Shown: positions 1 to 64,000 of the stretch, piece by piece | How the letters are laid out: every line of letters begins with the position of its first letter | Numbering within the stretch: the stretch's first letter is position 1 | The notes under the pieces: generated by a model | What the model saw: the letters and a program-made list of their open reading frames with translations, nothing else | Databases searched by the model: none | What the model was told of the DNA's origin: nothing | Translations under genes and position numbers: made by a program | Assembly (NCBI GenBank): GCA_017468435.1 | Contig: JAFUIP010000013.1 | Location: 1-64,000, forward strand | Length of the DNA stretch: 64,000 bases | Origin: Bacteroidales bacterium | GTDB lineage: Bacteria > Bacteroidota > Bacteroidia > Bacteroidales > UBA1402 | Direction: 5' to 3'

Positions 1-1203
1 AAATTTTCCATTTGCATCTCGATAAGGGGTTAATATTTTATTAGAAATCTTCCTTCTATCAACTTCTACATCTACGAAGCCCTCTTTCAACAAGCATTCT
101 GTTAGATGCTTTGCATTGTCTATCTTTACTCCTTTATATTCAGTATTGCCTATAACAAAAAGACAAGCCCCATTGGGCTTTAGCATCTTATACACTTTAT
201 GAATAGAACCTTGCATATCTATATAGTATTGTGCTACTGAACGGGTTTTTCTTTTATCTGTAGAATACATCTTATATACAATGTCCAAAGCAGTTTCATT
301 TAGAATTTTGATGTTCTCATCAAAATTCTCTGCATGATACAAACTACCAATTGTACCTTCTCTAAGAGTACGAAAATCATCAGTGTATCCTAACCATAAA
401 GTTGATAACTGATGCAAATCGGCATACTCATAGGAGGTTACATACGGAGGGCTTGTCACAACCAAGTCTACAAAAGGAGTTTCTATGTTGACATCAAGAA
501 AATTTCTACAATTAATTTCTGCACATCCTTGTTTCTTTGTTATCTCATCTAAATTTGCATTTCGCATCATTCTTATTTGAGCATTGAATGATGCTAATAC
601 ATTTTTTGGTTGTTTGTTTGGGTCTATTTGAGGTTTAATTGATTTGGTCAACCAACGTGAACAAGGCTTTAAAATATTTGAAAATGCACAAAGGAAAAAG
701 TTACGGTAAATTTCGTTATCTACTTTTTCGTATATAGCAGTTTTGAGTTTTAATAAGTCATTAATATGTTCATCGTCAAACCAATATCTCACACGTTCGT
801 TTTTGTATATTTCATCATCTTCATTAATGCTACTTTCATTATAACACGAAATGATATTATCATAATAATCCCCTAAAAGTTCATCATTGTAACTCAGACT
901 TTTTGTTTTTGCAATAAGTGTAGCTACAGGGTTAATGTCGCATCCCCAAAAAGACTTTCCATTCTTTACAGTTTCAAACGCTACCGTTCCACAACCACAG
1001 AAGATGTCTGCAACAAGATCAACTGATATATTTTTTTCTTCAGCCTTTTGTATGGCTTTCGTTGTTATGAATGCAGGAAATTTCGCAGGATAGGCATGAA
1101 TGCTATGCATGCGATGTTCTCGTTCTGCTGGCATATTCCATTCTTCTTTAATATCAATTGTATCAAAGTTAAGAGTGCGATAATTTTCTGATGTTACATT
1201 CAT
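1..1203 (-). CDS. DNA methyltransferase (N4-cytosine or N6-adenine type), C-terminus beyond window
   Basis: The frame is open for 401 codons from ATG 1203 down to base 1 without a stop, so the protein is incomplete. It carries the S-adenosylmethionine loop FCGCGT (residues 68-73), an acidic motif II (CDINPVA, 88-94) and the catalytic SPPY motif (251-254), which is typical of amino-methyltransferases acting on adenine N6 or cytosine N4. The binding loop precedes the catalytic motif with about 180 residues between them, as expected when the target-recognition region lies in the middle. The gene is clearly AT-rich compared with the housekeeping genes further right, which suggests horizontal transfer. 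A cognate nuclease would lie to the left if this is a restriction-modification pair. Family assignment is secure; target sequence and whether it is solitary are unknown. Confidence 0.88.
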   Translation of the reverse strand, partial: MNVTSENYRTLNFDTIDIKEEWNMPAEREHRMHSIHAYPAKFPAFITTKAIQKAEEKNISVDLVADIFCGCGTVAFETVKNGKSFWGCDINPVATLIAKTKSLSYNDELLGDYYDNIISCYNESSINEDDEIYKNERVRYWFDDEHINDLLKLKTAIYEKVDNEIYRNFFLCAFSNILKPCSRWLTKSIKPQIDPNKQPKNVLASFNAQIRMMRNANLDEITKKQGCAEINCRNFLDVNIETPFVDLVVTSPPYVTSYEYADLHQLSTLWLGYTDDFRTLREGTIGSLYHAENFDENIKILNETALDIVYKMYSTDKRKTRSVAQYYIDMQGSIHKVYKMLKPNGACLFVIGNTEYKGVKIDNAKHLTECLLKEGFVDVEVDRRKISNKILTPYRDANGKF

Positions 1204-1250
1204 AATATTATATTTTGTCTTTACGGTATACAACATACCCAAACTAATTG

Positions 1251-1282
1251 CAAAAATAATGATTTGATATTGATTTCCCAAA
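1251..1282 (-). promoter_or_regulatory. Bacteroidetes-type promoter of the methyltransferase gene
   Basis: Read on the minus strand, TTTG (1282-1279) is followed after 20 nt by TATTTTTG (1258-1251). This matches the -33 and -7 consensus of Bacteroidetes primary sigma factor promoters. The ATG lies 48 nt downstream. Confidence 0.6.
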
Positions 1283-1356
1283 TGTATAGTCATTTGAATA
1301 ACATATTGAAGTGTATAAAAAAGATCTCAACCTATCATAAAATAAATAAAAAGTAT

Positions 1357-1364
1357 TACTTTTG
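1357..1364 (+). promoter_or_regulatory. -7 promoter element upstream of hipB
   Basis: TACTTTTG matches TAnnTTTG and lies 24 nt before the hipB ATG. No clear -33 TTG is seen at the usual distance, which may reflect autoregulated transcription of the pair. Confidence 0.45.
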
Positions 1365-1388
1365 CATATTATATGATATGTTACGGCT

Positions 1389-1709
1389 ATGGCAAAGAGT
1401 ACGATGGGGACTAAATTGCCCCGAAAGTTGGAGCAGAAAATGCAGGTTGTTGGCGAGCAAATAAAGCTTGCCCGTTTGCGTCGTAATCTGAGTGTTGCGC
1501 AGGTGGCAGAGCGTGCGACTTGTTCGCCACTTACGGTTTCACGCATAGAGAAAGGTGCGCCGACGGTTGCGATAGGCATCTATCTGCGTGTATTGTATGC
1601 TCTGCAACTCGATGATGATATTCTATTTTTGGCAAAGGATGATGAACTTGGAAGAGCGTTGCAAGATATGAATTTACCACAGCGTGAAAGGGCATCTAAA
1701 AAGGAGTAG
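1389..1709 (+). CDS. hipB: HipB-like XRE-family antitoxin/transcriptional repressor
   Basis: A 106-residue protein with an XRE helix-turn-helix at about residues 20-75: GEQIKLARLRR, then an SVAQVAERA helix and the recognition segment SPLTVSRIEKG. It would bind its operator as a dimer, repress the pair and neutralise the downstream HipA-like kinase. The C-terminus is short, basic and probably disordered. It lies 6 bp before the hipA-like gene in the usual antitoxin-first order. The start was chosen because the helix-turn-helix is complete and a -7 element sits just upstream. Confidence 0.85.
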   Translation: MAKSTMGTKLPRKLEQKMQVVGEQIKLARLRRNLSVAQVAERATCSPLTVSRIEKGAPTVAIGIYLRVLYALQLDDDILFLAKDDELGRALQDMNLPQRERASKKE

Positions 1710-1715
1710 TAGGCT

Positions 1716-2957
1716 ATGAAGAAGTTGTATGTATATGCCGATTTTGATTGGCTCAAAGAGATAGAGTTGGTTGGAGAACTTGGCTACGAATCGCTTCGTG
1801 GTTCGGATAGTTATAGTTTCAAGTTTGCCGATAGTTGGATAAAGAAGTACAATGCCATTACCCTCAGCGAAGATATTAATAACTATCCGGGGATACAATA
1901 CACTCAGCCGAATAAAGATATTTTCGGTTGCTTTGCCGATGCTCTGCCCGATAGATGGGGACGCACGCTTCTCCTCCGTCGTGAACAAATTTTGGCACAA
2001 GAGGAGAGCAGGCCAGTTCGCCGATTATCATCGTTTGACTTTTTGACGGGCATTGATGACTTTTCCCGTATGGGTGGATTCCGATTCAAAGAAACATTTG
2101 ATGGCGAGTTCATCAACGCGGACAACTCTTTGCGTATTCCACCATTGACCGACTTGCGAGAACTCATTGCAGCAAGCAAAGAGATAGAACGAAGTGAGGA
2201 AACAAATATCATTCCCGAAAAACGGTGGATAGCTCAGCTTGTGCAGCCGGGTTCTTCGCTTGGTGGTGCTCGTCCTAAAGCGAATATTATAGATGCGGAC
2301 CGTAGTATATATGTCGCAAAGTTTCCCTCATTGAAGGATGATTATGATGTGGGATTGTGGGAGCATTTCTGCCATCTATTAGCCAAAAATGCAGGAATAA
2401 ATGCAGCTGAAACAAAGGTTATATTGACGAATGATAAATACCACACACTGCTTTCTCGTCGCTTTGATAGAACGGATGATGGCAAGCGAATTCATTTTGC
2501 ATCGGCAATGACATTGCTCGGGCTGAATGACGGAGACAACGCAACAACGGGACACGGATATATTGACATTGTTGATTTTATCATTAGCGGTTGTACCGAT
2601 GTTGATGCGAACTTGCGAGAGTTGTTCCGCCGAGTTGCATTCAATATATGCGTAGGCAATAGCGATGATCATTTCCGTAATCACGGTTTTCTGCTCACTG
2701 CAAAAGGGTGGACGCTGTCGCCGGCATACGATATGAACCCAACGCTGAACGACCATCAGAGTTTGCTCATCAATAGCAAGACCAACAAAGCCGACTTGTC
2801 TATTTTGCTCAATTCGTGTGAGGAGTATATGCTAACGCCAGAGGTTGCAAAGAATATTATCAACGAGGTGCTTACAGCAATTAAAGACTGGCGTACATTG
2901 GCAAACAGATTAGGTATTGCTAAACGAGAAATGAGTTTGTTCGAAGGAGTCTTTTAA
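1716..2957 (+). CDS. hipA: HipA-like serine/threonine kinase toxin
   Basis: At 413 residues it is close to E. coli HipA (440). The N-terminal Couple_hipA-type region covers about residues 1-100 and the kinase core follows. Visible kinase features are a serine/glycine-rich loop SSLGGARPKA (180-189), a probable ATP-contacting lysine in VAKFPS (K202), the catalytic loop NSDDHFRN (315-322) and the metal-binding AYDMNP (337-342). Known HipA enzymes phosphorylate aminoacyl-tRNA synthetases such as GltX, causing growth arrest; whether this one has the same target cannot be told from sequence. It is the second gene of a two-gene operon with hipB and is followed by an inverted repeat. All key kinase residues appear intact, so it is probably functional. 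Confidence 0.88.
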   Translation: MKKLYVYADFDWLKEIELVGELGYESLRGSDSYSFKFADSWIKKYNAITLSEDINNYPGIQYTQPNKDIFGCFADALPDRWGRTLLLRREQILAQEESRPVRRLSSFDFLTGIDDFSRMGGFRFKETFDGEFINADNSLRIPPLTDLRELIAASKEIERSEETNIIPEKRWIAQLVQPGSSLGGARPKANIIDADRSIYVAKFPSLKDDYDVGLWEHFCHLLAKNAGINAAETKVILTNDKYHTLLSRRFDRTDDGKRIHFASAMTLLGLNDGDNATTGHGYIDIVDFIISGCTDVDANLRELFRRVAFNICVGNSDDHFRNHGFLLTAKGWTLSPAYDMNPTLNDHQSLLINSKTNKADLSILLNSCEEYMLTPEVAKNIINEVLTAIKDWRTLANRLGIAKREMSLFEGVF

Positions 2958-2970
2958 TGCTTCCAACCAA

Positions 2971-3014
2971 AATCCCTACCATCTCAATCCTATCGGAGCT
3001 GTGTGGTAGGGATT
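2971..3014. terminator. Bidirectional hairpin between convergent hipA and tolC-like genes
   Basis: AATCCCTACCA (2971-2981) pairs perfectly with TGGTAGGGATT (3004-3014), giving an 11-bp stem with a 22-nt loop. It sits exactly between two convergent stop codons. The T-run on either side is short (ctatttt on the plus side), so efficiency is uncertain. Confidence 0.6.
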
Positions 3015-3018
3015 CTAT

Positions 3019-3052
3019 TTTACTCGCCAAGCATGTTTACTCGCCAAGCATG
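3019..3052. repeat. 17-bp exact tandem duplication across the tolC-like stop codon
   Basis: The 17-mer TTTACTCGCCAAGCATG occurs twice without a gap (3019-3035 and 3036-3052). Each copy contains, on the minus strand, the last codons MLGE and the TAA stop. The protein ends in the right-hand copy and the left-hand copy is a non-coding echo. Confidence 0.9.
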
Positions 3053-4404
3053 TCAAGCAATTGGCCGCTCATTTGGAGCAGGGAGATTTCGCAAAGCTTG
3101 ATGTTGTATTCGGCTCGTAGCAAGCGCTCTTCCGATTGCAGAAGGCTGAGCTGGGCTTCGCGGAGTTCTATGCCGGAAAGCTCGCGCAGACGATAACGTT
3201 CCATGGCAATGTCGAAGTTGATTTGGGCCACGATTTGGTTGTCGCGTTCAATTTTGTACAACTCGATGTTGTTGGTGTAAGCCGTCCATAGATTGGCCAT
3301 ATCCGTTTTCAGCGCCAGTTGAAATTGATCTATCTGCAACTGCTTGTTTTCCATCTGAATGCGGGCATTCTGCTGCTCGCGGCGACGATTCATGCCATCG
3401 AAAAGCGTGATGCCGGCGCTGATGCCGAACTGCGGACCCATCTGCGTTTGGCGATGATAGGTGCTGTTTTCGAAGCTGTTGTCACGGACTTGGTAGCCAC
3501 CGTTCAGCTTGACGTAAGGATAATTACGGCTTTGTGCCTGTTTCAAATCCAATTGCGACAAACGATGATTCTTGTAAGCCATGAGCAACTGGGCATTGTT
3601 CTCCTGGGCTGCCATCCAAATGGAATCGCGCACGATGCAGGTGTCTATGGCAATGGTGCTGTCGGCCAAAATAAGCGGCGCTTCGATAGAGTCTATGGCC
3701 ATCATTTGGTTCAGTTTGAATCGTGAGGCGGCCACCACTTCCAATTGGGTGATATAGGCAGAATGGTCGGCGTTGAAATCGACTTGAGCCTGCTGATAAT
3801 CAAGACCCGAGGCGGCACCGATACCATAACTGGCTTCCACGATGTACAGACGATCTTGCGAGAATTCCATACTGGCTTTCAGGTTGGCTAAGCTCAACTG
3901 TTCCTTGACGTAATTGTAATATTCTGCGCTGAGGCTTGCAACGAAATCTTCCAAAGCAATACGGGTGTTGAGTTCTCCCATGGCTTTGAGTTCCTTGAGT
4001 CGGGCGTACGAAGTCTGTATGCTGAAACCATTAAACAGCGTCCATTCGGCCGTAAGGGCAGCGTTGAGCGAGCCGTTGTAGGCGGCAGGCGAGTGGCTGA
4101 GGCTGTCGTTGGCCCAAGTGTAGTCATTGCTGTAGGCCGTGCCGCTGTATCCGCCGCTCAGAGCGATGCTGGGCAATTGTCCGGCATTTCCGCGCGTGGC
4201 ATTGTTGCCGGCAATGATTTCCTCGTTACGCACAATGCGCAAATCGAAGTTTCTTTCCAAACCGTATTGGAGGCATTCCTGCAAATTGTGAGCCTTGTTG
4301 TAATCGTATAAACTGTCGGCCGTGGCCGAGCTCTGCGTGTTCTGTGCCTGTAGGCTGCTCAGACAAGCGCTCAGTATAAGGAGATAAGAGAATATTTTTT
4401 TCAT
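3037..4404 (-). CDS. TolC-family outer-membrane efflux channel
   Basis: About 455 residues, starting with a clear signal peptide (MKKIFSYLLILSACLSSLQAQ). An in-frame ATG at 4416 would add four residues; 4404 is preferred because it gives the cleaner signal peptide. The body is rich in long amphipathic helices with the repeated layout of the outer-membrane efflux protein family, for example the ECLQYGLERNFDLRIVRNE helix near the N-terminus and YRLRELSGIELREAQLSLLQ near the C-terminus. It would form a trimeric outer-membrane channel. It is the last gene of the adaptor-transporter-channel operon, about 30 bp after the transporter stop. Its 3' end carries a small tandem duplication. Confidence 0.9.
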   Translation of the reverse strand: MKKIFSYLLILSACLSSLQAQNTQSSATADSLYDYNKAHNLQECLQYGLERNFDLRIVRNEEIIAGNNATRGNAGQLPSIALSGGYSGTAYSNDYTWANDSLSHSPAAYNGSLNAALTAEWTLFNGFSIQTSYARLKELKAMGELNTRIALEDFVASLSAEYYNYVKEQLSLANLKASMEFSQDRLYIVEASYGIGAASGLDYQQAQVDFNADHSAYITQLEVVAASRFKLNQMMAIDSIEAPLILADSTIAIDTCIVRDSIWMAAQENNAQLLMAYKNHRLSQLDLKQAQSRNYPYVKLNGGYQVRDNSFENSTYHRQTQMGPQFGISAGITLFDGMNRRREQQNARIQMENKQLQIDQFQLALKTDMANLWTAYTNNIELYKIERDNQIVAQINFDIAMERYRLRELSGIELREAQLSLLQSEERLLRAEYNIKLCEISLLQMSGQLLDMLGE

Positions 4405-4433
4405 AAACAATGTCATTAATTTCGGAAAACGAT

Positions 4434-7400
4434 TTATTCGTTGCTCACGTCGGGATGCTCGCGCTGGTTGGTCGAGAACATTTCGTAAACGGCCGGCACG
4501 ACAAACAGACAGAGAATGGTGGAAATGAGCATACCGCCCACAACGCCGGTTCCCATAGCGATACGGCCTTGCGCACCTTCACCCGTTGCAAACATCAAAG
4601 GAAGCAAACCAAGAATGGTGGAAACACTGGTCATCAGAATAGGTCGCATACGTTGTACGGCAGCGCTGCGGATGGCCTCTTTCTTGCTGAGTCCTTCTTT
4701 TTGGCGTTGGTTGGCGAATTCCACGATAAGAATACCGTTTTTTGCTACCAGACCAATCAACATGATCAAACCGATTTCGCTGTAAATGTTCATGGTGATG
4801 CCGAAAATATTCATGAAAATAAGTCCGCCCACCAAGGCCAAAGGAACGGTGGTCATCACGATGAAGGGATCTTTGAAACTTTCAAACTGAGCTGCCAATA
4901 CCAATATAATCAATACGATAGCCAAGGCAAAGGCAAACAGCAGGCTGGACGAACTTTCGCTGAATTCTTTAGATTCCCCGCTGAGGGCCGTGCGGAAACT
5001 GTCGTCCAAAACCTCGTCGGCAATGCGGTCCATTTCCTTGATGCCATCGCCGATGGTGTAGCCGGGAGCCAAGCCCGAAGACACGGTGGCAGAAATGAAA
5101 CGATTGTAGCGATACAATTTCGGAGGCGCCACGTTTTCTTCGAAGGTTACCAAGTTGTCCAAAGAAATCATGTGTCCGTAGTCGTTGCGCACGTAAATCG
5201 ACTTCAAATCGAGGGGCTTGTTGCGCTGTTGACGGTTGATTTCGCCGATAATCTGGTATTGTTTTCCGTTCATGTAGAAGTAGCCCATGCGTTGTCCGCT
5301 GAGCGCGTATTGCAAGGTCTGGGCAATGTTTCTGGTGCTGACACCCAAGAGTGTGGCCTTGTCGCGATCGATGAGGATACGGGTTTCAGGCTTGGTAAAT
5401 TTCAAATCGACATCGGCCATGCGGAACACCGGGCTGGCGTTCACCTTTTCCATGAAAGTAGGAATGAATTCCTGCAATTTTTCCAGACTGGGCGCCTGCA
5501 GCACATAATTGATAGGCATACCGCCACGACGTCCGCCGAAGGTAGATTGCTGTTGTACGAAACTACGCGCCGCCGTGGCTTTTCTTACTTCTCCCGAGAG
5601 TTCTTCGGCAATTTCCATCTGGCTGCGGTCGCGGTCTTGGATGTCGGTAAGAATGAGGTTGACAAAGCCGTTACCGCTGGAGGCACGCGACACGATGGCC
5701 TGCTTTTCAGGCGTCATGGAATCGACGATATTGGTGATTTCGTCGGTGTAGTCGCGAATATATTCAAAGGTGCTTCCTTCCTGACCCAAGATTCTGACCG
5801 TGATGCTGGAGCGGTCTTCCAAAGGAGCCAACTCGGTAGGCGTGGAGGTCCAAAGATAAATAACGCCGGCAAAAGAAAGAACCACCAGAACAAGACCTAT
5901 CCATTTGTAACGCAAAAATCCGTTCAGGCCCTTGGTATAAATATTGGTCAAACCTTCGAAGAAAGGTTCTGTCTTGGTGTAGAGCCAGCCCTTCTCTTTA
6001 CGACGTTTCAATATCTTGGTGGCCAACATGGGCGTAAAGGTGAGCGCAGCAAAAGACGAAATGATCACCGCACCTGCAATAACGATGCTGAATTCCTTGA
6101 ACAAACGGCCCGTCATACCTTCCATGAACACGATGGGGATAAACACGGCAACCAAGGTAATGGTGGTGGAAATCACCGCGAAGAAAATCTCCTTCGAACC
6201 TTCGATACCGGCTTTGATGGGTCTCATTCCCTGCTCTATACGCACGTAAATATTTTCCGTCATAACGATGGCATCGTCCACCACCAGACCCACGGAGAGC
6301 ACCACGGCTAGCATGGTGAGCACATTGATGGAGAATCCCGCGACGAACATCACGAAGAAAGCACCCACCAAAGAAATAGGAATCACTACCACAGGAATCA
6401 GGGTGACGCGCCAGTCTCTGAGGAAGAGGAAGATAATGACAATCACCAAAATAAACGCCACCACGATGGTTTCTTTCACCTCGTTGATAGAAGCGCGGAT
6501 AAAACGCGTGTTGTCGTAAGTGACGTCGATTTCCACATCGTCGGGTAAGTCTTTGCGGAGTTGTTTGATGCGGACATACACTTCGTCGGCAATGTCGATA
6601 TGATTGGCACCGGGCTGGGGGATAACTACCACATTCACAGCGGGAATATTGTTCTTGCGCAGCATGCTTCGCATATCTTCGGGCGCCAATTCGGCTTGGC
6701 CCACATCCTGAAAACGCACAATCTTGTCGCCGCTCTTCTTGATGATGATATTGTTGAATTCTTCGGCCGTCTGCATCAAGCCCATGGTACGGATAGACAA
6801 TTCGATGGTGTTACCTTCTATGCTTCCGGAGGGCAATTCCACGTTTTCGTTGTCGATGGCATTCTTGATGTCGATGGGTGTCACGCCGTAACCGGCCATT
6901 TTCACCGGGTCGAGCCACAGACGCATAGAGTATTTCTTGATACCCCAGATATCTACACCGCTCACGTTGGGAATGGTCTGCAAACGCTCTTTGATGGTAA
7001 GGTCGGCAATTTCACTCACTTCCATGAGCGAACGGGCGTCGCTGCGCACGCTGATCTGGATGATAGGCGTAGCATCGGCATCGGCTTTGGATACTGTGGG
7101 CGGGTCGCAGTCGCGAGGCAGATAACGCTGGGCACGAGACACTTTGTCGCGCACGTCGTTGGCAGCGGTTTCCAAATCCACGCTCAATTCGAATTCGATG
7201 ATGATGCGGCAAGAACCTTGGCTACTGGTAGAAGACAAAGAACGAATGCCGGGAATACCATTGATATTCTGCTCCAGCGGCTCCGTGATCTGACTTTGAA
7301 TAACGTCGGCATTGGCACCGGGATAACTTACATTGACAGAGATAATCGGGTTATCGACACTGGGGAATTCTCGCACACCCAGCGAAGCGTAACTGATGAC

Positions 7401-7475
7401 ACCGAAAATGACGATGACCAGCATCATTACGGTGGACAGCACCGGACGACGGATACTAAGTTCTGATATATTCAT
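4434..7475 (-). CDS. RND-family inner-membrane efflux transporter (AcrB/HAE1 type)
   Basis: At 1013 residues it is full length for the hydrophobe/amphiphile efflux RND family. The first membrane segment follows the N-terminal SIRRPV motif. The first hydrophobic block (about 335-480) contains the proton-relay aspartates D400-D401 in GLVVDDAIV, corresponding to AcrB D407/D408. The second block (about 845-995) contains K912 in IGLVAKNG, corresponding to AcrB K940. Two large periplasmic loops separate the blocks. A GRRGG-containing stretch near residue 655 is probably a flexible loop. It works with the adaptor encoded 12 bp upstream and the channel downstream to export lipophilic compounds; the substrate cannot be inferred. 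No regulator gene is adjacent. Confidence 0.95.
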   Translation of the reverse strand: MNISELSIRRPVLSTVMMLVIVIFGVISYASLGVREFPSVDNPIISVNVSYPGANADVIQSQITEPLEQNINGIPGIRSLSSTSSQGSCRIIIEFELSVDLETAANDVRDKVSRAQRYLPRDCDPPTVSKADADATPIIQISVRSDARSLMEVSEIADLTIKERLQTIPNVSGVDIWGIKKYSMRLWLDPVKMAGYGVTPIDIKNAIDNENVELPSGSIEGNTIELSIRTMGLMQTAEEFNNIIIKKSGDKIVRFQDVGQAELAPEDMRSMLRKNNIPAVNVVVIPQPGANHIDIADEVYVRIKQLRKDLPDDVEIDVTYDNTRFIRASINEVKETIVVAFILVIVIIFLFLRDWRVTLIPVVVIPISLVGAFFVMFVAGFSINVLTMLAVVLSVGLVVDDAIVMTENIYVRIEQGMRPIKAGIEGSKEIFFAVISTTITLVAVFIPIVFMEGMTGRLFKEFSIVIAGAVIISSFAALTFTPMLATKILKRRKEKGWLYTKTEPFFEGLTNIYTKGLNGFLRYKWIGLVLVVLSFAGVIYLWTSTPTELAPLEDRSSITVRILGQEGSTFEYIRDYTDEITNIVDSMTPEKQAIVSRASSGNGFVNLILTDIQDRDRSQMEIAEELSGEVRKATAARSFVQQQSTFGGRRGGMPINYVLQAPSLEKLQEFIPTFMEKVNASPVFRMADVDLKFTKPETRILIDRDKATLLGVSTRNIAQTLQYALSGQRMGYFYMNGKQYQIIGEINRQQRNKPLDLKSIYVRNDYGHMISLDNLVTFEENVAPPKLYRYNRFISATVSSGLAPGYTIGDGIKEMDRIADEVLDDSFRTALSGESKEFSESSSSLLFAFALAIVLIILVLAAQFESFKDPFIVMTTVPLALVGGLIFMNIFGITMNIYSEIGLIMLIGLVAKNGILIVEFANQRQKEGLSKKEAIRSAAVQRMRPILMTSVSTILGLLPLMFATGEGAQGRIAMGTGVVGGMLISTILCLFVVPAVYEMFSTNQREHPDVSNE

Positions 7476-7487
7476 GATGGTATCCGC

Positions 7488-8597
7488 TTATTTCAGGTTG
7501 GTAATAGAAACGGGGCTTCCGGTGCGCAGCTGCATCACACCCGAGGTGATGAGCGTGTCGCCCACATGCAGGCCTTCTATGGCTTGAACACGGGCTTCGG
7601 TACGGATACCGGTATTGATTTCCACCGGCTGAGCCTTTCCGTTGCGATACACATAAACAATGTTTCGACCCATTTCAGGCACGATGGCTTGGCTGGGCAC
7701 CGAAATGGCATCGGCAATCTCGCGACGCTTGATGGTGACGGAGGTATAACGTCCGGGAATCAATCCTTGTTTTTGATTGTCGAACAAGGCTCTGACACTC
7801 AAGGTTCTCGTGTCGGTGTCGATGGTAGATTCTACGGCATATACTTGGGCATCGTATTCGCGGGTGATACCCATGTTGTCGCTCAGACGGAACACGATGT
7901 TGGTGCCTTCTTTCACTTCGTTGGCATAAGCTTCGGGAATGGAGAAATCAATTTTCAGCGCATCCACATGCGAGAGCTTGGCCACTTTGGTAGAGGGAGT
8001 TGCGTAAGCACCTTCGCTCAATTGACGCAAACCTATGACACCATCGAAAGGTGCGTAAAGCTCGGTCTGTGCAATGTTGGATTTTACCAATTCAATATCG
8101 GCCATCAGCTTGTCGTATTCGGTCATCACCGATTCGTAGGCTTCCTGGCTCACGGCGTTCTTTTCGAGCAATTTCTTCTGACGATACACACGGTCTTTGG
8201 CCAACGGCACCTGGGTTTCCAGCTTCTTGAGCTGCGCTTGCAAAGGTTTGTCGTTGATTTTGGCCAGCAATTCTCCCTTCTGTACCTTGGCACCTTCGGC
8301 GAAGTAAATGGCCACCACTTTTCCGGAAGTTTCGAAAGAAAGGTCCACCTCTTCGGCAGGAATGATGTTACCCGTGGTGACCGTCTGGTCGTTCATGACA
8401 TGCGTTTTGATGATTTCGGCGCTCACTTCCAAAGTCCTGCTGTTCATGGTGACAGGCTTGGGTTTCTGCAATTCTTTCTGACTGTCTTTGTTCGCTTTTT
8501 TCGCGTTGATGGATTTTTTTACTGTCGGGAAGGCAATGATGCCGACAATCACCAACAATAAAATACCGAAAGTACTGATTTTTTGAATTTTGGTCAT
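7488..8597 (-). CDS. Periplasmic adaptor subunit of RND efflux pump (HlyD/MFP family)
   Basis: A 369-residue membrane fusion protein. One N-terminal membrane segment (about 7-24) has no lipobox, so it is probably inner-membrane anchored. It then shows a lipoyl/barrel-sandwich half (EVDLSFETSGKVVAIYF, about 85-101), a coiled-coil hairpin (about 115-170), the second lipoyl half (ELYAPFDGVIG) and beta-barrel and membrane-proximal domains up to ITNLK. It bridges the transporter and outer-membrane channel. It is the first gene of the three-gene operon and has a promoter element just upstream. Confidence 0.93.
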   Translation of the reverse strand: MTKIQKISTFGILLLVIVGIIAFPTVKKSINAKKANKDSQKELQKPKPVTMNSRTLEVSAEIIKTHVMNDQTVTTGNIIPAEEVDLSFETSGKVVAIYFAEGAKVQKGELLAKINDKPLQAQLKKLETQVPLAKDRVYRQKKLLEKNAVSQEAYESVMTEYDKLMADIELVKSNIAQTELYAPFDGVIGLRQLSEGAYATPSTKVAKLSHVDALKIDFSIPEAYANEVKEGTNIVFRLSDNMGITREYDAQVYAVESTIDTDTRTLSVRALFDNQKQGLIPGRYTSVTIKRREIADAISVPSQAIVPEMGRNIVYVYRNGKAQPVEINTGIRTEARVQAIEGLHVGDTLITSGVMQLRTGSPVSITNLK

Positions 8598-8625
8598 AAT
8601 CTCTTCAAATATTTAAATTAGCGTG

Positions 8626-8633
8626 CAAAGGTA
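8626..8633 (-). promoter_or_regulatory. -7 promoter element of the efflux operon
   Basis: On the minus strand TACCTTTG matches TAnnTTTG and ends 28 nt before the adaptor ATG. No clear TTG is present 19-21 nt upstream. Confidence 0.5.
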
Positions 8634-8743
8634 CTGCCAATTTATATTCTTATCCGAATTAAAAGTCTTAAAAAGCCCTAAAAAAGGAAGATAAAATTCA
8701 ATATTTTAACTAAAAAAGTAGCTCTAATAAGGCCGACAGATTG

Positions 8744-8751
8744 TATCTTTG
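8744..8751 (+). promoter_or_regulatory. -7 promoter element of the pectin-degradation genes
   Basis: TATCTTTG matches TAnnTTTG and ends 33 nt before the ATG at 8785. It argues against any start upstream of about 8758, because those bases would not be transcribed. Confidence 0.5.
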
Positions 8752-8784
8752 TCAAATTTTAGCAATAGCTTATCATTTTATAGT

Positions 8785-11700
8785 ATGAACAGAGTAAAAA
8801 GATTCTTTCTTTCAGCCTTGATGCTGATGAATTTGGCCGTCGCAACGGCTGCAGTGCCCGCATTCCCCACCGCCGAAGGTTACGGCCGATGGGCCACCGG
8901 CGGACGTGGAGGACAAGTGGTGGAAGTGACCAATCTTAACGATTCCGGAGAGGGAAGTTTACGTTGGGCTTTGAGCCAATATTCCAACCAACCCATTACG
9001 GTGGTGTTCCGCGTGTCGGGCATCATCCATCTTGAATCCGATTTGCGTTGTGGCAGAACAGCCGGCACTACCATTGCCGGACAGACCGCGCCCGGCGACG
9101 GTATCTGCATCCGCGGTGCCAAGGCGAACTTTGGCGGTTGCGAAAACCTCATCATGCGTCATTTGCGTTTCCGTATCGGCTTGGACGAAAACGACGATTT
9201 CATCAAAGGCGGTTCCATCGGTATAGAAAACGCCAAGAACTTCATCATAGACCATTGTACTTTCGGTTGGTCGGGCGAAGAAAACATGACCATCTACGAC
9301 AATGACCTTACCACCATCCAATGGTGTATCGTACACGAAGGTCTCTACGATGCCGGTCACGGCAAGGGCCCGCGCGGTTATGGTGCACAATGGGGCGGAC
9401 AAAGAGCCACTTATCATCATAATCTCTTGGCTCACAACAAGAGTCGTTCGCCTCGTCTGAACGGAGCGCGTAGCAACGATATTCATGTGCTCATGGAATA
9501 TGTCAACAATGTCAATTATAACTGGGGCAACCAGAATTCTTGCTATGGTGGCGATTTGGTGGAAGGTAAGACGCATCGTGTCAATTTTATCAACAATTAT
9601 TACAAACCCGGTCCGGCCCGAAAGAACAGTTCGTATTTCGTGCAATCTTCTTTCAACGGCGGCCAAAACAAAACCCAGATTGCACAATGGTGGATGTCGG
9701 GCAATGTGATGGAAGGAAATACTTCTTATACCAACAACAATTTCAATGGTCTGGATGCTTCGCAATATACCTCAAAAGGCATTGCTAAAACTCAGTTGAT
9801 GGTGGATGCTCCTTTCGAAATTTCAGATCCTGTAAAGGCAGAAAGTGCGCAGGATGCTTACAACAGCGTGTTGGCGGGTGCGGGCGCTTTTCCTCGTGAT
9901 GCGGTGGATGCGCGCATTGTGAACGAAGTGAAAACGGGTACGGCTCCTCATCGCGGCAGTGTGGCCGGCGTGGCTCCCGGCATCATCGACAAGCCCTCGG
10001 ATGCGGGCGGTTATCCCACCTATAATACTTACAATCAAATTACCGACAACGATCACGACGGCATGGACGATGCTTGGGAAGCAAAATATGGCTTGAACGC
10101 AAGCAATGCTGCCGATAGAAATCTCATTCTCAAGAGTGGCTATACGGCCTTGGAAGCTTATTTGTGCAGTCTTTGCGGCGAAGATATTCCCGTGGAATTT
10201 GCCAAGCCTTACGATATGGTGGTGGCGCAAGACGGCAGTGGCGATTATACCACTATTCAGGCAGCCTTGGACGCGGCTCCCGACAATGGCCAAAGAACGC
10301 GCATCTTGGTGAAAAACGGTACCTACGAAGAAAAACTTTTTATCGGAACGCGTTGGACCTCAAGCAATAAAATTATCAGCCTTATTGGCGAAGACGTGGA
10401 TAAGGTTATCATCACCTGGGACGATTATCTTGGAAAAATGATTGATTATCCCGGCAAGGACGAGCAGATCAAGGCCGATGGCAGCACTTGCGGTACTTTT
10501 ACCATCAATGCGCCCGATTTTTATATGGAAAATATCACGGTGAAGAATCCCAGCACGCAGGCTCAGGCCATAGCGCTGTGCCAAAAGGGCGACCGTCATG
10601 TCTTGAAAAACTGCAAGATTCTGGGTAATCAGGATACGCACCGTACCAAGAAGGGCAGAAGATATTTTTACTACAATTGCGAAATTGAAGGCGGTGTCGA
10701 TTTTATCTATGCCGGCGGCACTTGCTATTTTTATCAGTGTAACATCGTGAGCAACAGGGGCGGATATGTGACGGCGCCCGAAGATGTGCCCACTTTCGAA
10801 AAGATGAGTAATGGCAAGAATCTCTATTACGGCTTCTTCTTCAACGATTGCGATCTGACGGCAAAGGCCGGCGTGAGCGCGGGAAGCTGTTACTTGGGAC
10901 GTCCTTGGGGCGAAAAATCGGGAAGCGTGTTCATGAACTGTCGTCTGGGTAGCCATATCAATGCGGCCGGATGGAGCAAGATGGGCGAGGAAACCTGGAA
11001 AGACTGCAGCTTTCTGGAATACAAGAGTCTGAATGCCGACGGCACGGCTTTGGCCGATGTGAGTCGCCGCGTGAGCTGGAGTGGCCAAGTAAGCGAAGAC
11101 GATCGTTATTATCTGATGAGTCTGAGCAATATCTACAAAAAGGTGAATGCATCGAACGCATTCGATCCGCTGCCCATGGCGGCTGCGCCTCAAGCACCGA
11201 GCGGTCTCAAGAAAAGTGGCAATGTGCTCACCTGGACGGCCGTTCCCGAAGCCGAGTGTTACGCCATTTATGCCGATGGAAGATTGCTGGATTATGCTGC
11301 TACGAACAGCTACTGCGACATCAAGAGCACGGGCAGCCCGAAATATCAGGTGAAGGCCATTGGTGCCTATGGCAACATGAGCGGCTTCAACGGAAGCGCA
11401 AAGACGCCCACGGCTCAGGAACTCGATTCCATTCTAAGCCCCGACTATCGTGTCAAACTGAAATTGACCATTTCCGACGAAAAAGCAGGAACTCTGACGC
11501 AAAGCCCTATGAGCCCTTCTTACGATAAGGATGCCTTGGTGACGCTCTCTGCCGAACATCATTATGGTTATCGTTTCGTGCAATGGGAAGATGAACAGGG
11601 CAATGTGCTTTCGACAGAAAATCCTTATCAGCACAAGATGGAAAGAGATATCACCATTAAAGCTGTGTTCAAACAATTGCCCGTGCGAAAGCTGAGCCTT

Positions 11701-12717
11701 GCAAGCGAAACAGACGGAAACTTTGCCAAATATCTTCCCCAGGGCATTGTCTATGCCGATGCACAGCCACAGGTGGTGGGGGAGTCTGAAGGCTACGAAG
11801 ACGGCCATGAACTGGCAGTGTATGTGAAGGATCATCCCATCTTTCGTTTCGTGTCCTGGGAAGACGGTAGTCGCGATGTGCCGCGCCTCATCAAGATGGA
11901 TGCCGACAAAAGCGTGAAGGCTGTTTTCAAACAGGAAGATTTTATCGCCGCTTGGAATTTTGAACAGAGACAATACGATTATTATCAGCCGGATATGAAT
12001 CCCGGCGATGTGGTGGCCGAAATTAATCTCTTGGATGCCGAAGCAAATTATATCACATGGGACAGGGTGACGCCGGGTTATTTCGGAGCCGCAGCCATCA
12101 GCAATGCGGGTCTGGCTGGTTCGTATTTCGATTTGGATGCTTACGTGCCCAAGCAAGGTCCTATCGTGGTGTGGTCTAAGGTGAAAGCGCAAGGCCTGAA
12201 CGAAGGTTCTGTCTTGTTGGAATACAGTCTGGATGGTGGCACCAGCTATGAAACTTTGTCCACCTTGCCCATTACCTCGGCTCAGGCCGGATGGCAACAA
12301 ATTTCAGCCGCATTGCCTCAAGCCGCCGTCGATGATGAAGTGTTCCGTGTCCGTTGGATGCTGTCTTCGGCCGCTGCCGCCAAAACGAAGGCTGCTGCAG
12401 AAACGAAAGCCGCCACGAATGCTGCTGCTGAAACGCCGGCCGAAACCCTTTTGCTGAGCGATGTGGTGTTGTTGAAATCGGCTTTCACAGGTCTTGAACA
12501 GCCCGAAACATCCTTTCAAGTTTGGATGAACAATGGCATGGCATTTCTTGGTGCAAAGGCCCGGCATTTGGAACTGATTGATTTGAGCGGCCGCATCCTG
12601 CTTACGCGCGACCATTGCGACCAAGTGGATTTGCGCATGTTTCCCGATGGTGTTTACCTGCTGAAAGTGCAAGACGACAATCAGAGAATAGAAATGGTAA
12701 AATGTATAAAACGATAA
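8785..12717 (+). CDS. Secreted pectate lyase (PL1)-pectin methylesterase (CE8) fusion with C-terminal sorting domain
   Basis: 1310 residues with a signal peptide (MNRVKRFFLSALMLMNLAVATA). The PL1-type pectate lyase beta-helix spans about 25-415 (DHCTFGWSGEENMT, then YHHNLLAHNKSRSPRLNG). A calcium-binding spacer (DNDHDGMDDAWE) lies near 421. The CE8 pectin methylesterase spans about 477-785 with the family motifs GNQDT (about 615), GGVDFIY (about 637) and LGRPWG (about 705), which hold the catalytic aspartates and substrate-binding arginine. Two InlB-B-like repeats follow (about 893-1048), then a jelly-roll-like domain with an Ala/Lys/Thr-rich insertion (about 1195-1219), and a T9SS-like C-terminal domain (DLSGR, FPDGVYLLKV). 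The protein would demethylate and cleave homogalacturonan outside the cell. A GH43-like gene follows after 4 bp. The ATG at 8785 was chosen over an upstream TTG because of the signal peptide and promoter position. Confidence 0.9.
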   Translation: MNRVKRFFLSALMLMNLAVATAAVPAFPTAEGYGRWATGGRGGQVVEVTNLNDSGEGSLRWALSQYSNQPITVVFRVSGIIHLESDLRCGRTAGTTIAGQTAPGDGICIRGAKANFGGCENLIMRHLRFRIGLDENDDFIKGGSIGIENAKNFIIDHCTFGWSGEENMTIYDNDLTTIQWCIVHEGLYDAGHGKGPRGYGAQWGGQRATYHHNLLAHNKSRSPRLNGARSNDIHVLMEYVNNVNYNWGNQNSCYGGDLVEGKTHRVNFINNYYKPGPARKNSSYFVQSSFNGGQNKTQIAQWWMSGNVMEGNTSYTNNNFNGLDASQYTSKGIAKTQLMVDAPFEISDPVKAESAQDAYNSVLAGAGAFPRDAVDARIVNEVKTGTAPHRGSVAGVAPGIIDKPSDAGGYPTYNTYNQITDNDHDGMDDAWEAKYGLNASNAADRNLILKSGYTALEAYLCSLCGEDIPVEFAKPYDMVVAQDGSGDYTTIQAALDAAPDNGQRTRILVKNGTYEEKLFIGTRWTSSNKIISLIGEDVDKVIITWDDYLGKMIDYPGKDEQIKADGSTCGTFTINAPDFYMENITVKNPSTQAQAIALCQKGDRHVLKNCKILGNQDTHRTKKGRRYFYYNCEIEGGVDFIYAGGTCYFYQCNIVSNRGGYVTAPEDVPTFEKMSNGKNLYYGFFFNDCDLTAKAGVSAGSCYLGRPWGEKSGSVFMNCRLGSHINAAGWSKMGEETWKDCSFLEYKSLNADGTALADVSRRVSWSGQVSEDDRYYLMSLSNIYKKVNASNAFDPLPMAAAPQAPSGLKKSGNVLTWTAVPEAECYAIYADGRLLDYAATNSYCDIKSTGSPKYQVKAIGAYGNMSGFNGSAKTPTAQELDSILSPDYRVKLKLTISDEKAGTLTQSPMSPSYDKDALVTLSAEHHYGYRFVQWEDEQGNVLSTENPYQHKMERDITIKAVFKQLPVRKLSLASETDGNFAKYLPQGIVYADAQPQVVGESEGYEDGHELAVYVKDHPIFRFVSWEDGSRDVPRLIKMDADKSVKAVFKQEDFIAAWNFEQRQYDYYQPDMNPGDVVAEINLLDAEANYITWDRVTPGYFGAAAISNAGLAGSYFDLDAYVPKQGPIVVWSKVKAQGLNEGSVLLEYSLDGGTSYETLSTLPITSAQAGWQQISAALPQAAVDDEVFRVRWMLSSAAAAKTKAAAETKAATNAAAETPAETLLLSDVVLLKSAFTGLEQPETSFQVWMNNGMAFLGAKARHLELIDLSGRILLTRDHCDQVDLRMFPDGVYLLKVQDDNQRIEMVKCIKR

Positions 12718-12721
12718 AGAA

Positions 12722-13714
12722 ATGAAGAGTATTAAATCTTTAGTGGCAACTTTGTTGGCCTGTCTGTTGCTTGCCTCGTGCAGCGAAAAGGAAGTGTATT
12801 TGTTCAGTGGACATCGGGAACCTGCCTTGGATGGTCTGCATTTTCTGTATAGCTACGATGGCTATCATTGGGATAGTTTGCCCGGCACTTGGCTCACACC
12901 CGAAGTAGGCAACAAGCACGCACAATTTTACAATGTTCTGACAGAGAGTATGGAAGATGCCAAGTATGCGCCCACTTCCATGATGCGCGACCCCAGTGTT
13001 TGCCAAGGACCCGACGGCACTTTCCATTTGGTTTGGACCATTGCCTGGGCCGGCGAGAAAGGATTCGGTTATGCTTCTTCCAAAGACCTGATTCACTGGA
13101 GCGAACAACGCATTATTCCGGTGATGCAGGATTCTGCCGTCAACAATGTTTGGGCGCCTGAACTTTTCTACGACGAAGAAAAGGGCGAATTTCTCATTGC
13201 ATGGTCGTCCAGCATTCTGCCGCAATACTATACCGATGCCGATAGAATGGGCCAGAATAGCGCTCACCGTCAGTATTATACCACCACGAAAGACTTTGTT
13301 GAGTTTGCTCCGACCAAGCCTTTCTACGATCCTGGTTTCAACTCGATCGATGGTTTCGTGATAAAGCGCGCCGCCAAGGATTATGTGCTCGTTATCAAGG
13401 ACAACCGTAAGCCCGGTTACAGCGATTTGTTCTGCGTCTTTGCCGAAAATCCCGAAGGTCCTTATTCGAATCCTTCCGTAAATTTTGCCCCCACCTATTC
13501 CGAAGGCGCTTGTGCCGTGAAGGTGGGCGAAGATTGGCTCATCTATTTCGATGTGTATCGTGAATATCGTTTCGGTGCTGTGCGCACCCGTGATTTCCAG
13601 ACATTTGAACCCATCGACGACGAAATTTCATTGCCCTCGGGCCACAAGCATGGTACCATTATCAAGGTGAAAGAATCCGTCTTGAAGAAGATGCAGCAGC
13701 ACGCCTCGAAATGA
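12722..13714 (+). CDS. GH43-like glycosidase lipoprotein
   Basis: 330 residues with a lipoprotein signal (LLLASC, lipidated Cys20). The fold matches five-bladed propeller enzymes of the GH43/GH117 group. Candidate catalytic positions are D90 in MRDPSV (general base), D210 in NSIDGFV (pKa modulator) and E261 in YSEGACAVK (acid), with the WAPELFYD segment at 144-151. Such enzymes often remove arabinose or related sugars from pectin side chains, which fits the adjacent pectinase. It begins 4 bp after that gene, so the two are almost certainly co-transcribed. The exact substrate is not predictable from sequence. Confidence 0.75.
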   Translation: MKSIKSLVATLLACLLLASCSEKEVYLFSGHREPALDGLHFLYSYDGYHWDSLPGTWLTPEVGNKHAQFYNVLTESMEDAKYAPTSMMRDPSVCQGPDGTFHLVWTIAWAGEKGFGYASSKDLIHWSEQRIIPVMQDSAVNNVWAPELFYDEEKGEFLIAWSSSILPQYYTDADRMGQNSAHRQYYTTTKDFVEFAPTKPFYDPGFNSIDGFVIKRAAKDYVLVIKDNRKPGYSDLFCVFAENPEGPYSNPSVNFAPTYSEGACAVKVGEDWLIYFDVYREYRFGAVRTRDFQTFEPIDDEISLPSGHKHGTIIKVKESVLKKMQQHASK

Positions 13715-13727
13715 TGCAGATTTTTAC

Positions 13728-13735
13728 TACCTTTG
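13728..13735 (+). promoter_or_regulatory. -7 promoter element of the threonine operon
   Basis: TACCTTTG lies 26 nt before the thrA start in the short gap after the GH43-like gene. No good -33 element is seen. Confidence 0.5.
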
Positions 13736-13761
13736 CGCCTTAATTTTTTAGCAAGAATAAA

Positions 13762-16194
13762 ATGAAAGTTATCAAATTCGGAGGAACGTCCGTAGGTTCC
13801 CTAGAAGGTCTGTTGAATATCAAGAAGATAGTTTCAGCAGAAAAAGATCAGGTTTTAGTGGTTGTTTCGGCTATCAGCGGAATGACCGATTTATTGATAC
13901 AGACATCCAAATTGGCCGCCGTCGGCAATACTGAATATCAGACAAATGTGCAGAAAATGCGCGAGATGCACGCCTCGCTTATCGAGAAGGTTTTCCCGGA
14001 AGACGATGTGCAGGCTATCTTGCAGAATACCAACAAGATGTTGGACGAATTGAGTAATATTTTCCAAGGTGTTTGCCTCATTCAGGATTTGTCGGCCAAG
14101 TCGGAAGCGGTGATTTTGAGTTATGGTGAACGCATTTCGTCGATGCTTGTTTCCAAGTTGTTGAAGGCTAAGCATCTCGACGCGCGGGAATTGATCAAGA
14201 CCGATTTCAAGTACAGCAAGAACGTGGTCAATTTCGAAGAAACATCGAAGGCGATTTACCAGCAATGCAAGTCTTTGCCGCAGGTGACGGTGATGGGCGG
14301 ATTTATTTCGAGCAGCGCGGAAACCGGCGAAACCACCAACCTGGGCCGCGGCGGTTCGGATTACACGGCCGCCATCATGGCCGCCGAACTGAAGGCTATC
14401 GTGTTGGAAATCTGGACCGATGTGGATGGCTTCATGACAGCAGATCCCAAGGTTATCAACAATGCTTACGTCATCGAAAAGCTCAGTTTCGTGGAAGCCA
14501 TGGAACTTTGCAACTTCGGCGCGAAAGTGCTGTATCCTCCGACAATTTTCCCTGTATATCACGACAATATCCCCATTCGTATCAAGAATACTTTCAATCC
14601 GCAGGCGCCGGGTACTTTCATTTCGCGTGAGCATTATTCCGGCGAAGGCAAGGCTATCAAGGGAATTTCTTCCATCAGCGATACCAGCTTGATTACCGTG
14701 CAAGGTATGGGTATGGTAGGCGTTATCGGTGTTAACTATAGAATATTCAGGGCTTTGGCAAAGTCGGGCATCAGCGTGTTTATGGTGTCGCAGGCCTCTT
14801 CGGAAAATACCACTTCCATTGGTGTGCGTCTGTCGGATGCCGATGAAACCGTGAGAGTGCTTCGCGAGGAATTTGCACACGAAATTGCCTGTGGCGAAAT
14901 CAACGATATTTTTGCAGAAAGCGATTTGGCAACAGTGGCCATTGTGGGCGAAGGCATGAAGCGTACGCCCGGTATCGCCGGTAAATTGTTCTCGACTTTG
15001 GGACGTAATGGTATCAACGTAGTGGCCTGTGCGCAAGGAGCTTCCGAAACCAATATCTCTTTCGTGGTGAAGCGTGAGCAACTCAGCAAGACCCTGAACG
15101 TCATTCACGATTCCTTTTTTCTGAGCGAGTATCAGGTACTGAATATTTTTCTGACTGGTATCGGCACGGTGGGAGGCAGCCTGTTGGACCAGATCAAGCA
15201 GCAGCAACCCAAGTTGATGGCCGAAAACTCCTTGAAACTGAATGTGGTAGGTATTGCCGACGAGAAGCATGCCTTGTTCAATCCTGATGGCATCGATTTG
15301 GAAAATTACCGTGAATTCTTGCAGACCGAGGGCATTCCCAATTCGCCTGCCATCTGGCGCGATGAAATCCTGAAAATGAACATCTTCAACTCGGTTTTCG
15401 TAGATTGTACTGCCAGTCCGAAAATTGCCGAATTGTATCACGATATGTTGGCCAACAATATTTCCGTGGTGGCCGCCAACAAGATAGCCGCATCGTCTTC
15501 TTACGACAATTATGCCGGTTTGAAGGAATTGGCTCGCAAGAAAGGCGTGAAATATTTGTTCGAAACCAACGTGGGTGCAGGTTTGCCCATCATCAACACG
15601 ATGAACAGCCTCATTTACAGTGGCGACAGAATCTTGAAAATGGAAGCCGTGCTTTCGGGTACCTTGAACTTTATCTTCAACACCATCAGCAAAGATATTC
15701 CCCTGAGCCAGACCATCAAGATGGCGCAGGAAGCCCGATTCTCTGAGCCGGATCCCCGTATCGACCTGAGTGGAAAAGACGTTATCCGCAAGTTGGTGAT
15801 TTTGGCGCGCGAAGCCGGTTATCGCGTGGAACAGGAAGACGTGGTGAAGAATCTTTTCGTGCCCGCCGATTTCTTCGAAGGCACTTTGGATGATTTCTGG
15901 AAACGTATTCCCGAATTGGATGCCGATTTCGAAGCCCGTCGTCAGGTATTGGAAAAGGAACACAAGAGATGGCGTTTCGTGGCCAAAATGGACCGCGGAC
16001 AATGCTCGGTGGGTTTGCAGGAAGTAGATCAGCTGCATCCTTGTTACGATTTGGAAGGCAGCAACAACATCATCCTTATACAAACGGAACGTTATTTCAA
16101 CGATCCCATGGTGATTAAGGGTTATGGAGCCGGTGCGAGCGTAACGGCTGCAGGTGTGTTCGGTGACATCATTTCCATTGCCAACATCCGTTAA
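13762..16194 (+). CDS. thrA: Bifunctional aspartokinase/homoserine dehydrogenase
   Basis: 810 residues, matching the usual length of the ThrA/MetL fusion (E. coli about 820). The aspartokinase domain starts with KFGGTS (5-10). Its catalytic region is followed by two ACT-type regulatory segments (about 315-455; GMVGVIGVNYRIF and GRNGINVVACAQG). The homoserine dehydrogenase half begins with the NAD(P) loop FLTGIGTVGGS near residue 460, has the ETNVGAGLPII catalytic segment near 612, and ends with GYGAGASVTAAGVFGDI. It catalyses the first and third steps from aspartate toward threonine and methionine. ACT domains imply feedback control by an end product. It is the first gene of a three-gene threonine operon with only 7 bp to the next start. 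Confidence 0.96.
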   Translation: MKVIKFGGTSVGSLEGLLNIKKIVSAEKDQVLVVVSAISGMTDLLIQTSKLAAVGNTEYQTNVQKMREMHASLIEKVFPEDDVQAILQNTNKMLDELSNIFQGVCLIQDLSAKSEAVILSYGERISSMLVSKLLKAKHLDARELIKTDFKYSKNVVNFEETSKAIYQQCKSLPQVTVMGGFISSSAETGETTNLGRGGSDYTAAIMAAELKAIVLEIWTDVDGFMTADPKVINNAYVIEKLSFVEAMELCNFGAKVLYPPTIFPVYHDNIPIRIKNTFNPQAPGTFISREHYSGEGKAIKGISSISDTSLITVQGMGMVGVIGVNYRIFRALAKSGISVFMVSQASSENTTSIGVRLSDADETVRVLREEFAHEIACGEINDIFAESDLATVAIVGEGMKRTPGIAGKLFSTLGRNGINVVACAQGASETNISFVVKREQLSKTLNVIHDSFFLSEYQVLNIFLTGIGTVGGSLLDQIKQQQPKLMAENSLKLNVVGIADEKHALFNPDGIDLENYREFLQTEGIPNSPAIWRDEILKMNIFNSVFVDCTASPKIAELYHDMLANNISVVAANKIAASSSYDNYAGLKELARKKGVKYLFETNVGAGLPIINTMNSLIYSGDRILKMEAVLSGTLNFIFNTISKDIPLSQTIKMAQEARFSEPDPRIDLSGKDVIRKLVILAREAGYRVEQEDVVKNLFVPADFFEGTLDDFWKRIPELDADFEARRQVLEKEHKRWRFVAKMDRGQCSVGLQEVDQLHPCYDLEGSNNIILIQTERYFNDPMVIKGYGAGASVTAAGVFGDIISIANIR

Positions 16195-16201
16195 TGACAC
16201 T

Positions 16202-17467
16202 ATGAAGTACCTGATTGTATTGGGAGACGGAATGGCCGACGAGCCTATTGACGCTCTTAACGGACTGACGCCCATGCAGGCCGCTCATACGCCGGTGATG
16301 GATTTCTTGGCGCGTGAAGGTCGTTGCGGCGGTTTGGAAACGGTGCCCGAAGGTTTTGCTCCCGGCAGCGAAATTGCCAATATGAGCCTTTTGGGCTACG
16401 ACGTGCGCACTCAGTTCGAAGGTAGAGGTTCTTTGGAAGCGGCCAGCATGGGCGTGGACATTCCCGATGGATGGATGGCGGCGCGTTGCAACCTGATTTG
16501 CGTGGAAAACGATTGCATCAAGAATCATTCCGCCGGACATATCAGCAACGAAGAAGCAGCCCAACTCATTGACTATCTGAACGAACACTTGGCCGACGAT
16601 GGACTTCGCTTTTGTGCAGGCATCTCTTACAGACATTTGATGCTGATGAAAGGTGGAGACAAGCGCATTCAATGCACACCGCCGCACGATGTGCCGGGAA
16701 CGCCTTGTGCCCAAGTGATGGTGAAGGCCTTGCATCCCGATGCTCAGGCTACCGCCGACAAAATCAACCATTTGATACAAAGATCGCAGGAACTCTTGCC
16801 CTTGCATCCGCTGAACCAGGCTCGCAAGGCTGCCGGTAAGGATATGGCCAGTTCCATCTGGCCCTGGTCGCCGGGCTACCGCCCGGCAATGCCCACACTC
16901 GCATCGCAGTACCCCATCAGGAGCGGCGCCGTTATTTCGGCTGTCGATCTCATCAAAGGCATCGGTGTGTATGCGGGCTTGGAAAGCATTGAGGTAGAGG
17001 GCGCAACCGGTCTGTACGACACCAATTACGAAGGCAAGGCGCAGGCAGCCATTCAAGCATTGAAAGAGAAAGATTTCGTCTTCTTGCACGTGGAAGCCTC
17101 CGACGAAGCTAGTCACGAAGGCGATGTGGATTTGAAAATCAAGACTATAGAATACCTCGACCATCGTCTCATCGAGCCCATCTTCAAGGAAGTGTCCGCT
17201 TGGGACGAAGCTGTGAGCATAGCCGTTTTGCCCGATCATCCTACCTATTGTCGATTGAAAACCCATGTGGCTCAGGCGGTTCCCTTCCTTATTTGGCGTA
17301 ACGACCCGGCGCGTGCCCGCATCAAAGCCTCCATGCCCGACAAGGTGCAGTCTTTCGACGAATTGGCCGTCATGACAGGTTCTTACGGCATACTCAAAGG
17401 TCAAGCCTTCATGCAGAAATTATTCAACAGCGAGCGCTCCGGCGAGCGAAACGCCGAACGAGAATAA
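16202..17467 (+). CDS. Phosphoglycerate-mutase-like protein, proposed homoserine kinase
   Basis: 421 residues of the archaeal-type cofactor-independent phosphoglycerate mutase (ApgM) branch of the alkaline phosphatase superfamily. Metal and nucleophile motifs are retained: LGDGMAD (D9), SEIANMSLLGYD (S62), EASDEASHEGD and PDHPTYCRLKTH. Automatic annotation would call it a phosphoglycerate mutase. However, it sits between thrA and thrC, and no classical thrB is present in the operon. A known subfamily with this exact context (TIGR02535) has been proposed to be a non-orthologous homoserine kinase. The ATG at 16202 was chosen because upstream codons overlap thrA and lack homology to the family start. 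The C-terminal tail is short, Glu/Arg-rich and probably dispensable. Confidence 0.85.
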   Translation: MKYLIVLGDGMADEPIDALNGLTPMQAAHTPVMDFLAREGRCGGLETVPEGFAPGSEIANMSLLGYDVRTQFEGRGSLEAASMGVDIPDGWMAARCNLICVENDCIKNHSAGHISNEEAAQLIDYLNEHLADDGLRFCAGISYRHLMLMKGGDKRIQCTPPHDVPGTPCAQVMVKALHPDAQATADKINHLIQRSQELLPLHPLNQARKAAGKDMASSIWPWSPGYRPAMPTLASQYPIRSGAVISAVDLIKGIGVYAGLESIEVEGATGLYDTNYEGKAQAAIQALKEKDFVFLHVEASDEASHEGDVDLKIKTIEYLDHRLIEPIFKEVSAWDEAVSIAVLPDHPTYCRLKTHVAQAVPFLIWRNDPARARIKASMPDKVQSFDELAVMTGSYGILKGQAFMQKLFNSERSGERNAERE

Positions 17468-17509
17468 GGAAACAACGAAAGTGTTTTCATACATTAAACA
17501 CAAAAAATT

Positions 17510-18829
17510 ATGCAATATTACAGTACCAATCATAAAGCGCCTCAGGCGAGCTTGCAAGAAGCTGTGGTAAAGGGACTTGCGCCCGACCGCGGTTTGTATA
17601 TGCCAGAGCGTATCCAAGCGCTTCCCCAATCATTTTTCGAAACGATAGAGCAACGCAGTTTCCAGGAAATTGCTTACGAAGTGGCCAAGGCATTCTTCGG
17701 AGAAGATATAGAAAACGAAACCTTGAAACAGATTGTATATGAAACGCTTAGCTTCGATACGCCCATCGTGGAAGTGAGCAAGAATATCTACAGTCTGGAA
17801 CTTTTTCATGGCCCGACTTTGGCCTTTAAAGACGTGGGCGCACGCTTCATGGCCCGTCTGCTCGGCTATTTCATCCGCAAGCAGGGTCAAAGCTTGGTGA
17901 ATGTCTTGGTGGCTACCTCGGGCGATACCGGCAGTGCAGTGGCCAACGGCTTTCTCGGCGTAGAGGGCATTCGCGTGTACGTGCTCTATCCCAAGGGATT
18001 GGTAAGCGAAATCCAGGAAAAACAATTCACCACGCTGGGCCAAAATATCACCGCTCTCGAGGTGGAAGGCACTTTCGACGACTGTCAGGCTTTGGTGAAG
18101 TCGGCTTTCATGGATGCGGAACTCAACGCGAAAATGAACCTCAGTTCGGCCAATTCCATCAACGTGGCTCGCTTTTTGCCGCAGGCTTTCTACTATTTCC
18201 ACGCTTACGCGCAATGGAAACGATTGAATAGCGAAAACAATCAGGGCAAAGATTTGGTATTCTGCGTGCCTTCGGGCAATTTCGGCAATATCACCGCCGG
18301 TTTCTTCGCTCAGCGAATGGGCCTGCCCGTGAAACGCTTCATCGCGGCCAACAATAGCAACGACGTTTTCTATAAATATTTGCAAACTGGTGAGTATCAG
18401 GCTCGTCCTTCGGTGGCAACCATTGCCAATGCCATGGATGTGGGCGATCCCAGCAACTTTGCCCGCGTGCTCGATTTGTATCAGCATTCGCACCAGACCA
18501 TTTGCGGCAACATCAGCGGCGCGGCCTACACGGATGCGCAGATTGCCGACACGCTCAAGACTGTGTATCAGCGAGATGGCTATTTGCTCGATCCTCATGG
18601 CGCTTGCGGCTATCGCGCGCTGAGCGAACAATTGCAAGAGGGCGAATGTGGTATTTTCCTCGAAACGGCCCATCCGGCCAAGTTCAAGCAAACGGTGGAA
18701 AACATCATTCACAGTGAAGTGGACATTCCCGCCAAGCTGCAAGCCTTTATGCAGGGCGAAAAGCAATCGCTTCCCATGTCTAAAGATTTCGATAGTTTCA
18801 AGGCCTTCTTAATGAAACAATCACTTTGA
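17510..18829 (+). CDS. thrC: Threonine synthase
   Basis: 439 residues of the fold-type II PLP family. The PLP lysine is K107 in GPTLAFKDVGARF, and the phosphate-binding loop is ATSGDTGSAVANG. It converts O-phosphohomoserine to threonine, the last step of the pathway. The N-terminal segment (MQYYSTNHKAPQASLQEAV) is typical of the long bacterial form. It is the third gene of the operon, 42 bp after the homoserine kinase candidate, with no separate promoter motif visible. Its last 9 bp overlap the 3' end of the convergent nucleotidyltransferase gene. Confidence 0.96.
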   Translation: MQYYSTNHKAPQASLQEAVVKGLAPDRGLYMPERIQALPQSFFETIEQRSFQEIAYEVAKAFFGEDIENETLKQIVYETLSFDTPIVEVSKNIYSLELFHGPTLAFKDVGARFMARLLGYFIRKQGQSLVNVLVATSGDTGSAVANGFLGVEGIRVYVLYPKGLVSEIQEKQFTTLGQNITALEVEGTFDDCQALVKSAFMDAELNAKMNLSSANSINVARFLPQAFYYFHAYAQWKRLNSENNQGKDLVFCVPSGNFGNITAGFFAQRMGLPVKRFIAANNSNDVFYKYLQTGEYQARPSVATIANAMDVGDPSNFARVLDLYQHSHQTICGNISGAAYTDAQIADTLKTVYQRDGYLLDPHGACGYRALSEQLQEGECGIFLETAHPAKFKQTVENIIHSEVDIPAKLQAFMQGEKQSLPMSKDFDSFKAFLMKQSL

Positions 18830-19471
18830 AATCCATTCAGAAAAATCGAGTTTGATTAGTTGCCAAACATTGTTCAACAAACAAATGGGATCGGGGTCAT
18901 TATCGGCTACGGAGAAGTTTTGTAAAGCTGTTAAGCATTCTTGTATTGAAGTTCCATACGGATATCTTGTCATGTAGAAATCAATCATTTCCTCGAAAGA
19001 ATAATGAGAATGCAGATAGTGTAAATCCCAAAAATCTTTTTTGCGACCGCCGCGAGTAATGACATCCATTTTCATGGCGATAATATCTTCCACCGAAGCC
19101 ATCCTGATATTGTGATGCGTTTCGGTGGGCTTGAGATAAGCATCTGTGTAATATAAATCCAATTTGACACAATTGTCTTTGCTTTGGCCTATCATATAAG
19201 AGGTGCCAAGACCGACTATTCTACCGCAATCTCCGTAGCAATAAGGAAATGTTTTTCGCAGAATGTCTTGCAGATGATAAAAATCAATTGAGCCGTATTG
19301 AGCGTCGGTAAATAAATCTATGTCATCAGACATTCTGTGGCCGAAGCGCAAAGAAAGCGAAGTTCCGCCCACTAACCGAAATGGTAAGAATGCCTCATTG
19401 GACATAAGTGTTTCTAAACAATGTTGTAAAATGGGTTTTACAGTGTTGAATTTTAATGTGTTAAGCCTCAT
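18821..19471 (-). CDS. AbiEii/AbiGii-like nucleotidyltransferase (candidate toxin)
   Basis: 216 residues. The nucleotidyltransferase core shows the GGTSLSL loop followed by the metal-binding DDIDLF, then a C-terminal lysine-rich segment (AMKMDVITRGGRKKDFWDLHYL), as in the AbiEii/AbiGii family. Characterised members transfer nucleotides to RNA, for example tRNA 3' ends in MenT proteins, and act as toxins in toxin-antitoxin or abortive-infection systems. Its start overlaps the end of the antitoxin-like gene by 11 bp, implying translational coupling. Its 3' end overlaps convergent thrC by 9 bp. The pair is AT-rich relative to flanking genes. Toxicity is inferred from family and arrangement. Confidence 0.8.
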   Translation of the reverse strand: MRLNTLKFNTVKPILQHCLETLMSNEAFLPFRLVGGTSLSLRFGHRMSDDIDLFTDAQYGSIDFYHLQDILRKTFPYCYGDCGRIVGLGTSYMIGQSKDNCVKLDLYYTDAYLKPTETHHNIRMASVEDIIAMKMDVITRGGRKKDFWDLHYLHSHYSFEEMIDFYMTRYPYGTSIQECLTALQNFSVADNDPDPICLLNNVWQLIKLDFSEWISK

Positions 19472-19982
19472 GATTTAGATATTGTTTCAGATGATGTTTG
19501 ATGTTTTCCTTGAAAGGAGATTCAGTTAAGGGATAAATTGATTGTAGTATTTGCTCACGTCCGTAAAAACGTATGGTTTCTTGTATTTCTTCTTCGTTGC
19601 CGCGCTCAAATACACGATTAATCACATATTGACTATGGGTGCTGAAGTTGATGTTTTCAAAAGATGTATCCCAAAACAAGCTTCGGCGGAATTTGCTTAT
19701 ATCAGGGCGCAACTCTTTGTTGTGTTTTTGTTTTTCTTGAGCAATATCATAGTAGATTTGCAAGGTCATCAAGAGACCTTCTTCCAGTCCAAGAGATTCT
19801 TCTATGCGAAGAGAAAGAGGAATGTTCATAGATCTTCTTCCATGGATGATGGCACTCAAAGTTTGCGGATGCTCGCCAATGGATTTGGCAAAAGGTCCGC
19901 TTTTCAGTTGACGTTGATGAAGTTCCCGCTGTAAGAACAATCCGGGATGAATTCCTTTAAGTATATCAATTTTTTCAATCAT
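19461..19982 (-). CDS. HigA/VapI-like XRE antitoxin
   Basis: About 173 residues from ATG 19982. The HigA-type motif is clear: GIHPGLFLQRELHQRQ, then a helix-turn-helix with EHPQTLSAIIHGRRS and the LGLEEGLLMTLQIYYDI extension. The C-terminal 90 residues have no obvious family. An upstream in-frame ATG (20051) would add 23 residues but would start beyond the -7 element and operator, so 19982 is preferred. It precedes and overlaps the nucleotidyltransferase gene. Classical AbiE systems use a winged-helix AbiEi protein, so this is a noncanonical partner. Confidence 0.8.
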   Translation of the reverse strand: MIEKIDILKGIHPGLFLQRELHQRQLKSGPFAKSIGEHPQTLSAIIHGRRSMNIPLSLRIEESLGLEEGLLMTLQIYYDIAQEKQKHNKELRPDISKFRRSLFWDTSFENINFSTHSQYVINRVFERGNEEEIQETIRFYGREQILQSIYPLTESPFKENIKHHLKQYLNHEA

Positions 19983-19986
19983 GCTG

Positions 19987-20008
19987 CAAAAGTAAACAAA
20001 TTTGTTTA
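19987..20008 (-). promoter_or_regulatory. Promoter and palindromic operator of the toxin-antitoxin pair
   Basis: TACTTTTG on the minus strand (19994-19987) is a -7 element ending 4 nt before the antitoxin ATG, so the message is nearly leaderless. A perfect 16-bp palindrome, TAAACAAATTTGTTTA (19993-20008), overlaps it by two bases. This is a likely autoregulatory site for the HigA-like protein. Confidence 0.6.
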
Positions 20009-20016
20009 TTATTCTG

Positions 20017-20047
20017 TCTGATACTTCGTTAAAAATGATTACCTTTG
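20017..20047 (+). promoter_or_regulatory. Promoter of the phosphatase-lipid gene cluster
   Basis: TACCTTTG (20040-20047) is preceded after 19 nt by TCTG (20017-20020), a weak -33 match. The ATG follows at 20080. It lies next to the divergent toxin-antitoxin operator. Confidence 0.5.
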
Positions 20048-20079
20048 CCAAAATTTACATCAAAATTGAGTCAATCTAT

Positions 20080-20544
20080 ATGAACAATAAAGAGATAACA
20101 CGCATACTTTTCATTTGTTATGGCAATATTTGTCGTAGTCCGATGGCGGAGTTCGTGATGAAAGACAAGGTGCGCAAGGCCGGTTTGGAAGAGGCCTTCG
20201 AGATAGCATCGGCAGCCACCAGTACCGAAGAAATAGGCAATCCGGTGTATCCGCCGGTGCGCGATTTGCTCACGGCTCACGGCATTTCTTGCAAGGGAAA
20301 GACGGCGCGCCAAATCACCAAGGCTGATTACGAGCATTACGATTATATCATCGCTATGGACCAAATGAACCTCAATCATTTACGACGTTTTGTGGGCGAT
20401 GATCCGCAAGGAAAAGTGCATCTTCTGCGTTCGTTCTCGGCCCATCCGGGCGAAATTGCCGACCCTTGGTTTACCCGCGATTTCCAGACAACCTGGGACC
20501 AGGTGGAAGAATCTTGCGAAGGCTTGCTGAACCAATTACGATAA
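20080..20544 (+). CDS. Low-molecular-weight protein tyrosine phosphatase
   Basis: 154 residues, the usual family length. The P-loop CYGNICRS places the nucleophile at C13 and the phosphate-binding arginine at R19 (CX5R). The general acid is in the C-terminal ADPWF segment (about D127). It removes phosphate from tyrosine residues; in Bacteroidetes such enzymes are often tied to capsule or signalling, but nothing here shows that. The ATG at 20080 was chosen because the family start is only a few residues before the P-loop and the promoter lies at 20040-20047. It heads a cluster with two lipid enzymes. Confidence 0.9.
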   Translation: MNNKEITRILFICYGNICRSPMAEFVMKDKVRKAGLEEAFEIASAATSTEEIGNPVYPPVRDLLTAHGISCKGKTARQITKADYEHYDYIIAMDQMNLNHLRRFVGDDPQGKVHLLRSFSAHPGEIADPWFTRDFQTTWDQVEESCEGLLNQLR

Positions 20545-20580
20545 GTCAAAGAAAGTCAAAGACGAATAAACAGCGATAAA

Positions 20581-21471
20581 ATGAGATATTGTTTTGTCAT
20601 CAACGGACGCAAAGACAAGGAATTTATTCAACAAAAACTCCGGACTCAAATAGACGAGGCCGGCCTGAAGGATTATTTTCTGTTTCATACTTCCTGTCCG
20701 AAAGATGCCACTCGTTTTGTCCGTAATTATTGCAAGAATCATTTACAAGAAGAAGTCTGTTTCGTGGCTTGCGGAGGCGACGGCACCATCAATGAAGTGG
20801 CCAACGGCTTGGTGGGTTTCGAGCATAAGTATCTGGCAGTGATGGCCTACGGCAGCGGAAACGATTTCGTGAAGTATTATCCGCAATCCGATTTCCGTTC
20901 GGTGGAAGCCTTGCTGCGCGGCGAAAAACACGCCATAGACGTTTTGCAAATAGGCGATCGTTATTCGGTGAATGTCTGCAATTTCGGTTTCGAATCTTTG
21001 GTGTGCAGCCGAGCCAATTATTTGTCGGCAAAGGGCGCCAAATGGCCCTACAGGCGCGGCATTCTATGGGCAGTCTTGCACGGCATGCGCAGCCGCATCA
21101 GCGTCACAGCCGATGGCGAAAAGCTCAATAAATCGCCTTACATTTTGTTGGGAACGGCGGCCAATTGCCAGTACGTGGGCGGCGAATATCGATGTGCGCC
21201 GCGGGCGAGCAACGACGATGGACTCATAGAGCTATGTTTGGTGCATCCCATCTCTATTTTCCGCTTTATCAGCGTTTTGCCTTATTATCGCAATGGAAAA
21301 CATTTGGATGTGCCCGCCTATCGAAGTTTCTTGGATTATCGACAAGTGAAGCAAGTGGTCTTGGATGCGCCCAAGGGCATGGAACTCTGCCTGGACGGCG
21401 AGCTGTTTCCCGGCACGCATTTCGAGATAAATATATTGGAAAAAGCCATACAATTCATTATACCTCAATAA
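20581..21471 (+). CDS. Diacylglycerol kinase/sphingosine kinase family lipid kinase
   Basis: 296 residues with the DAGK catalytic signature GGDGTINEV (65-73) and the downstream AYGSGNDFVKYY segment. C-terminal beta-sandwich motifs (CAPRASNDDGLIEL, CLDGELFPG) match the YegS/DgkB group. It would phosphorylate a lipid such as diacylglycerol, undecaprenol or a sphingoid base; Bacteroidetes make sphingolipids, so that possibility is open. It begins 36 bp after the phosphatase gene and is followed after one base by an acyltransferase gene, so a lipid-modification operon is likely. Confidence 0.88.
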   Translation: MRYCFVINGRKDKEFIQQKLRTQIDEAGLKDYFLFHTSCPKDATRFVRNYCKNHLQEEVCFVACGGDGTINEVANGLVGFEHKYLAVMAYGSGNDFVKYYPQSDFRSVEALLRGEKHAIDVLQIGDRYSVNVCNFGFESLVCSRANYLSAKGAKWPYRRGILWAVLHGMRSRISVTADGEKLNKSPYILLGTAANCQYVGGEYRCAPRASNDDGLIELCLVHPISIFRFISVLPYYRNGKHLDVPAYRSFLDYRQVKQVVLDAPKGMELCLDGELFPGTHFEINILEKAIQFIIPQ

Positions 21472-21472
21472 C

Positions 21473-22291
21473 ATGATTACATTTATTGTTCTGAATCTGC
21501 TATCCTTGCTGTCGAGCATTCTCTTGGCCGTTTTTGCTATGCCAACGCCATGTCAATACGCTTGGTTGCCGCTTATTTTCATAGGTTTCTTCACAGCTTA
21601 CGCCGCCGCTTTTATTTTGCTGATGTGTTTTACCTCCTTGTTCGTTTCCAAGAAAAAGGTCTATACCAAACGAAGTTCCTATTATTTGTGGATACAAACG
21701 CGCATCATCGAGATTCTCTGCATTTTCTGCTTGGTGAGAGTCAGAGTGAAAGGCATGGACATCGTGCCCAAAGACAGACCCTTTTATCTGGTAGGCAATC
21801 ATCAATCCTTTTTCGACCCTATGTTGGCATCCATGATTCTACGCCGCTGGCGTTTCGCCTTCATTTCCAAGCCCGAAAATTTCAAGATACCTTTCATAGG
21901 CCGCATCCTGCATCGTAACGGCTACTTGGCCATCGATAGGGAAAACAATCGTAACGCGCTGCTAACCATGTCGAAAGCTATTGAAATGATGAGCAAGCAG
22001 GGCTATTCCATCGGTATTTATCCCGAGGGTCATCGCAACAAGACAGACGAGGCTCTTTTGCCCTTTCATGCCGGCAGTTTTCGTGTGGCTTTCAAGGCTA
22101 AAGCCCCTGTGCTTCTTGCTGTTATAGACGATGCGCGCATCTTATCTCGCCGTAAATTTCTTTATCCTGTCTGCATTGATTTTCGTTTTGTCGAACTGGT
22201 AGAAACCGAGCCTTTCAACAACGATACCCAAGCCCTGAGCGATTATTGTCGTCAACGCATCTTGGACGATTTGGCTGCGCATGCCCGCTAG
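21473..22291 (+). CDS. PlsC-like 1-acylglycerol-3-phosphate O-acyltransferase
   Basis: 272 residues. Two hydrophobic segments (about 4-22 and 30-57) anchor it in the inner membrane. The acyltransferase motif NHQSFFD (H110, D115) and the phosphate-binding YPEGHRNKT (about 180) are intact. It would acylate lysophosphatidic acid or a related lipid. Start and stop are separated by a single base from the lipid kinase gene, supporting translational coupling. Confidence 0.88.
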   Translation: MITFIVLNLLSLLSSILLAVFAMPTPCQYAWLPLIFIGFFTAYAAAFILLMCFTSLFVSKKKVYTKRSSYYLWIQTRIIEILCIFCLVRVRVKGMDIVPKDRPFYLVGNHQSFFDPMLASMILRRWRFAFISKPENFKIPFIGRILHRNGYLAIDRENNRNALLTMSKAIEMMSKQGYSIGIYPEGHRNKTDEALLPFHAGSFRVAFKAKAPVLLAVIDDARILSRRKFLYPVCIDFRFVELVETEPFNNDTQALSDYCRQRILDDLAAHAR

Positions 22292-22331
22292 TGATTTTGA
22301 GATGGGATGACAGAGGTTAAGTCTGGTGAAA

Positions 22332-24740
22332 ATGATGTTTGGAAGATATTGGTATAGTTGGGCGATACTTGTTTTCGGCATATTTGTTACGCAAGCGAGT
22401 ACGCAACAAGATAATCTGCGGCAATTGACTAAAAATTTGTCGCAGTTCAACTATTATTATCCTCAAGAAAAAGTATATCTGCATTTCGATAACAATGCAT
22501 ATTTCTTGGAAGAAAGCCTGTTTTTCAATGCCTATGTTGTGATGGCCGATTGCCATCGGGCTGATAGTTTGAGCGGGGTTCTGTATGTGGAATTGTTGGC
22601 TCCTGATGGACAATTGCAGGAAAAGCTCAAACTAAAGATTGTCGATGGTCAGGCCTCAGGCTCTTTTCGTTTCCATCCAAATTGGAAATCGGGATACTAC
22701 GAGGTAAGAGCTTATACGCGCTCGATGCTCAATTGGGACGAATCAACGGTTTTCTCTCGTATTTTCCCGGTTTTCGATTCTCCTCAAGAAGAAGGCGATT
22801 ATCGACAATTAGTGATGTCAGACAAGAACTTTCCACCCACCAAGCCTTTTCGCGAAGCCTATCAATCGGAAGCTTCTACGGAAGTGTATTTTTATCCCGA
22901 GGGTGGCAATTTAATACAAGGCCTTTCTTCGCAGGTGGCATATAAAGTGATTGATCGATATGGAATGGGCAAGCATTCACAATTGTATCTCTGCGATGCC
23001 TTTGGTCAAATCATAGACAGCACCACAACACAACATAATGGAATGGGTGTAGTGACTATTTGTCCACAAGCGACACCTTTGTATTTAAAAATGATAGAAG
23101 ACGGTCAATCTTCGTTTTTCCCTTTGCCACCGGCTCTTGCTCAAGGTTATTCGCTAAGTTGTCGATGGAAAGATGATGCTCTGGACATAGAACTGAGGTC
23201 ATCTACTCAAATGCCGATAGAAATATTGGGAATCAGCATTTTGGCTCGTGGAAGATTATTGCACGCGGATTGTATCATGCCCGACAAACAAGGCAAACAT
23301 CTCTGTTTTCCGGATTCATTGTTTGCGGATGGCGTCAACCAAATCACATTGTTCGATGCTTATGGTCAGATTTGTGCCGAACGTTTTGTTTTCAAATATC
23401 CTGAACACCAAAACAAAATCAGCATTGTTGCTCCAAAATCTCCCATAAAGCCTTTTGAAAAGATCTCCTTACAGATAAATGTGCAAAATACAGCACCGAA
23501 AACATCCTTGTCTATTGCTATACGCGATTCGGAAAGCGAACTGGACATGCAACCTAATGCCGATTTGGCCTCCTATCTGCTTTTGGCCTCCGATTTGAAA
23601 GGCTATATAGAGTGTCCCTCGTATTATTTGGAAAAGGATGACGCAGAACATCGTTTGGCTTGCGACTTATTGATGATGGTGCATGGTTGGCGTCGTTACG
23701 ATTGGAGTCAAATGTCCGGCATGAAGCCATTTAAGCCGGAATTCATGGCAGAAAAACATTTGAGTTGCTATGGAAGATTGGTTGAAAACAAAGATGGATT
23801 GCTTCTACGCGCAAGCGATATGACATCTATCCCTAATACGGAAATTGGCATTTTGGTGAAGGATAAGTCGAATATTCTGTATCGAAGCAATGTCTTAAGT
23901 GACGAAAATGGTTGCTATGGTTTTGAGGTAAATGATTTCTATGGACAAAAAAACATGATGTTGTATGCCAAAGATTATCTCCAAAGCAACAAAAAACTGG
24001 AGTTTCTTATCGATCGTCATTATGATATAGCGCCACGAACTATTTATCAAGCCGAAATGGATTATTCATTAAAAGAAATCATCAAAGCATCCAACGAAAA
24101 GATTTCATTAATGGATGTACAGCAACTAAAATCGGTGGGTGTCACGGAAAAACGCAAAGACCTCAAGTTCAAACGTTACGATGTTGAGAAGTATCGCGAA
24201 AAAGCCTACGATTTAGGCTTGAAAGTCTGTGATAATCTTGCTGATTTTTTGAAGGAACATGATTATCAAATAGATAAGGATGATCGTGGTTTATCTATCA
24301 ATCACCTCTTGATTAAAATCGGATATAGCAAGAATTACAGCACAGTTAATTTTGATAATGTCAGAATGATTGATGTTTACGAATCGCCATATGCTCATAC
24401 ACAAATTTTTAATAATAATGAATATCAACCTAGAACAACGGTCATCTTTCTTCCTTTTAAGGAAAATACTCCACGTCAAGGCACACATCAGGCAACTCGA
24501 AACACCATCATTGAAGGATTTTCCCGACCAAGGGAATTTCATCACATTAATTACCAAGATAAGAAAATACAAATCGGAGATGTGGATTATCGCCGCACGC
24601 TCTACTGGAACCCCAATGTGATGCTCGATGAAAACGGCCGCGCCGAAATTGAGTTTTTCAACAACAGCACTTGCCGCCACATTTCCATCAGCGCCGAAGG
24701 CCTCAGCCACGACGGGAAACCGCTGGTTTTCAAGAAGTAA
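22332..24740 (+). CDS. MG2 (alpha-2-macroglobulin-like) surface protein, paralogue 1
   Basis: About 802 residues with a signal peptide at the N-terminus. A GTG at 22326 is an alternative start. The MG2 domain starts around residue 35 with YPQEKVYLHFDNNAYFLEES, the hallmark of a large Bacteroidetes family of exported MG2 proteins, and a second beta-rich block begins near YFYPEGGNLIQG. There is no thioester or protease motif. The role is unknown; relatives are sometimes linked to outer-membrane transport. A second member lies 1 kb downstream with only moderate protein similarity, except for the last 51 residues, which are nearly identical at DNA level. Most of this gene is more AT-rich than that copied 3' end. 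Confidence 0.75.
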   Translation: MMFGRYWYSWAILVFGIFVTQASTQQDNLRQLTKNLSQFNYYYPQEKVYLHFDNNAYFLEESLFFNAYVVMADCHRADSLSGVLYVELLAPDGQLQEKLKLKIVDGQASGSFRFHPNWKSGYYEVRAYTRSMLNWDESTVFSRIFPVFDSPQEEGDYRQLVMSDKNFPPTKPFREAYQSEASTEVYFYPEGGNLIQGLSSQVAYKVIDRYGMGKHSQLYLCDAFGQIIDSTTTQHNGMGVVTICPQATPLYLKMIEDGQSSFFPLPPALAQGYSLSCRWKDDALDIELRSSTQMPIEILGISILARGRLLHADCIMPDKQGKHLCFPDSLFADGVNQITLFDAYGQICAERFVFKYPEHQNKISIVAPKSPIKPFEKISLQINVQNTAPKTSLSIAIRDSESELDMQPNADLASYLLLASDLKGYIECPSYYLEKDDAEHRLACDLLMMVHGWRRYDWSQMSGMKPFKPEFMAEKHLSCYGRLVENKDGLLLRASDMTSIPNTEIGILVKDKSNILYRSNVLSDENGCYGFEVNDFYGQKNMMLYAKDYLQSNKKLEFLIDRHYDIAPRTIYQAEMDYSLKEIIKASNEKISLMDVQQLKSVGVTEKRKDLKFKRYDVEKYREKAYDLGLKVCDNLADFLKEHDYQIDKDDRGLSINHLLIKIGYSKNYSTVNFDNVRMIDVYESPYAHTQIFNNNEYQPRTTVIFLPFKENTPRQGTHQATRNTIIEGFSRPREFHHINYQDKKIQIGDVDYRRTLYWNPNVMLDENGRAEIEFFNNSTCRHISISAEGLSHDGKPLVFKK
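24585..24740 (+). repeat. 156-bp 3' segment shared with the downstream paralogue (copy 1)
   Basis: From the GAT codon at 24585 to the stop, the DNA matches 28528-28683 with six differences by eye. Upstream of this point the two genes diverge strongly. The switch to GC-rich codons is abrupt at the boundary. Confidence 0.9.
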
Positions 24741-24748
24741 TATTTGTT

Positions 24749-24784
24749 TTTCTGCATGAGTTGTTTTTTCCGCATGAGTTGTGA
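24749..24784 (+). repeat. 18-bp imperfect tandem repeat in intergenic DNA
   Basis: GCATGAGTTGT occurs at 24754-24764 and 24772-24782, each preceded by a T-rich stretch, with a period of 18 bp. No function is evident. Confidence 0.6.
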
Positions 24785-24856
24785 AGTTCTCGGCCTCCTT
24801 GTAACATTTTTCCCTCATTTGCGTCTTAGTATGCGTTTGGTTTAAATAAATTGATT

Positions 24857-25678
24857 ATGAAGAAATTGATGCACTCTCTACTCTTGTTTTTAACAATGAG
24901 TATTGCCGCCCAAGCGCAGAGCGAAAATCTTTACCAAGAGTATTGTTCGAATGCGAAAAAAGAAATCGGTTTGGATATCTCCTTTCCCGAAAAACGCATT
25001 CTTGAAATGTGGCATCCCGACAGCGCGCTACAAATTATCATATTTAATACTCCTCTGAATAGTCATGATCCGCTATTTGTATATGAATCTATCGTAAAGA
25101 TTTCCAAACATTGCAGTGTGCTGATGGAAGCCAAACGTGGTGTTGAAAAGTACAACGGGCCTATTCCTCCTTACAGCCATCCTTCTGACTATGTACTTTT
25201 TCCATTTGGAGCAAGTTTCATGCTTAAGAATAGCCATAAACCACATAGTTTTCGCTATGTCAACAACATCACAAGAACGGGCGTTATTTCGAATAAGCCC
25301 GATGCCAAACCCTTGCCGCAGAGAGATGCGGAGGATATTGAGAAAGTAAAGCAAGAAACTCGCGAACTGATTGGCCAATACGCTCGCATCATAGACGATG
25401 GTCCATTGACACAAAAGCTTAACTGCCAAAGCATCGTTATTACCCAAATTCCTCAGGTTGATAAAGTAAGACGTTGGGATACGGATTCAGGAAGCACAGA
25501 AGATATAAAACATTTTCGGCCGGGTTTCAAAAGCAATAATCTACAATGTTATGCCGTGCAATTTTATACAGAAGAGGACTTGCCTCGATCTTTCCATACC
25601 TTGTTCTTTATCGACGGCAACAAAACCACCATTGACAAGTGTATTGAAAAGACAGCGAAGCATATCAGATTCGACTGA
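24857..25678 (+). CDS. Secreted hypothetical protein between MG2 paralogues
   Basis: 273 residues with a signal peptide (MKKLMHSLLLFLTMSIAAQAQ). I do not recognise a family. Visible traits are conserved-looking aromatic segments (SHPSDYVLFPFG, CYAVQFYTEEDLPRS), a lysine-rich helix (DAEDIEKVKQETRELIGQYAR) and a short WDTDSGSTEDIKH loop. The mature protein has four cysteines (CSN, HCSV, LNCQ, LQCYAV), with a fifth near the end (DKC). Its position between two surface MG2 proteins suggests a periplasmic or outer-membrane partner, but this is inference. ATG 24857 was preferred over a TTG two codons upstream. Confidence 0.7.
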   Translation: MKKLMHSLLLFLTMSIAAQAQSENLYQEYCSNAKKEIGLDISFPEKRILEMWHPDSALQIIIFNTPLNSHDPLFVYESIVKISKHCSVLMEAKRGVEKYNGPIPPYSHPSDYVLFPFGASFMLKNSHKPHSFRYVNNITRTGVISNKPDAKPLPQRDAEDIEKVKQETRELIGQYARIIDDGPLTQKLNCQSIVITQIPQVDKVRRWDTDSGSTEDIKHFRPGFKSNNLQCYAVQFYTEEDLPRSFHTLFFIDGNKTTIDKCIEKTAKHIRFD

Positions 25679-25709
25679 TTTGTTTTTTTGCATAACTTGG
25701 CTACCTTTG
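25679..25709 (+). promoter_or_regulatory. Promoter of the second MG2 gene
   Basis: TTTG (25679-25682), 19 nt, then TACCTTTG (25702-25709), a full match to the Bacteroidetes consensus. It starts directly after the upstream stop codon and lies 40 bp before the next ATG. Confidence 0.65.
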
Positions 25710-25749
25710 CGAATCATTGAGCACCTTGTATCACAAAACTTTGTAGGCC

Positions 25750-28683
25750 ATGACGAAGAAATTTCTCTTCTCGCTGTTGATTTGCTGTGTGGCGACGCTG
25801 TGCATGAGCGCGGTGGCAAGCGAACTGCCGATGGCCGAAACGAGAAGCGCGGCGGCAAGCGAACTGCCGATGGCCGAAACGAGAAGCGCGACGGCAAGCG
25901 AACTGCCGATAACAGCGGCTGAAGATACGACTTCGGTAGAGGGCAAAATGGCGGCTTACTTTCGGGATATCAATGCTTTCAACAAGATGTATCCGCAAGA
26001 GAAGGTGTATCTGCATTTCGACAACACGGCCTATTTTTTGGAAGAAACTATTTGGTTCAAAGCCTACGTGATGGCGGCCAACGCGCAGCGGCAGAGCCAG
26101 TTGAGCAAGGTGTTGTACGTGGAATTGCTCTCGCCCGAGGGCGCGGTGCTGGAAACGAAAAAATATCCCATCGTGAACGGCGGCTGCCATGGCGAGTTTC
26201 ATTTAGATTCGCTTTATCTGTCTGGTTATTACGAAGTTCGCGCCTACACGCGCTACATGCTCAACTTTGGCGACGATGCCGTTTTCTCGCGCGTGTTTCC
26301 CGTCTATAAAAACGTTCCCGAAGGGAACTATCATCAGAAAACCATCCTCGATAGAGACCTGAGCCGAAGAAAGCTTGTTCGCCGTTATCACGATTTGGGA
26401 GAATATAGTCTGTGGTCGTACATTTTTCCGCCCGGCAAAAAGATGCGCGAAAAGTATCATTATGAACCATTGCCCAAGTGGGAACCAAAAAAACGTCGCA
26501 GCACGGTGCCTGCAAGCGATGCTTTCGACGACCCTGTCAAAAAGAAAGAGATTCCCATCCGCGTAGATTTTTATCCCGAAGGCGGCGTCATCATAGACAG
26601 CGTAGAGCAGCAGGTGGCCTTTCTGATAAGCGATACGGAAGGACGCGGGCTGAATCTGCCCGGCGAGATACAGAATGCCTTGGGCAAAAAAGTGGCCTCA
26701 ATGACTGCTTTGCTCGATGGAATGGGCGTTTTCAGCATGGAGTTCCAGCAGGGGGAAAAGTACAAAGCCCTTGTCAGGTACCAAGGCAAGGAATATCGTT
26801 TCGATTTGCCTCAGGTGCAGTCTGCCGGTTGCGCGCTGGGATTACGGAATTTCTACGCCAAAGACAGTGTCCACATCTTGGTAAGCTACAAGAAAGACGA
26901 ACTTTTCAACGACAGTATCGTGGCTTGCGCTCTGAGCCGAAATGGAAATATTTATCAGTTTTATTTGTTGGAAACCAGTGAAAATCAATCCATCAGCATC
27001 GCCAAGAAGGATATGCCCGAGGGATTGAATGTCATCAGCATTTTCGATAAGGAAGGCCGGTCCATCGCCGAACGCTCTTGCTTCATCACGCATCCCGAAG
27101 ATAAACGCAACCATCTCAGCATCAGCGACAACAGCCGCGGCTACGCCTTCAATCCCTATGGTCGCATCCACATAGACATGCAAGCCAAAGACCACAGAGG
27201 ACAAGCCGTGCAAGGCAATATTTCCATCTCGGTGCGCGATGCCGAGAGCGATGACATCAGCTACAACAGCGACAATTTCTACACCTGGCTGCTACTTACT
27301 TCCGACTTGAAAGGCTACATCAAGGATGCTTCGTATTACTTTGAAAAACAAGATCGTATCCACCAGATGCACTTGGATTTGCTTATGCTCACGCGCACTT
27401 GGTGTCGCTATCAGTGGGAAAACATGAACGAACAATACAAGCAAGCCGGCTGGAAACAACCCATAGAAAAAGGCCTGATGGCCGATGGTTGCATCTTCGA
27501 CACGGAACAGTTTCGCAAACCGCGTCTGAAGCATGCGCCCATGTCCTTCAGTTTTTATGTGGAGGGCGACAGTATAGAGTATGTAGGAAAGATACAAACC
27601 AATGAGATAGGCAATTATGCGGTGCAGTTTCCGCCTTTCTACGGACAGGGCAACATGTGGGTGGCCATGCGCGATTATTCGTTGGGACCAAGCCACATGG
27701 TGTCGCTGAATCGTTGGTATAGCCCTAAGCCGAAATATATTTCGTATTACGAACTGAATGTTCCCACGGCCGATGCCTCCATCAATATCACTTCGCAGAT
27801 GCCTATTTTCGACGATGGTTTGCGGCAGATCGATTTGGCAGAAGTGGGCATCAAGAAGAAGTCTTTCCGTCGTCGCATACAGTATCAGTATTCTTTGCAA
27901 CATTACGATATTCGCGAAGAATTGGAATATATGATGGATACCTACAAAATTCCGCTCAATATTTATTTTTTCCGTCCTGATACCTTGGTTAAAAGCATCA
28001 TGGACAGATACAATTTTCCGCCTTGCGATTTCAATACCGTGCTGGCTTCGTCGTATCCTTCGGATACGGCCATGCCCGAAGGGAAATTCTACTGGAAGGT
28101 GTATCAATACAGCCGAAAGATGCTCTACTTCGATGAAATCGTTGTCCGTTCCGAACCGGAGGTGCGAGACAAGTTCTGGATCAACTTGGAAAGCGCTCAT
28201 TTATTTGATGTGAATCCGGGGCGTTTGTCTGATTCTATCAGCCCGAATACCAACACAGATATTGGAGCTTATAGCAGTATCTTCAATAGTAATTTTGGAA
28301 AACGTGTTTCCGGAAACAAAAAGCCCACACGCTTCAAACTACCCTATTATGGCAACAGCGACATGCATCCCGATTGCGTGGCGTTCTTTCTCCCTGCCGA
28401 TGGCGCTGAAATGATTGAGCCTCCTTTGGTGATGGGCCAGCGCCGTACCAAAATTCAGGGCTACAGCTACAGCAAGGAATTCGTGCATCCCGATTACACG
28501 GGCGTACCGGTGCAAGACTTGCCCCGAGATTATCGCCGCACGCTCTACTGGAATCCCAATGTGACGCTCGATGAAAACGGCCGCGCCGAAATTGAGTTTT
28601 TCAACAACAGCACTTGCCGCCACATTTCCATCAGCGCCGAAGGCCTCAGCCACGACGGGAAACCATTGGTTTTTAAGAAGTAG
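25750..28683 (+). CDS. MG2 (alpha-2-macroglobulin-like) surface protein, paralogue 2
   Basis: 977 residues with a signal peptide (MTKKFLFSLLICCVATLCMS). Mature residues about 20-54 are a 13-residue tandem repeat, A-S-E-L-P-M-A-E-T-R-S-A-(A/T), present 2.7 times. The MG2 domain follows (YPQEKVYLHFDNTAYFLEET, about 77), then a basic linker (KKRRS, about 253) and further beta-rich blocks. Compared with paralogue 1 it has extra segments in the middle and a long insertion before the shared C-terminal 51 residues. The function of the family is unknown; no enzyme motif was found. It has its own promoter. Confidence 0.75.
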   Translation: MTKKFLFSLLICCVATLCMSAVASELPMAETRSAAASELPMAETRSATASELPITAAEDTTSVEGKMAAYFRDINAFNKMYPQEKVYLHFDNTAYFLEETIWFKAYVMAANAQRQSQLSKVLYVELLSPEGAVLETKKYPIVNGGCHGEFHLDSLYLSGYYEVRAYTRYMLNFGDDAVFSRVFPVYKNVPEGNYHQKTILDRDLSRRKLVRRYHDLGEYSLWSYIFPPGKKMREKYHYEPLPKWEPKKRRSTVPASDAFDDPVKKKEIPIRVDFYPEGGVIIDSVEQQVAFLISDTEGRGLNLPGEIQNALGKKVASMTALLDGMGVFSMEFQQGEKYKALVRYQGKEYRFDLPQVQSAGCALGLRNFYAKDSVHILVSYKKDELFNDSIVACALSRNGNIYQFYLLETSENQSISIAKKDMPEGLNVISIFDKEGRSIAERSCFITHPEDKRNHLSISDNSRGYAFNPYGRIHIDMQAKDHRGQAVQGNISISVRDAESDDISYNSDNFYTWLLLTSDLKGYIKDASYYFEKQDRIHQMHLDLLMLTRTWCRYQWENMNEQYKQAGWKQPIEKGLMADGCIFDTEQFRKPRLKHAPMSFSFYVEGDSIEYVGKIQTNEIGNYAVQFPPFYGQGNMWVAMRDYSLGPSHMVSLNRWYSPKPKYISYYELNVPTADASINITSQMPIFDDGLRQIDLAEVGIKKKSFRRRIQYQYSLQHYDIREELEYMMDTYKIPLNIYFFRPDTLVKSIMDRYNFPPCDFNTVLASSYPSDTAMPEGKFYWKVYQYSRKMLYFDEIVVRSEPEVRDKFWINLESAHLFDVNPGRLSDSISPNTNTDIGAYSSIFNSNFGKRVSGNKKPTRFKLPYYGNSDMHPDCVAFFLPADGAEMIEPPLVMGQRRTKIQGYSYSKEFVHPDYTGVPVQDLPRDYRRTLYWNPNVTLDENGRAEIEFFNNSTCRHISISAEGLSHDGKPLVFKK
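25807..25910 (+). repeat. 39-bp in-frame tandem repeat (VNTR-like) in the MG2 gene
   Basis: Copies start at 25807, 25846 and 25885; the third stops after about 26 bp. Copy 1 and copy 2 differ at a single base by eye. The unit is 13 codons, so gain or loss of a copy keeps the frame and changes the length of the linker behind the signal peptide. Confidence 0.9.
28528..28683 (+). repeat. 156-bp 3' segment shared with the upstream paralogue (copy 2)
   Basis: This is the counterpart of 24585-24740. Its base composition matches the rest of this gene, which makes it the likelier donor. Confidence 0.9.
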
Positions 28684-28712
28684 TATTATCGCAAAACAAC
28701 AACGTATATCAA

Positions 28713-28989
28713 ATGGAATGTATCTCATTAATCCACCGGCATCGATGCCTGAATATTGACATTTCGGGCGACAAATTGCTGACGCTGCACGTATGTTGCT
28801 TACACAAACAAGGCAGTGAAGAGGCTACAGCAAACGGGCGATGTCTTGCGTATTCGTTTTTCTGATTGTCAGGCAGATAGGCCTGCACGTGTGACGGATT
28901 GTCCCGATGCTAAGAGGGCAGAAACACAATCTCCTTTGGAAAAATTTCTGGCATTTGAAAACTATTTAAAGGAAAGGGGCTGGTTATGA
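28713..28989 (+). pseudogene. Small hypothetical gene with a frameshift
   Basis: This fills most of the 300-bp stretch after the MG2 gene. ATG 28713 opens a frame of 50 codons that stops at 28863-28865. The next frame is open from 28783 and runs to TGA 28987-28989, overlapping the next ATG as ATGA. Joining them near 28824 by dropping one base gives one protein of about 92 residues: a hydrophobic DISGDKLLTLHVC core, then RLQQTGDVLRIRFSDC and a charged end (PLEKFLAFENYLKERGWL). The coupling to the next gene suggests the original was its operon partner. A sequencing error could also explain it. Function unknown. Confidence 0.5.
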
Positions 28990-29312
28990 GAGGATTCAAA
29001 ATTACATTCCGCGGAAAAGATTATTACATGGCCTGCACTCCCGGCTCTACCGGTATTCTCGTGAGCAACAAGGAAAATGTGATGCGACTGGTTTGTGACG
29101 CCATGGATATGGAAGGCAATTATCTTCAATGGATGACAGAAGATTTGCACGCAGACGATGAAATCATCATCTCTTACGAAGATTTTGACGAAAGCCTGCT
29201 GACATCGCCTTTGCGTGAAAAGCTTGTCAACGACGAAGCTTCCGAAAAAAGATTCATGCTCTCTATTTATCAGCAACAAAAAGAACAATTGATGAAGCAA
29301 GGATTATTATAA
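28986..29312 (+). CDS. Small hypothetical cytosolic protein
   Basis: 108 residues, acidic, without signal peptide or membrane segment. The first third looks like a small beta-sheet (GFKITFRGKDYYMACTPG), followed by acidic helices (EDLHADDEIIISYEDFDE) and a Lys/Gln-rich C-terminal helix (YQQQKEQLMKQ). I do not recognise it. Its ATG overlaps the stop of the frameshifted upstream frame, so the two were probably a coupled pair. It ends 5 bp from the convergent Cys-rich gene. Confidence 0.65.
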   Translation: MRGFKITFRGKDYYMACTPGSTGILVSNKENVMRLVCDAMDMEGNYLQWMTEDLHADDEIIISYEDFDESLLTSPLREKLVNDEASEKRFMLSIYQQQKEQLMKQGLL

Positions 29313-29317
29313 CCGAT

Positions 29318-29536
29318 TCATTCACAGCCCTTACAATCGCTGCCTCCGCCTTTGCGGGTCTTGGCGCTTTCGCAAGCGGAGCAAGAAGAGCAAGCGGAAC
29401 AGTCGGAGCAAGAAGAGCAGCCGCAGGCGTTCTCGTCTTTAGATTTGGAGGCTCGGAAAAATCGTCCGAACAATCTCCAGAACAAAGCTATCGCTGCGGC
29501 GCCTACCAGAATGTATGTGATGATTTCTTGCCACAT
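29318..29536 (-). CDS. FeoB-associated Cys-rich membrane protein
   Basis: 72 residues: one N-terminal membrane helix (EIITYILVGAAAIALFWRLF), a short basic stretch, and a C-terminal tail with nine cysteines arranged as closely spaced CxxC-like pairs (ACGCSSCSDC, SACSSCSAC), ending in SDCKGCE. Small proteins of this kind commonly sit next to feoB and are thought to help ferrous iron uptake, perhaps by binding Fe(II) or Fe-S; the mechanism is not established. It begins 14 bp after the feoB stop on the same strand. Confidence 0.85.
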   Translation of the reverse strand: MWQEIITYILVGAAAIALFWRLFGRFFRASKSKDENACGCSSCSDCSACSSCSACESAKTRKGGGSDCKGCE

Positions 29537-29550
29537 AAGCTGCGTGATGT

Positions 29551-31959
29551 TTAGAATAAACTACCGATTTGGAACACCAAGAAGCTCACCAACCAAGCAA
29601 TGCCGGTTTGATAAAATACTGAGAACCAGGCCCATTTTGCACCGATTTCTTTGCCTATGGCTACCACCGTGGCGATGCAGGGGAAATACAGCAGAATAAA
29701 GAGCATGAAGGCGTAGGCCACCAATGGCGTAAACTGCGGGCGTCCCAGCGCGTCGGTTTGCTGTTGCAGGCTGTCGATGAGCGTGGGCGAAGATTCGTTC
29801 AGGTCGGCATCGCCTTCGTAGAGTATGCCCATGGTGGAAACCACTACTTCCTTGGCCGCCAGGCCGGTAACCAAGCTGACACCCATTTTCCAGTCGAAGC
29901 CCAAAGGCGCCACCACCGGTTCTATGGCATGGCCTATTTTGCCGATGTACGATTGTTCCATCTGCGCCACCTGATCTTCCTGATGCGACTGCGGGAAGTA
30001 GCCCAAAGCCCAGATAATGATGGAGGCAAACAAGATGACGGTACCCATTTTCTTGAGGTATTGCACCGATTTTTCCCACATGTGTATCAGTGTGTTGCGC
30101 AATGTAGGCATGCGATAGGGCGGCAGTTCCATCACAAAATGGTCGTTTTCGTTTTTGAAGGCGAAGCGCTTCAGCAAAAGGGCAGTGCCGATGGCTACCA
30201 ATATGCCAATCAGGTAAATGCTCAGCAACACCAAGCCTTGGTTTTTGTGGAAGAATGCCGATACAAACAGCAGATACACAGGTAGTCGTGCCGAGCAGGA
30301 AATAAATGGCACAGTCATGACGGTGAGCAATCGGTCTTTGCGGTTTTCCAAGGTTCGCGTGGCCATGATGGCGGGCACGCTGCAGCCGAAGCCAATGAGA
30401 TAAGGAATGAAGGATTTGCCGTGAAGCCCAATCTTGTGCATGAGTTTGTCCATGATGAAGGCGGCACGCGCCATGTAGCCGCTGTCTTCCAAAAAGGAAA
30501 TGAAGAGAAAGAGAATGAGGATGTTAGGTAAGAAAACCAGCACGCCGCCCACACCGGTGATGATGCCGTCCACGATAAGGTCGTTGAGCATGCCGGCGGG
30601 CATGAGTGTGGCTACCCATTCGCCCAATGCGGCTACGCCGGCCTCTAACCAGTCTTGCGGGTAAGCGCCTAAGGTGAAGGTGGTCTGGAACATCAGCCAA
30701 AGGAAAACAATCAGCACGGGGAAACCCAACCACTTGTTGGTGAGGATGGTATCCATGGCGTACATCATTTTTTTCTTGTCTTCGTTGCCTTGTTTCATGG
30801 TCTCTTGCAAAGCACCGCGGATAAAACCGAACTTCAAATCGGAAATGATGCTGCTGATGTCGTCGTGGTAGCTGTTTTCCAGGTTTTTACGTGCCTGGTC
30901 GGCGGCTGCCTTTATTTCGGGATAATTGGCGAAAGCTTCAGCTTCCTTGTGGATATTGCTGTCGTTTTCAATGAGTTTGAGCGCCATGTAACGTCCGTGA
31001 TGCACGCTCTTGTTGAGAATGTTTTTGCCCACGGCTTGTTTTACCTTGGCAATGGCTTGTTCGCATTCTTCGCCGTAATTGATGTGGATATGCTTGGTGC
31101 TTCTTTTCTTGTCGTCTTCACGATATACGCTGACGATGGCCGCCAGCACCTCATATATGCCTTTGCCGGTTTTGGCCACGCAGGGAACGATGGGGAATCC
31201 CAACATCTGCGAGAGGCTTTCGTGGTCGAGTTCCTTGCCCGACTGTTGCAGTTCGTCGTACATGTTCAGGGCCATCACCATGCGCGGGTTGATATCTATG
31301 AGCTGGGTGGTGAGGAAAAGATTGCGTTCCAAGTTGCCGGCATCCACGATGTTCAGCACCAAGTCTGGTTTTTCTTCGCTGATGTACTGGCGCACGTAGA
31401 GCTCTTCAGGACTGAATTCTGTCAATGAATATGTGCCGGGCAGATCGACCAGATGAATGGTGTAGCCCTCGTGATGGAAGGAGCCGACTTTCGAACTGAC
31501 GGTGACGCCGCTGTAGTTGCCCACTTTTTCGTGCAGGCCGGTGGCATGGTTGAAGAACGATGTTTTGCCGCAGTTGGGATTGCCTACCAAGGCCACGGTG
31601 ATTTGCTTGTCGAGTTCGGCAATTTCGTTTTTCACGTGTTCTTCGATGGTGCCGTGGTACAAGTTGTCGGGATGCGCCTCTTCGCTGAGCGAAACCACCT
31701 CTATGTTGGCAGCTTCCTTACGACGCAGGGCCACATGGCTGCCCATGATTTCGTATTCGATGGGGTCGAGCAGGGGAGCGTTCTTCAATACCTTCACTTC
31801 CTGACCCTTGACGAATCCCATTTCCTGTATGCGATGGCGGAATCCTCCGTGACCATGCACCTTTGCTATCATGCAACGGTTTCCCGTGGTCATTTGTGCC
31901 AATGACATGCTGGCCTCGCTTTTCTGGCCTACTGTCTGATTTGTTTTTTGTCCTTCCAT
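29551..31959 (-). CDS. feoB: Ferrous iron transporter, FeoA-FeoB fusion
   Basis: 802 residues. A FeoA-type SH3-like domain occupies about 15-90 (GFRHRIQEMGFVKGQEVKVL, then EYEIMGSHVALRRKEA). The FeoB GTPase domain follows: G1 GNPNCGKT (126-133), switch GNYSGVTVSSK, G3 DLPG (172-175), and a helical spacer. The C-terminal half has about eight to ten membrane helices with Gate motifs (GCSVPAIMATRTLENRKDR, ISCSARLPVY). It imports Fe(II) across the inner membrane using nucleotide-gated transport. The fusion of FeoA and FeoB is common in Bacteroidetes. It heads a two-gene operon with the Cys-rich protein; iron regulation is likely, but no operator was identified. Confidence 0.95.
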   Translation of the reverse strand: MEGQKTNQTVGQKSEASMSLAQMTTGNRCMIAKVHGHGGFRHRIQEMGFVKGQEVKVLKNAPLLDPIEYEIMGSHVALRRKEAANIEVVSLSEEAHPDNLYHGTIEEHVKNEIAELDKQITVALVGNPNCGKTSFFNHATGLHEKVGNYSGVTVSSKVGSFHHEGYTIHLVDLPGTYSLTEFSPEELYVRQYISEEKPDLVLNIVDAGNLERNLFLTTQLIDINPRMVMALNMYDELQQSGKELDHESLSQMLGFPIVPCVAKTGKGIYEVLAAIVSVYREDDKKRSTKHIHINYGEECEQAIAKVKQAVGKNILNKSVHHGRYMALKLIENDSNIHKEAEAFANYPEIKAAADQARKNLENSYHDDISSIISDLKFGFIRGALQETMKQGNEDKKKMMYAMDTILTNKWLGFPVLIVFLWLMFQTTFTLGAYPQDWLEAGVAALGEWVATLMPAGMLNDLIVDGIITGVGGVLVFLPNILILFLFISFLEDSGYMARAAFIMDKLMHKIGLHGKSFIPYLIGFGCSVPAIMATRTLENRKDRLLTVMTVPFISCSARLPVYLLFVSAFFHKNQGLVLLSIYLIGILVAIGTALLLKRFAFKNENDHFVMELPPYRMPTLRNTLIHMWEKSVQYLKKMGTVILFASIIIWALGYFPQSHQEDQVAQMEQSYIGKIGHAIEPVVAPLGFDWKMGVSLVTGLAAKEVVVSTMGILYEGDADLNESSPTLIDSLQQQTDALGRPQFTPLVAYAFMLFILLYFPCIATVVAIGKEIGAKWAWFSVFYQTGIAWLVSFLVFQIGSLF

Positions 31960-31992
31960 ATCGGCAAAACTGATGTCTTTAAATAAACCGCG

Positions 31993-32023
31993 CGAAAGTA
32001 TCCATGAATCCCAACGCCATCAA
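31993..32023 (-). promoter_or_regulatory. Promoter of the feo operon
   Basis: On the minus strand TTG (32023-32021) is followed after 20 nt by TACTTTCG (32000-31993), a TAnnTTCG variant of the -7 element. The feoB ATG lies 33 nt downstream. Confidence 0.5.
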
Positions 32024-32056
32024 TCCCCATTAAGGGGGATTTTCTTCTGTCTTTCA

Positions 32057-35000
32057 TCATCTGCCGCAAAGGTGGCGGAAGTCGCAGTAGTTGCAGGTTT
32101 TCTCGTTGTCGCAACGCTTGAAGAACTTTGCGCTTTGTTCGGGACCGCCTTGTTCGGGATGGCTTTGGAAATAGTGCGTCTGTAAGAATTGCTTCAGGGC
32201 GGTGCGAAACTCGGTGTGCAGGCGGCGAAACTCGGCCGTCTTCGATTTGTCGGGATTACTATACTGCAATTCAGGACTATACGTCTTGTCGAGAGCGGCT
32301 TGCGGATAGAAAAGCGCCGTGCGCAGGCCTACGTCTTCTTGGTGAGCGAGCGCGGCAATGTTCGGGGGCAAGTCGGTGTCGGCATCTTGCATGAGCATGG
32401 CATACAGGCAAGTCTGTAGCGCGTTTTGCTGGAAGCTCGAGGCTTTTTCGCTGAACATTCTTTCCCAGGTAATGCTGTAAGACGATGGCTTGCTGCCGGT
32501 TTTGTAGTCGAGAATGCGCAAGACCCCGTCTTTGTAGTCGAGTCGGTCTATGATGCCGTTCGTGTCGAATGCATGTGTCTCATCCACAGGGATTTTTCCC
32601 TTGGAGGCTATGGGCATTTCCATGTCGAGAATGCGGAAGGGCGCGTATTCGGCATCGCAGGCAAGCGTTCGCTTCACGAAGGTGAGCAGGCTGCTCAGCG
32701 TGATAAGCACATTGCCGTTGAAGTCGCTCTTTTCCATTGGTTTACGTAGCGGTTTTCCGTATTCGTCCAAGGCATTGTAATAAAGCATTTGCGTGTGAAG
32801 TTCCAAGACCTCGCGCAGGTGCGATACATTTTTCATCATGGCTTCCACATCGGCTTTTTCTACCTCCACATCCAAACATACAGATTGTGCTTTCTTGGCT
32901 TTGTCGGCCATGATCCTGAGCACCTCGCTGCGCTCGGCAGATTTGCCTTTCTTCTTGAGCATCAACTCTGTATAAAGATATTGCATGCTGTGATGGAAAA
33001 TGTTTCCCACAGCCAGAGCGTCCATTTCTTCGCTCACTTCTTCCACGGCTTTCAGCTTGGCAATGCGCTCGTAGTAGAATTTGGTCTCGCAGCTGATAAA
33101 GGTTTTCAAGGCCGATGGCGACAGATGTTCCGGCATGACGACGCCTTCTCTGGAAATCTGCGGCAACGTATGCGAAGATTTCATTTGTCCGCCAATGCCC
33201 GATGTCTTGATGTCCATGCCCGATTCCATGAGCAATTGTCGCAGGAAACGGCTCATCTCACCTTTTTTGTTGCCTTGGGTGGAATTGCAGTAGCAGAGCG
33301 TGATATGCTTGGCTCTTTGCAACATTCTCATGAAGTAATAGGCCGAAATGGCATCTTGGTGTTGAGGCATGCTGAGCCCGTAAGCAAGGCGTATATGATA
33401 GGGAATGAAGGAGTTGTCTTGTGCCGATTGTGGCAGTTTGCCTTCGTTGGCCGAGAGGAAGAGCAGGTTTTCGAAGTCGAGGTTTCTGGTCTCCAACAGT
33501 CCCATCAGCTGCGTGCCGCTCAAAGGTTCGCCAGAGAAGGGAATGGAAAGATTCAGCACTTGCGTGAGCAGCCTGCGGTATGTGGCAAAATTGATCTGGA
33601 AAAGTCCCTGCCTGAGCATGTCTTGCAATTGGGTCAGCGCCTGGTGGCAAAGGAAAAGGCTCTCCTGATAAAGCGGCGTGAGCGAATCGACCATGTTCTG
33701 GCTTTCGTTGGCAAAAAGGCTTTCGTTGGCAAAAAGGCTTTCGGCTGCCGGCTCGGAGTTCGTGGTGCTCGCGGCGTTCGCGGTGTTCAATTCGCTCGCG
33801 GCATTTGCCAACAAACGAATCACATCGAGCAGCAGGCAGCCCAGTTGCGGCACATCGTTCACGCCACGGAAAATGCAATCCATCAATTCGTCTCCGCGGA
33901 AAAAATCCTCGTCTTGTACAAAGAGCCGGCTTTCTTGCAATTGTTTAGCCAAGTCCTTGGCTTTCGGGCAGATGCGTCCAATATAATGGTTTTGCAAAAT
34001 GGGCAGGCTGAATTTGCTTCGGTAGCTGCAAGCAACACCATTTCCCGCCTCGTCTGTCTTTCGTTGGCAGCCGTCGCAATGCAGGAGCACGATTTGCAAC
34101 AAGAGATTGTACACGGGCGTCTGCGTGAGCGGATAACCCATGGTAATATTCACATCGCCAATGCTTTGCGGCAAGCAGTGAAGCATGGGAAGCAGCAAGG
34201 ATTCGTTGCAGAGCACAATGGCCGTGTCGGATCCGTGATACTGTTTGAGCCAATGCGAAGCAGCATAATGCGTCTGTGCGTTTTCCGAAGGCGAAGCCAC
34301 GATTTCAATGGATTTTTTCTCTCGGGTAAAATCGTCGAAAACATGCTCTTTCAGTTCGTTGGGAAAGAGTTTCAGGTTGCGTCTCATGAAGCGTCCGGCC
34401 TCGGCTTGGAAATCTTCCGGCAAATGATCATCTTCCGTTGGGGTGTAATACAAATCGTAGTCCCAGTAAAACAAGGCTTTGCCTTCTTCCTTGAGCAAGA
34501 GGAAAAACTTTTCTTCGCAGCGATTGAGCGCATTGAACCCCACAAACACATATTGTTCGGCCGGGAAAGACGCCTGTTTGTATTGTTCCCAATGTTCCAC
34601 GATTTCGCGCAAAAACATGCCCTCATATACAATGGCTTCTTGCTCAAGTCTTTGTTTGAAAGCACTATACAAGGCAAACATCTTGTTCCATAAATGAACG
34701 AAATTCTTTTTCACCTCGCTCTTGTTGTCATCCTCCGCGTTGAGTTGCCTGAAAAAACTTTTGAGCAATTCCACTTGTTCCTCGCTCAAATGGCTGAAAT
34801 CGTCTTTGAGTGCTTCGGTTTCCGAAATAAGGCGAAACAGTCCTTGCGCATCGGCCAGGTTCTTGTCTATGTTGTCGAAGTCGTGCAAGATGATTTTTCC
34901 CCATCCGTAGAAGGCGTCGAAACTTTCCTCGCTTTCCTTGAAAATCTTCATATACTCCTGATACAGAAGGCCGTTCAGGTAAATGGGGTCGCCAATGGTC

Positions 35001-35221
35001 CAGACTTTTCCCGCTGCGTTTCTGGGCTTGCAAAGGGCAAATACTTCCTTGATGCTCAGGTACTGCGGCGTCCAGACAGGTTTGCCGGCCGTTTCGTAGA
35101 GCTCGTTGTTGAAAAATAGTCGGGCGCGCTTGCCGGGAAAGACCATGGCAAGCCGGTTCAGATGATGTCCTTTTTTATGATATAAATCCTTGGCAACCAA
35201 GGCTAAAAAACGATTCTTCAT
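32057..35221 (-). CDS. AddB-like nuclease subunit of a recombination helicase-nuclease
   Basis: 1054 residues. The N-terminal part resembles an inactivated helicase fold (AMVFPGKRARLFFNNEL). The C-terminal PD-(D/E)XK nuclease has the metal and catalytic residues in GIIDRLD and LRILDYKTG (about 885-910). One cysteine before it (FISCETKFYY, about 710) and three or four at the end (RCDNEKTCNYCDFRHLC) match the AddB pattern that binds a 4Fe-4S cluster. With the helicase encoded 6 bp upstream it would resect double-strand breaks for recombination. The ATG at 35221 was preferred over a TTG two codons upstream. A Ser/Asn/Ala-rich linker (about 470-510) holds a small 18-bp tandem repeat at 33701-33736. 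Confidence 0.85.
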   Translation of the reverse strand: MKNRFLALVAKDLYHKKGHHLNRLAMVFPGKRARLFFNNELYETAGKPVWTPQYLSIKEVFALCKPRNAAGKVWTIGDPIYLNGLLYQEYMKIFKESEESFDAFYGWGKIILHDFDNIDKNLADAQGLFRLISETEALKDDFSHLSEEQVELLKSFFRQLNAEDDNKSEVKKNFVHLWNKMFALYSAFKQRLEQEAIVYEGMFLREIVEHWEQYKQASFPAEQYVFVGFNALNRCEEKFFLLLKEEGKALFYWDYDLYYTPTEDDHLPEDFQAEAGRFMRRNLKLFPNELKEHVFDDFTREKKSIEIVASPSENAQTHYAASHWLKQYHGSDTAIVLCNESLLLPMLHCLPQSIGDVNITMGYPLTQTPVYNLLLQIVLLHCDGCQRKTDEAGNGVACSYRSKFSLPILQNHYIGRICPKAKDLAKQLQESRLFVQDEDFFRGDELMDCIFRGVNDVPQLGCLLLDVIRLLANAASELNTANAASTTNSEPAAESLFANESLFANESQNMVDSLTPLYQESLFLCHQALTQLQDMLRQGLFQINFATYRRLLTQVLNLSIPFSGEPLSGTQLMGLLETRNLDFENLLFLSANEGKLPQSAQDNSFIPYHIRLAYGLSMPQHQDAISAYYFMRMLQRAKHITLCYCNSTQGNKKGEMSRFLRQLLMESGMDIKTSGIGGQMKSSHTLPQISREGVVMPEHLSPSALKTFISCETKFYYERIAKLKAVEEVSEEMDALAVGNIFHHSMQYLYTELMLKKKGKSAERSEVLRIMADKAKKAQSVCLDVEVEKADVEAMMKNVSHLREVLELHTQMLYYNALDEYGKPLRKPMEKSDFNGNVLITLSSLLTFVKRTLACDAEYAPFRILDMEMPIASKGKIPVDETHAFDTNGIIDRLDYKDGVLRILDYKTGSKPSSYSITWERMFSEKASSFQQNALQTCLYAMLMQDADTDLPPNIAALAHQEDVGLRTALFYPQAALDKTYSPELQYSNPDKSKTAEFRRLHTEFRTALKQFLQTHYFQSHPEQGGPEQSAKFFKRCDNEKTCNYCDFRHLCGR

Positions 35222-35227
35222 ACGCAA

Positions 35228-38200
35228 TCAACATTTGACGATTTCAGCTTGTTCCACATACCAAAGATAAGCTTCCACTTGCTCGAAGCCCATTTCCTTG
35301 AGCAGACGGACATATTCATTCACCTGTTTGTGGTACTGTTTCCTTTCCTTTCCGAACTTGAAGTCGATGACAATGACGCGGTCTTCCTTCATCACCACGC
35401 GGTCGGGACGACGCTCCTGCAATTGTCCGTTTTCGTCTTTGAAGAGGATGGAACATTCGTTGTAAAGAGTGTAATGCCCTGTGTACCAATCTTGCACCTC
35501 TTCTTGCGACAAGGCTTTTCGGGCAAAATCCAGGTACTCGGACTCTTCTTCGCGGCTCAGCAGACCTTCGTTCACCAGGCTTTGCACGGCGCTTTCCACA
35601 TCGTCTTTGTGGCGGATAAGTTCGAAAAGATGATGCAACAACTTACCGCGCTGAATGTAGCGGCTCTCGCTGTTTTCCTCGTCGCGTATAAAGTCTTTGG
35701 CGCGGTTCGACTGACGGAAATGCGCCTGCTTAGCCTCGTTCACGAAAGGAATTTCCAAACAATCTTCTCCCTGCAGGGTCTCGTCGCCTTTGTCGCTCAT
35801 GGCGAGGCCTTTTCGGAATTCTCCCTCCTCAGAGAAGGGGAGGCAGACTTGTAGCAAATCGCCTACGGTATTCAGGCTTTCGCCGGCTTTCTCGTTCTTG
35901 GGCGCATACACGACAAGGTTGTATTTCGGGCGCGTAAATGCCACATACAGAAGGTTCAGTCCATCCATGAGCATTTGCTGGCTCTCTTGCTTGAATTCCT
36001 TTTCGAAGATGCTGTCGGCCATTTCCTTTCTGTAATTGATGGGCAACAATTGCATTTCGTTGAAAGGCTCTTGCGTGGGTTCGCACCAAACTTTGGGCGC
36101 TTTGAAACTGCCTGCGTCGATGAGATTCCAGTTGCAGAATGGCACGATGATGGTGTGCGCGGCCAGACCCTTGGATTTGTGAATGGTCATCATGCGGATG
36201 CCCCGGGCGTGTTCCTTAGAAGGCAGGCGCTGTTGATGCAATTTCTCTTCCCAATATTCCAAAAAATCGCCCAGATCGGGCTTGTCCTTGTTCAAGTATT
36301 CGCTCAGGTAATCCATAAAGGCAAACAGGTATTCGCTCTCTTCCTTGAAGGGCAAGTTCTCGTCTTCGGCATCGAGTTGCAGCAGGCTATACACGGCATA
36401 GACCATTTCCGTGAGCGGCAGTTGCGACAGCGTTTCCGTTTGGGCTTTGAAATCCTCGTAACACTCAGGACGGATATGCCTGATTTCTGCGGCGGCAATT
36501 TCGTCTTCGGGGCAGTGTATCAGCTTCATGGCAGCCACGATGACGCGCAAGAGACAAGATGCATCCAACGCGAAAGCATCGTCCGAGATCACATTAAAAC
36601 CTTCCTCGTTGAGCCTTGTGGCAATGCTGGCAATTTCATCGTTGTTGCGCGTCAGGATGCAGATGTCGCCCACTTTGGCCTCTGTGGCTTGCGGGTCTTG
36701 CAGTTTCCGGAGGCATTCCAACAAGGCTTCCATCATTTCTTCTTCGTAGTTGTCCTTATCGAAAAGGCTGATGCCCACGAAGCCTTCGTCATCTTTTTTG
36801 CGGCACTTCTGTTCCACGTCTTGGTAGGCCTTGCTTATCTGTGCAGCCAATTCCTCGTTGAGAATGTCCCGATGATGCTCGATGACCGCCTGCGGCGCTG
36901 TTTTGAAGAAGCCGTTGTTGAAGTCGATGATGTTGTTGCGGCTGCGCCAATTGTCTTCCATGGGAACAATGTTCACCTGCTGATGCCCCATGTTGTTCTC
37001 GATGTCGTTCAGGATGCTCCAGTCGCCGTTGCGGAAGCGGTAGATAGACTGTTTCACGTCGCCCACGATAAGGCTGTCTTGCCATTGCGTGGCCAGGCAT
37101 TCCCGCAACAGATGCTTGAAATGGCTCCATTGCAGGTGCGAAGTGTCTTGAAATTCGTCTATCATGATATGCTTGAGTTGCGCGCCGATTTTTTCGAAAA
37201 TGAAGGAAGCATCGCTTTCGCCCACCATTTCCCTGAGCAAATAGGCCGTGTCGCTCAGTACGAAGCGGTTTTCATCCTGGTTCATCGCCTTGGCCGTTTC
37301 GGAAATGCTGTTGAGCAATCCGATCTTGTACAAATGTTTCAGGCTCAGGCAAATGCTGTTCCATTCGCGGCGATGTTGCTCTTGAAAAGCAATTGCCTGC
37401 CCGAGCAAAGGCTGCAGGCTGTTTTCGGCCAAGCTTCTGATAAGGTCGCTCTTTCCCCACATATCGACATTTTCCACGCCATCCAAGGCTCTTTTGCCCG
37501 CGGCTCGGAAGAATTCGCCCTTGCGTAGCGCAACAAAGTAAGCCGCAATGCCGTTTTTTCCGTATTTGATATCGTTGATGCTCAGAACATTGCTTTCCAG
37601 ATGATGGAAAAATGTATCCGCATAGCCCGACAATTGTTTTTCGATTTCCTGTTTTCTCTTTTTCAACATGGCATGGTAATTCTTCAGGAAATCCTTGTCT
37701 TTTAGCGCTTCCGATATTTTATGACGATGTTGTTGGAATTTCTCTTCGTAAATGGCCTGTCCGAATTTTTTCACCTCTTCGCGGATATGATGGCTGTGAC
37801 CTTCTTCCATCTGGCTTTGCATGTAGTCTTCTATCCACTGCAACACTTCCGGATTCTTGTCGGCATGCTCAAAGAGCAGATCCACGGCTTCGTCAACCAC
37901 CGCAGAGGCATCGAGTTCTATGTTGAAACTGCTGCCTATGCCCAATTCCCTCGCTAAGTGACGCAGAATGCGCTGAAAAAAGCTATCAATGGTTTCAATC
38001 TGAAAATGAGCATAATTGTGCAAAATGAGTCGCAGGGCCTTGGCAGCATTGTCTATCACTTCCTCCGGTCTTGGGCTGCGCAAGTCGCCCGTTTCCGCAT
38101 CGAAAATGCGCAATTCTTCGCAGATTTTACTGAGCAGACTGTCGGGATGATGCAGGGCTTTTTCCTTGTCGGAGAGAATGGCCAGGTCCTTGAGCACGCG

Positions 38201-38356
38201 TTCCTTCATTTCGCCCGCGGCCTTATTGGTAAAGGTGACGGCCAGAATATGTTGGTAAGCATCCGGCCGACGGATAAGCAATTTGATGTACTCCAGCGCC
38301 AGACGATAGGTTTTTCCGCTTCCGGCGGAGGCTTTATAAACGTTTAGAACAGACAT
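35228..38356 (-). CDS. AddA-like UvrD-family helicase-nuclease
   Basis: 1042 residues. Superfamily 1 helicase motifs are complete: Walker A ASAGSGKT (9-16), motif Ia AVTFTNKAAGEMKER, Walker B IDEFQDTSHLQW (about 397), motif III VGDVKQSIYRFR, and motif V TIHKSKGLAAH (about 722). The C-terminal nuclease has RRPDRVV, VIVIDFKFG and YHKQVNEYVRLL (about 985-1015), the PD-(D/E)XK pattern of AddA. It would be the ATP-driven motor of the AddAB/RexAB complex with the adjacent AddB-like protein. ATG 38356 is preferred over a TTG at 38365. The overall AddA assignment is firm; a RecB-like name is a synonym at this level. Confidence 0.88.
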   Translation of the reverse strand: MSVLNVYKASAGSGKTYRLALEYIKLLIRRPDAYQHILAVTFTNKAAGEMKERVLKDLAILSDKEKALHHPDSLLSKICEELRIFDAETGDLRSPRPEEVIDNAAKALRLILHNYAHFQIETIDSFFQRILRHLARELGIGSSFNIELDASAVVDEAVDLLFEHADKNPEVLQWIEDYMQSQMEEGHSHHIREEVKKFGQAIYEEKFQQHRHKISEALKDKDFLKNYHAMLKKRKQEIEKQLSGYADTFFHHLESNVLSINDIKYGKNGIAAYFVALRKGEFFRAAGKRALDGVENVDMWGKSDLIRSLAENSLQPLLGQAIAFQEQHRREWNSICLSLKHLYKIGLLNSISETAKAMNQDENRFVLSDTAYLLREMVGESDASFIFEKIGAQLKHIMIDEFQDTSHLQWSHFKHLLRECLATQWQDSLIVGDVKQSIYRFRNGDWSILNDIENNMGHQQVNIVPMEDNWRSRNNIIDFNNGFFKTAPQAVIEHHRDILNEELAAQISKAYQDVEQKCRKKDDEGFVGISLFDKDNYEEEMMEALLECLRKLQDPQATEAKVGDICILTRNNDEIASIATRLNEEGFNVISDDAFALDASCLLRVIVAAMKLIHCPEDEIAAAEIRHIRPECYEDFKAQTETLSQLPLTEMVYAVYSLLQLDAEDENLPFKEESEYLFAFMDYLSEYLNKDKPDLGDFLEYWEEKLHQQRLPSKEHARGIRMMTIHKSKGLAAHTIIVPFCNWNLIDAGSFKAPKVWCEPTQEPFNEMQLLPINYRKEMADSIFEKEFKQESQQMLMDGLNLLYVAFTRPKYNLVVYAPKNEKAGESLNTVGDLLQVCLPFSEEGEFRKGLAMSDKGDETLQGEDCLEIPFVNEAKQAHFRQSNRAKDFIRDEENSESRYIQRGKLLHHLFELIRHKDDVESAVQSLVNEGLLSREEESEYLDFARKALSQEEVQDWYTGHYTLYNECSILFKDENGQLQERRPDRVVMKEDRVIVIDFKFGKERKQYHKQVNEYVRLLKEMGFEQVEAYLWYVEQAEIVKC

Positions 38357-38389
38357 GACAGGCAATGATTTTTCTCCGGATTATTTGCG

Positions 38390-38420
38390 CGAAATTACAG
38401 GAATCCGCTTAAAAATACAA
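38390..38420 (-). promoter_or_regulatory. Promoter of the addAB-like operon
   Basis: On the minus strand TTG (38420-38418), 20 nt, then TAATTTCG (38397-38390). It is divergent from the ilvE promoter, with the -33 elements separated by about 10 bp. Confidence 0.45.
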
Positions 38421-38430
38421 TTTATTTTAA

Positions 38431-38462
38431 TTTGAATAATCGCCATTTCTGTTGTACCTTCG
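38431..38462 (+). promoter_or_regulatory. Promoter of the ilvE-trmB-apbC cluster
   Basis: TTTG (38431-38434), 20 nt, then TACCTTCG (38455-38462). This is a good match to the Bacteroidetes consensus, 37 nt before the ilvE ATG. Confidence 0.6.
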
Positions 38463-38499
38463 CAGCTAATTTTTTCGATACAAAATCTTATAACACAAT

Positions 38500-39522
38500 A
38501 TGACTATGGAAACAATCAACTGGTCGGATCTGTCGTTCTCGTATATGCCGACAGATTACAATGTCCGCTGTTATTGGCGCAACGGAGAGTGGGGAGAATT
38601 GGAAGTGTCGTCTTCGGAGTATATTCCTATGCATATGGCTGCCACTTGTCTGCATTACGGACAGGAAGCTTTCGAAGGTTTGAAGGCCTTCAAGGGCAAA
38701 GATGGTAAAATCCGTATCTTCCGTCTGGACGAAAATGCCAAGCGTCTGCAATCTTCTTGCGACAGCATCCTCATGCAACGTCTTCCCGTGGAAAAATTTA
38801 AGGAAGCCGTTATCAAGGCAGTTAAATTGAACGAACGTTTCGTGCCGCCTTACGAAAGCGGTGCGTCGCTTTATATCCGTCCTTTGCTTGTCGGTACCGG
38901 TGCCCGCGTGGGCGTGAATCCTGCCGACGAATATCTGTTCCTGGTTTTCGTGACGCCTGTGGGTCCATATTTCAAAACAGGTTTCAAGCCCACCGATGTC
39001 TGCATTTTGCGTGAATTCGACCGCGCCGCGCCTCAAGGCACGGGCAATGTGAAAGTAGGTGGCAACTATGCGGCTTCTTTGCGTTCCGGCGCCATCGCTC
39101 ACGACAAAGGCTATACGGCTGTGCTTTTCCTCGATTCCAAAGAAAAGAAATACTTGGACGAATGTGGTCCTGCCAACTTCTTCATGATCAAGGGTAACCA
39201 ATATGTGACGCCTGCTTCCAACAGTATCTTGCCTTCTATCACCAACAAGAGTCTCATGCAGATTGCCGAAGATATGGGCATGGAAGTGGTACGTCGTCGT
39301 ATCGAGGTGGAAGAACTGGCCAATTTCGAAGAAGCCGGCGAATGCGGTACGGCTGCCGTTATCAGCCCGGTGGGCAAGGTGGACGATATCGACACGGGCA
39401 AGAGCTATGTCTTCTCGAAAGACGGACAGCCTGGCAAGGTTTGCGAACAATTGTACAAAACCCTGCGCGGCATCCAGTATGGCGATATCGAAGATAAATA
39501 TGGTTGGGTAACAGTGCTTTAA
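38500..39522 (+). CDS. ilvE: Branched-chain amino acid aminotransferase
   Basis: 340 residues of the fold-type IV PLP aminotransferases. The Schiff-base lysine is K185 in GNVKVGGNYAAS. Other family motifs are HYGQEAFEGLKAF (52-64), SLYIRPLL and the phosphate-cup segment GTAAVISPVG. It exchanges amino groups between leucine, isoleucine or valine and 2-oxoglutarate. A second in-frame ATG lies two codons downstream; 38500 is as likely. It is followed 9 bp later by trmB. Confidence 0.95.
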   Translation: MTMETINWSDLSFSYMPTDYNVRCYWRNGEWGELEVSSSEYIPMHMAATCLHYGQEAFEGLKAFKGKDGKIRIFRLDENAKRLQSSCDSILMQRLPVEKFKEAVIKAVKLNERFVPPYESGASLYIRPLLVGTGARVGVNPADEYLFLVFVTPVGPYFKTGFKPTDVCILREFDRAAPQGTGNVKVGGNYAASLRSGAIAHDKGYTAVLFLDSKEKKYLDECGPANFFMIKGNQYVTPASNSILPSITNKSLMQIAEDMGMEVVRRRIEVEELANFEEAGECGTAAVISPVGKVDDIDTGKSYVFSKDGQPGKVCEQLYKTLRGIQYGDIEDKYGWVTVL

Positions 39523-39531
39523 TCAATTTTC

Positions 39532-40281
39532 ATGGGAAAGAATAAGCTTCAGAAATTTGCCGATATGAAGGAGTGGGCTCATGTCTATGAGTTTCCGCAG
39601 AGCGATTTTGCGCACAACGATCACGAACTGAAAGGCCATTGGGGTGAGAAGGTTTTTGGCAACGACCGTCCCATTGTCTTAGAATTGGGCTGTGGCAAAG
39701 GCGAATACACGGTGGGACTGGCCGAGATTTATCCCGACAAGAATTTCATCGGCATAGACATCAAGGGTTCGCGTATGTGGACGGGTGCCCGCATTGCGCA
39801 AGAAAAGTCCATGAAGAACGTGGCTTTCCTGCGCACGCATATCGAGTTTCTGCCGCATTTCTTTGCCGAAAACGAAATTGCCGAAATCTGGCTCACTTTC
39901 CCCGATCCGCAGATGAAGAAGCTGCGTAAGCGTCTCACTTCCACTCGTTTCATGCAAGATTACGAAGCTATGCTCTGTCCCGGTGGTTGCATTCATCTCA
40001 AGACCGACAGCCAGTTTATGTTCCGTTATACGCTGGCCATGATCGAAGAAAATTGCTTGCCGGTGCAATACCAGACTTTCAATCTGTACGAAGAGGGTGT
40101 TTTGCAAGCGGCTCAAGTGCCTAATATCCAGACTTTCTACGAAAAACAATGGTTAGATCGCGGATTGGATATCAAGTATGTGCGTTTCTGCCTGCAGCAC
40201 GAACAGCCTTGGCAAGAACCCGAAGTGGAAATAGAACCCGACGAATATCGCTCGTTCGGCCGAAGTGCCCGCGTTCAATAA
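39532..40281 (+). CDS. trmB: tRNA (guanine-N7-)-methyltransferase
   Basis: 249 residues. The SAM-binding motif ELGCGKGE (51-58) and the family signature TFPDPQMKK (about 119-127) are clear, followed by KLRKRLTSTRFMQDYE. It methylates G46 of tRNAs at N7. The C-terminal extension (about 215-249) is acidic and ends in RSARVQ, encoded by the first copy of a 25-bp tandem repeat that continues past the stop codon. Confidence 0.95.
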   Translation: MGKNKLQKFADMKEWAHVYEFPQSDFAHNDHELKGHWGEKVFGNDRPIVLELGCGKGEYTVGLAEIYPDKNFIGIDIKGSRMWTGARIAQEKSMKNVAFLRTHIEFLPHFFAENEIAEIWLTFPDPQMKKLRKRLTSTRFMQDYEAMLCPGGCIHLKTDSQFMFRYTLAMIEENCLPVQYQTFNLYEEGVLQAAQVPNIQTFYEKQWLDRGLDIKYVRFCLQHEQPWQEPEVEIEPDEYRSFGRSARVQ

Positions 40282-40335
40282 ACGTCGAAGCGCCCGCGTT
40301 CAATAAACGTCGCAGCGCCCGCGTTCAACAAACAT
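40261..40335 (+). repeat. Three 25-bp tandem repeats spanning the trmB stop codon
   Basis: Units begin at 40261, 40286 and 40311, with the core GCCCGCGTTCAATAAACG and few differences. The first copy encodes the trmB C-terminus and stop; the other two are non-coding. The unit is not a multiple of three. The array ends 14 bp before the apbC start. Confidence 0.9.
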
Positions 40336-40349
40336 TAAACAAAACAGCA

Positions 40350-41417
40350 ATGACCTTATATCCTCAATTGATTATAGATGCCCTGGCCAAGGTGCGTTAT
40401 CCCGGCAGCGGCAAGAATCTTATCGAAGCGGAAATGGTAGAAGACAACATCCGCATCGACGGCAACAAAGTGAGTTTCTCGCTGATTTTTGAGAAAGAAA
40501 ACGATCCTTTTATTAAATCGGTGGTGAAAGCAGCCGAGACGGCCATTCTTACCTTTGTGGGAGAAGATGTTGATATCAAAGGCAATATCTCGCTGAAATT
40601 CAAGAAGGAACTGCCCAAGCCTGCGGCCGAAGAAAAACCATTGGCCAAGGTGAAGAACATCATTGCCATTTCCTCGGGCAAAGGCGGTGTGGGCAAATCT
40701 ACCGTCTCGGCCAACTTGGCGGTGGCCCTGGCGCAAAAAGGTTATAAGGTGGGCTTGCTCGATGCGGATATTTTCGGACCTTCCATTCCCAAGATGTTCG
40801 GTATCGAAGAGGCGCGTCCGGTGCTGGAAACCGTGGATGGCCGCGACCTGATCGTGCCCGAAGAAAAATTCGGTGTGAAGATTCTTTCCATAGGGTTTTT
40901 CGTGGATCCCAAGCAGGCCATTCTTTGGCGCGGCGGCATGGCTTCCAATGCGCTGAAACAGCTTATCAACGAAGGTCATTGGGGCGAATTGGACTATTTC
41001 CTTATCGACTTGCCGCCCGGTACCAGCGATATTCACCTCACGCTCATTCAGAGCCTGCAACTGACGGGCGCCGTGGTGGTGACCACGCCTCAGCAGGTGG
41101 CCTTGGCCGATGCCCGCAAGGGTATAGATATGTTCCAGAACGAAAAGGTGGATGTGCCCATCTTGGGTTTGGTGGAAAATATGTCTTGGTTCACGCCGGC
41201 CGAACTGCCCGACAACCGTTACTACATTTTCGGCAAGGACGGTGGCAAGCAACTGGCCATAGAAACGGGCACGCGCCTGTTGGGTCAGATTCCATTGGTG
41301 CAGAGTGTTTGTGAAAGCGGCGATGCCGGTGCGCCCATTGCCACGCAAGACAACAGCATCATGGGTATGGCCTTTGGCGAACTGGCCGAAGTGGTGGCTT
41401 CCCTTTGCGAAGCATAA
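40350..41417 (+). CDS. apbC: Mrp/ApbC-type Fe-S cluster carrier ATPase
   Basis: 355 residues. An N-terminal MIP18-like domain (1-90) precedes the P-loop ATPase: Walker A SGKGGVGKST (109-118), DADIFGPSIPKMFG and IDLPPGTSDIHLT. Family members carry Fe-S clusters to target proteins. The CxxC usually found after VENMS is absent; the sequence there is WFTPAELPDNRYYIFG. This may be normal for Bacteroidetes but changes the expected cluster ligation. The ATG at 40350 was chosen because the upstream frame lies within trmB and the repeats. Confidence 0.9.
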   Translation: MTLYPQLIIDALAKVRYPGSGKNLIEAEMVEDNIRIDGNKVSFSLIFEKENDPFIKSVVKAAETAILTFVGEDVDIKGNISLKFKKELPKPAAEEKPLAKVKNIIAISSGKGGVGKSTVSANLAVALAQKGYKVGLLDADIFGPSIPKMFGIEEARPVLETVDGRDLIVPEEKFGVKILSIGFFVDPKQAILWRGGMASNALKQLINEGHWGELDYFLIDLPPGTSDIHLTLIQSLQLTGAVVVTTPQQVALADARKGIDMFQNEKVDVPILGLVENMSWFTPAELPDNRYYIFGKDGGKQLAIETGTRLLGQIPLVQSVCESGDAGAPIATQDNSIMGMAFGELAEVVASLCEA

Positions 41418-41445
41418 TTCTCCCTGCGGCGAAGCCTACAAATGC

Positions 41446-42132
41446 TTACGATTTTTGACGATTTCTGTACTCGCTCGGCGACATATCCGTTTCCGACTTG
41501 AAGCATCGTGCGAAATACCTTGGGTCGTTGAATCCGCAGCGATACGCAATTTCAGACACCGACAAAGACCTCTGGTTGACAAGCATGATGCCGGCCTTTC
41601 GGATGCGCGCCTTCGACAGGAATTCGCCGGGTGTGATACCCATGTACGATTTGGTGTAGCGTATCAGCGTAGAGTAGCTCACGGCCATGTGCCGGGCAAT
41701 GTCTTCGACACTGAGTTCCGGATTGCTCAGATTTTCGTTGATGTATTCGGTGAGTTTCTTGATGAAATCTTCGCTTTCTTCGTCCATCTTGATGGATTTT
41801 TCCAACAGGCTCTGCGTGATTTCTTGTTTACCGATAATAGACAGGAACGCGGCCAAAACTTCGTTGTGCTTTCTGTGGATGCTCCTGATATAATGTACCA
41901 CGTAGATAATGCTGCCTGTTATTGTCAAGAATAAGAAAATGAGCAAGATGGTGGCCCAGGTCGCACCCGGGCTTGGCTTGAGCAAGACCCGGAAAAACGC
42001 ATCGAGGAATATCGCAGCGATTGGTGTCAGATGCCGGGTGGAAGCTATACGGGCAGCATCGACTTGGTATTCGAAGGAAAAGATCAGGTGCATTTTGTGG
42101 CGCCCGAAGTGAAGAGTCCGCAAACAGTGCAT
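41446..42132 (-). pseudogene. AraC-type regulator, 5'-truncated remnant
   Basis: The C-terminal 105 residues are an intact AraC DNA-binding domain (SVEDIARHMAVSYSTLIRYTK, ITPGEFLSKARIRKA, SEIAYRCGFNDPRYFARCFK). Before it is one membrane helix (about 57-82, TWATILLIFLFLTITGSIIYVV) and a short linker. This layout is the tail of a long membrane regulator (Y_Y_Y or hybrid two-component type) whose periplasmic sensor is missing. The first 55 codons are antisense to a separate coding remnant and look non-native. I read it as a truncated gene; a short membrane-bound AraC protein is the alternative. Confidence 0.6.
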
Positions 42133-42213
42133 GTTTTGTTGGAAGCTTACGATATGGCCCTGCCTCGAATGACATCTTATGCCAGGTTTATTGTGACGAT
42201 TCTGCCTCGATAA
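41935..42213 (+). pseudogene. C-terminal remnant of a Sde182/DUF1593-like secreted protein
   Basis: The frame is open for 92 codons after an in-frame stop at 41932 and ends at TAA 42213. It reads GRTRAWLEQDPEKRIEEYRSD, then WCQMPGGSYTGSIDL, HFVAPEVKSPQTVHVLLEAYD and YARFIVTILPR. This resembles the C-terminal domain of the DUF1593/cellulose-binding Sde182 family, in which a HxIxEVxD element and a final RVIVTV strand recur. No start, signal peptide or N-terminal domain is present, so the gene has lost its 5' part. It overlaps the truncated AraC gene on the other strand. Confidence 0.55.
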
Positions 42214-42259
42214 GTATTGTTAAATTTTACTTGAACACATGGTGTTTTTTGAGTAAACG

Positions 42260-42292
42260 CTTGTTGTAGATATTGCTTTTTTTCTATTTTTG
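42260..42292 (+). promoter_or_regulatory. Promoter of the FAS1-SusCD operon
   Basis: CTTG (42260-42263), 21 nt, then TATTTTTG (42285-42292). The ATG lies 39 nt downstream. This is the only promoter-like element found until the terminator at 60621. Confidence 0.6.
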
Positions 42293-42331
42293 CAAGTTAT
42301 TTTAATAAAGATTAACTAATTCACAGATAAA

Positions 42332-44809
42332 ATGAGTCGCTTAAAGAATTTCAAGAATTTGATTCTTAGTGTCTTGGCCCTTTCTCTGTCGGGTGTTTTT
42401 TCATCTTGTCAACATCAGATGAAGGAATACTACGAAGAACCGGAATGGCTGAAAGGCAGTATCTACGAAATCTTGCAGGAGCGAGGCGAATACGATCTGT
42501 TTTTGCAAGGTGTCGATACCTGTCAGTACACGGCTTTGCTGAAAGGTCGCAGCATCCTTACGGTGATGGCGCCCACAGATTCTTCGCTTTCCGCTTATTT
42601 GCAGAAACATTACGGATGCACCGACTGGTCGTTGGTGCCTGTTGGTGAAGTGAAAAAACTCATCGGTTTCCATGTGTTGTATTATGCTCTCGACCAGAGC
42701 AAGTTGAGCAATTTCCGTCCGAGGGAAGGCGATGGAGCCACGGCCGAAGAATTGGAAAAGAACGCCGGATTGTACTACAAGTTCCGCACGCGTAGCCAGG
42801 ATGCGCCTGAAAAACTGACCGTGAACCGTTGGATGAACGGCGAGGTAATCGACACTACTGCCAAGGAAGTGGATGTGTATCATTTGGAACGCTTCATTCC
42901 TGTGTTTTCTTCGCAAATGTTCCAGACCAAGCTTATTGATGCCAAGAGCAATTACGAATATTTCTTCCCCGAAAGCGAATGGCGCAGCGGCAATGCTTTC
43001 AATGTTTGCGATGCCGTGGTGGAAGAAATGGAAGTGATTGCCAAGAATGGTTATATCTACTTTGTCGATAGGGTCATCGAGCCTTTGGAAACCATTCACA
43101 AGGAACTGAAGAGCAACGAAGATTACAGCATGTACCTGAGTTTCTTCGATAAATACGCTTATTACGCACAAGAAGAAAACTTGACCACCCTTTATGGCGG
43201 TGGTAGCACCACGTATTGGGAATGTCTGTATGAAAGGGCTTCCGGAAAGTTTACCTTGCCCAATATTGCCCAGGAATGGCCGGTGAGCGACTATAGCCAG
43301 ATGTCCATATTGTCTTACACTTCGAATACGCTGTTCGCACCTACCAACGATGCTTTCATCGAATTCTACAAGTCTTATTGGGGTATCGACGAAAAAACGG
43401 GTTATCCTGCCGAAGTTTGCTACGATTCCGTATCGGCCGATGCCATTGCCTATCTGTTGAGCAACTCATTCTACGAAGGTTCTTTGGTATTCCCCGACGA
43501 AATTGAAAGAGGCGATATCATCAATGCTTTCACCAAGACGCCTATCATGTTCGATTTGAACGATGTGCCCGAAGAAAACCGTAAGATGTGCGTGAACGGT
43601 GCTTTGTACGGATTGGATAAAATCACGCCTCCAGCCGTATTCGGTACGGTGACGGGTCCGGCTTACCAATACAAGCGCTACAGCACTTTCCTGAAGATGC
43701 TTACCAATTCGGGTATGGAAAATACGCTCACTTCCGATGCCGTGAGCTATATCATGCTCTATCCCAACAACGATCAATTGGCTTCCAACTACATTTGGTA
43801 CGATGCCGCCAGCGACAAAATCAAAAATGGCTTGGTGGGCGATGCGACTCAGCCTAACTTGGGCTCTGCCGACCAGACGAAATATGTCAATGCGCACATT
43901 ATCAGTGTAGAAAACAAGCATCCTTTGACCGCCAACGGCGATATTCAGGTGATGCGAACGCTCTCTCCCGACTACAAGCTCTATTGGTATATGAATGCCG
44001 AAGGCAAGATTACCAACAGCTTCAAGTACAACGAATTGATTCAATATGCGGGTCATAATACCATCACCAAGGATTCTATCTATACCGATATCCAGGAATT
44101 GACTTTCCGCGATGAGGCTTGGGTGAATGGTCATTGCTATGAATACGATACGCAAAACAGCACCTTCCTGTTGCCCGGTTCCAATGCCGAGGCTGTCATC
44201 CAGAATTTCGTGCCTTTCATGTGGTTGCATCGTAACGACGAAGGCACACTCTTCCAAGGCTTTATCAAGGTGCTCGGATTGGCCAACCTTATCGACGAAG
44301 AATCCATGACCATGAACTATATGACCGAAAACTGTCTGATGCTCATTCCCACCACCGAGGCTATCAAGCAAGCCATCGTGGCCGGCGAGTTTCCGCACTT
44401 GAGCGTTCCGCAGGGCACCTTGGCCGAAGATCCTGCTTTCTGGGATTTGGTGGTGGCTCCCGCCGACGAAACGCCTGCACAAGACAGTTTGCAGCATTAT
44501 ATGTTGTCTTATTTCTTGCCCGAAAGCATGTCTCCCGCCTTGGATTATCCTTATTATAAATGGGGCATCGATATTGAAGCCGACGGCGGTTATGCCTCTA
44601 TTGCCGATATTTCCGGAGAAATGGCAGCTCTTGTCTATGTAAATATTTACGATAAAGGAAATGATGGTCTGACGGCCAAGGTACAGGGAATGGATAAAGA
44701 AGTTCCTTTCCACGGCGCTTACGATTACCTGCCTTTCGTTTTCGATGATGGTTGTGTGCATTTCCTCGATGGTATTTTCGAAGACAAATGGCCTCACGAT
44801 ATTCAATAA
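42332..44809 (+). CDS. Multi-FAS1 (fasciclin) surface lipoprotein A
   Basis: 825 residues with a lipoprotein signal (VFSSC, Cys26). Several fasciclin-like units are visible from their two typical landmarks: an NTLFAPTNDAF-type H1 motif (about 73 as LTVMAPTDSSL, about 332, and a degenerate LMLIPTTEAI near 669) and a GYIYFVDRVI or VHFLDGI-type end (about 240, 415 and 810). FAS1 domains usually mediate adhesion or ligand contact; there is no enzymatic motif. It is first in the operon, 19 bp before SusC. In Bacteroidetes such lipoproteins often accompany SusCD pairs, but their ligands are undefined. Surface exposure is likely but not proven. Confidence 0.85.
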   Translation: MSRLKNFKNLILSVLALSLSGVFSSCQHQMKEYYEEPEWLKGSIYEILQERGEYDLFLQGVDTCQYTALLKGRSILTVMAPTDSSLSAYLQKHYGCTDWSLVPVGEVKKLIGFHVLYYALDQSKLSNFRPREGDGATAEELEKNAGLYYKFRTRSQDAPEKLTVNRWMNGEVIDTTAKEVDVYHLERFIPVFSSQMFQTKLIDAKSNYEYFFPESEWRSGNAFNVCDAVVEEMEVIAKNGYIYFVDRVIEPLETIHKELKSNEDYSMYLSFFDKYAYYAQEENLTTLYGGGSTTYWECLYERASGKFTLPNIAQEWPVSDYSQMSILSYTSNTLFAPTNDAFIEFYKSYWGIDEKTGYPAEVCYDSVSADAIAYLLSNSFYEGSLVFPDEIERGDIINAFTKTPIMFDLNDVPEENRKMCVNGALYGLDKITPPAVFGTVTGPAYQYKRYSTFLKMLTNSGMENTLTSDAVSYIMLYPNNDQLASNYIWYDAASDKIKNGLVGDATQPNLGSADQTKYVNAHIISVENKHPLTANGDIQVMRTLSPDYKLYWYMNAEGKITNSFKYNELIQYAGHNTITKDSIYTDIQELTFRDEAWVNGHCYEYDTQNSTFLLPGSNAEAVIQNFVPFMWLHRNDEGTLFQGFIKVLGLANLIDEESMTMNYMTENCLMLIPTTEAIKQAIVAGEFPHLSVPQGTLAEDPAFWDLVVAPADETPAQDSLQHYMLSYFLPESMSPALDYPYYKWGIDIEADGGYASIADISGEMAALVYVNIYDKGNDGLTAKVQGMDKEVPFHGAYDYLPFVFDDGCVHFLDGIFEDKWPHDIQ

Positions 44810-44828
44810 CACTTAAACACGCAAAAAG

Positions 44829-47800
44829 ATGAAAATGATCAAGAAACTTTCTATGATGCTGTTGATGGTGTTAATGACTATCTCAGCTTATGCGCAAGGA
44901 AACGTACTGACAGGTACGGTCTATGAAATATTTGATGGCAAACAAGAACCTTGTATGGGTGTGAACGTGGCTGTGGTAAATGCACAAAACCGTCTGTTGA
45001 CGGGTGTTACCACCGATATCAATGGTCAGTATGCCATCCGTATGCCGGCCGGCGAAAATCTTACCTTGCTGTATTCTTTCATTGGTTTGGTACCGCAACG
45101 TATTGCTTACACCGGACAGAAAACCCAGGATGTGGTGATGAAGGAAGATGCCAAGGCGCTTGGAGAAGTGGTGATTGCTCAGGAGCGTACCTACCGTTCG
45201 GAATTGGGTGTGTCGGAACGTGCCTTTACTGGTTCGAGCCAGCGTATCTCCATGGACGAAGTGATGGAATCTTTGCCGGTGAACTCGGTAGAAGAAGCCC
45301 TTCAGGGTCAGTTGGCCGGTGTGGATATTCTTACCAGCGGTGACCCCGGTGCCAAAGGTTCTATTCGTATTCGTGGTACGGCCACGCTCAACTCCAATGC
45401 CGATCCGCTTATCATCATCAACGGAGTGCCTTACAATACCGATATCGACGACGATTTCAACTTTGCCACGGCCAGTACCGAAGACTTTGCCGACATGTTG
45501 GCCTTGAACCCCAACGATATCGAAAACATCGAAGTATTGAAGGATGCTGCTTCTACGGCTATTTACGGTACCAAGGGTGCCAACGGTGTGTTGCTCATTA
45601 CCACCAAACGCGGTGCCAAGGGTAAACCTCAATTCGTATTCAGCCATAAATCTACTTTGAAGATGGAGCCGGAATCCATTCCCATGCTCACGGGCGACGA
45701 ATACACGGCCTTCATGCAGGATGCCATCTGGAATACGGCCAATGCCCGTGGTCTGGATGCTTCCGGCGATTTGCTCAATATGTTGTTCAGCGAAAAATCG
45801 TACGCCATCGGCTATCAGCCCGACTGGAGCTATTTTGACGAATACAACACCAACACCGATTGGTTGGGCGAAATCCGCAAGAATGCTTACTCTACCGACA
45901 ACAACTTCTCTATGAGTGGTGGTGGCGACCGTGCAACCTATCGTTTCTCTTTGGGTTGGACCATGGAAGACGGTACCACCCGCAACAACGACTTGCAGCG
46001 TCTTACTTCCAGCTTGCGCATCGGTTACAACTTCTCCGACCGCATGAACGTGAACGCCGAGTTTACCTATTCGGATACGAACAACGATCAGACCTATATG
46101 TCAACTTCGAGCCTTCGCTCCGAAGCGCAGCGCAAGATGCCCAACAAGTCTCCGTATTATATCAACGACGAAACCAAGGAACCAACGGATATTTATTTTA
46201 CCTATCAGGATGAGAATGAATTCCAGGGCGCTTTCAACGGTAGCAAGAACTTCCATCCCATCGCCATGGTGGACGAAAGTTTCAACAAAACCAATACCAA
46301 GGAAGAGAAAATCACCATCAGTCCTACTTATACCATCCTTTGGAACGAAAACCAACAACCTATTTTGCGTTACCAGGGTTATGTGTCTATGAAGTTTAAA
46401 ACGGTGAAATCGCGCAAGTTCCTGCCTCAGGAGGCTACCGGTGTGAATATCGAAAACGAGAACTCAAATTACAGCTACGATGGTTACACCAACAACTTCT
46501 CTTTGCAGTCGGAAACCAAATTGCTTTACAACCAAAGCTTTGCCGACGACCAGCATCAGTTGGTGGGAGCAGCCATCTGGCGTACCACGCAATCGACGGG
46601 TTCTACGTATGCCACAGAAGTATATGGTGTTGCTTCCAGCGGCATGGGCGATCCGGTGACCGGTGGTACTATCTCTGCCGGCTCTTTGAACTCCGGCACC
46701 AGCGATGCGCGTACCTTGTCGGGCATTGCCAACCTCAACTACACCATGTTCCGTTGGATTACCTTGAACGGTACCTGGAACTACGAAGGTAACTCAGCTT
46801 TGAGCCAGGACAATCGTTGGGCGCTCTTCCAGTCGTATGGCGGTGCTTTGAACTTGCAAGATTTTGAACCTGTTCAGCTTTGGACCTCGGAATGGCTGTC
46901 GCAAGCCAAACTGCGTGTGAGCTGGGGTCAGTCGGGTAAGGCTCCTTCGGGCACTTCGCCCTATGTGGGTACTTACACGGCCCTCACCGACAAGTACGGA
47001 ACCATGACGCCTGTGGTGCCCAACAATATGCAGCTCAATAAGTTGAAATGGGAAACCTCGGAAGAATGGAACTATGGTTTCGACTTGGGCTTGTGGCAAG
47101 ACCGCATTAAAATGACTTTCGATTATTATAGCAAAACCACCACCGACCTCTTGCAGAAGAGTGTGAAGGTGGCCAGTACCTCGGCCTTCTCCAGCATTGC
47201 CTACACCAACTCCGGCTCTTTGAGAAACGAAGGTTGGGAATACCGCATCGACTGGCGCATCCACGAAAGCAAGGATTGGCGTTGGAACATGGACTTCAAC
47301 ATCAACCGCAACGTGAACACCATTTTGGAAGTGCCCGACAATATTGCCATGGAAACTTATTCCTTCAAGAATGGCCAATATGCGCAGAAGATTTTGGCCG
47401 GTACGCCCGTAGGTTCTTTCTTCGGTTATCGTTACTTGGGTGTTTACCAAAACCTGGAAGATACTTATGCCAAGGACGACGAAGGCCGCGTGATGCGCGA
47501 TTTGCTGGGTAATCCGGTGGTAATGAAGAACGGTACTTACACTTGCTATCCTGGTGACGCCATGTACCAGGATATCAACTACGACGGTACCATAGACGAA
47601 AACGATATCGTGTACTTGGGCAACTGCAATCCCGTGGTGACCGGTGGTGCAGGTCTTACCGCCCGCTACAAGAAAATGTCGATGACCATGCGTTTCCACT
47701 ATCGTCTGGGACAGAAAATCATCAACCAGGCCCGTATGAATAACGAAGCCATGTACAACTCCGACAATCAGTCTAAATCGGTGTTGCGTCGTTGGCGTAG

Positions 47801-48125
47801 TGAAGGCGACCAGACGGATATTCCACGCGCTTTGTACAATTATGGTTTGAACTACCTGGGTAGCGACCGCTTCGTGGAAGACTGTTCGTATATTCGTTTG
47901 CAGACCGTTTCTTTCAACTATGCGCTGCCGAAATCATTTGCCGAAAAAATCAAGGCAAGTTCGGCCAGCATGTTCCTGACCTGCTACGACTTGTTTACGC
48001 TGACCAATTACAAGGGTCAAGACCCGGAAGTGACATTGCCTACTTCTGTGACGGCTTTGGCAAAGGATAATTCTTCTACGCCTCGAAGCCATCGTTATGC
48101 AGTGGGTTTGACTGTTAAATTTTAA
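44829..48125 (+). CDS. SusC/RagA-family TonB-dependent outer-membrane transporter 1
   Basis: 1098 residues with a signal peptide (about 1-22, ending AYAQG). A carboxypeptidase-regulatory-like domain (about 25-105) is followed by a TonB-box-like acidic region, the plug (SVEEALQGQLAGVDILT, SIRIRGTATLN, IENIEVLKDAASTAIYG) and a 22-strand barrel rich in aromatic-ended beta strands. The C-terminus ends in an aromatic (VGLTVKF). It would take up a ligand delivered by the SusD partner encoded 12 bp downstream. The substrate cannot be read from sequence. Confidence 0.95.
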   Translation: MKMIKKLSMMLLMVLMTISAYAQGNVLTGTVYEIFDGKQEPCMGVNVAVVNAQNRLLTGVTTDINGQYAIRMPAGENLTLLYSFIGLVPQRIAYTGQKTQDVVMKEDAKALGEVVIAQERTYRSELGVSERAFTGSSQRISMDEVMESLPVNSVEEALQGQLAGVDILTSGDPGAKGSIRIRGTATLNSNADPLIIINGVPYNTDIDDDFNFATASTEDFADMLALNPNDIENIEVLKDAASTAIYGTKGANGVLLITTKRGAKGKPQFVFSHKSTLKMEPESIPMLTGDEYTAFMQDAIWNTANARGLDASGDLLNMLFSEKSYAIGYQPDWSYFDEYNTNTDWLGEIRKNAYSTDNNFSMSGGGDRATYRFSLGWTMEDGTTRNNDLQRLTSSLRIGYNFSDRMNVNAEFTYSDTNNDQTYMSTSSLRSEAQRKMPNKSPYYINDETKEPTDIYFTYQDENEFQGAFNGSKNFHPIAMVDESFNKTNTKEEKITISPTYTILWNENQQPILRYQGYVSMKFKTVKSRKFLPQEATGVNIENENSNYSYDGYTNNFSLQSETKLLYNQSFADDQHQLVGAAIWRTTQSTGSTYATEVYGVASSGMGDPVTGGTISAGSLNSGTSDARTLSGIANLNYTMFRWITLNGTWNYEGNSALSQDNRWALFQSYGGALNLQDFEPVQLWTSEWLSQAKLRVSWGQSGKAPSGTSPYVGTYTALTDKYGTMTPVVPNNMQLNKLKWETSEEWNYGFDLGLWQDRIKMTFDYYSKTTTDLLQKSVKVASTSAFSSIAYTNSGSLRNEGWEYRIDWRIHESKDWRWNMDFNINRNVNTILEVPDNIAMETYSFKNGQYAQKILAGTPVGSFFGYRYLGVYQNLEDTYAKDDEGRVMRDLLGNPVVMKNGTYTCYPGDAMYQDINYDGTIDENDIVYLGNCNPVVTGGAGLTARYKKMSMTMRFHYRLGQKIINQARMNNEAMYNSDNQSKSVLRRWRSEGDQTDIPRALYNYGLNYLGSDRFVEDCSYIRLQTVSFNYALPKSFAEKIKASSASMFLTCYDLFTLTNYKGQDPEVTLPTSVTALAKDNSSTPRSHRYAVGLTVKF

Positions 48126-48137
48126 TGCCCCTTAGAG

Positions 48138-49730
48138 ATGAAAAAGATATATGTATTGTTATTGAGTGTTGTCTTGCTCCTGGCTTCTTGTTCGGAATTT
48201 CTGAACGTGACGCCCGAAAACTCGCAAGTGGCCGACGATTATTGGCGCACGCAGCAAGACGTGGAAAATGTGTTGATAGGTGGTTATTATTACCTGCGCT
48301 CTACCGTGGTCGATTACCTCATTCCTTGGGGAGAATGTCGCGCGGGATTGGTGTACAACGCCAAGTCCAACACCCGTTTGCAGACCTGGCAAATGCAGGC
48401 TACCAATACTTCGCTCTGCGATTGGTCCACCTTCTACAAGATTATCAACGTGGCCAACACCGTTCTGGCCCGTGCAGACGAGGCTTGTCAGAACGACGAG
48501 ACCTATACCGAAGCCGCACGCAACAGCCACTACAGCGAAGCTTATTTCTTGCGTGCCCTCAGCTACTTCTATTTAGTGAGAAACTTCCGCGACGTGCCCC
48601 TTTTGCTCGAAGCTTACGAAGACGATAATGTGGTGATCAATGTGCCGAAGACTTCGGAAGATACCATCCTGACTCAAATCAAGGCCGATATCATAGCTGC
48701 TTTGGAAACCGGAGCCGCCAAGGAAAATTTTGCCACTACTTGGGAAACCAAAGGTCGTGCCACCCGTTGGGCTTTGTATGCGCTCATGGCCGATGTCTGC
48801 CTGTGGAAAGGCGACTATGCCGATGCCATCACTTACAGCGATTTTATCTTGAATGCCACCAGCGTGAACGCGCCCCGATTCATGTCAACGCCCAGCCGCT
48901 CGGTGTTCATGTCAATGTTTAATCCGGGCAACAGCAACGAATCTATCTTCGAACTGCAATGGAACCAGGAAGAAAACCAGAGCAACAACCTGCCCATTCT
49001 TTTTGATAACGATCCCGACGCTACGCCCGATGCTACATACGTGGTGTCTGAAGGTGCCTGCGCCGATTTCGTGAACGAATACATCGAAATCTTGGGCGAC
49101 GAATTCGAAGAAGGCGTGCCGGCTACCAAGGAATCTCCCAGAACCTATCGTGCTTCTTTCTCGCCCAAGGAAGGTGAGGGTATTTCTCGCGGTATGTCAA
49201 GAGGTTATGTGTGGAAATACATTGGCTCGACCACCGAAGATAAAAAGCGTACCACCAACTATTACGATCCTAACTTCATCATCTACCGCGTGGCCGATGT
49301 CATTCTGATGAAGGCTGAAGCTTGTCTTTTGGTAGATGGTGGCGAACCTACGGCCGAACATAAATTGGAAGCCGTGAAGCTGATCAACCAGATTCGTCGT
49401 CGTGCTGCCATCGACGATTTCTGCGACGAGGATTTGTTGATGGTGGAATTGTATTCACAAGAAGAATTGCTCAGCGAGGTGCTGGATCAGCGTAAGCTCG
49501 AATTCCTGGGCGAAGGCAAAATCTGGTACGATATGCTGCGTATGGGCCGCGCCAACAACAACCAATACAAGAACTCCTTGCTGGTGGAACAGGTGCTCAA
49601 CTACAACTCTTGTGCCAGCATCTCTTGGTTAAAATCGGTGCTTACTTCCGACAATGCGCTCTTCCTGCCCATCATGAGCACGGAATTGGAACGCAACGAC
49701 AAATTGATTCAGAATCCTTATTATAAATAA
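48138..49730 (+). CDS. SusD/RagB-family nutrient-binding lipoprotein 1
   Basis: 530 residues with a lipobox (LLASC, Cys18). The SusD N-terminal pattern is clear (SEFLNVTPENSQVADDYWRTQQDVENVL), followed by helical TPR-like repeats and the conserved C-terminal region (LLSEVLDQRKLEFLGEGKIWYDMLRMGR), ending in IQNPYYK. It forms a lid over the upstream SusC. The second gene of the first SusCD pair, it is followed after 6 bp by a FAS1 lipoprotein. Confidence 0.95.
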   Translation: MKKIYVLLLSVVLLLASCSEFLNVTPENSQVADDYWRTQQDVENVLIGGYYYLRSTVVDYLIPWGECRAGLVYNAKSNTRLQTWQMQATNTSLCDWSTFYKIINVANTVLARADEACQNDETYTEAARNSHYSEAYFLRALSYFYLVRNFRDVPLLLEAYEDDNVVINVPKTSEDTILTQIKADIIAALETGAAKENFATTWETKGRATRWALYALMADVCLWKGDYADAITYSDFILNATSVNAPRFMSTPSRSVFMSMFNPGNSNESIFELQWNQEENQSNNLPILFDNDPDATPDATYVVSEGACADFVNEYIEILGDEFEEGVPATKESPRTYRASFSPKEGEGISRGMSRGYVWKYIGSTTEDKKRTTNYYDPNFIIYRVADVILMKAEACLLVDGGEPTAEHKLEAVKLINQIRRRAAIDDFCDEDLLMVELYSQEELLSEVLDQRKLEFLGEGKIWYDMLRMGRANNNQYKNSLLVEQVLNYNSCASISWLKSVLTSDNALFLPIMSTELERNDKLIQNPYYK

Positions 49731-49736
49731 GCCGCG

Positions 49737-51536
49737 ATGAAAAAGTTAGTAATTTTTACCTTGATACTCTGTCTGATGGCTTGTACCGACCCCTTTGCCG
49801 GACAACCTTTCATTACGCCGACAGAAATTGAAAACGAGATGACCTGTACTACTTTGCTGGAACATCGTAGCGAGGATTTCTCCATTTGGATCGAACTGTT
49901 GCGCTATGCCGACTATTACAATGGGTTGAAAGACGTGACAGCTTCCATTACTTTGTTTGCGCCTACCAACGAGGCTATGCGGGAATTCCTGCAATGGCAG
50001 GGCGTGGAAAAGGTGCAAGACTTGGATTTGACTTATGCCCGTTATGTGGTGCAGAATCATATTTTGAATGGCGCCAAAATCAACAGCGAAACCTTCATCA
50101 ACTTTGCGGTGGATGCCGAGCCTTTGCAGGTGCAGAGTTTGTTCAACGCTTACCTGAAGCCTACTTTCGGCCGTACCATCACCGAAGTGGACGATGCCGA
50201 ACGTACGGACGAAATCTTGGATGAAGAAACCTTGTTCATCAACAATCAGGCAGCCGTGCAACCTCGCGACAGCGGTGGTGTGCGCTTTACGGAAGCCTCC
50301 AACGCCATCATCTACTACATGGACGACGTTATCCGTCCTTTGGCCGAAACCATGGTCGATAAACTGGAAGAACAAGGCGAATATACCATTTTTGCGGCTG
50401 CCTGCCGTGAATCGGGCTACGACAAAGTGGTGGAAAAGGTGCGCGATACCATCCGTATTCAGGGCGGAGGCTACACCATTCAAGATTATCGTTTCACTTG
50501 TTTTGCGCCCAGCGACGATGCTATGGCTGCTGCCAACATTCATTCCTTGGACGATTTGAAAGCCCGCTGCCGCGCAGAATTGCCTCAGGCAGGCGACTCG
50601 GCGCTGTATCAGTATGTGAAGTATCATTTCTTCGATCAGGCTTACACCAAGGAACAATTCTGCAAGTTCAACAGTGTGGACGAAACCCTCATTTACGATA
50701 CGCAGTTGGATGGTCAGGTGATTATCTGCCGCAACGATACGGTAGATTATGCAGTGCCCATGCTCAACGATAAGGCTAAGTTTGTTCGTTCCAACATCGA
50801 AGCCCGCAACGGTTACATTCACAAGATGGACTACTATCTGCCTGTGTTCGAACCCGAACCTGTTACCATCAAATGGGACTTCTGCAACTCTTCCGATATC
50901 ATTGCCATTGTCAATGCTTATGGCGCTTCCAGAAGTTTGGGTAATTTGTTTACATCGGCTCTTACCAACAAGGAAGAAAAGGTGGATCTTTCGGACATGC
51001 ACCGCGATGGCGATTTTGGCCCCGTGAGCAGCTTTACGTACCAAGCCAATACGGCCAAGGCAAGCTACTCCAACTATCGTGCCGTGGGTTTTACCAAGTG
51101 TAAATATCTGAAGTCGAGTGATAAAACGAATAATACCTATGGCGCTTACATGAACAACTTGCTCAACCTTAACTTAGGTTATGCCGGCTGGATTCAGTTC
51201 AAGACGCCCACCATCATCAAGGGAAAATACAAAGTGACCTTGCATTATGCTTCGGACGTTACCATGAAAGATTTCCATTCGGCCGGTTCGCTTACCAAGT
51301 TCCAGTTCGATCCCGAGCTCGGCAAGAGCGAATGGACCAAGAATGCCCAGGTATATAAGGGTTTGCCCACCAAAGGCATGATGTATTGCAGTGCCGATTT
51401 AGTTTTGTTCGAAGAAATTGAATTTGACAGTTCCAACAGACATCTCTTTAAGGCTATCATGTTGGATATCAATGCGAAGACGAATAGCGTTTATCACCAG
51501 ATGTGGGATTATCTTTTGTTTGAACCTATCAAATAA
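49737..51536 (+). CDS. FAS1 surface lipoprotein B
   Basis: 599 residues with a lipobox (CLMAC, Cys16). Two FAS1 domains are recognisable: the first has ITLFAPTNEAM (about 75) and IIYYMDDVIRPLAE (about 188), the second FTCFAPSDDAM (about 250) and GYIHKMDYYLPV (about 357). The C-terminal 220 residues are beta-rich (YAGWIQFKTPTIIKGKYKV) and may be a ligand-binding jelly-roll; that is inference. It probably sits on the cell surface next to the SusCD complex. Confidence 0.85.
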   Translation: MKKLVIFTLILCLMACTDPFAGQPFITPTEIENEMTCTTLLEHRSEDFSIWIELLRYADYYNGLKDVTASITLFAPTNEAMREFLQWQGVEKVQDLDLTYARYVVQNHILNGAKINSETFINFAVDAEPLQVQSLFNAYLKPTFGRTITEVDDAERTDEILDEETLFINNQAAVQPRDSGGVRFTEASNAIIYYMDDVIRPLAETMVDKLEEQGEYTIFAAACRESGYDKVVEKVRDTIRIQGGGYTIQDYRFTCFAPSDDAMAAANIHSLDDLKARCRAELPQAGDSALYQYVKYHFFDQAYTKEQFCKFNSVDETLIYDTQLDGQVIICRNDTVDYAVPMLNDKAKFVRSNIEARNGYIHKMDYYLPVFEPEPVTIKWDFCNSSDIIAIVNAYGASRSLGNLFTSALTNKEEKVDLSDMHRDGDFGPVSSFTYQANTAKASYSNYRAVGFTKCKYLKSSDKTNNTYGAYMNNLLNLNLGYAGWIQFKTPTIIKGKYKVTLHYASDVTMKDFHSAGSLTKFQFDPELGKSEWTKNAQVYKGLPTKGMMYCSADLVLFEEIEFDSSNRHLFKAIMLDINAKTNSVYHQMWDYLLFEPIK

Positions 51537-51546
51537 TTGAGTGCGT

Positions 51547-53430
51547 ATGAAAAAGACAATCAGTATATTATGTGCCATGTTTGCCTTGTGTCTGACTTCT
51601 TGTCAAGACCAATGGGCAGAACATTTCGGACAAGAAGATGTCCTTACGGCCGAAGGTGTGGTGTTGAGCAATCTGTATGCCGACGAATACCTGCAATCTC
51701 AAGGCAATCTTCAGACAATGAAAGCTTTGTATCAGGAAGCCGGCTTGATAGATAAAATGGCCAAGGGCGCTTACTGCACGCTCATCGTGAGTGAAGATGC
51801 TTATTTGGCCGCTACCGACGACCTGACTGCCGATGAAAATTTTGCCAAAAACCTGTTTTCTGCGGTGCCTGTGCCTCCTTCATCATTGACGGAAGGTTTC
51901 GGTATCTATACCCTGAGCGGAAAGAATCTTTGGGTTACCAAAGACGCTGAAGGCCAAACCTATCTGAATAGGGTAGAAGTGGAACAGATAGTGAAGGTGC
52001 GCAATGGCTACATTTATTACGTGAAGGGCGTTCTTCCCGTGCAAGCTTCTATTTATGAGTACATTCAGTCGCTTGGCAAGGAATACTCCATGTTCAAACA
52101 GTTGATTGCGTATTTCGAAGAAGTGTATTTCGATGCCGCTGCTTCTACGCCTTGCGGTACCGACCAGATGGGTAACACCATTTATGCTGACTCTGTGATG
52201 GCTATCCGCAATACCTTGATGGATCGTTATACCGAAGACGGACTTTCTTATTGGAACATGCACAGCGAAGCTTATCAATCGACCCTGTTCATTCCAAGCA
52301 ACGACTTGATTAAAAAAGCTTTCGATGATGCTATCCTGAATATTCCCGAATGGCTCAATCGCTCGGCCACCGCAGCCGACACCTTGAAGTTTGCCAAGTG
52401 GATGGTGAGCAGTTTCTTCGTGGACAAGCGTTTGGCTCCCGAAGAGGTGGCTGCCTCCGTTCCCGGACAGTTTGAATGCGTGGGCGGACATATCCGCGAA
52501 ATCAACGAAGCTACCGATAAGGAAATGTTTACGGCTTACACGGCGGCCCAATGGAAACCTTCCGTGCAGACGGTGAATGCGGCCGAACCCGTGGAATTGT
52601 CGAATGGAACCGCATATTATCTGACGAATTACAAGATTCCTAATCATATTGTCATTTGGCGTGTGAAATCTCGTTTCTACCAGATTTGGGCGGCTTTGAA
52701 TGCCGAACAGAAAGGTTGGGACGATGCCACTTCTCAAGCCACGGAAGGCGGTTATTTCCGTTGGGATGGTTGGGAAAAACCCGATAACTCGGTAGAAGGC
52801 CAAAGTGCTTTTGAATTGTCATCTACCTTGCCCACCATGTATTATTATTTGCTCACGGCGGCTCCTTCGGCCAAGGCTCAGGCCGATTCCGCAGAAGTGT
52901 CGGTAGATTTCGACGGCCTTTTGTACAACGAGTCGGAACGTGCTTTCGGTTTGAAAGAAGTGAACCTGCCTGCCGGCGAATATTATCTGCGCATGGGCTT
53001 CAAGCACTCATTGCCTTATTCTGTCAGCATTTATTTCTGTGGTCAGGACGAATATTTCGGTCCGCAGAACTGCTTGGTGAAGGATATGTCTTTGATTGCC
53101 ACCGGTTCTAACTTCCACTTCGACCGTGGTGGTGCCATGGAAGGTTTGGACTTCTTCGGTTCGGAATCTATCGGCTATCCCGAATATTTCGACTGGCGTT
53201 GGTGGTACGACCAGGATCCCGCAAAGTATCAGAAGGCTTCGGCTTACGATACCGATGGTTATCAGGTGGCCATTGTCAATCTGAAGCGTCCGGGCAATTT
53301 CAAGATCAAGGTTTCGTCTGTGGATAATGCGGCCTTGTATAAGAATGGTCGTCAGGACAGAAGCAAAAGCGATGTGAATCAGTTGATGATGTATCACTGG
53401 TGTTTGCGTCCTACTCAAAATAATTATTAG
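51547..53430 (+). CDS. FAS1-like surface lipoprotein C
   Basis: 627 residues with a lipobox (CLTSC, Cys19). FAS1 landmarks are CTLIVSEDAYL (about 77) with GYIYYVKGVLPV (about 155), and TLFIPSNDLIKKAF (about 240). The C-terminal half has the same general beta-rich organisation as lipoprotein B (LPAGEYYLRMGFKHSL, YQVAIVNLKRPGNFKIKV). The ATG at 51547 is preferred over the in-frame GTG two codons earlier. It lies 10 bp after gene B and 10 bp before the second SusC, so it may serve that pair. Confidence 0.82.
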   Translation: MKKTISILCAMFALCLTSCQDQWAEHFGQEDVLTAEGVVLSNLYADEYLQSQGNLQTMKALYQEAGLIDKMAKGAYCTLIVSEDAYLAATDDLTADENFAKNLFSAVPVPPSSLTEGFGIYTLSGKNLWVTKDAEGQTYLNRVEVEQIVKVRNGYIYYVKGVLPVQASIYEYIQSLGKEYSMFKQLIAYFEEVYFDAAASTPCGTDQMGNTIYADSVMAIRNTLMDRYTEDGLSYWNMHSEAYQSTLFIPSNDLIKKAFDDAILNIPEWLNRSATAADTLKFAKWMVSSFFVDKRLAPEEVAASVPGQFECVGGHIREINEATDKEMFTAYTAAQWKPSVQTVNAAEPVELSNGTAYYLTNYKIPNHIVIWRVKSRFYQIWAALNAEQKGWDDATSQATEGGYFRWDGWEKPDNSVEGQSAFELSSTLPTMYYYLLTAAPSAKAQADSAEVSVDFDGLLYNESERAFGLKEVNLPAGEYYLRMGFKHSLPYSVSIYFCGQDEYFGPQNCLVKDMSLIATGSNFHFDRGGAMEGLDFFGSESIGYPEYFDWRWWYDQDPAKYQKASAYDTDGYQVAIVNLKRPGNFKIKVSSVDNAALYKNGRQDRSKSDVNQLMMYHWCLRPTQNNY

Positions 53431-53440
53431 GAGGAAAGTT

Positions 53441-56400
53441 ATGAAGATGAGAATATTTCCCTTTATCCTGATGCTGTGTCTGAGCTTTGGTTTGCAGGCA
53501 CAGACAACGTATAAAGCCCGCGTGCAATCTACCGATGGAAGCGCCATTGAAGGTGTCATCGTGTCGGTGCAGGGCGATAAGGCTACGGCCATTACCGATG
53601 CCAATGGTGAATTTACTTTGACCACGGAACGCAAGGATGCTTACGTGCAGCTGGCCACGCCGGGATTCTACACCCGAAAAGTGGCTTTGACTTCTGCCAC
53701 CGAAAGCATAGTGATGGTGCCTGTCGGAACGCCTCTCTACAATGGCGAAGTGGTGCTCGACCAGTCGGTGCAGGTTCGTGACGAAGCTTCGGCCATTCTG
53801 AACACTGTCTTGAACAAGGATTTTAAGACGAATCCTTCTTCTTCGCTTGCCTGGCAAGATGTGGATCCGGCTTTGAAAGTGGAACGCAAGAGCGGCATGC
53901 CCGGCGAAGGCGCCTACTTCAATATCCGCGGTCTGCATACTTTGAACGCAGAAAACACGCCGCTTATTTTGGTGAACGGTGTGCCTTACTTAGCCAATAC
54001 TTCGGTAAGCGATGTGAACAATGCCTACAGCCGCGACGCTATGTTTGCCTACAACGCTGCCGATATTCGCAGCATCACCGTGTTGAAAGGAGCAGAGGCT
54101 GCCATGTACGGTGCCTTGGGTTCTAATGGCGTTATCTTGGTGGAAACCGAGCAGGCTACCAGCGACAATCTGGATACCCGAATTACTTTCTCCGGAAACT
54201 ACGGCGTATCTCAAGTGAAAAGACAATTGCCCACGCTCAATGCGAGCGACTATCAAGATTATTTGATGGAAATTGGTCAGAGTCGTTATGCTTCCATGTC
54301 CGATTTCCAGAAGGATTATCCTTTCTTGGCCGGCACAGACGATTATTATTACGCTTATCTTTTCAACAACGAAACCGATTGGACATCACAAATTTATCGC
54401 CCGGCCATGGTCACGGACAATGTCTTGCGCGTGGAAGGTGGTGACGAAGTGGCCAAGTACAATATTTCTTTCGGTTATACCCGCGAAGAAGGCGTTTTGG
54501 ACAACACCAACACCAATCGTTATCATACGGCTTTGAATACCAATATCATGGTGGCTCCCGAGTTCGAGATTTTCACTTCTGTGAACTTGGCTTATATCAA
54601 CAGCAACCTGAATAATGTCGGTATGAAAGAGGAAACCAATCCTATTTTGGCAGCTTACCATGCCATGCCCAACCTGCATCCCTTCCAGAAATTGAGCGAC
54701 GGCGGCATCATCAACGGACGTTATTCCAAGTATAATGGCTGGGCGGTCAATCCCAATCCGACGCATGCTTACGATGTGGTTTCCAATCCTCTGGCCATTG
54801 TCAACACGGTGAGCAGCACCGACAAAATTTACGATGCCAACATTCGTCTGGGCTTGAATTACAAGGCTACCGACCTTTGGACGCTGACGGCTTTGGTGAA
54901 CCTCTATTACGACTATACCGAAGAATATGTCTTCACGCCCGGTGTGGATCAGGCAGCTATTATTCCCCAGTTGTACGGAACGGGTGAAAACTTCGTGTCC
55001 ATGGGTGTTTTGCGTCAGTCGGCCTATTATTACAATGTGAATGCGGCCTACCACAATATCTTTGGCGACAAGCATAGTTTGGATGCTTATTTTGGTGCCC
55101 GCGTCATGACCAAGAGCTATGAATACGATGCTTCCAGTGGTTACAACTCGGCCAACGACTACAACCGCACGCTCTCCATGGTGACCGACGAATGGAGCAT
55201 TTTCGGTAACAACGACGATTGGAAATACATGAGTTTCTACGCTCACGCCGACCATTTGTACAAGAATTTGTGGAAAACCACGGCCGGTTTGAGTATGGAT
55301 GGAACTTCGGCTTCGGGTGTGGATGCGCCGCGCTTTGGCCTTTTCCCCTCATTGTCGGCTACTTATCTGGCTGCCAACACGGGTAAACTTCCTGAGGCAT
55401 TCGACCACCTGAACCTGACGGCAGAAGTTTCGCTTTCGGGTAACAGCCGTTTCTCGTCGAACTACGGAAAGAATTATTATGTGTCCAACAACCTCTTCAA
55501 CTTAGGTACCATCGTGCGTAACGGCGTTCCCAACACGCATTTGGAATGGGAAAAGAAGGCTCAGGCCGATCTGGGTGTGGATGTGTCTATGTGGAAACAT
55601 GCTTTCGACCTTCGTTTGAATGCTTATTTCGCGCATCATTACGATTTGTTGCTCGATACCAAGATTTCGTCTGTTTATGGTTCTAACGAAGCCTATTATG
55701 CCAATACGGCCGCCATCAACAACATGGGTTTGGAATTGGCTGCTCGACTCAATGTGCTGAATACCAAAGATTGGAACTGGATGTTGTATGCCAATGCTTC
55801 TTGCATGAAGAGTCTTATTGCCGACTTGGGACAGATGCAGTCATTCATTCAAGACTACGATTTCTACAATGGCGACGATGCACAGACGCGTCTGAAAGTG
55901 GGTGAAACGCCTTACGAATTCTGGGGTTACGAAACGGCCGGTGTTTATGCCACGACGGCTCAGGCCCAAGCGCCTACCGAGGCTACCGGCAAGCCGCTGA
56001 AAACACCTTACGGTGGTTATTACCAGGGTGGTGACGTGATTTTCGTGGACCAGAACAATGACGGTACTATCAACGACAAAGACCGTGTGGCATTAGGCTC
56101 TGCAACGCCCGATCTTTATGGATCTTTCGGTACTTCATTGCGCTACAAGAAACTGACCATGACGGCCGATTTCGGATTCAGCGTAGGTAACGAAGCCTAC
56201 AATGCCACCCGTCGTCAGACCGAATCGATGGACCATTTCTACAATCAGTCGCTGGCCGTGATGAACCGTTGGCAAGTGGAAGGTCAGCAAGCTTCCATGC
56301 CGCGCGCCGCTTATGGCGACCCTTCCGGAAATGCCTTGTTTAGCGATCGTTGGATAGAAGATGCCAGCTACCTGAAACTGCGTCGCCTGATGTTGTCGTA

Positions 56401-56596
56401 CGATTTCGACCAGTCGCTGCTCCGCTTCGTGGAAGGTCGTGTGTGGATTGCAGCCGAAAACTTGTGGACCTTGACCTCTTACTTAGGCTCCGATCCGGAA
56501 TTCTCTTACAGTTATGCCGAAGCGCTCCGTGGTTTCGACTATGCCAAGGTAAGCCAGCCGGCCATGCTCCGATTGGGTGTTAATTTGAATTTCTAA
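53441..56596 (+). CDS. SusC/RagA-family TonB-dependent outer-membrane transporter 2
   Basis: 1051 residues, signal peptide about 1-21 (LSFGLQAQ). A carboxypeptidase-regulatory-like domain covers about 25-95 (ARVQSTDGSAIEGVIVSVQ). The plug has the usual FNIRGLHTLN, LILVNGVPY and IRSITVLKGAEAAMYG motifs. The barrel ends in MLRLGVNLNF. It is clearly divergent from transporter 1, so the two pairs are not a recent duplication and probably handle different ligands or different parts of one ligand. Confidence 0.95.
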   Translation: MKMRIFPFILMLCLSFGLQAQTTYKARVQSTDGSAIEGVIVSVQGDKATAITDANGEFTLTTERKDAYVQLATPGFYTRKVALTSATESIVMVPVGTPLYNGEVVLDQSVQVRDEASAILNTVLNKDFKTNPSSSLAWQDVDPALKVERKSGMPGEGAYFNIRGLHTLNAENTPLILVNGVPYLANTSVSDVNNAYSRDAMFAYNAADIRSITVLKGAEAAMYGALGSNGVILVETEQATSDNLDTRITFSGNYGVSQVKRQLPTLNASDYQDYLMEIGQSRYASMSDFQKDYPFLAGTDDYYYAYLFNNETDWTSQIYRPAMVTDNVLRVEGGDEVAKYNISFGYTREEGVLDNTNTNRYHTALNTNIMVAPEFEIFTSVNLAYINSNLNNVGMKEETNPILAAYHAMPNLHPFQKLSDGGIINGRYSKYNGWAVNPNPTHAYDVVSNPLAIVNTVSSTDKIYDANIRLGLNYKATDLWTLTALVNLYYDYTEEYVFTPGVDQAAIIPQLYGTGENFVSMGVLRQSAYYYNVNAAYHNIFGDKHSLDAYFGARVMTKSYEYDASSGYNSANDYNRTLSMVTDEWSIFGNNDDWKYMSFYAHADHLYKNLWKTTAGLSMDGTSASGVDAPRFGLFPSLSATYLAANTGKLPEAFDHLNLTAEVSLSGNSRFSSNYGKNYYVSNNLFNLGTIVRNGVPNTHLEWEKKAQADLGVDVSMWKHAFDLRLNAYFAHHYDLLLDTKISSVYGSNEAYYANTAAINNMGLELAARLNVLNTKDWNWMLYANASCMKSLIADLGQMQSFIQDYDFYNGDDAQTRLKVGETPYEFWGYETAGVYATTAQAQAPTEATGKPLKTPYGGYYQGGDVIFVDQNNDGTINDKDRVALGSATPDLYGSFGTSLRYKKLTMTADFGFSVGNEAYNATRRQTESMDHFYNQSLAVMNRWQVEGQQASMPRAAYGDPSGNALFSDRWIEDASYLKLRRLMLSYDFDQSLLRFVEGRVWIAAENLWTLTSYLGSDPEFSYSYAEALRGFDYAKVSQPAMLRLGVNLNF

Positions 56597-56600
56597 GCGA

Positions 56601-58337
56601 ATGATTATGAAGAAATTATTATATATGCCTCTCTTGGCAGTGTTGCTGGGTTTTGCTTCCTGCCAATTTTTTGAAACCGATCCGGACAATGTTTTGAACG
56701 AGGATCAGTATATTGCCAAAGAAAGTGAAATGTATCGAGGTTTTCTGGGTATCATCACCCGTATGCAGGAAGCCGGCGACCATGCCATTTTCCTCACCGA
56801 TCCGCGTTCTAATTACCTGGAAGCCACCGGCAACGCGCCCATCGCCTTGCAGAATCTTTATCGTTACGAAAGTACCGATGGCAACGAATATGCCGACCCG
56901 AAGCCATACTACGCGCTCATTGTGAGCTGCAACGACTTCATGACCAAACTCGACGATTTCTACAACCGTGTGGATGGCGCTTTGAGCGACAGTGCCAAGG
57001 TGCATATTCCCCGATTGGTGTCTTCTGCTTTGCGCCATAAGGTTTGGGGTTACTATATGTTGGGCCGCATCTACGGCGAAGCCTACTGGTACGACACCAA
57101 CATGACCGAGCTCGACAATCTCGACAACGGAAAAGTCTTCACCAAACTCGATATGAAGGGCATTTGCGATTATTGCATAGATTTGCTCGACAATGGTATT
57201 GAACTTTGCGGACAACATATTCCTGCCGATTTGGAAATGGACTGGACCTACTGGGTGAATCCCATGGGCGGCAACGCGGCTTATCAGTATTGGAACTTGA
57301 TGACGCCCCGATGGATCAATTTGCGTGCGGAACTGGCCTCTTGGCGCACCAATTACGAAGACGAAGCTGCAGCCCACGCCGATTGGCAATGGGTGCGCGA
57401 CAATGTCTTGAAATACCTGACGGAATCTTTGGTGAATGGTGGTCATTGGTATAGCTGTACCATGCAGATCATTTTGGAATATCCCAATATTTTCTGGACA
57501 GAGCAAGTGGCTTACGAGCCTCAGATCATGGGCGCCGTTTTCTACGATTATCAGAATAAGCAGACCAATCGTTTGGTACAATATTTCTGTCCTGAATATC
57601 CCGCCGACGGCTATTATCTGAAACCGGCTGAAAAGGCCTTGGAAATCTACAACGAATCGGATATCCGTGGCCCGCATCAGCGTTTGGTTTGCAATACTTT
57701 GGGCGGACAATTGGCCTTCAGCAAGTATTATTATACCCGTTTGAACAACCAAGGTTATCTGCGTCAGAATATTTTTGAAATTCAGCCCACCATTCCCATT
57801 TTCCGCGGACACGATTTGCACTTCCTTTTGGCTGAGGCTGAAAACCATTTGGGACATTGGGATGTAGCCAAGACTTTGCTCAACACCGGTTTGTTGAACC
57901 GCTTCCCCGGCGGACGTCTCACCGTTCCTGCCGACAGCCTGGACGGACAAGCCATTTGGAGTGAATATTATTGGGCCAGCGAAGATGTCAACTGGTTTGC
58001 GCCTTCGGGCGGCTACGGCGATATCGGTATCGTGGGTGCCAACCGCGGTAAGGAATACGACTTGCCTGTTATTTCGGAAGATGCCACCGAAGAAGAGAAA
58101 TTGGCTTTCGCCTTCGACAAAGACCGCATCAAGGCTTACGACTTGGCGCTTGCCGACGAGTATTTGAAGGAATTCACCGGCGAAGGAAAATCATATAGCT
58201 ACTTAGTGAAGATGGCCGAACGTTACGACAAGGATTACAAGATTGTGTTCGACCGCGTGAAAGCTAAATATGCCGATGCTTCGCAGGTGGAAGCTTCTTT
58301 GCAGAAAAAATATTTCATCGATTGGACTTTGGAATAA
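56601..58337 (+). CDS. SusD/RagB-family nutrient-binding lipoprotein 2
   Basis: 578 residues with a lipobox (GFASC, Cys21; Cys19 from the ATG at 56607). The SusD-like start (FFETDPDNVLNEDQYI) and the C-terminal conserved region (YDLALADEYLKEFTGEGKSYSYLVKMAERYD) are present, but the family-typical E-x-R-x-EL-x-x-E-G-x-R is altered. It starts 4 bp after SusC 2. A 79-bp gap separates it from the next gene, without a clear promoter. Confidence 0.92.
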   Translation: MIMKKLLYMPLLAVLLGFASCQFFETDPDNVLNEDQYIAKESEMYRGFLGIITRMQEAGDHAIFLTDPRSNYLEATGNAPIALQNLYRYESTDGNEYADPKPYYALIVSCNDFMTKLDDFYNRVDGALSDSAKVHIPRLVSSALRHKVWGYYMLGRIYGEAYWYDTNMTELDNLDNGKVFTKLDMKGICDYCIDLLDNGIELCGQHIPADLEMDWTYWVNPMGGNAAYQYWNLMTPRWINLRAELASWRTNYEDEAAAHADWQWVRDNVLKYLTESLVNGGHWYSCTMQIILEYPNIFWTEQVAYEPQIMGAVFYDYQNKQTNRLVQYFCPEYPADGYYLKPAEKALEIYNESDIRGPHQRLVCNTLGGQLAFSKYYYTRLNNQGYLRQNIFEIQPTIPIFRGHDLHFLLAEAENHLGHWDVAKTLLNTGLLNRFPGGRLTVPADSLDGQAIWSEYYWASEDVNWFAPSGGYGDIGIVGANRGKEYDLPVISEDATEEEKLAFAFDKDRIKAYDLALADEYLKEFTGEGKSYSYLVKMAERYDKDYKIVFDRVKAKYADASQVEASLQKKYFIDWTLE

Positions 58338-58368
58338 TCAATTGAACATCAAAATAATCAGTTGAACA
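58333..58368 (+). repeat. 16-bp direct repeat after the second susD
   Basis: AATAATCAATTGAACA (58333-58348) recurs at 58353-58368 with one change (A to G) and a period of 20 bp. It overlaps the susD stop codon. The 79-bp gap otherwise holds only AT-rich DNA. Confidence 0.7.
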
Positions 58369-58416
58369 ATAGAATAAAAATTCATCATTTATTTACTAAC
58401 TATTTAATTATCAATT

Positions 58417-60579
58417 ATGAAAAAAGTAATGACCACTTTGAGCTGCTTCTTGGCTGTATTCGCCATGATGGCAGAGCACGTGACTGTCAGCAGCAAGGCC
58501 GATTTCGAAGCTGCCTTCTTTGCTGAACGCACCAACGACCAGTGCGATACCATTTTCGTTAAATCGAATGGTAACGCCATCACTTTGAACAATGGTAAGA
58601 ACATGCCTTCGGCCGGTAAGATTTACATTATCGGTGTAGATAACGAAGAAGGCAAGATGTCAGGTATCAAGCATCAATGGAACCTCCCCATCAACCAAAC
58701 GAGCGACAAATTGTCTGTATTCTTTGAGAATATTGTGTTGCAAGGTGCAGGTGGTACGGCCAACTCTAAGTATTATTTCCAGACCAAGGACACCAACTAC
58801 CACTACATCGATACCTTGAAATTTACCAATTGCGTGTTCCAAGACTACAACCGTGCACTTTTCCGTGTACAGCCTGCCGAAAAACTCAATGGTTTGAAGG
58901 ATGCCGGCGATATCAACTACTTTGGCGTTGAAGGTTGTACTTTCCGTACCGGTTATCAGTTAGACAATCCTATGTCTATGTTCCGTATGGATATGCGTGT
59001 AGCCGAAATGGTATTCCGCGAAAACATGTTCTACGACTTGGGCTATGTACATTCTCTCATTCAGTTCTCTACCATGTCTGACGATGCCGGTCGTGTGGAT
59101 ATCGACTTCACTTTCGAAAACAACATTTTCATCGGTTGGAACAGCCAGAACTCTTTGATGATGTTCGACCAATATGTGGGTCCCATGTCTTCTATCAAGA
59201 TCAACAACAATATGTTCCTCGTTCCCAACTGGTACGATGCTTACAACAACAGCTTCATCGGCGATTCTATCGCCAAGGCCAATCCCGATACTTTGAGCAA
59301 TCCCAAGAGAAATTATGTGGCCAGTGTTCAATATGGTATGGTTGAATTCATGAACAATGTATTGGTAGGCTACAAGGGCCCGAGAGAAAACATTACCGAA
59401 GATGGCGAAGGTGCTTGGTTGATGGCCGATACCGTTTATCTGACCCAAGAAGACCATGGTTTCGATTGGAGCATCTTTACCGATGTCAAGTCTGACCTCT
59501 TCAATATCTGGAAGGGTGAAAAAGTTTACACTGCCGGCGTGGAAGGCGCTCCCATCGGTGTGACTTCTCTCTATACCGAAGACAAGAAATCTGTTGTGAA
59601 CGTGACCATCGCTGTCGAGGGTTCAAAATCGGCTATCGTTAAGTTGAACGAACAATCAGGTGTTTCTCTGAGCAACAAGTTCATCACCGGCGACGAAATC
59701 ACCATCGAAGCCAACCGCAAGGGTATGTTGAACAAGTTCCTCGGCTGGAGCGACGGTGTGAAAGACGAAGTTCGTACCATCACTCTTACCGGCGACCTGA
59801 ACCTGACCGCTCAGTTCGAAGAACAACCTTACATCGCTGTTTGGAACCTCGAACAACTCGACAAGAACAATGTGAAACTGGATGCTCCTTTGGCTGCCAA
59901 CTATGCTGCTGAAGAAGGTGTATATTTCTTGAAATATGCTACCCACGATGGTACCCAGTACATCGACTCTACCACGCAGGCTATCATGACGCGTAACAAC
60001 AAGATCAGCAACGATTACATCACCGACTTGCGCAACTGCTTGTTCATCCACTCAGACAGTGCCACTTTCGCTGACAAGGCTCCCGCTGATTATATCTATT
60101 TCGAAATTCCTTCTGTAGAAGCCGGTTCATACTTGATGTTCAACATCGGTACCGACAACTCTGCTTACAAGACCACCAATGTGGATGTTTCTCTGGACGG
60201 TACCACTTGGGAAACCATCAAGACTGCCGATATGTATGGCGACTATGGTCATTGGATTCAGGTAGTGGCTGAAATGCCTTCTTCATTGAATGGCAAGAAA
60301 GCTTGGGTTCGTATCAAGGGTGATGAAACCAGCGGCTACTATTCTCCCGCTGCTTTGGAAGCTGCTTTCGCTGCCGGTACTTCTCATCGTACCACCGAAT
60401 ATTTGTTCGTTAGCGAAATCTTCTACGTGAAGTCAAACTTCGTGAACGCTTTGCCTTCTGTAAACGTGGCTCCCGCCGACGAAACCATCTACGATATCTT
60501 CGGTCGTCGCGTGATGGATGTTGACAACTTGCAGCCCGGTTTGTATATCCAAGGTGGTAAGAAGTTCATGATTAAGTAA
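58417..60579 (+). CDS. Secreted beta-helix protein with InlB-like repeat and sorting domain
   Basis: 720 residues with a signal peptide (about 1-20). The first 370 residues have the short repeating strands of a right-handed parallel beta-helix (FTNCVFQDYNRALFRVQ, FGVEGCTFRTGYQL, FENNIFIGWN, INNNMFLVPN), like pectate-lyase-fold proteins, but no lyase motif is evident. An InlB-B-like repeat follows (about 395-470, FLGWSDGVKDEVRTITLTGDLN), then a jelly-roll domain and a T9SS-like tail (YDIFGRRVMDVDNLQPGLYIQ). The repeat-jelly-roll-tail module is shared with the pectinase at 8785. Codons such as AAC, AAG, ATC and TTC dominate, which suggests high expression. It is probably the last gene of the operon. 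Confidence 0.8.
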   Translation: MKKVMTTLSCFLAVFAMMAEHVTVSSKADFEAAFFAERTNDQCDTIFVKSNGNAITLNNGKNMPSAGKIYIIGVDNEEGKMSGIKHQWNLPINQTSDKLSVFFENIVLQGAGGTANSKYYFQTKDTNYHYIDTLKFTNCVFQDYNRALFRVQPAEKLNGLKDAGDINYFGVEGCTFRTGYQLDNPMSMFRMDMRVAEMVFRENMFYDLGYVHSLIQFSTMSDDAGRVDIDFTFENNIFIGWNSQNSLMMFDQYVGPMSSIKINNNMFLVPNWYDAYNNSFIGDSIAKANPDTLSNPKRNYVASVQYGMVEFMNNVLVGYKGPRENITEDGEGAWLMADTVYLTQEDHGFDWSIFTDVKSDLFNIWKGEKVYTAGVEGAPIGVTSLYTEDKKSVVNVTIAVEGSKSAIVKLNEQSGVSLSNKFITGDEITIEANRKGMLNKFLGWSDGVKDEVRTITLTGDLNLTAQFEEQPYIAVWNLEQLDKNNVKLDAPLAANYAAEEGVYFLKYATHDGTQYIDSTTQAIMTRNNKISNDYITDLRNCLFIHSDSATFADKAPADYIYFEIPSVEAGSYLMFNIGTDNSAYKTTNVDVSLDGTTWETIKTADMYGDYGHWIQVVAEMPSSLNGKKAWVRIKGDETSGYYSPAALEAAFAAGTSHRTTEYLFVSEIFYVKSNFVNALPSVNVAPADETIYDIFGRRVMDVDNLQPGLYIQGGKKFMIK

Positions 60580-60620
60580 ATAAGCTTCTCCGAATTTGAT
60601 TCGGAAAACCTATATCAAAG

Positions 60621-60652
60621 AAAGCTCGATTCTTCGGAGTCGGGCTTTTTTT
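60621..60652 (+). terminator. Intrinsic terminator with UUCG tetraloop
   Basis: A 12-bp stem (AAAGCTCGATTC / GAGTCGGGCTTT, with two G-T pairs) closes on a TTCG tetraloop at 60633-60636 with the favoured C-G closing pair, and is followed by a run of T. A second small hairpin, TCCGAAT-TTG-ATTCGGA, lies at 60589-60605. Confidence 0.9.
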
Positions 60653-60654
60653 GT

Positions 60655-60685
60655 TTTGTCGGTCTTGATGTTTTCTTTATCTTCG
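60655..60685 (+). promoter_or_regulatory. Promoter of the M6 metalloprotease gene
   Basis: TTTG (60655-60658), 19 nt, then TATCTTCG (60678-60685). It starts three bases after the terminator and lies 38 nt before the ATG, so the protease is transcribed separately. Confidence 0.6.
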
Positions 60686-60723
60686 CGCTTTCATAGTAAC
60701 AACCGAAAAATAGAGAGAAGAAG

Positions 60724-63700
60724 ATGAACAAACAGATGAAATGGACTTTGTGCGGTCTCTTGTTGGCCCTTTGCCTTCCCTTGCAAATGATGGCAAATGT
60801 GGCTATTCCGCAAGCAGTCAGTGTACGTCAGGCCGATGGTAAAGAAGTGCAGATAAGGGTGCATGGTGATGAATTTTTCCATTACACCACCGATATGAAC
60901 GGTTATCTTATCAACCAGAAGAAGGACGGCAATTATTATTACTCCTCATTCACGGAAGATGGCCGCATCCGCTTGAGTTCCAATCCTTATGGTTCCTTGA
61001 AGCCTGTGATGCACCGCGAATATATACCTCAAACGGTGAAGGAAAAGGCCGTGCAGCGTCGTGAAGAGCTGAACGCTCGTCGCAATGGGGCAGGCCTCCG
61101 CTCCGCTCCGGCCCGCTCTGCCATCCTGACTCATCCCACGCCTCGTCAGTTGGTACTCTTGGTGGAATATACCGATGTCAAGTTTTCGTCGGCCACGGCC
61201 AATGCCGATTTCTCCGCCTTGCTCAATGAAAAAGGTTATTTCCAGAATGGTGCCACCGGATCGGCCTACGATTATTTCTACGAAAATTCACTGCATCAGT
61301 TCAATCCCACATTCGATGTGTATGGCCCCTTTACCACTTCCAAGGCTATGGCAGAATATGGCGGCAACACCGAATATGGTTCCGACAAGAATCCGCAGGA
61401 AATGATAGTGGAAGCCTTACAGGCTGCGGCCGCCAACGGCGTGGACTTGAGCCGCTACGACTTAGACGGAGATGGCATGCTCGACAATGTTTTCGTTTTC
61501 TATGCCGGTTTCAGCGAGTCGGAAGGTGGCGATGAAAACACCATCTGGCCTCATGCTTCCAATCTTTATTATCAGAATATCAGCATCAATGGCATCCGTT
61601 TGGGATCGTATGCCTGCTCTTCCGAATTGCGTTTTTCCAACAAGACCATGTGCGGTATAGGTACTTTCTGTCACGAATATGCACACGTGCTGGGACTTTG
61701 GGATATCTACGACACCGATTACGAAGAAAACGGTTCGGCCAACGACTGGGGCATCTTGTCGCTTATGTCGGCTGGTAACTACAACAACAATGGCCGTACG
61801 CCTCCCTATATGAATGCCGAAGAAAGGGAACAATTGGGTTGGTACAAGATTCCTACCTTGCAGGCATCGGGCGATTATTCTCTCTTGCCTGTTTCTCAGA
61901 ATGAGGCTTATCGCATCGAAACCGACAACAAGAACGAATATTTTGTGATAGAATACCGCAAGCAAGAAAAATGGGATTCGTATATCGGAAAAGACGGTGT
62001 CATCATCTATCACGTGGATAAATCACAGAACATGGTCGGCGACATGACGGCTGCACAGCTGTGGATGTACAACATGGTCAATTGTTTCCCCTCGCATCGT
62101 TGTATGTATCTGGTAGATGCTTCCAACAAGAATGCGGCCATCACGGCGGATGTTTTCTATCCCTACGACAGGAATAAATCTTTCAATCTGGATTCCAAGC
62201 CGGCCTCTATCTCGTGGAGCGGATTGCCTTTGGAAGTGGGCTTGTACAACATTGCCCACGATGGCGAAAAAGCTACCTTCCAGGTGAAGTCGGAAAACGA
62301 AAAGGCCCATGTGGGCGGCATTGTCAGCATGTACGACGGATCGCCTTTGTCCAATGCCGTGGTGCAGCTCAGTCCCATTGTGGAAACGCGCACTGCTTCG
62401 GGCTTGAGAATGGCTCGCGCCGCCAAGGAAGAAGACAGCTACATCTGTCGCAGTAATGCTCAAGGCCAATACGGATTCTATAGACTTCCTGCCGGAAAGT
62501 ATCTGCTTTCTTGTCAGGCCGATAAATATATGCCCGTGAGCTACGAACTGCAACTGGAATCCGGTAGCACCAAACAGAACATTGTCATGCTTACCGAAGA
62601 CGAACAATATTATCACGAAGGTTTCGCATGGTACAACCAGGAAGATATGCCCGTGATGTCTGTGGGAACTGCCGGTTCTGATTTTATTGTCGGCACTTTC
62701 TGGACGGCCGAAGATCTGAAAGAGGTGGTGGGCGATATGTTCGGAACGACCAGCATCCGTATGTCTAGCGGAAATCCCGATGTCACTTGTATGATTTTGG
62801 TGAACGATACCACCGTCATTGCCGAACAGACTCTCGAGAATGTTCCCTCGGGCGAAATTACCTTCAGCTTCCGCAACGATTCGGTGAAGATTGAAGAAGG
62901 CGTCGATTATCATGTAGCCTTTGCCGTTTCCGATTATCCTGAAAGTGCTTATCCTGTGATGATTGACAATGGCCCGGCTGTCAGTGGCAAAGGTGATTTG
63001 CTTTATGGCGGACAGGAAGATGGTTGGATTACCTTGGCCGAGGCTTCGAAAGGGAGCATAGACGGCAACTGGATTATCTCTTTCGTATCTTGTATAGATA
63101 AACCCTATGTGCCTGTAGAAGAATTGAGTATGTCTCACGATAGCATAGAAATGCGCGTGGGCGAAGAAATGTATATGGCCACTAAGATTCTTCCTTCGGA
63201 TGCCACTTCTCGTACGACTCAGTGGCGCAGCAGCGATCCTTCGGTGGTGATGGTAAACAATACCGGTTTGATTTCTGCCCAGACGCCCGGCGAAGCTTAT
63301 GTTTACGTGAGCGTGGACAAAGGTCAGAAAACCGATTCTTGCAAGGTGAGCGTGGTGGCTTCATTGGCGTCTGCCATGCAGCTGCGCAACTCGCAGCGTC
63401 AGGTCTTCCTCTCTTGGGATGGAGGTGTGGACGATGCCTGGAAGTTGTATTATGCAAAATCGAGCGCCACACAAATGGATAGCTTGTTGCTGGAAGAACC
63501 TCTGGCTTGCGTCACCGGCCTGGAACCCGGCAATATGTATCAATTCAAAATGTACGCATACCAAAACGGCGTGCTGAGCGATTCTTTGCAAAGAGTGGTG
63601 AATCTGCCCAAAATCAGCAACGATTTCCCGGCCATCTACATGGAAGCTTCCTATACCGAAGGCGAACCTTGCATGCTAGACGTGAACAACCTGAAGGCTC

Positions 63701-63861
63701 CATACGAAAAACTGCTTTGGTTCATAGACGACGAGGCCGTGCAAGCACCGCTTTTGCGTTCTATTCCCGCCGGCAAACATATCCTGAAGGTGGAAATCCA
63801 TTACACGGCCGACGAAGACGTGGAAACCATTGTTAGAAAATTTGAAGTGAAAGAAAAATGA
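60724..63861 (+). CDS. Secreted M6-family metalloprotease with Ig-like domains
   Basis: 1045 residues with a signal peptide (about 1-24). A propeptide-like region (about 25-130; FFHYTTDMNGYLINQKKDG) precedes the M6 peptidase. The zinc motif is HEYAHVLGLWD (near 317), with the DLDGDGMLDN calcium loop and MSAGNYNNNGRTPP Met-turn. A carboxypeptidase-regulatory-like domain follows (VGGIVSMYDGSPLSNAVVQL, about 540), then a BIG2 Ig-like domain (about 795-880), an FN3-like domain (about 885-965) and a final beta domain. No T9SS tail is obvious. It would digest extracellular or surface proteins. It overlaps the next lipoprotein gene as ATGA. Confidence 0.92.
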   Translation: MNKQMKWTLCGLLLALCLPLQMMANVAIPQAVSVRQADGKEVQIRVHGDEFFHYTTDMNGYLINQKKDGNYYYSSFTEDGRIRLSSNPYGSLKPVMHREYIPQTVKEKAVQRREELNARRNGAGLRSAPARSAILTHPTPRQLVLLVEYTDVKFSSATANADFSALLNEKGYFQNGATGSAYDYFYENSLHQFNPTFDVYGPFTTSKAMAEYGGNTEYGSDKNPQEMIVEALQAAAANGVDLSRYDLDGDGMLDNVFVFYAGFSESEGGDENTIWPHASNLYYQNISINGIRLGSYACSSELRFSNKTMCGIGTFCHEYAHVLGLWDIYDTDYEENGSANDWGILSLMSAGNYNNNGRTPPYMNAEEREQLGWYKIPTLQASGDYSLLPVSQNEAYRIETDNKNEYFVIEYRKQEKWDSYIGKDGVIIYHVDKSQNMVGDMTAAQLWMYNMVNCFPSHRCMYLVDASNKNAAITADVFYPYDRNKSFNLDSKPASISWSGLPLEVGLYNIAHDGEKATFQVKSENEKAHVGGIVSMYDGSPLSNAVVQLSPIVETRTASGLRMARAAKEEDSYICRSNAQGQYGFYRLPAGKYLLSCQADKYMPVSYELQLESGSTKQNIVMLTEDEQYYHEGFAWYNQEDMPVMSVGTAGSDFIVGTFWTAEDLKEVVGDMFGTTSIRMSSGNPDVTCMILVNDTTVIAEQTLENVPSGEITFSFRNDSVKIEEGVDYHVAFAVSDYPESAYPVMIDNGPAVSGKGDLLYGGQEDGWITLAEASKGSIDGNWIISFVSCIDKPYVPVEELSMSHDSIEMRVGEEMYMATKILPSDATSRTTQWRSSDPSVVMVNNTGLISAQTPGEAYVYVSVDKGQKTDSCKVSVVASLASAMQLRNSQRQVFLSWDGGVDDAWKLYYAKSSATQMDSLLLEEPLACVTGLEPGNMYQFKMYAYQNGVLSDSLQRVVNLPKISNDFPAIYMEASYTEGEPCMLDVNNLKAPYEKLLWFIDDEAVQAPLLRSIPAGKHILKVEIHYTADEDVETIVRKFEVKEK

Positions 63862-64000
63862 CGAAGATTATGAAAAAATATGTTGCTATAGCCATTCTCT
63901 TGGTAATGACGCTTGGCTTTTACTCTTGCCATAACGAGGATCCTCTTTTGAAAGCGGCTCGCGAGAATGCCTTGAAACAAGATACTTACGGTGTGTTCGA
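63858..64000 (+). CDS. Lipoprotein, cut by the right edge of the window
   Basis: Only 47 codons are visible. A lipoprotein signal with the lipobox GFYSC precedes a charged helix (EDPLLKAARENALKQDTYGVF). Its ATG overlaps the protease stop (ATGA); an internal ATG at 63870 gives a typical MKKYVAIAILL start and is equally likely. The family cannot be judged from this part. Confidence 0.7.
   Translation, partial: MTKIMKKYVAIAILLVMTLGFYSCHNEDPLLKAARENALKQDTYGVF

Follow-up and report, generated by a model that had tools for sequence, protein, structure and literature searches.

A conserved seven-gene module of two SusCD pairs and three FAS1 lipoproteins in Bacteroidota, with a possible role in plant-glycan uptake

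The eight-gene operon and its surroundings

An ORF check of the window, the whole stretch of 64,000 nucleotides of Bacteroidales DNA analysed here, showed eight co-directional genes on the plus strand at 42332-60579, in the order FAS1-SusC-SusD-FAS1-FAS1-SusC-SusD-beta-helix. The gaps between them were, in gene order, 19, 12, 6, 4, 10, 4 and 79 bp. The first seven genes were named A, C1, D1, F1, F2, C2 and D2 (the seven-gene module) and the eighth H. An intrinsic-terminator-like hairpin with a T tail (60616-60653, plus strand, 17 pairs) was the strongest of the region. These genes, their layout, the gaps and the strong terminator were as claimed in a preliminary description of this DNA, and its assignments as FAS1, SusC and SusD proteins also hold, although those of genes 5 and 7 required family profiles. 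The source genome is a 1.84-Mb draft of ~70% completeness. Among named relatives, a dairy-cattle colon MAG of the Bacteroidales is nearest, its F1 being 97% identical.

A promoter-like region (42260-42331, plus strand) precedes A. It contains TATTTTTG, a site of the TAnnTTTG type at 42285-42292, with TTG ~20 bp upstream. In the motif scan this was the sole Bacteroidales-type TAnnTTTG site among the intergenic gaps, and none was found in the 79-bp gap before H. The same motif was found seven times within the coding stretch, so the site is weak promoter evidence. The promoter-like site of the earlier description is present.

The remaining genes of the window are mostly housekeeping, and no recognised pectinase was found within it. 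A gene for an AraC-family regulator (41446-42132, minus strand) is oriented divergently to the operon; in the close relative L173 the gene upstream is a different one. Directly behind the terminator lies a gene for a secreted M6-type metalloprotease-like protein (60724-63861, plus strand; TIGR03296, E 7.6e-56), which may be a unit separate from the operon. An AbiEii-type nucleotidyltransferase (18821-19471, minus strand) and a HipA-type kinase (1716-2957, plus strand) are candidate toxin-antitoxin parts.

Adjacent SusC and SusD homologues are present twice, as detected by TIGR04056, PF07980 and the D2 family profile. C1 (44829-48125, plus strand; TIGR04056, E 1.1e-204) is a SusC-type TonB-dependent transporter, in which alignment and box scoring place an NTE, a TonB-box-like EVVI and a plug. 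D1 (48138-49730, plus strand) is its SusD-type lipoprotein lid (PF07980, E 2.6e-30; PF14322, E 5e-16). The second, divergent SusC, C2 (53441-56596, plus strand; TIGR04056, E 1e-161), has a plug and, in the alignment, a degenerate TonB box, GEVVLD. D2 (56601-58337, plus strand), the second and divergent SusD-type lipoprotein, gave no match alone against the Pfam SusD families, but its family profile matched the SusD-type structure NanU (E 1e-8), and PF07980 was matched by 9 of 31 D2 orthologues. In trees built from a thinned half of the loci with two outside SusC sequences only, C1 and C2 formed separate clades and D1 stood apart from D2, so the two pairs are clearly divergent, as had been stated. 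The C2 proteins of L192, L193 and L203 are short (947-966 aa), apparently without the N-terminal extension domain. A relation to the BAM complex, raised by a weak BamP match on C2 (E 0.0026), was rejected; the BAM paper names no FAS1/fasciclin subunit.

The FAS1 domain fold was found by Pfam in A and F1, by family profiles in A and F2, and in the predicted structure of F1. A (42332-44809, plus strand) is a FAS1 lipoprotein of 825 aa with more than one FAS1-like unit and the lipobox SSC; it matched PF02469 (E 4.1e-11), and its family profile matched periostin (E 9e-21). F1 (49737-51536, plus strand) is a lipoprotein with two FAS1 domains (PF02469, E 1e-22) and a C-terminal DUF5108, according to Pfam, the model and fold matches. 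In its predicted structure (pLDDT 89.6) the FAS1 domains matched periostin at Z 17, and the DUF5108 region (residues 374-599) modelled as a CBM-like jelly roll. Fold matches to this region included a xanthan-binding module at Z 12.6 and, at Z about 10, CBM35; one of the CBM35 matches (Z 9.9) is a structure solved with unsaturated galacturonate. DUF5108 of F1 would thus form a CBM-like head, a fold that alone is no proof of binding. F2 (51541-53430, plus strand) is listed from GTG, and its start is likely the ATG at 51547. As a single sequence it matched PF02469 at just E 0.015, while its family profile matched TGFBIp/periostin at E 1e-42 (E 6e-43 for TGFBIp) and F1 at E 2e-20. An orphan F1-like FAS1 protein with no module around it was seen at 9847-11868 of L101 (G000:C19), and L157 in G005 has a similar neighbourhood.

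H (58417-60579, plus strand) is a secreted beta-helix protein whose model (pLDDT 80.6) and alignment show InlB-like and CBM22-like domains; judging from the sequence, its C-terminal tail reads like a T9SS sorting signal. As a predicted fold only, the beta-helix matched PL6 alginate lyase (Z 24.3, chain residues 425-747) and pectate lyases (Z 15-17), and a further domain matched CBM22 (Z 11.9). The preliminary description had noted no carbohydrate enzyme in the operon. By Pfam this is true, and recognised carbohydrate-active enzymes adjoin the module only in other genomes; yet H models as a polysaccharide-lyase-type parallel beta-helix plus a CBM-like domain.

Conservation of the module and its variable eighth slot

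The search for gene order covered the family and the order of this bacterium as well as named contigs; the contig scan for F1 used a 10-sequence alignment, a 19-sequence alignment being too diverse. Once duplicates were removed, 122 distinct loci were obtained, and all seven genes were present in 80 of them; most of the incomplete loci were cut by contig ends. The order A-C1-D1-F1-F2-C2-D2 was kept in most of the 80 complete loci, with F1 shifted to one end in a few, and the median gaps were 10-15 bp. The lipobox pattern was found in 71-77 of the 80 copies of A, D1, F1, F2 and D2. Genomes often carry several paralogues of the module, G001 at least five complete copies. Its range covers rumen Bacteroidales, Prevotella, Paludibacter, Sphingobacterium, Mucilaginibacter and Rufibacter, including eight further complete modules from two families in other orders of the class. 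The distribution is patchy, since a close F1 was found in just 7 of 394 other genomes sampled at phylum level. Upstream of A, proteins with passenger-associated-transport repeats (PATR) were seen in 13 of 48 neighbours.

With about 80 distinct loci sharing it, the order goes beyond chance; the layout is genuine and has been conserved, and this points to selection for the whole seven-gene unit. The earlier description had named conserved synteny as a check, and its outcome is strongly positive. The conserved order, the separate lineages and the lipoboxes support the earlier proposal of a compound uptake machine with the FAS1 lipoproteins as extra surface subunits. In the open literature searched on FAS1/fasciclin together with SusC, SusD, PUL or pectin, the module was not described, in line with the earlier remark that no characterised system was known with this exact layout. 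The seven-gene machine appears to be widespread in Bacteroidota and, as far as the searched open literature goes, undescribed.

No conserved gene follows D2 among the loci; this position forms a variable eighth slot. Elsewhere this slot holds a pectinesterase (L195), GH88/105 (L206, L226 of Sphingobacterium, and L166), GH28 (L230 and L234 of Mucilaginibacter), an arabinofuranosidase (L150), GH2 (L143), GH115 (L235 of Rufibacter), a sulfatase (L162), a two-component sensor kinase (L100) or a DUF4450 protein. The GH115, sulfatase and GH2 neighbours are not specifically pectic, and around many modules no pectin gene lies within reach. In 20 genomes, 13 of 90 pectinesterase genes lay within 25 kb of F1, versus 3.5% expected, and only 1 of 94 GH13 control genes did. 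Enrichment of GH88 and GH28 near F1 was weak (P 0.048 and 0.058), and the neighbour P values are optimistic because the genomes are related and the matches are not independent. Genes for GH28 and GH88 were present in all seven module-bearing genomes outside the order. The clustering of pectinesterases near F1 is supportive, not proof, of a pectic link.

Proposed function and rival explanations

The eighth-slot enzymes, the pectinesterase clustering and the CBM-like fold of F1 strengthen a plant-glycan reading. We propose, with a probability of roughly 0.6, that the module is a machine of the polysaccharide-utilisation type that captures glycans at the outer membrane and imports them, with plant cell-wall, most likely pectic, glycans as its targets. 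From the data above we infer its substrate, complex formation and energetics. On the cell surface, A, F1 and F2 would hold the glycan or present it, with F1 contacting it through the modelled CBM-like head. Secreted or surface enzymes, from the eighth slot or elsewhere, would trim the glycan. By the pedal-bin mechanism of SusCD systems, D1 would close on C1 and TonB would energise import through C1, while C2D2 would form a second, dedicated pair that accompanies C1D1.

The preliminary description had instead suggested a glycoprotein or peptide rather than a polysaccharide as the ligand. Animal FAS1 domains bind proteins or matrix and RagAB-type SusCD pairs are peptide carriers, so that the module might import peptides or glycoprotein fragments while its FAS1 proteins bind host or matrix protein. 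The secreted M6-type protease-like gene would fit such a role, but it sits behind the terminator. Plant cell-wall enzymes recur in the eighth slot, pectinesterases lie nearby, F1 carries a CBM-like domain, and the module occurs both in fibre degraders of the rumen and in Sphingobacteriia of soil type. Considering the eighth-slot enzymes together with the CBM-like model of F1 DUF5108 and the lyase-type model of H, the earlier guess is unsupported, and we regard peptide import as quite improbable and less likely than plant-glycan uptake. The many paralogues per genome, and the GH115, GH2, sulfatase and arabinofuranosidase genes found in the eighth slot besides pectin enzymes, would be expected of a general adhesion and uptake platform for plant glycans, whose substrate, instead of being pectin as such, varies by paralogue and depends on the eighth gene. 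The commonest recognisable enzymes are nevertheless pectinesterase, GH88/105 and GH28, and such a general platform seems to us unlikely.

The relation between the two pairs bears on the mechanism of the proposed glycan importer. The TonB box VDEVVV is required for the function of the SusC protein Bt1763 (PMC7782687). A segment of the EVVV type before the plug was present in C1 and mostly missing in C2, the strict pattern being found in 64 of 91 C1 versus 4 of 79 C2. The median similarity to DEVVVTA was 15.5 for C1 (shuffles 10) and 8 for C2 (shuffles 8), so that the C1 scores exceeded those of shuffles and the C2 scores did not. The anchor that places the box is imprecise for some C2, and a few segments come from the wrong place, but separate C1 and C2 alignments showed the same contrast. 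The C2 of the window has GEVVLD at the TonB-box position, so that in this protein the loss is not a clean one. These sequence comparisons suggest an asymmetric pair, in which C1 keeps a TonB-box-like motif and most C2 have no recognisable one. C2D2 would therefore probably be a partner or docking barrel, or be coupled to TonB through a divergent motif.

The two pairs may instead import different pieces of one polymer independently and have no more than the operon in common. C2 retains barrel and plug, and Segatella copri is known to have a tandem SusC/SusD pair in its xylan PUL (PMC11784079); yet the order of C1D1 and C2D2 is fixed across orders with the pairs seldom separated, and C2 mostly has no recognisable TonB box. 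We consider independent importers somewhat unlikely. An asymmetric hetero-complex of C1D1 and C2D2, in which TonB would drive C1 only, C2D2 would be a barrel for docking or gating that is itself not energised and the three FAS1 lipoproteins would sit on top, is a speculative and rather doubtful proposal. If true, it would be a new outer-membrane import architecture.

The module is a seven-gene machine of fixed order that is kept in different orders of one major class of fibre degraders, with many copies per genome. It would suggest a function for bacterial FAS1 and DUF5108 proteins and extend the utilisome picture by a second SusCD design; it would also help to predict the uptake of pectic fibre by uncultured rumen and soil bacteria.

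Comparison with known systems

The tandem FAS1 fold of F1 is common to periostin and TGFBIp (Z 17). Unlike these two, the FAS1 proteins of the module are bacterial lipoproteins within a transporter operon, and F1 has an extra C-terminal CBM-like domain.

The pectin PULs of Segatella and Bacteroides, like the module, have SusCD near CE8, GH28, GH105 and PL enzymes (PMC11784079). Neither a FAS1/fasciclin protein nor the order A-C1-D1-F1-F2-C2-D2 is described in PMC11784079 or PMC11107044. The xylan PUL of Segatella copri likewise has two SusC/SusD pairs in one locus, but xylan enzymes lie in that locus and FAS1 genes are unreported (PMC11784079).

The levan and dextran utilisomes of Bacteroides thetaiotaomicron are built on a dimer of a single SusCD type, joined by one glycosidase and one SGBP (PMC7618045). 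They share with the module a SusC barrel with a SusD lid and, as proposed for the module, extra surface lipoproteins on SusC as well as glycan capture, processing and import. The module differs from the utilisome in its two SusCD lineages, its three FAS1 lipoproteins and its lack of a fixed enzyme.
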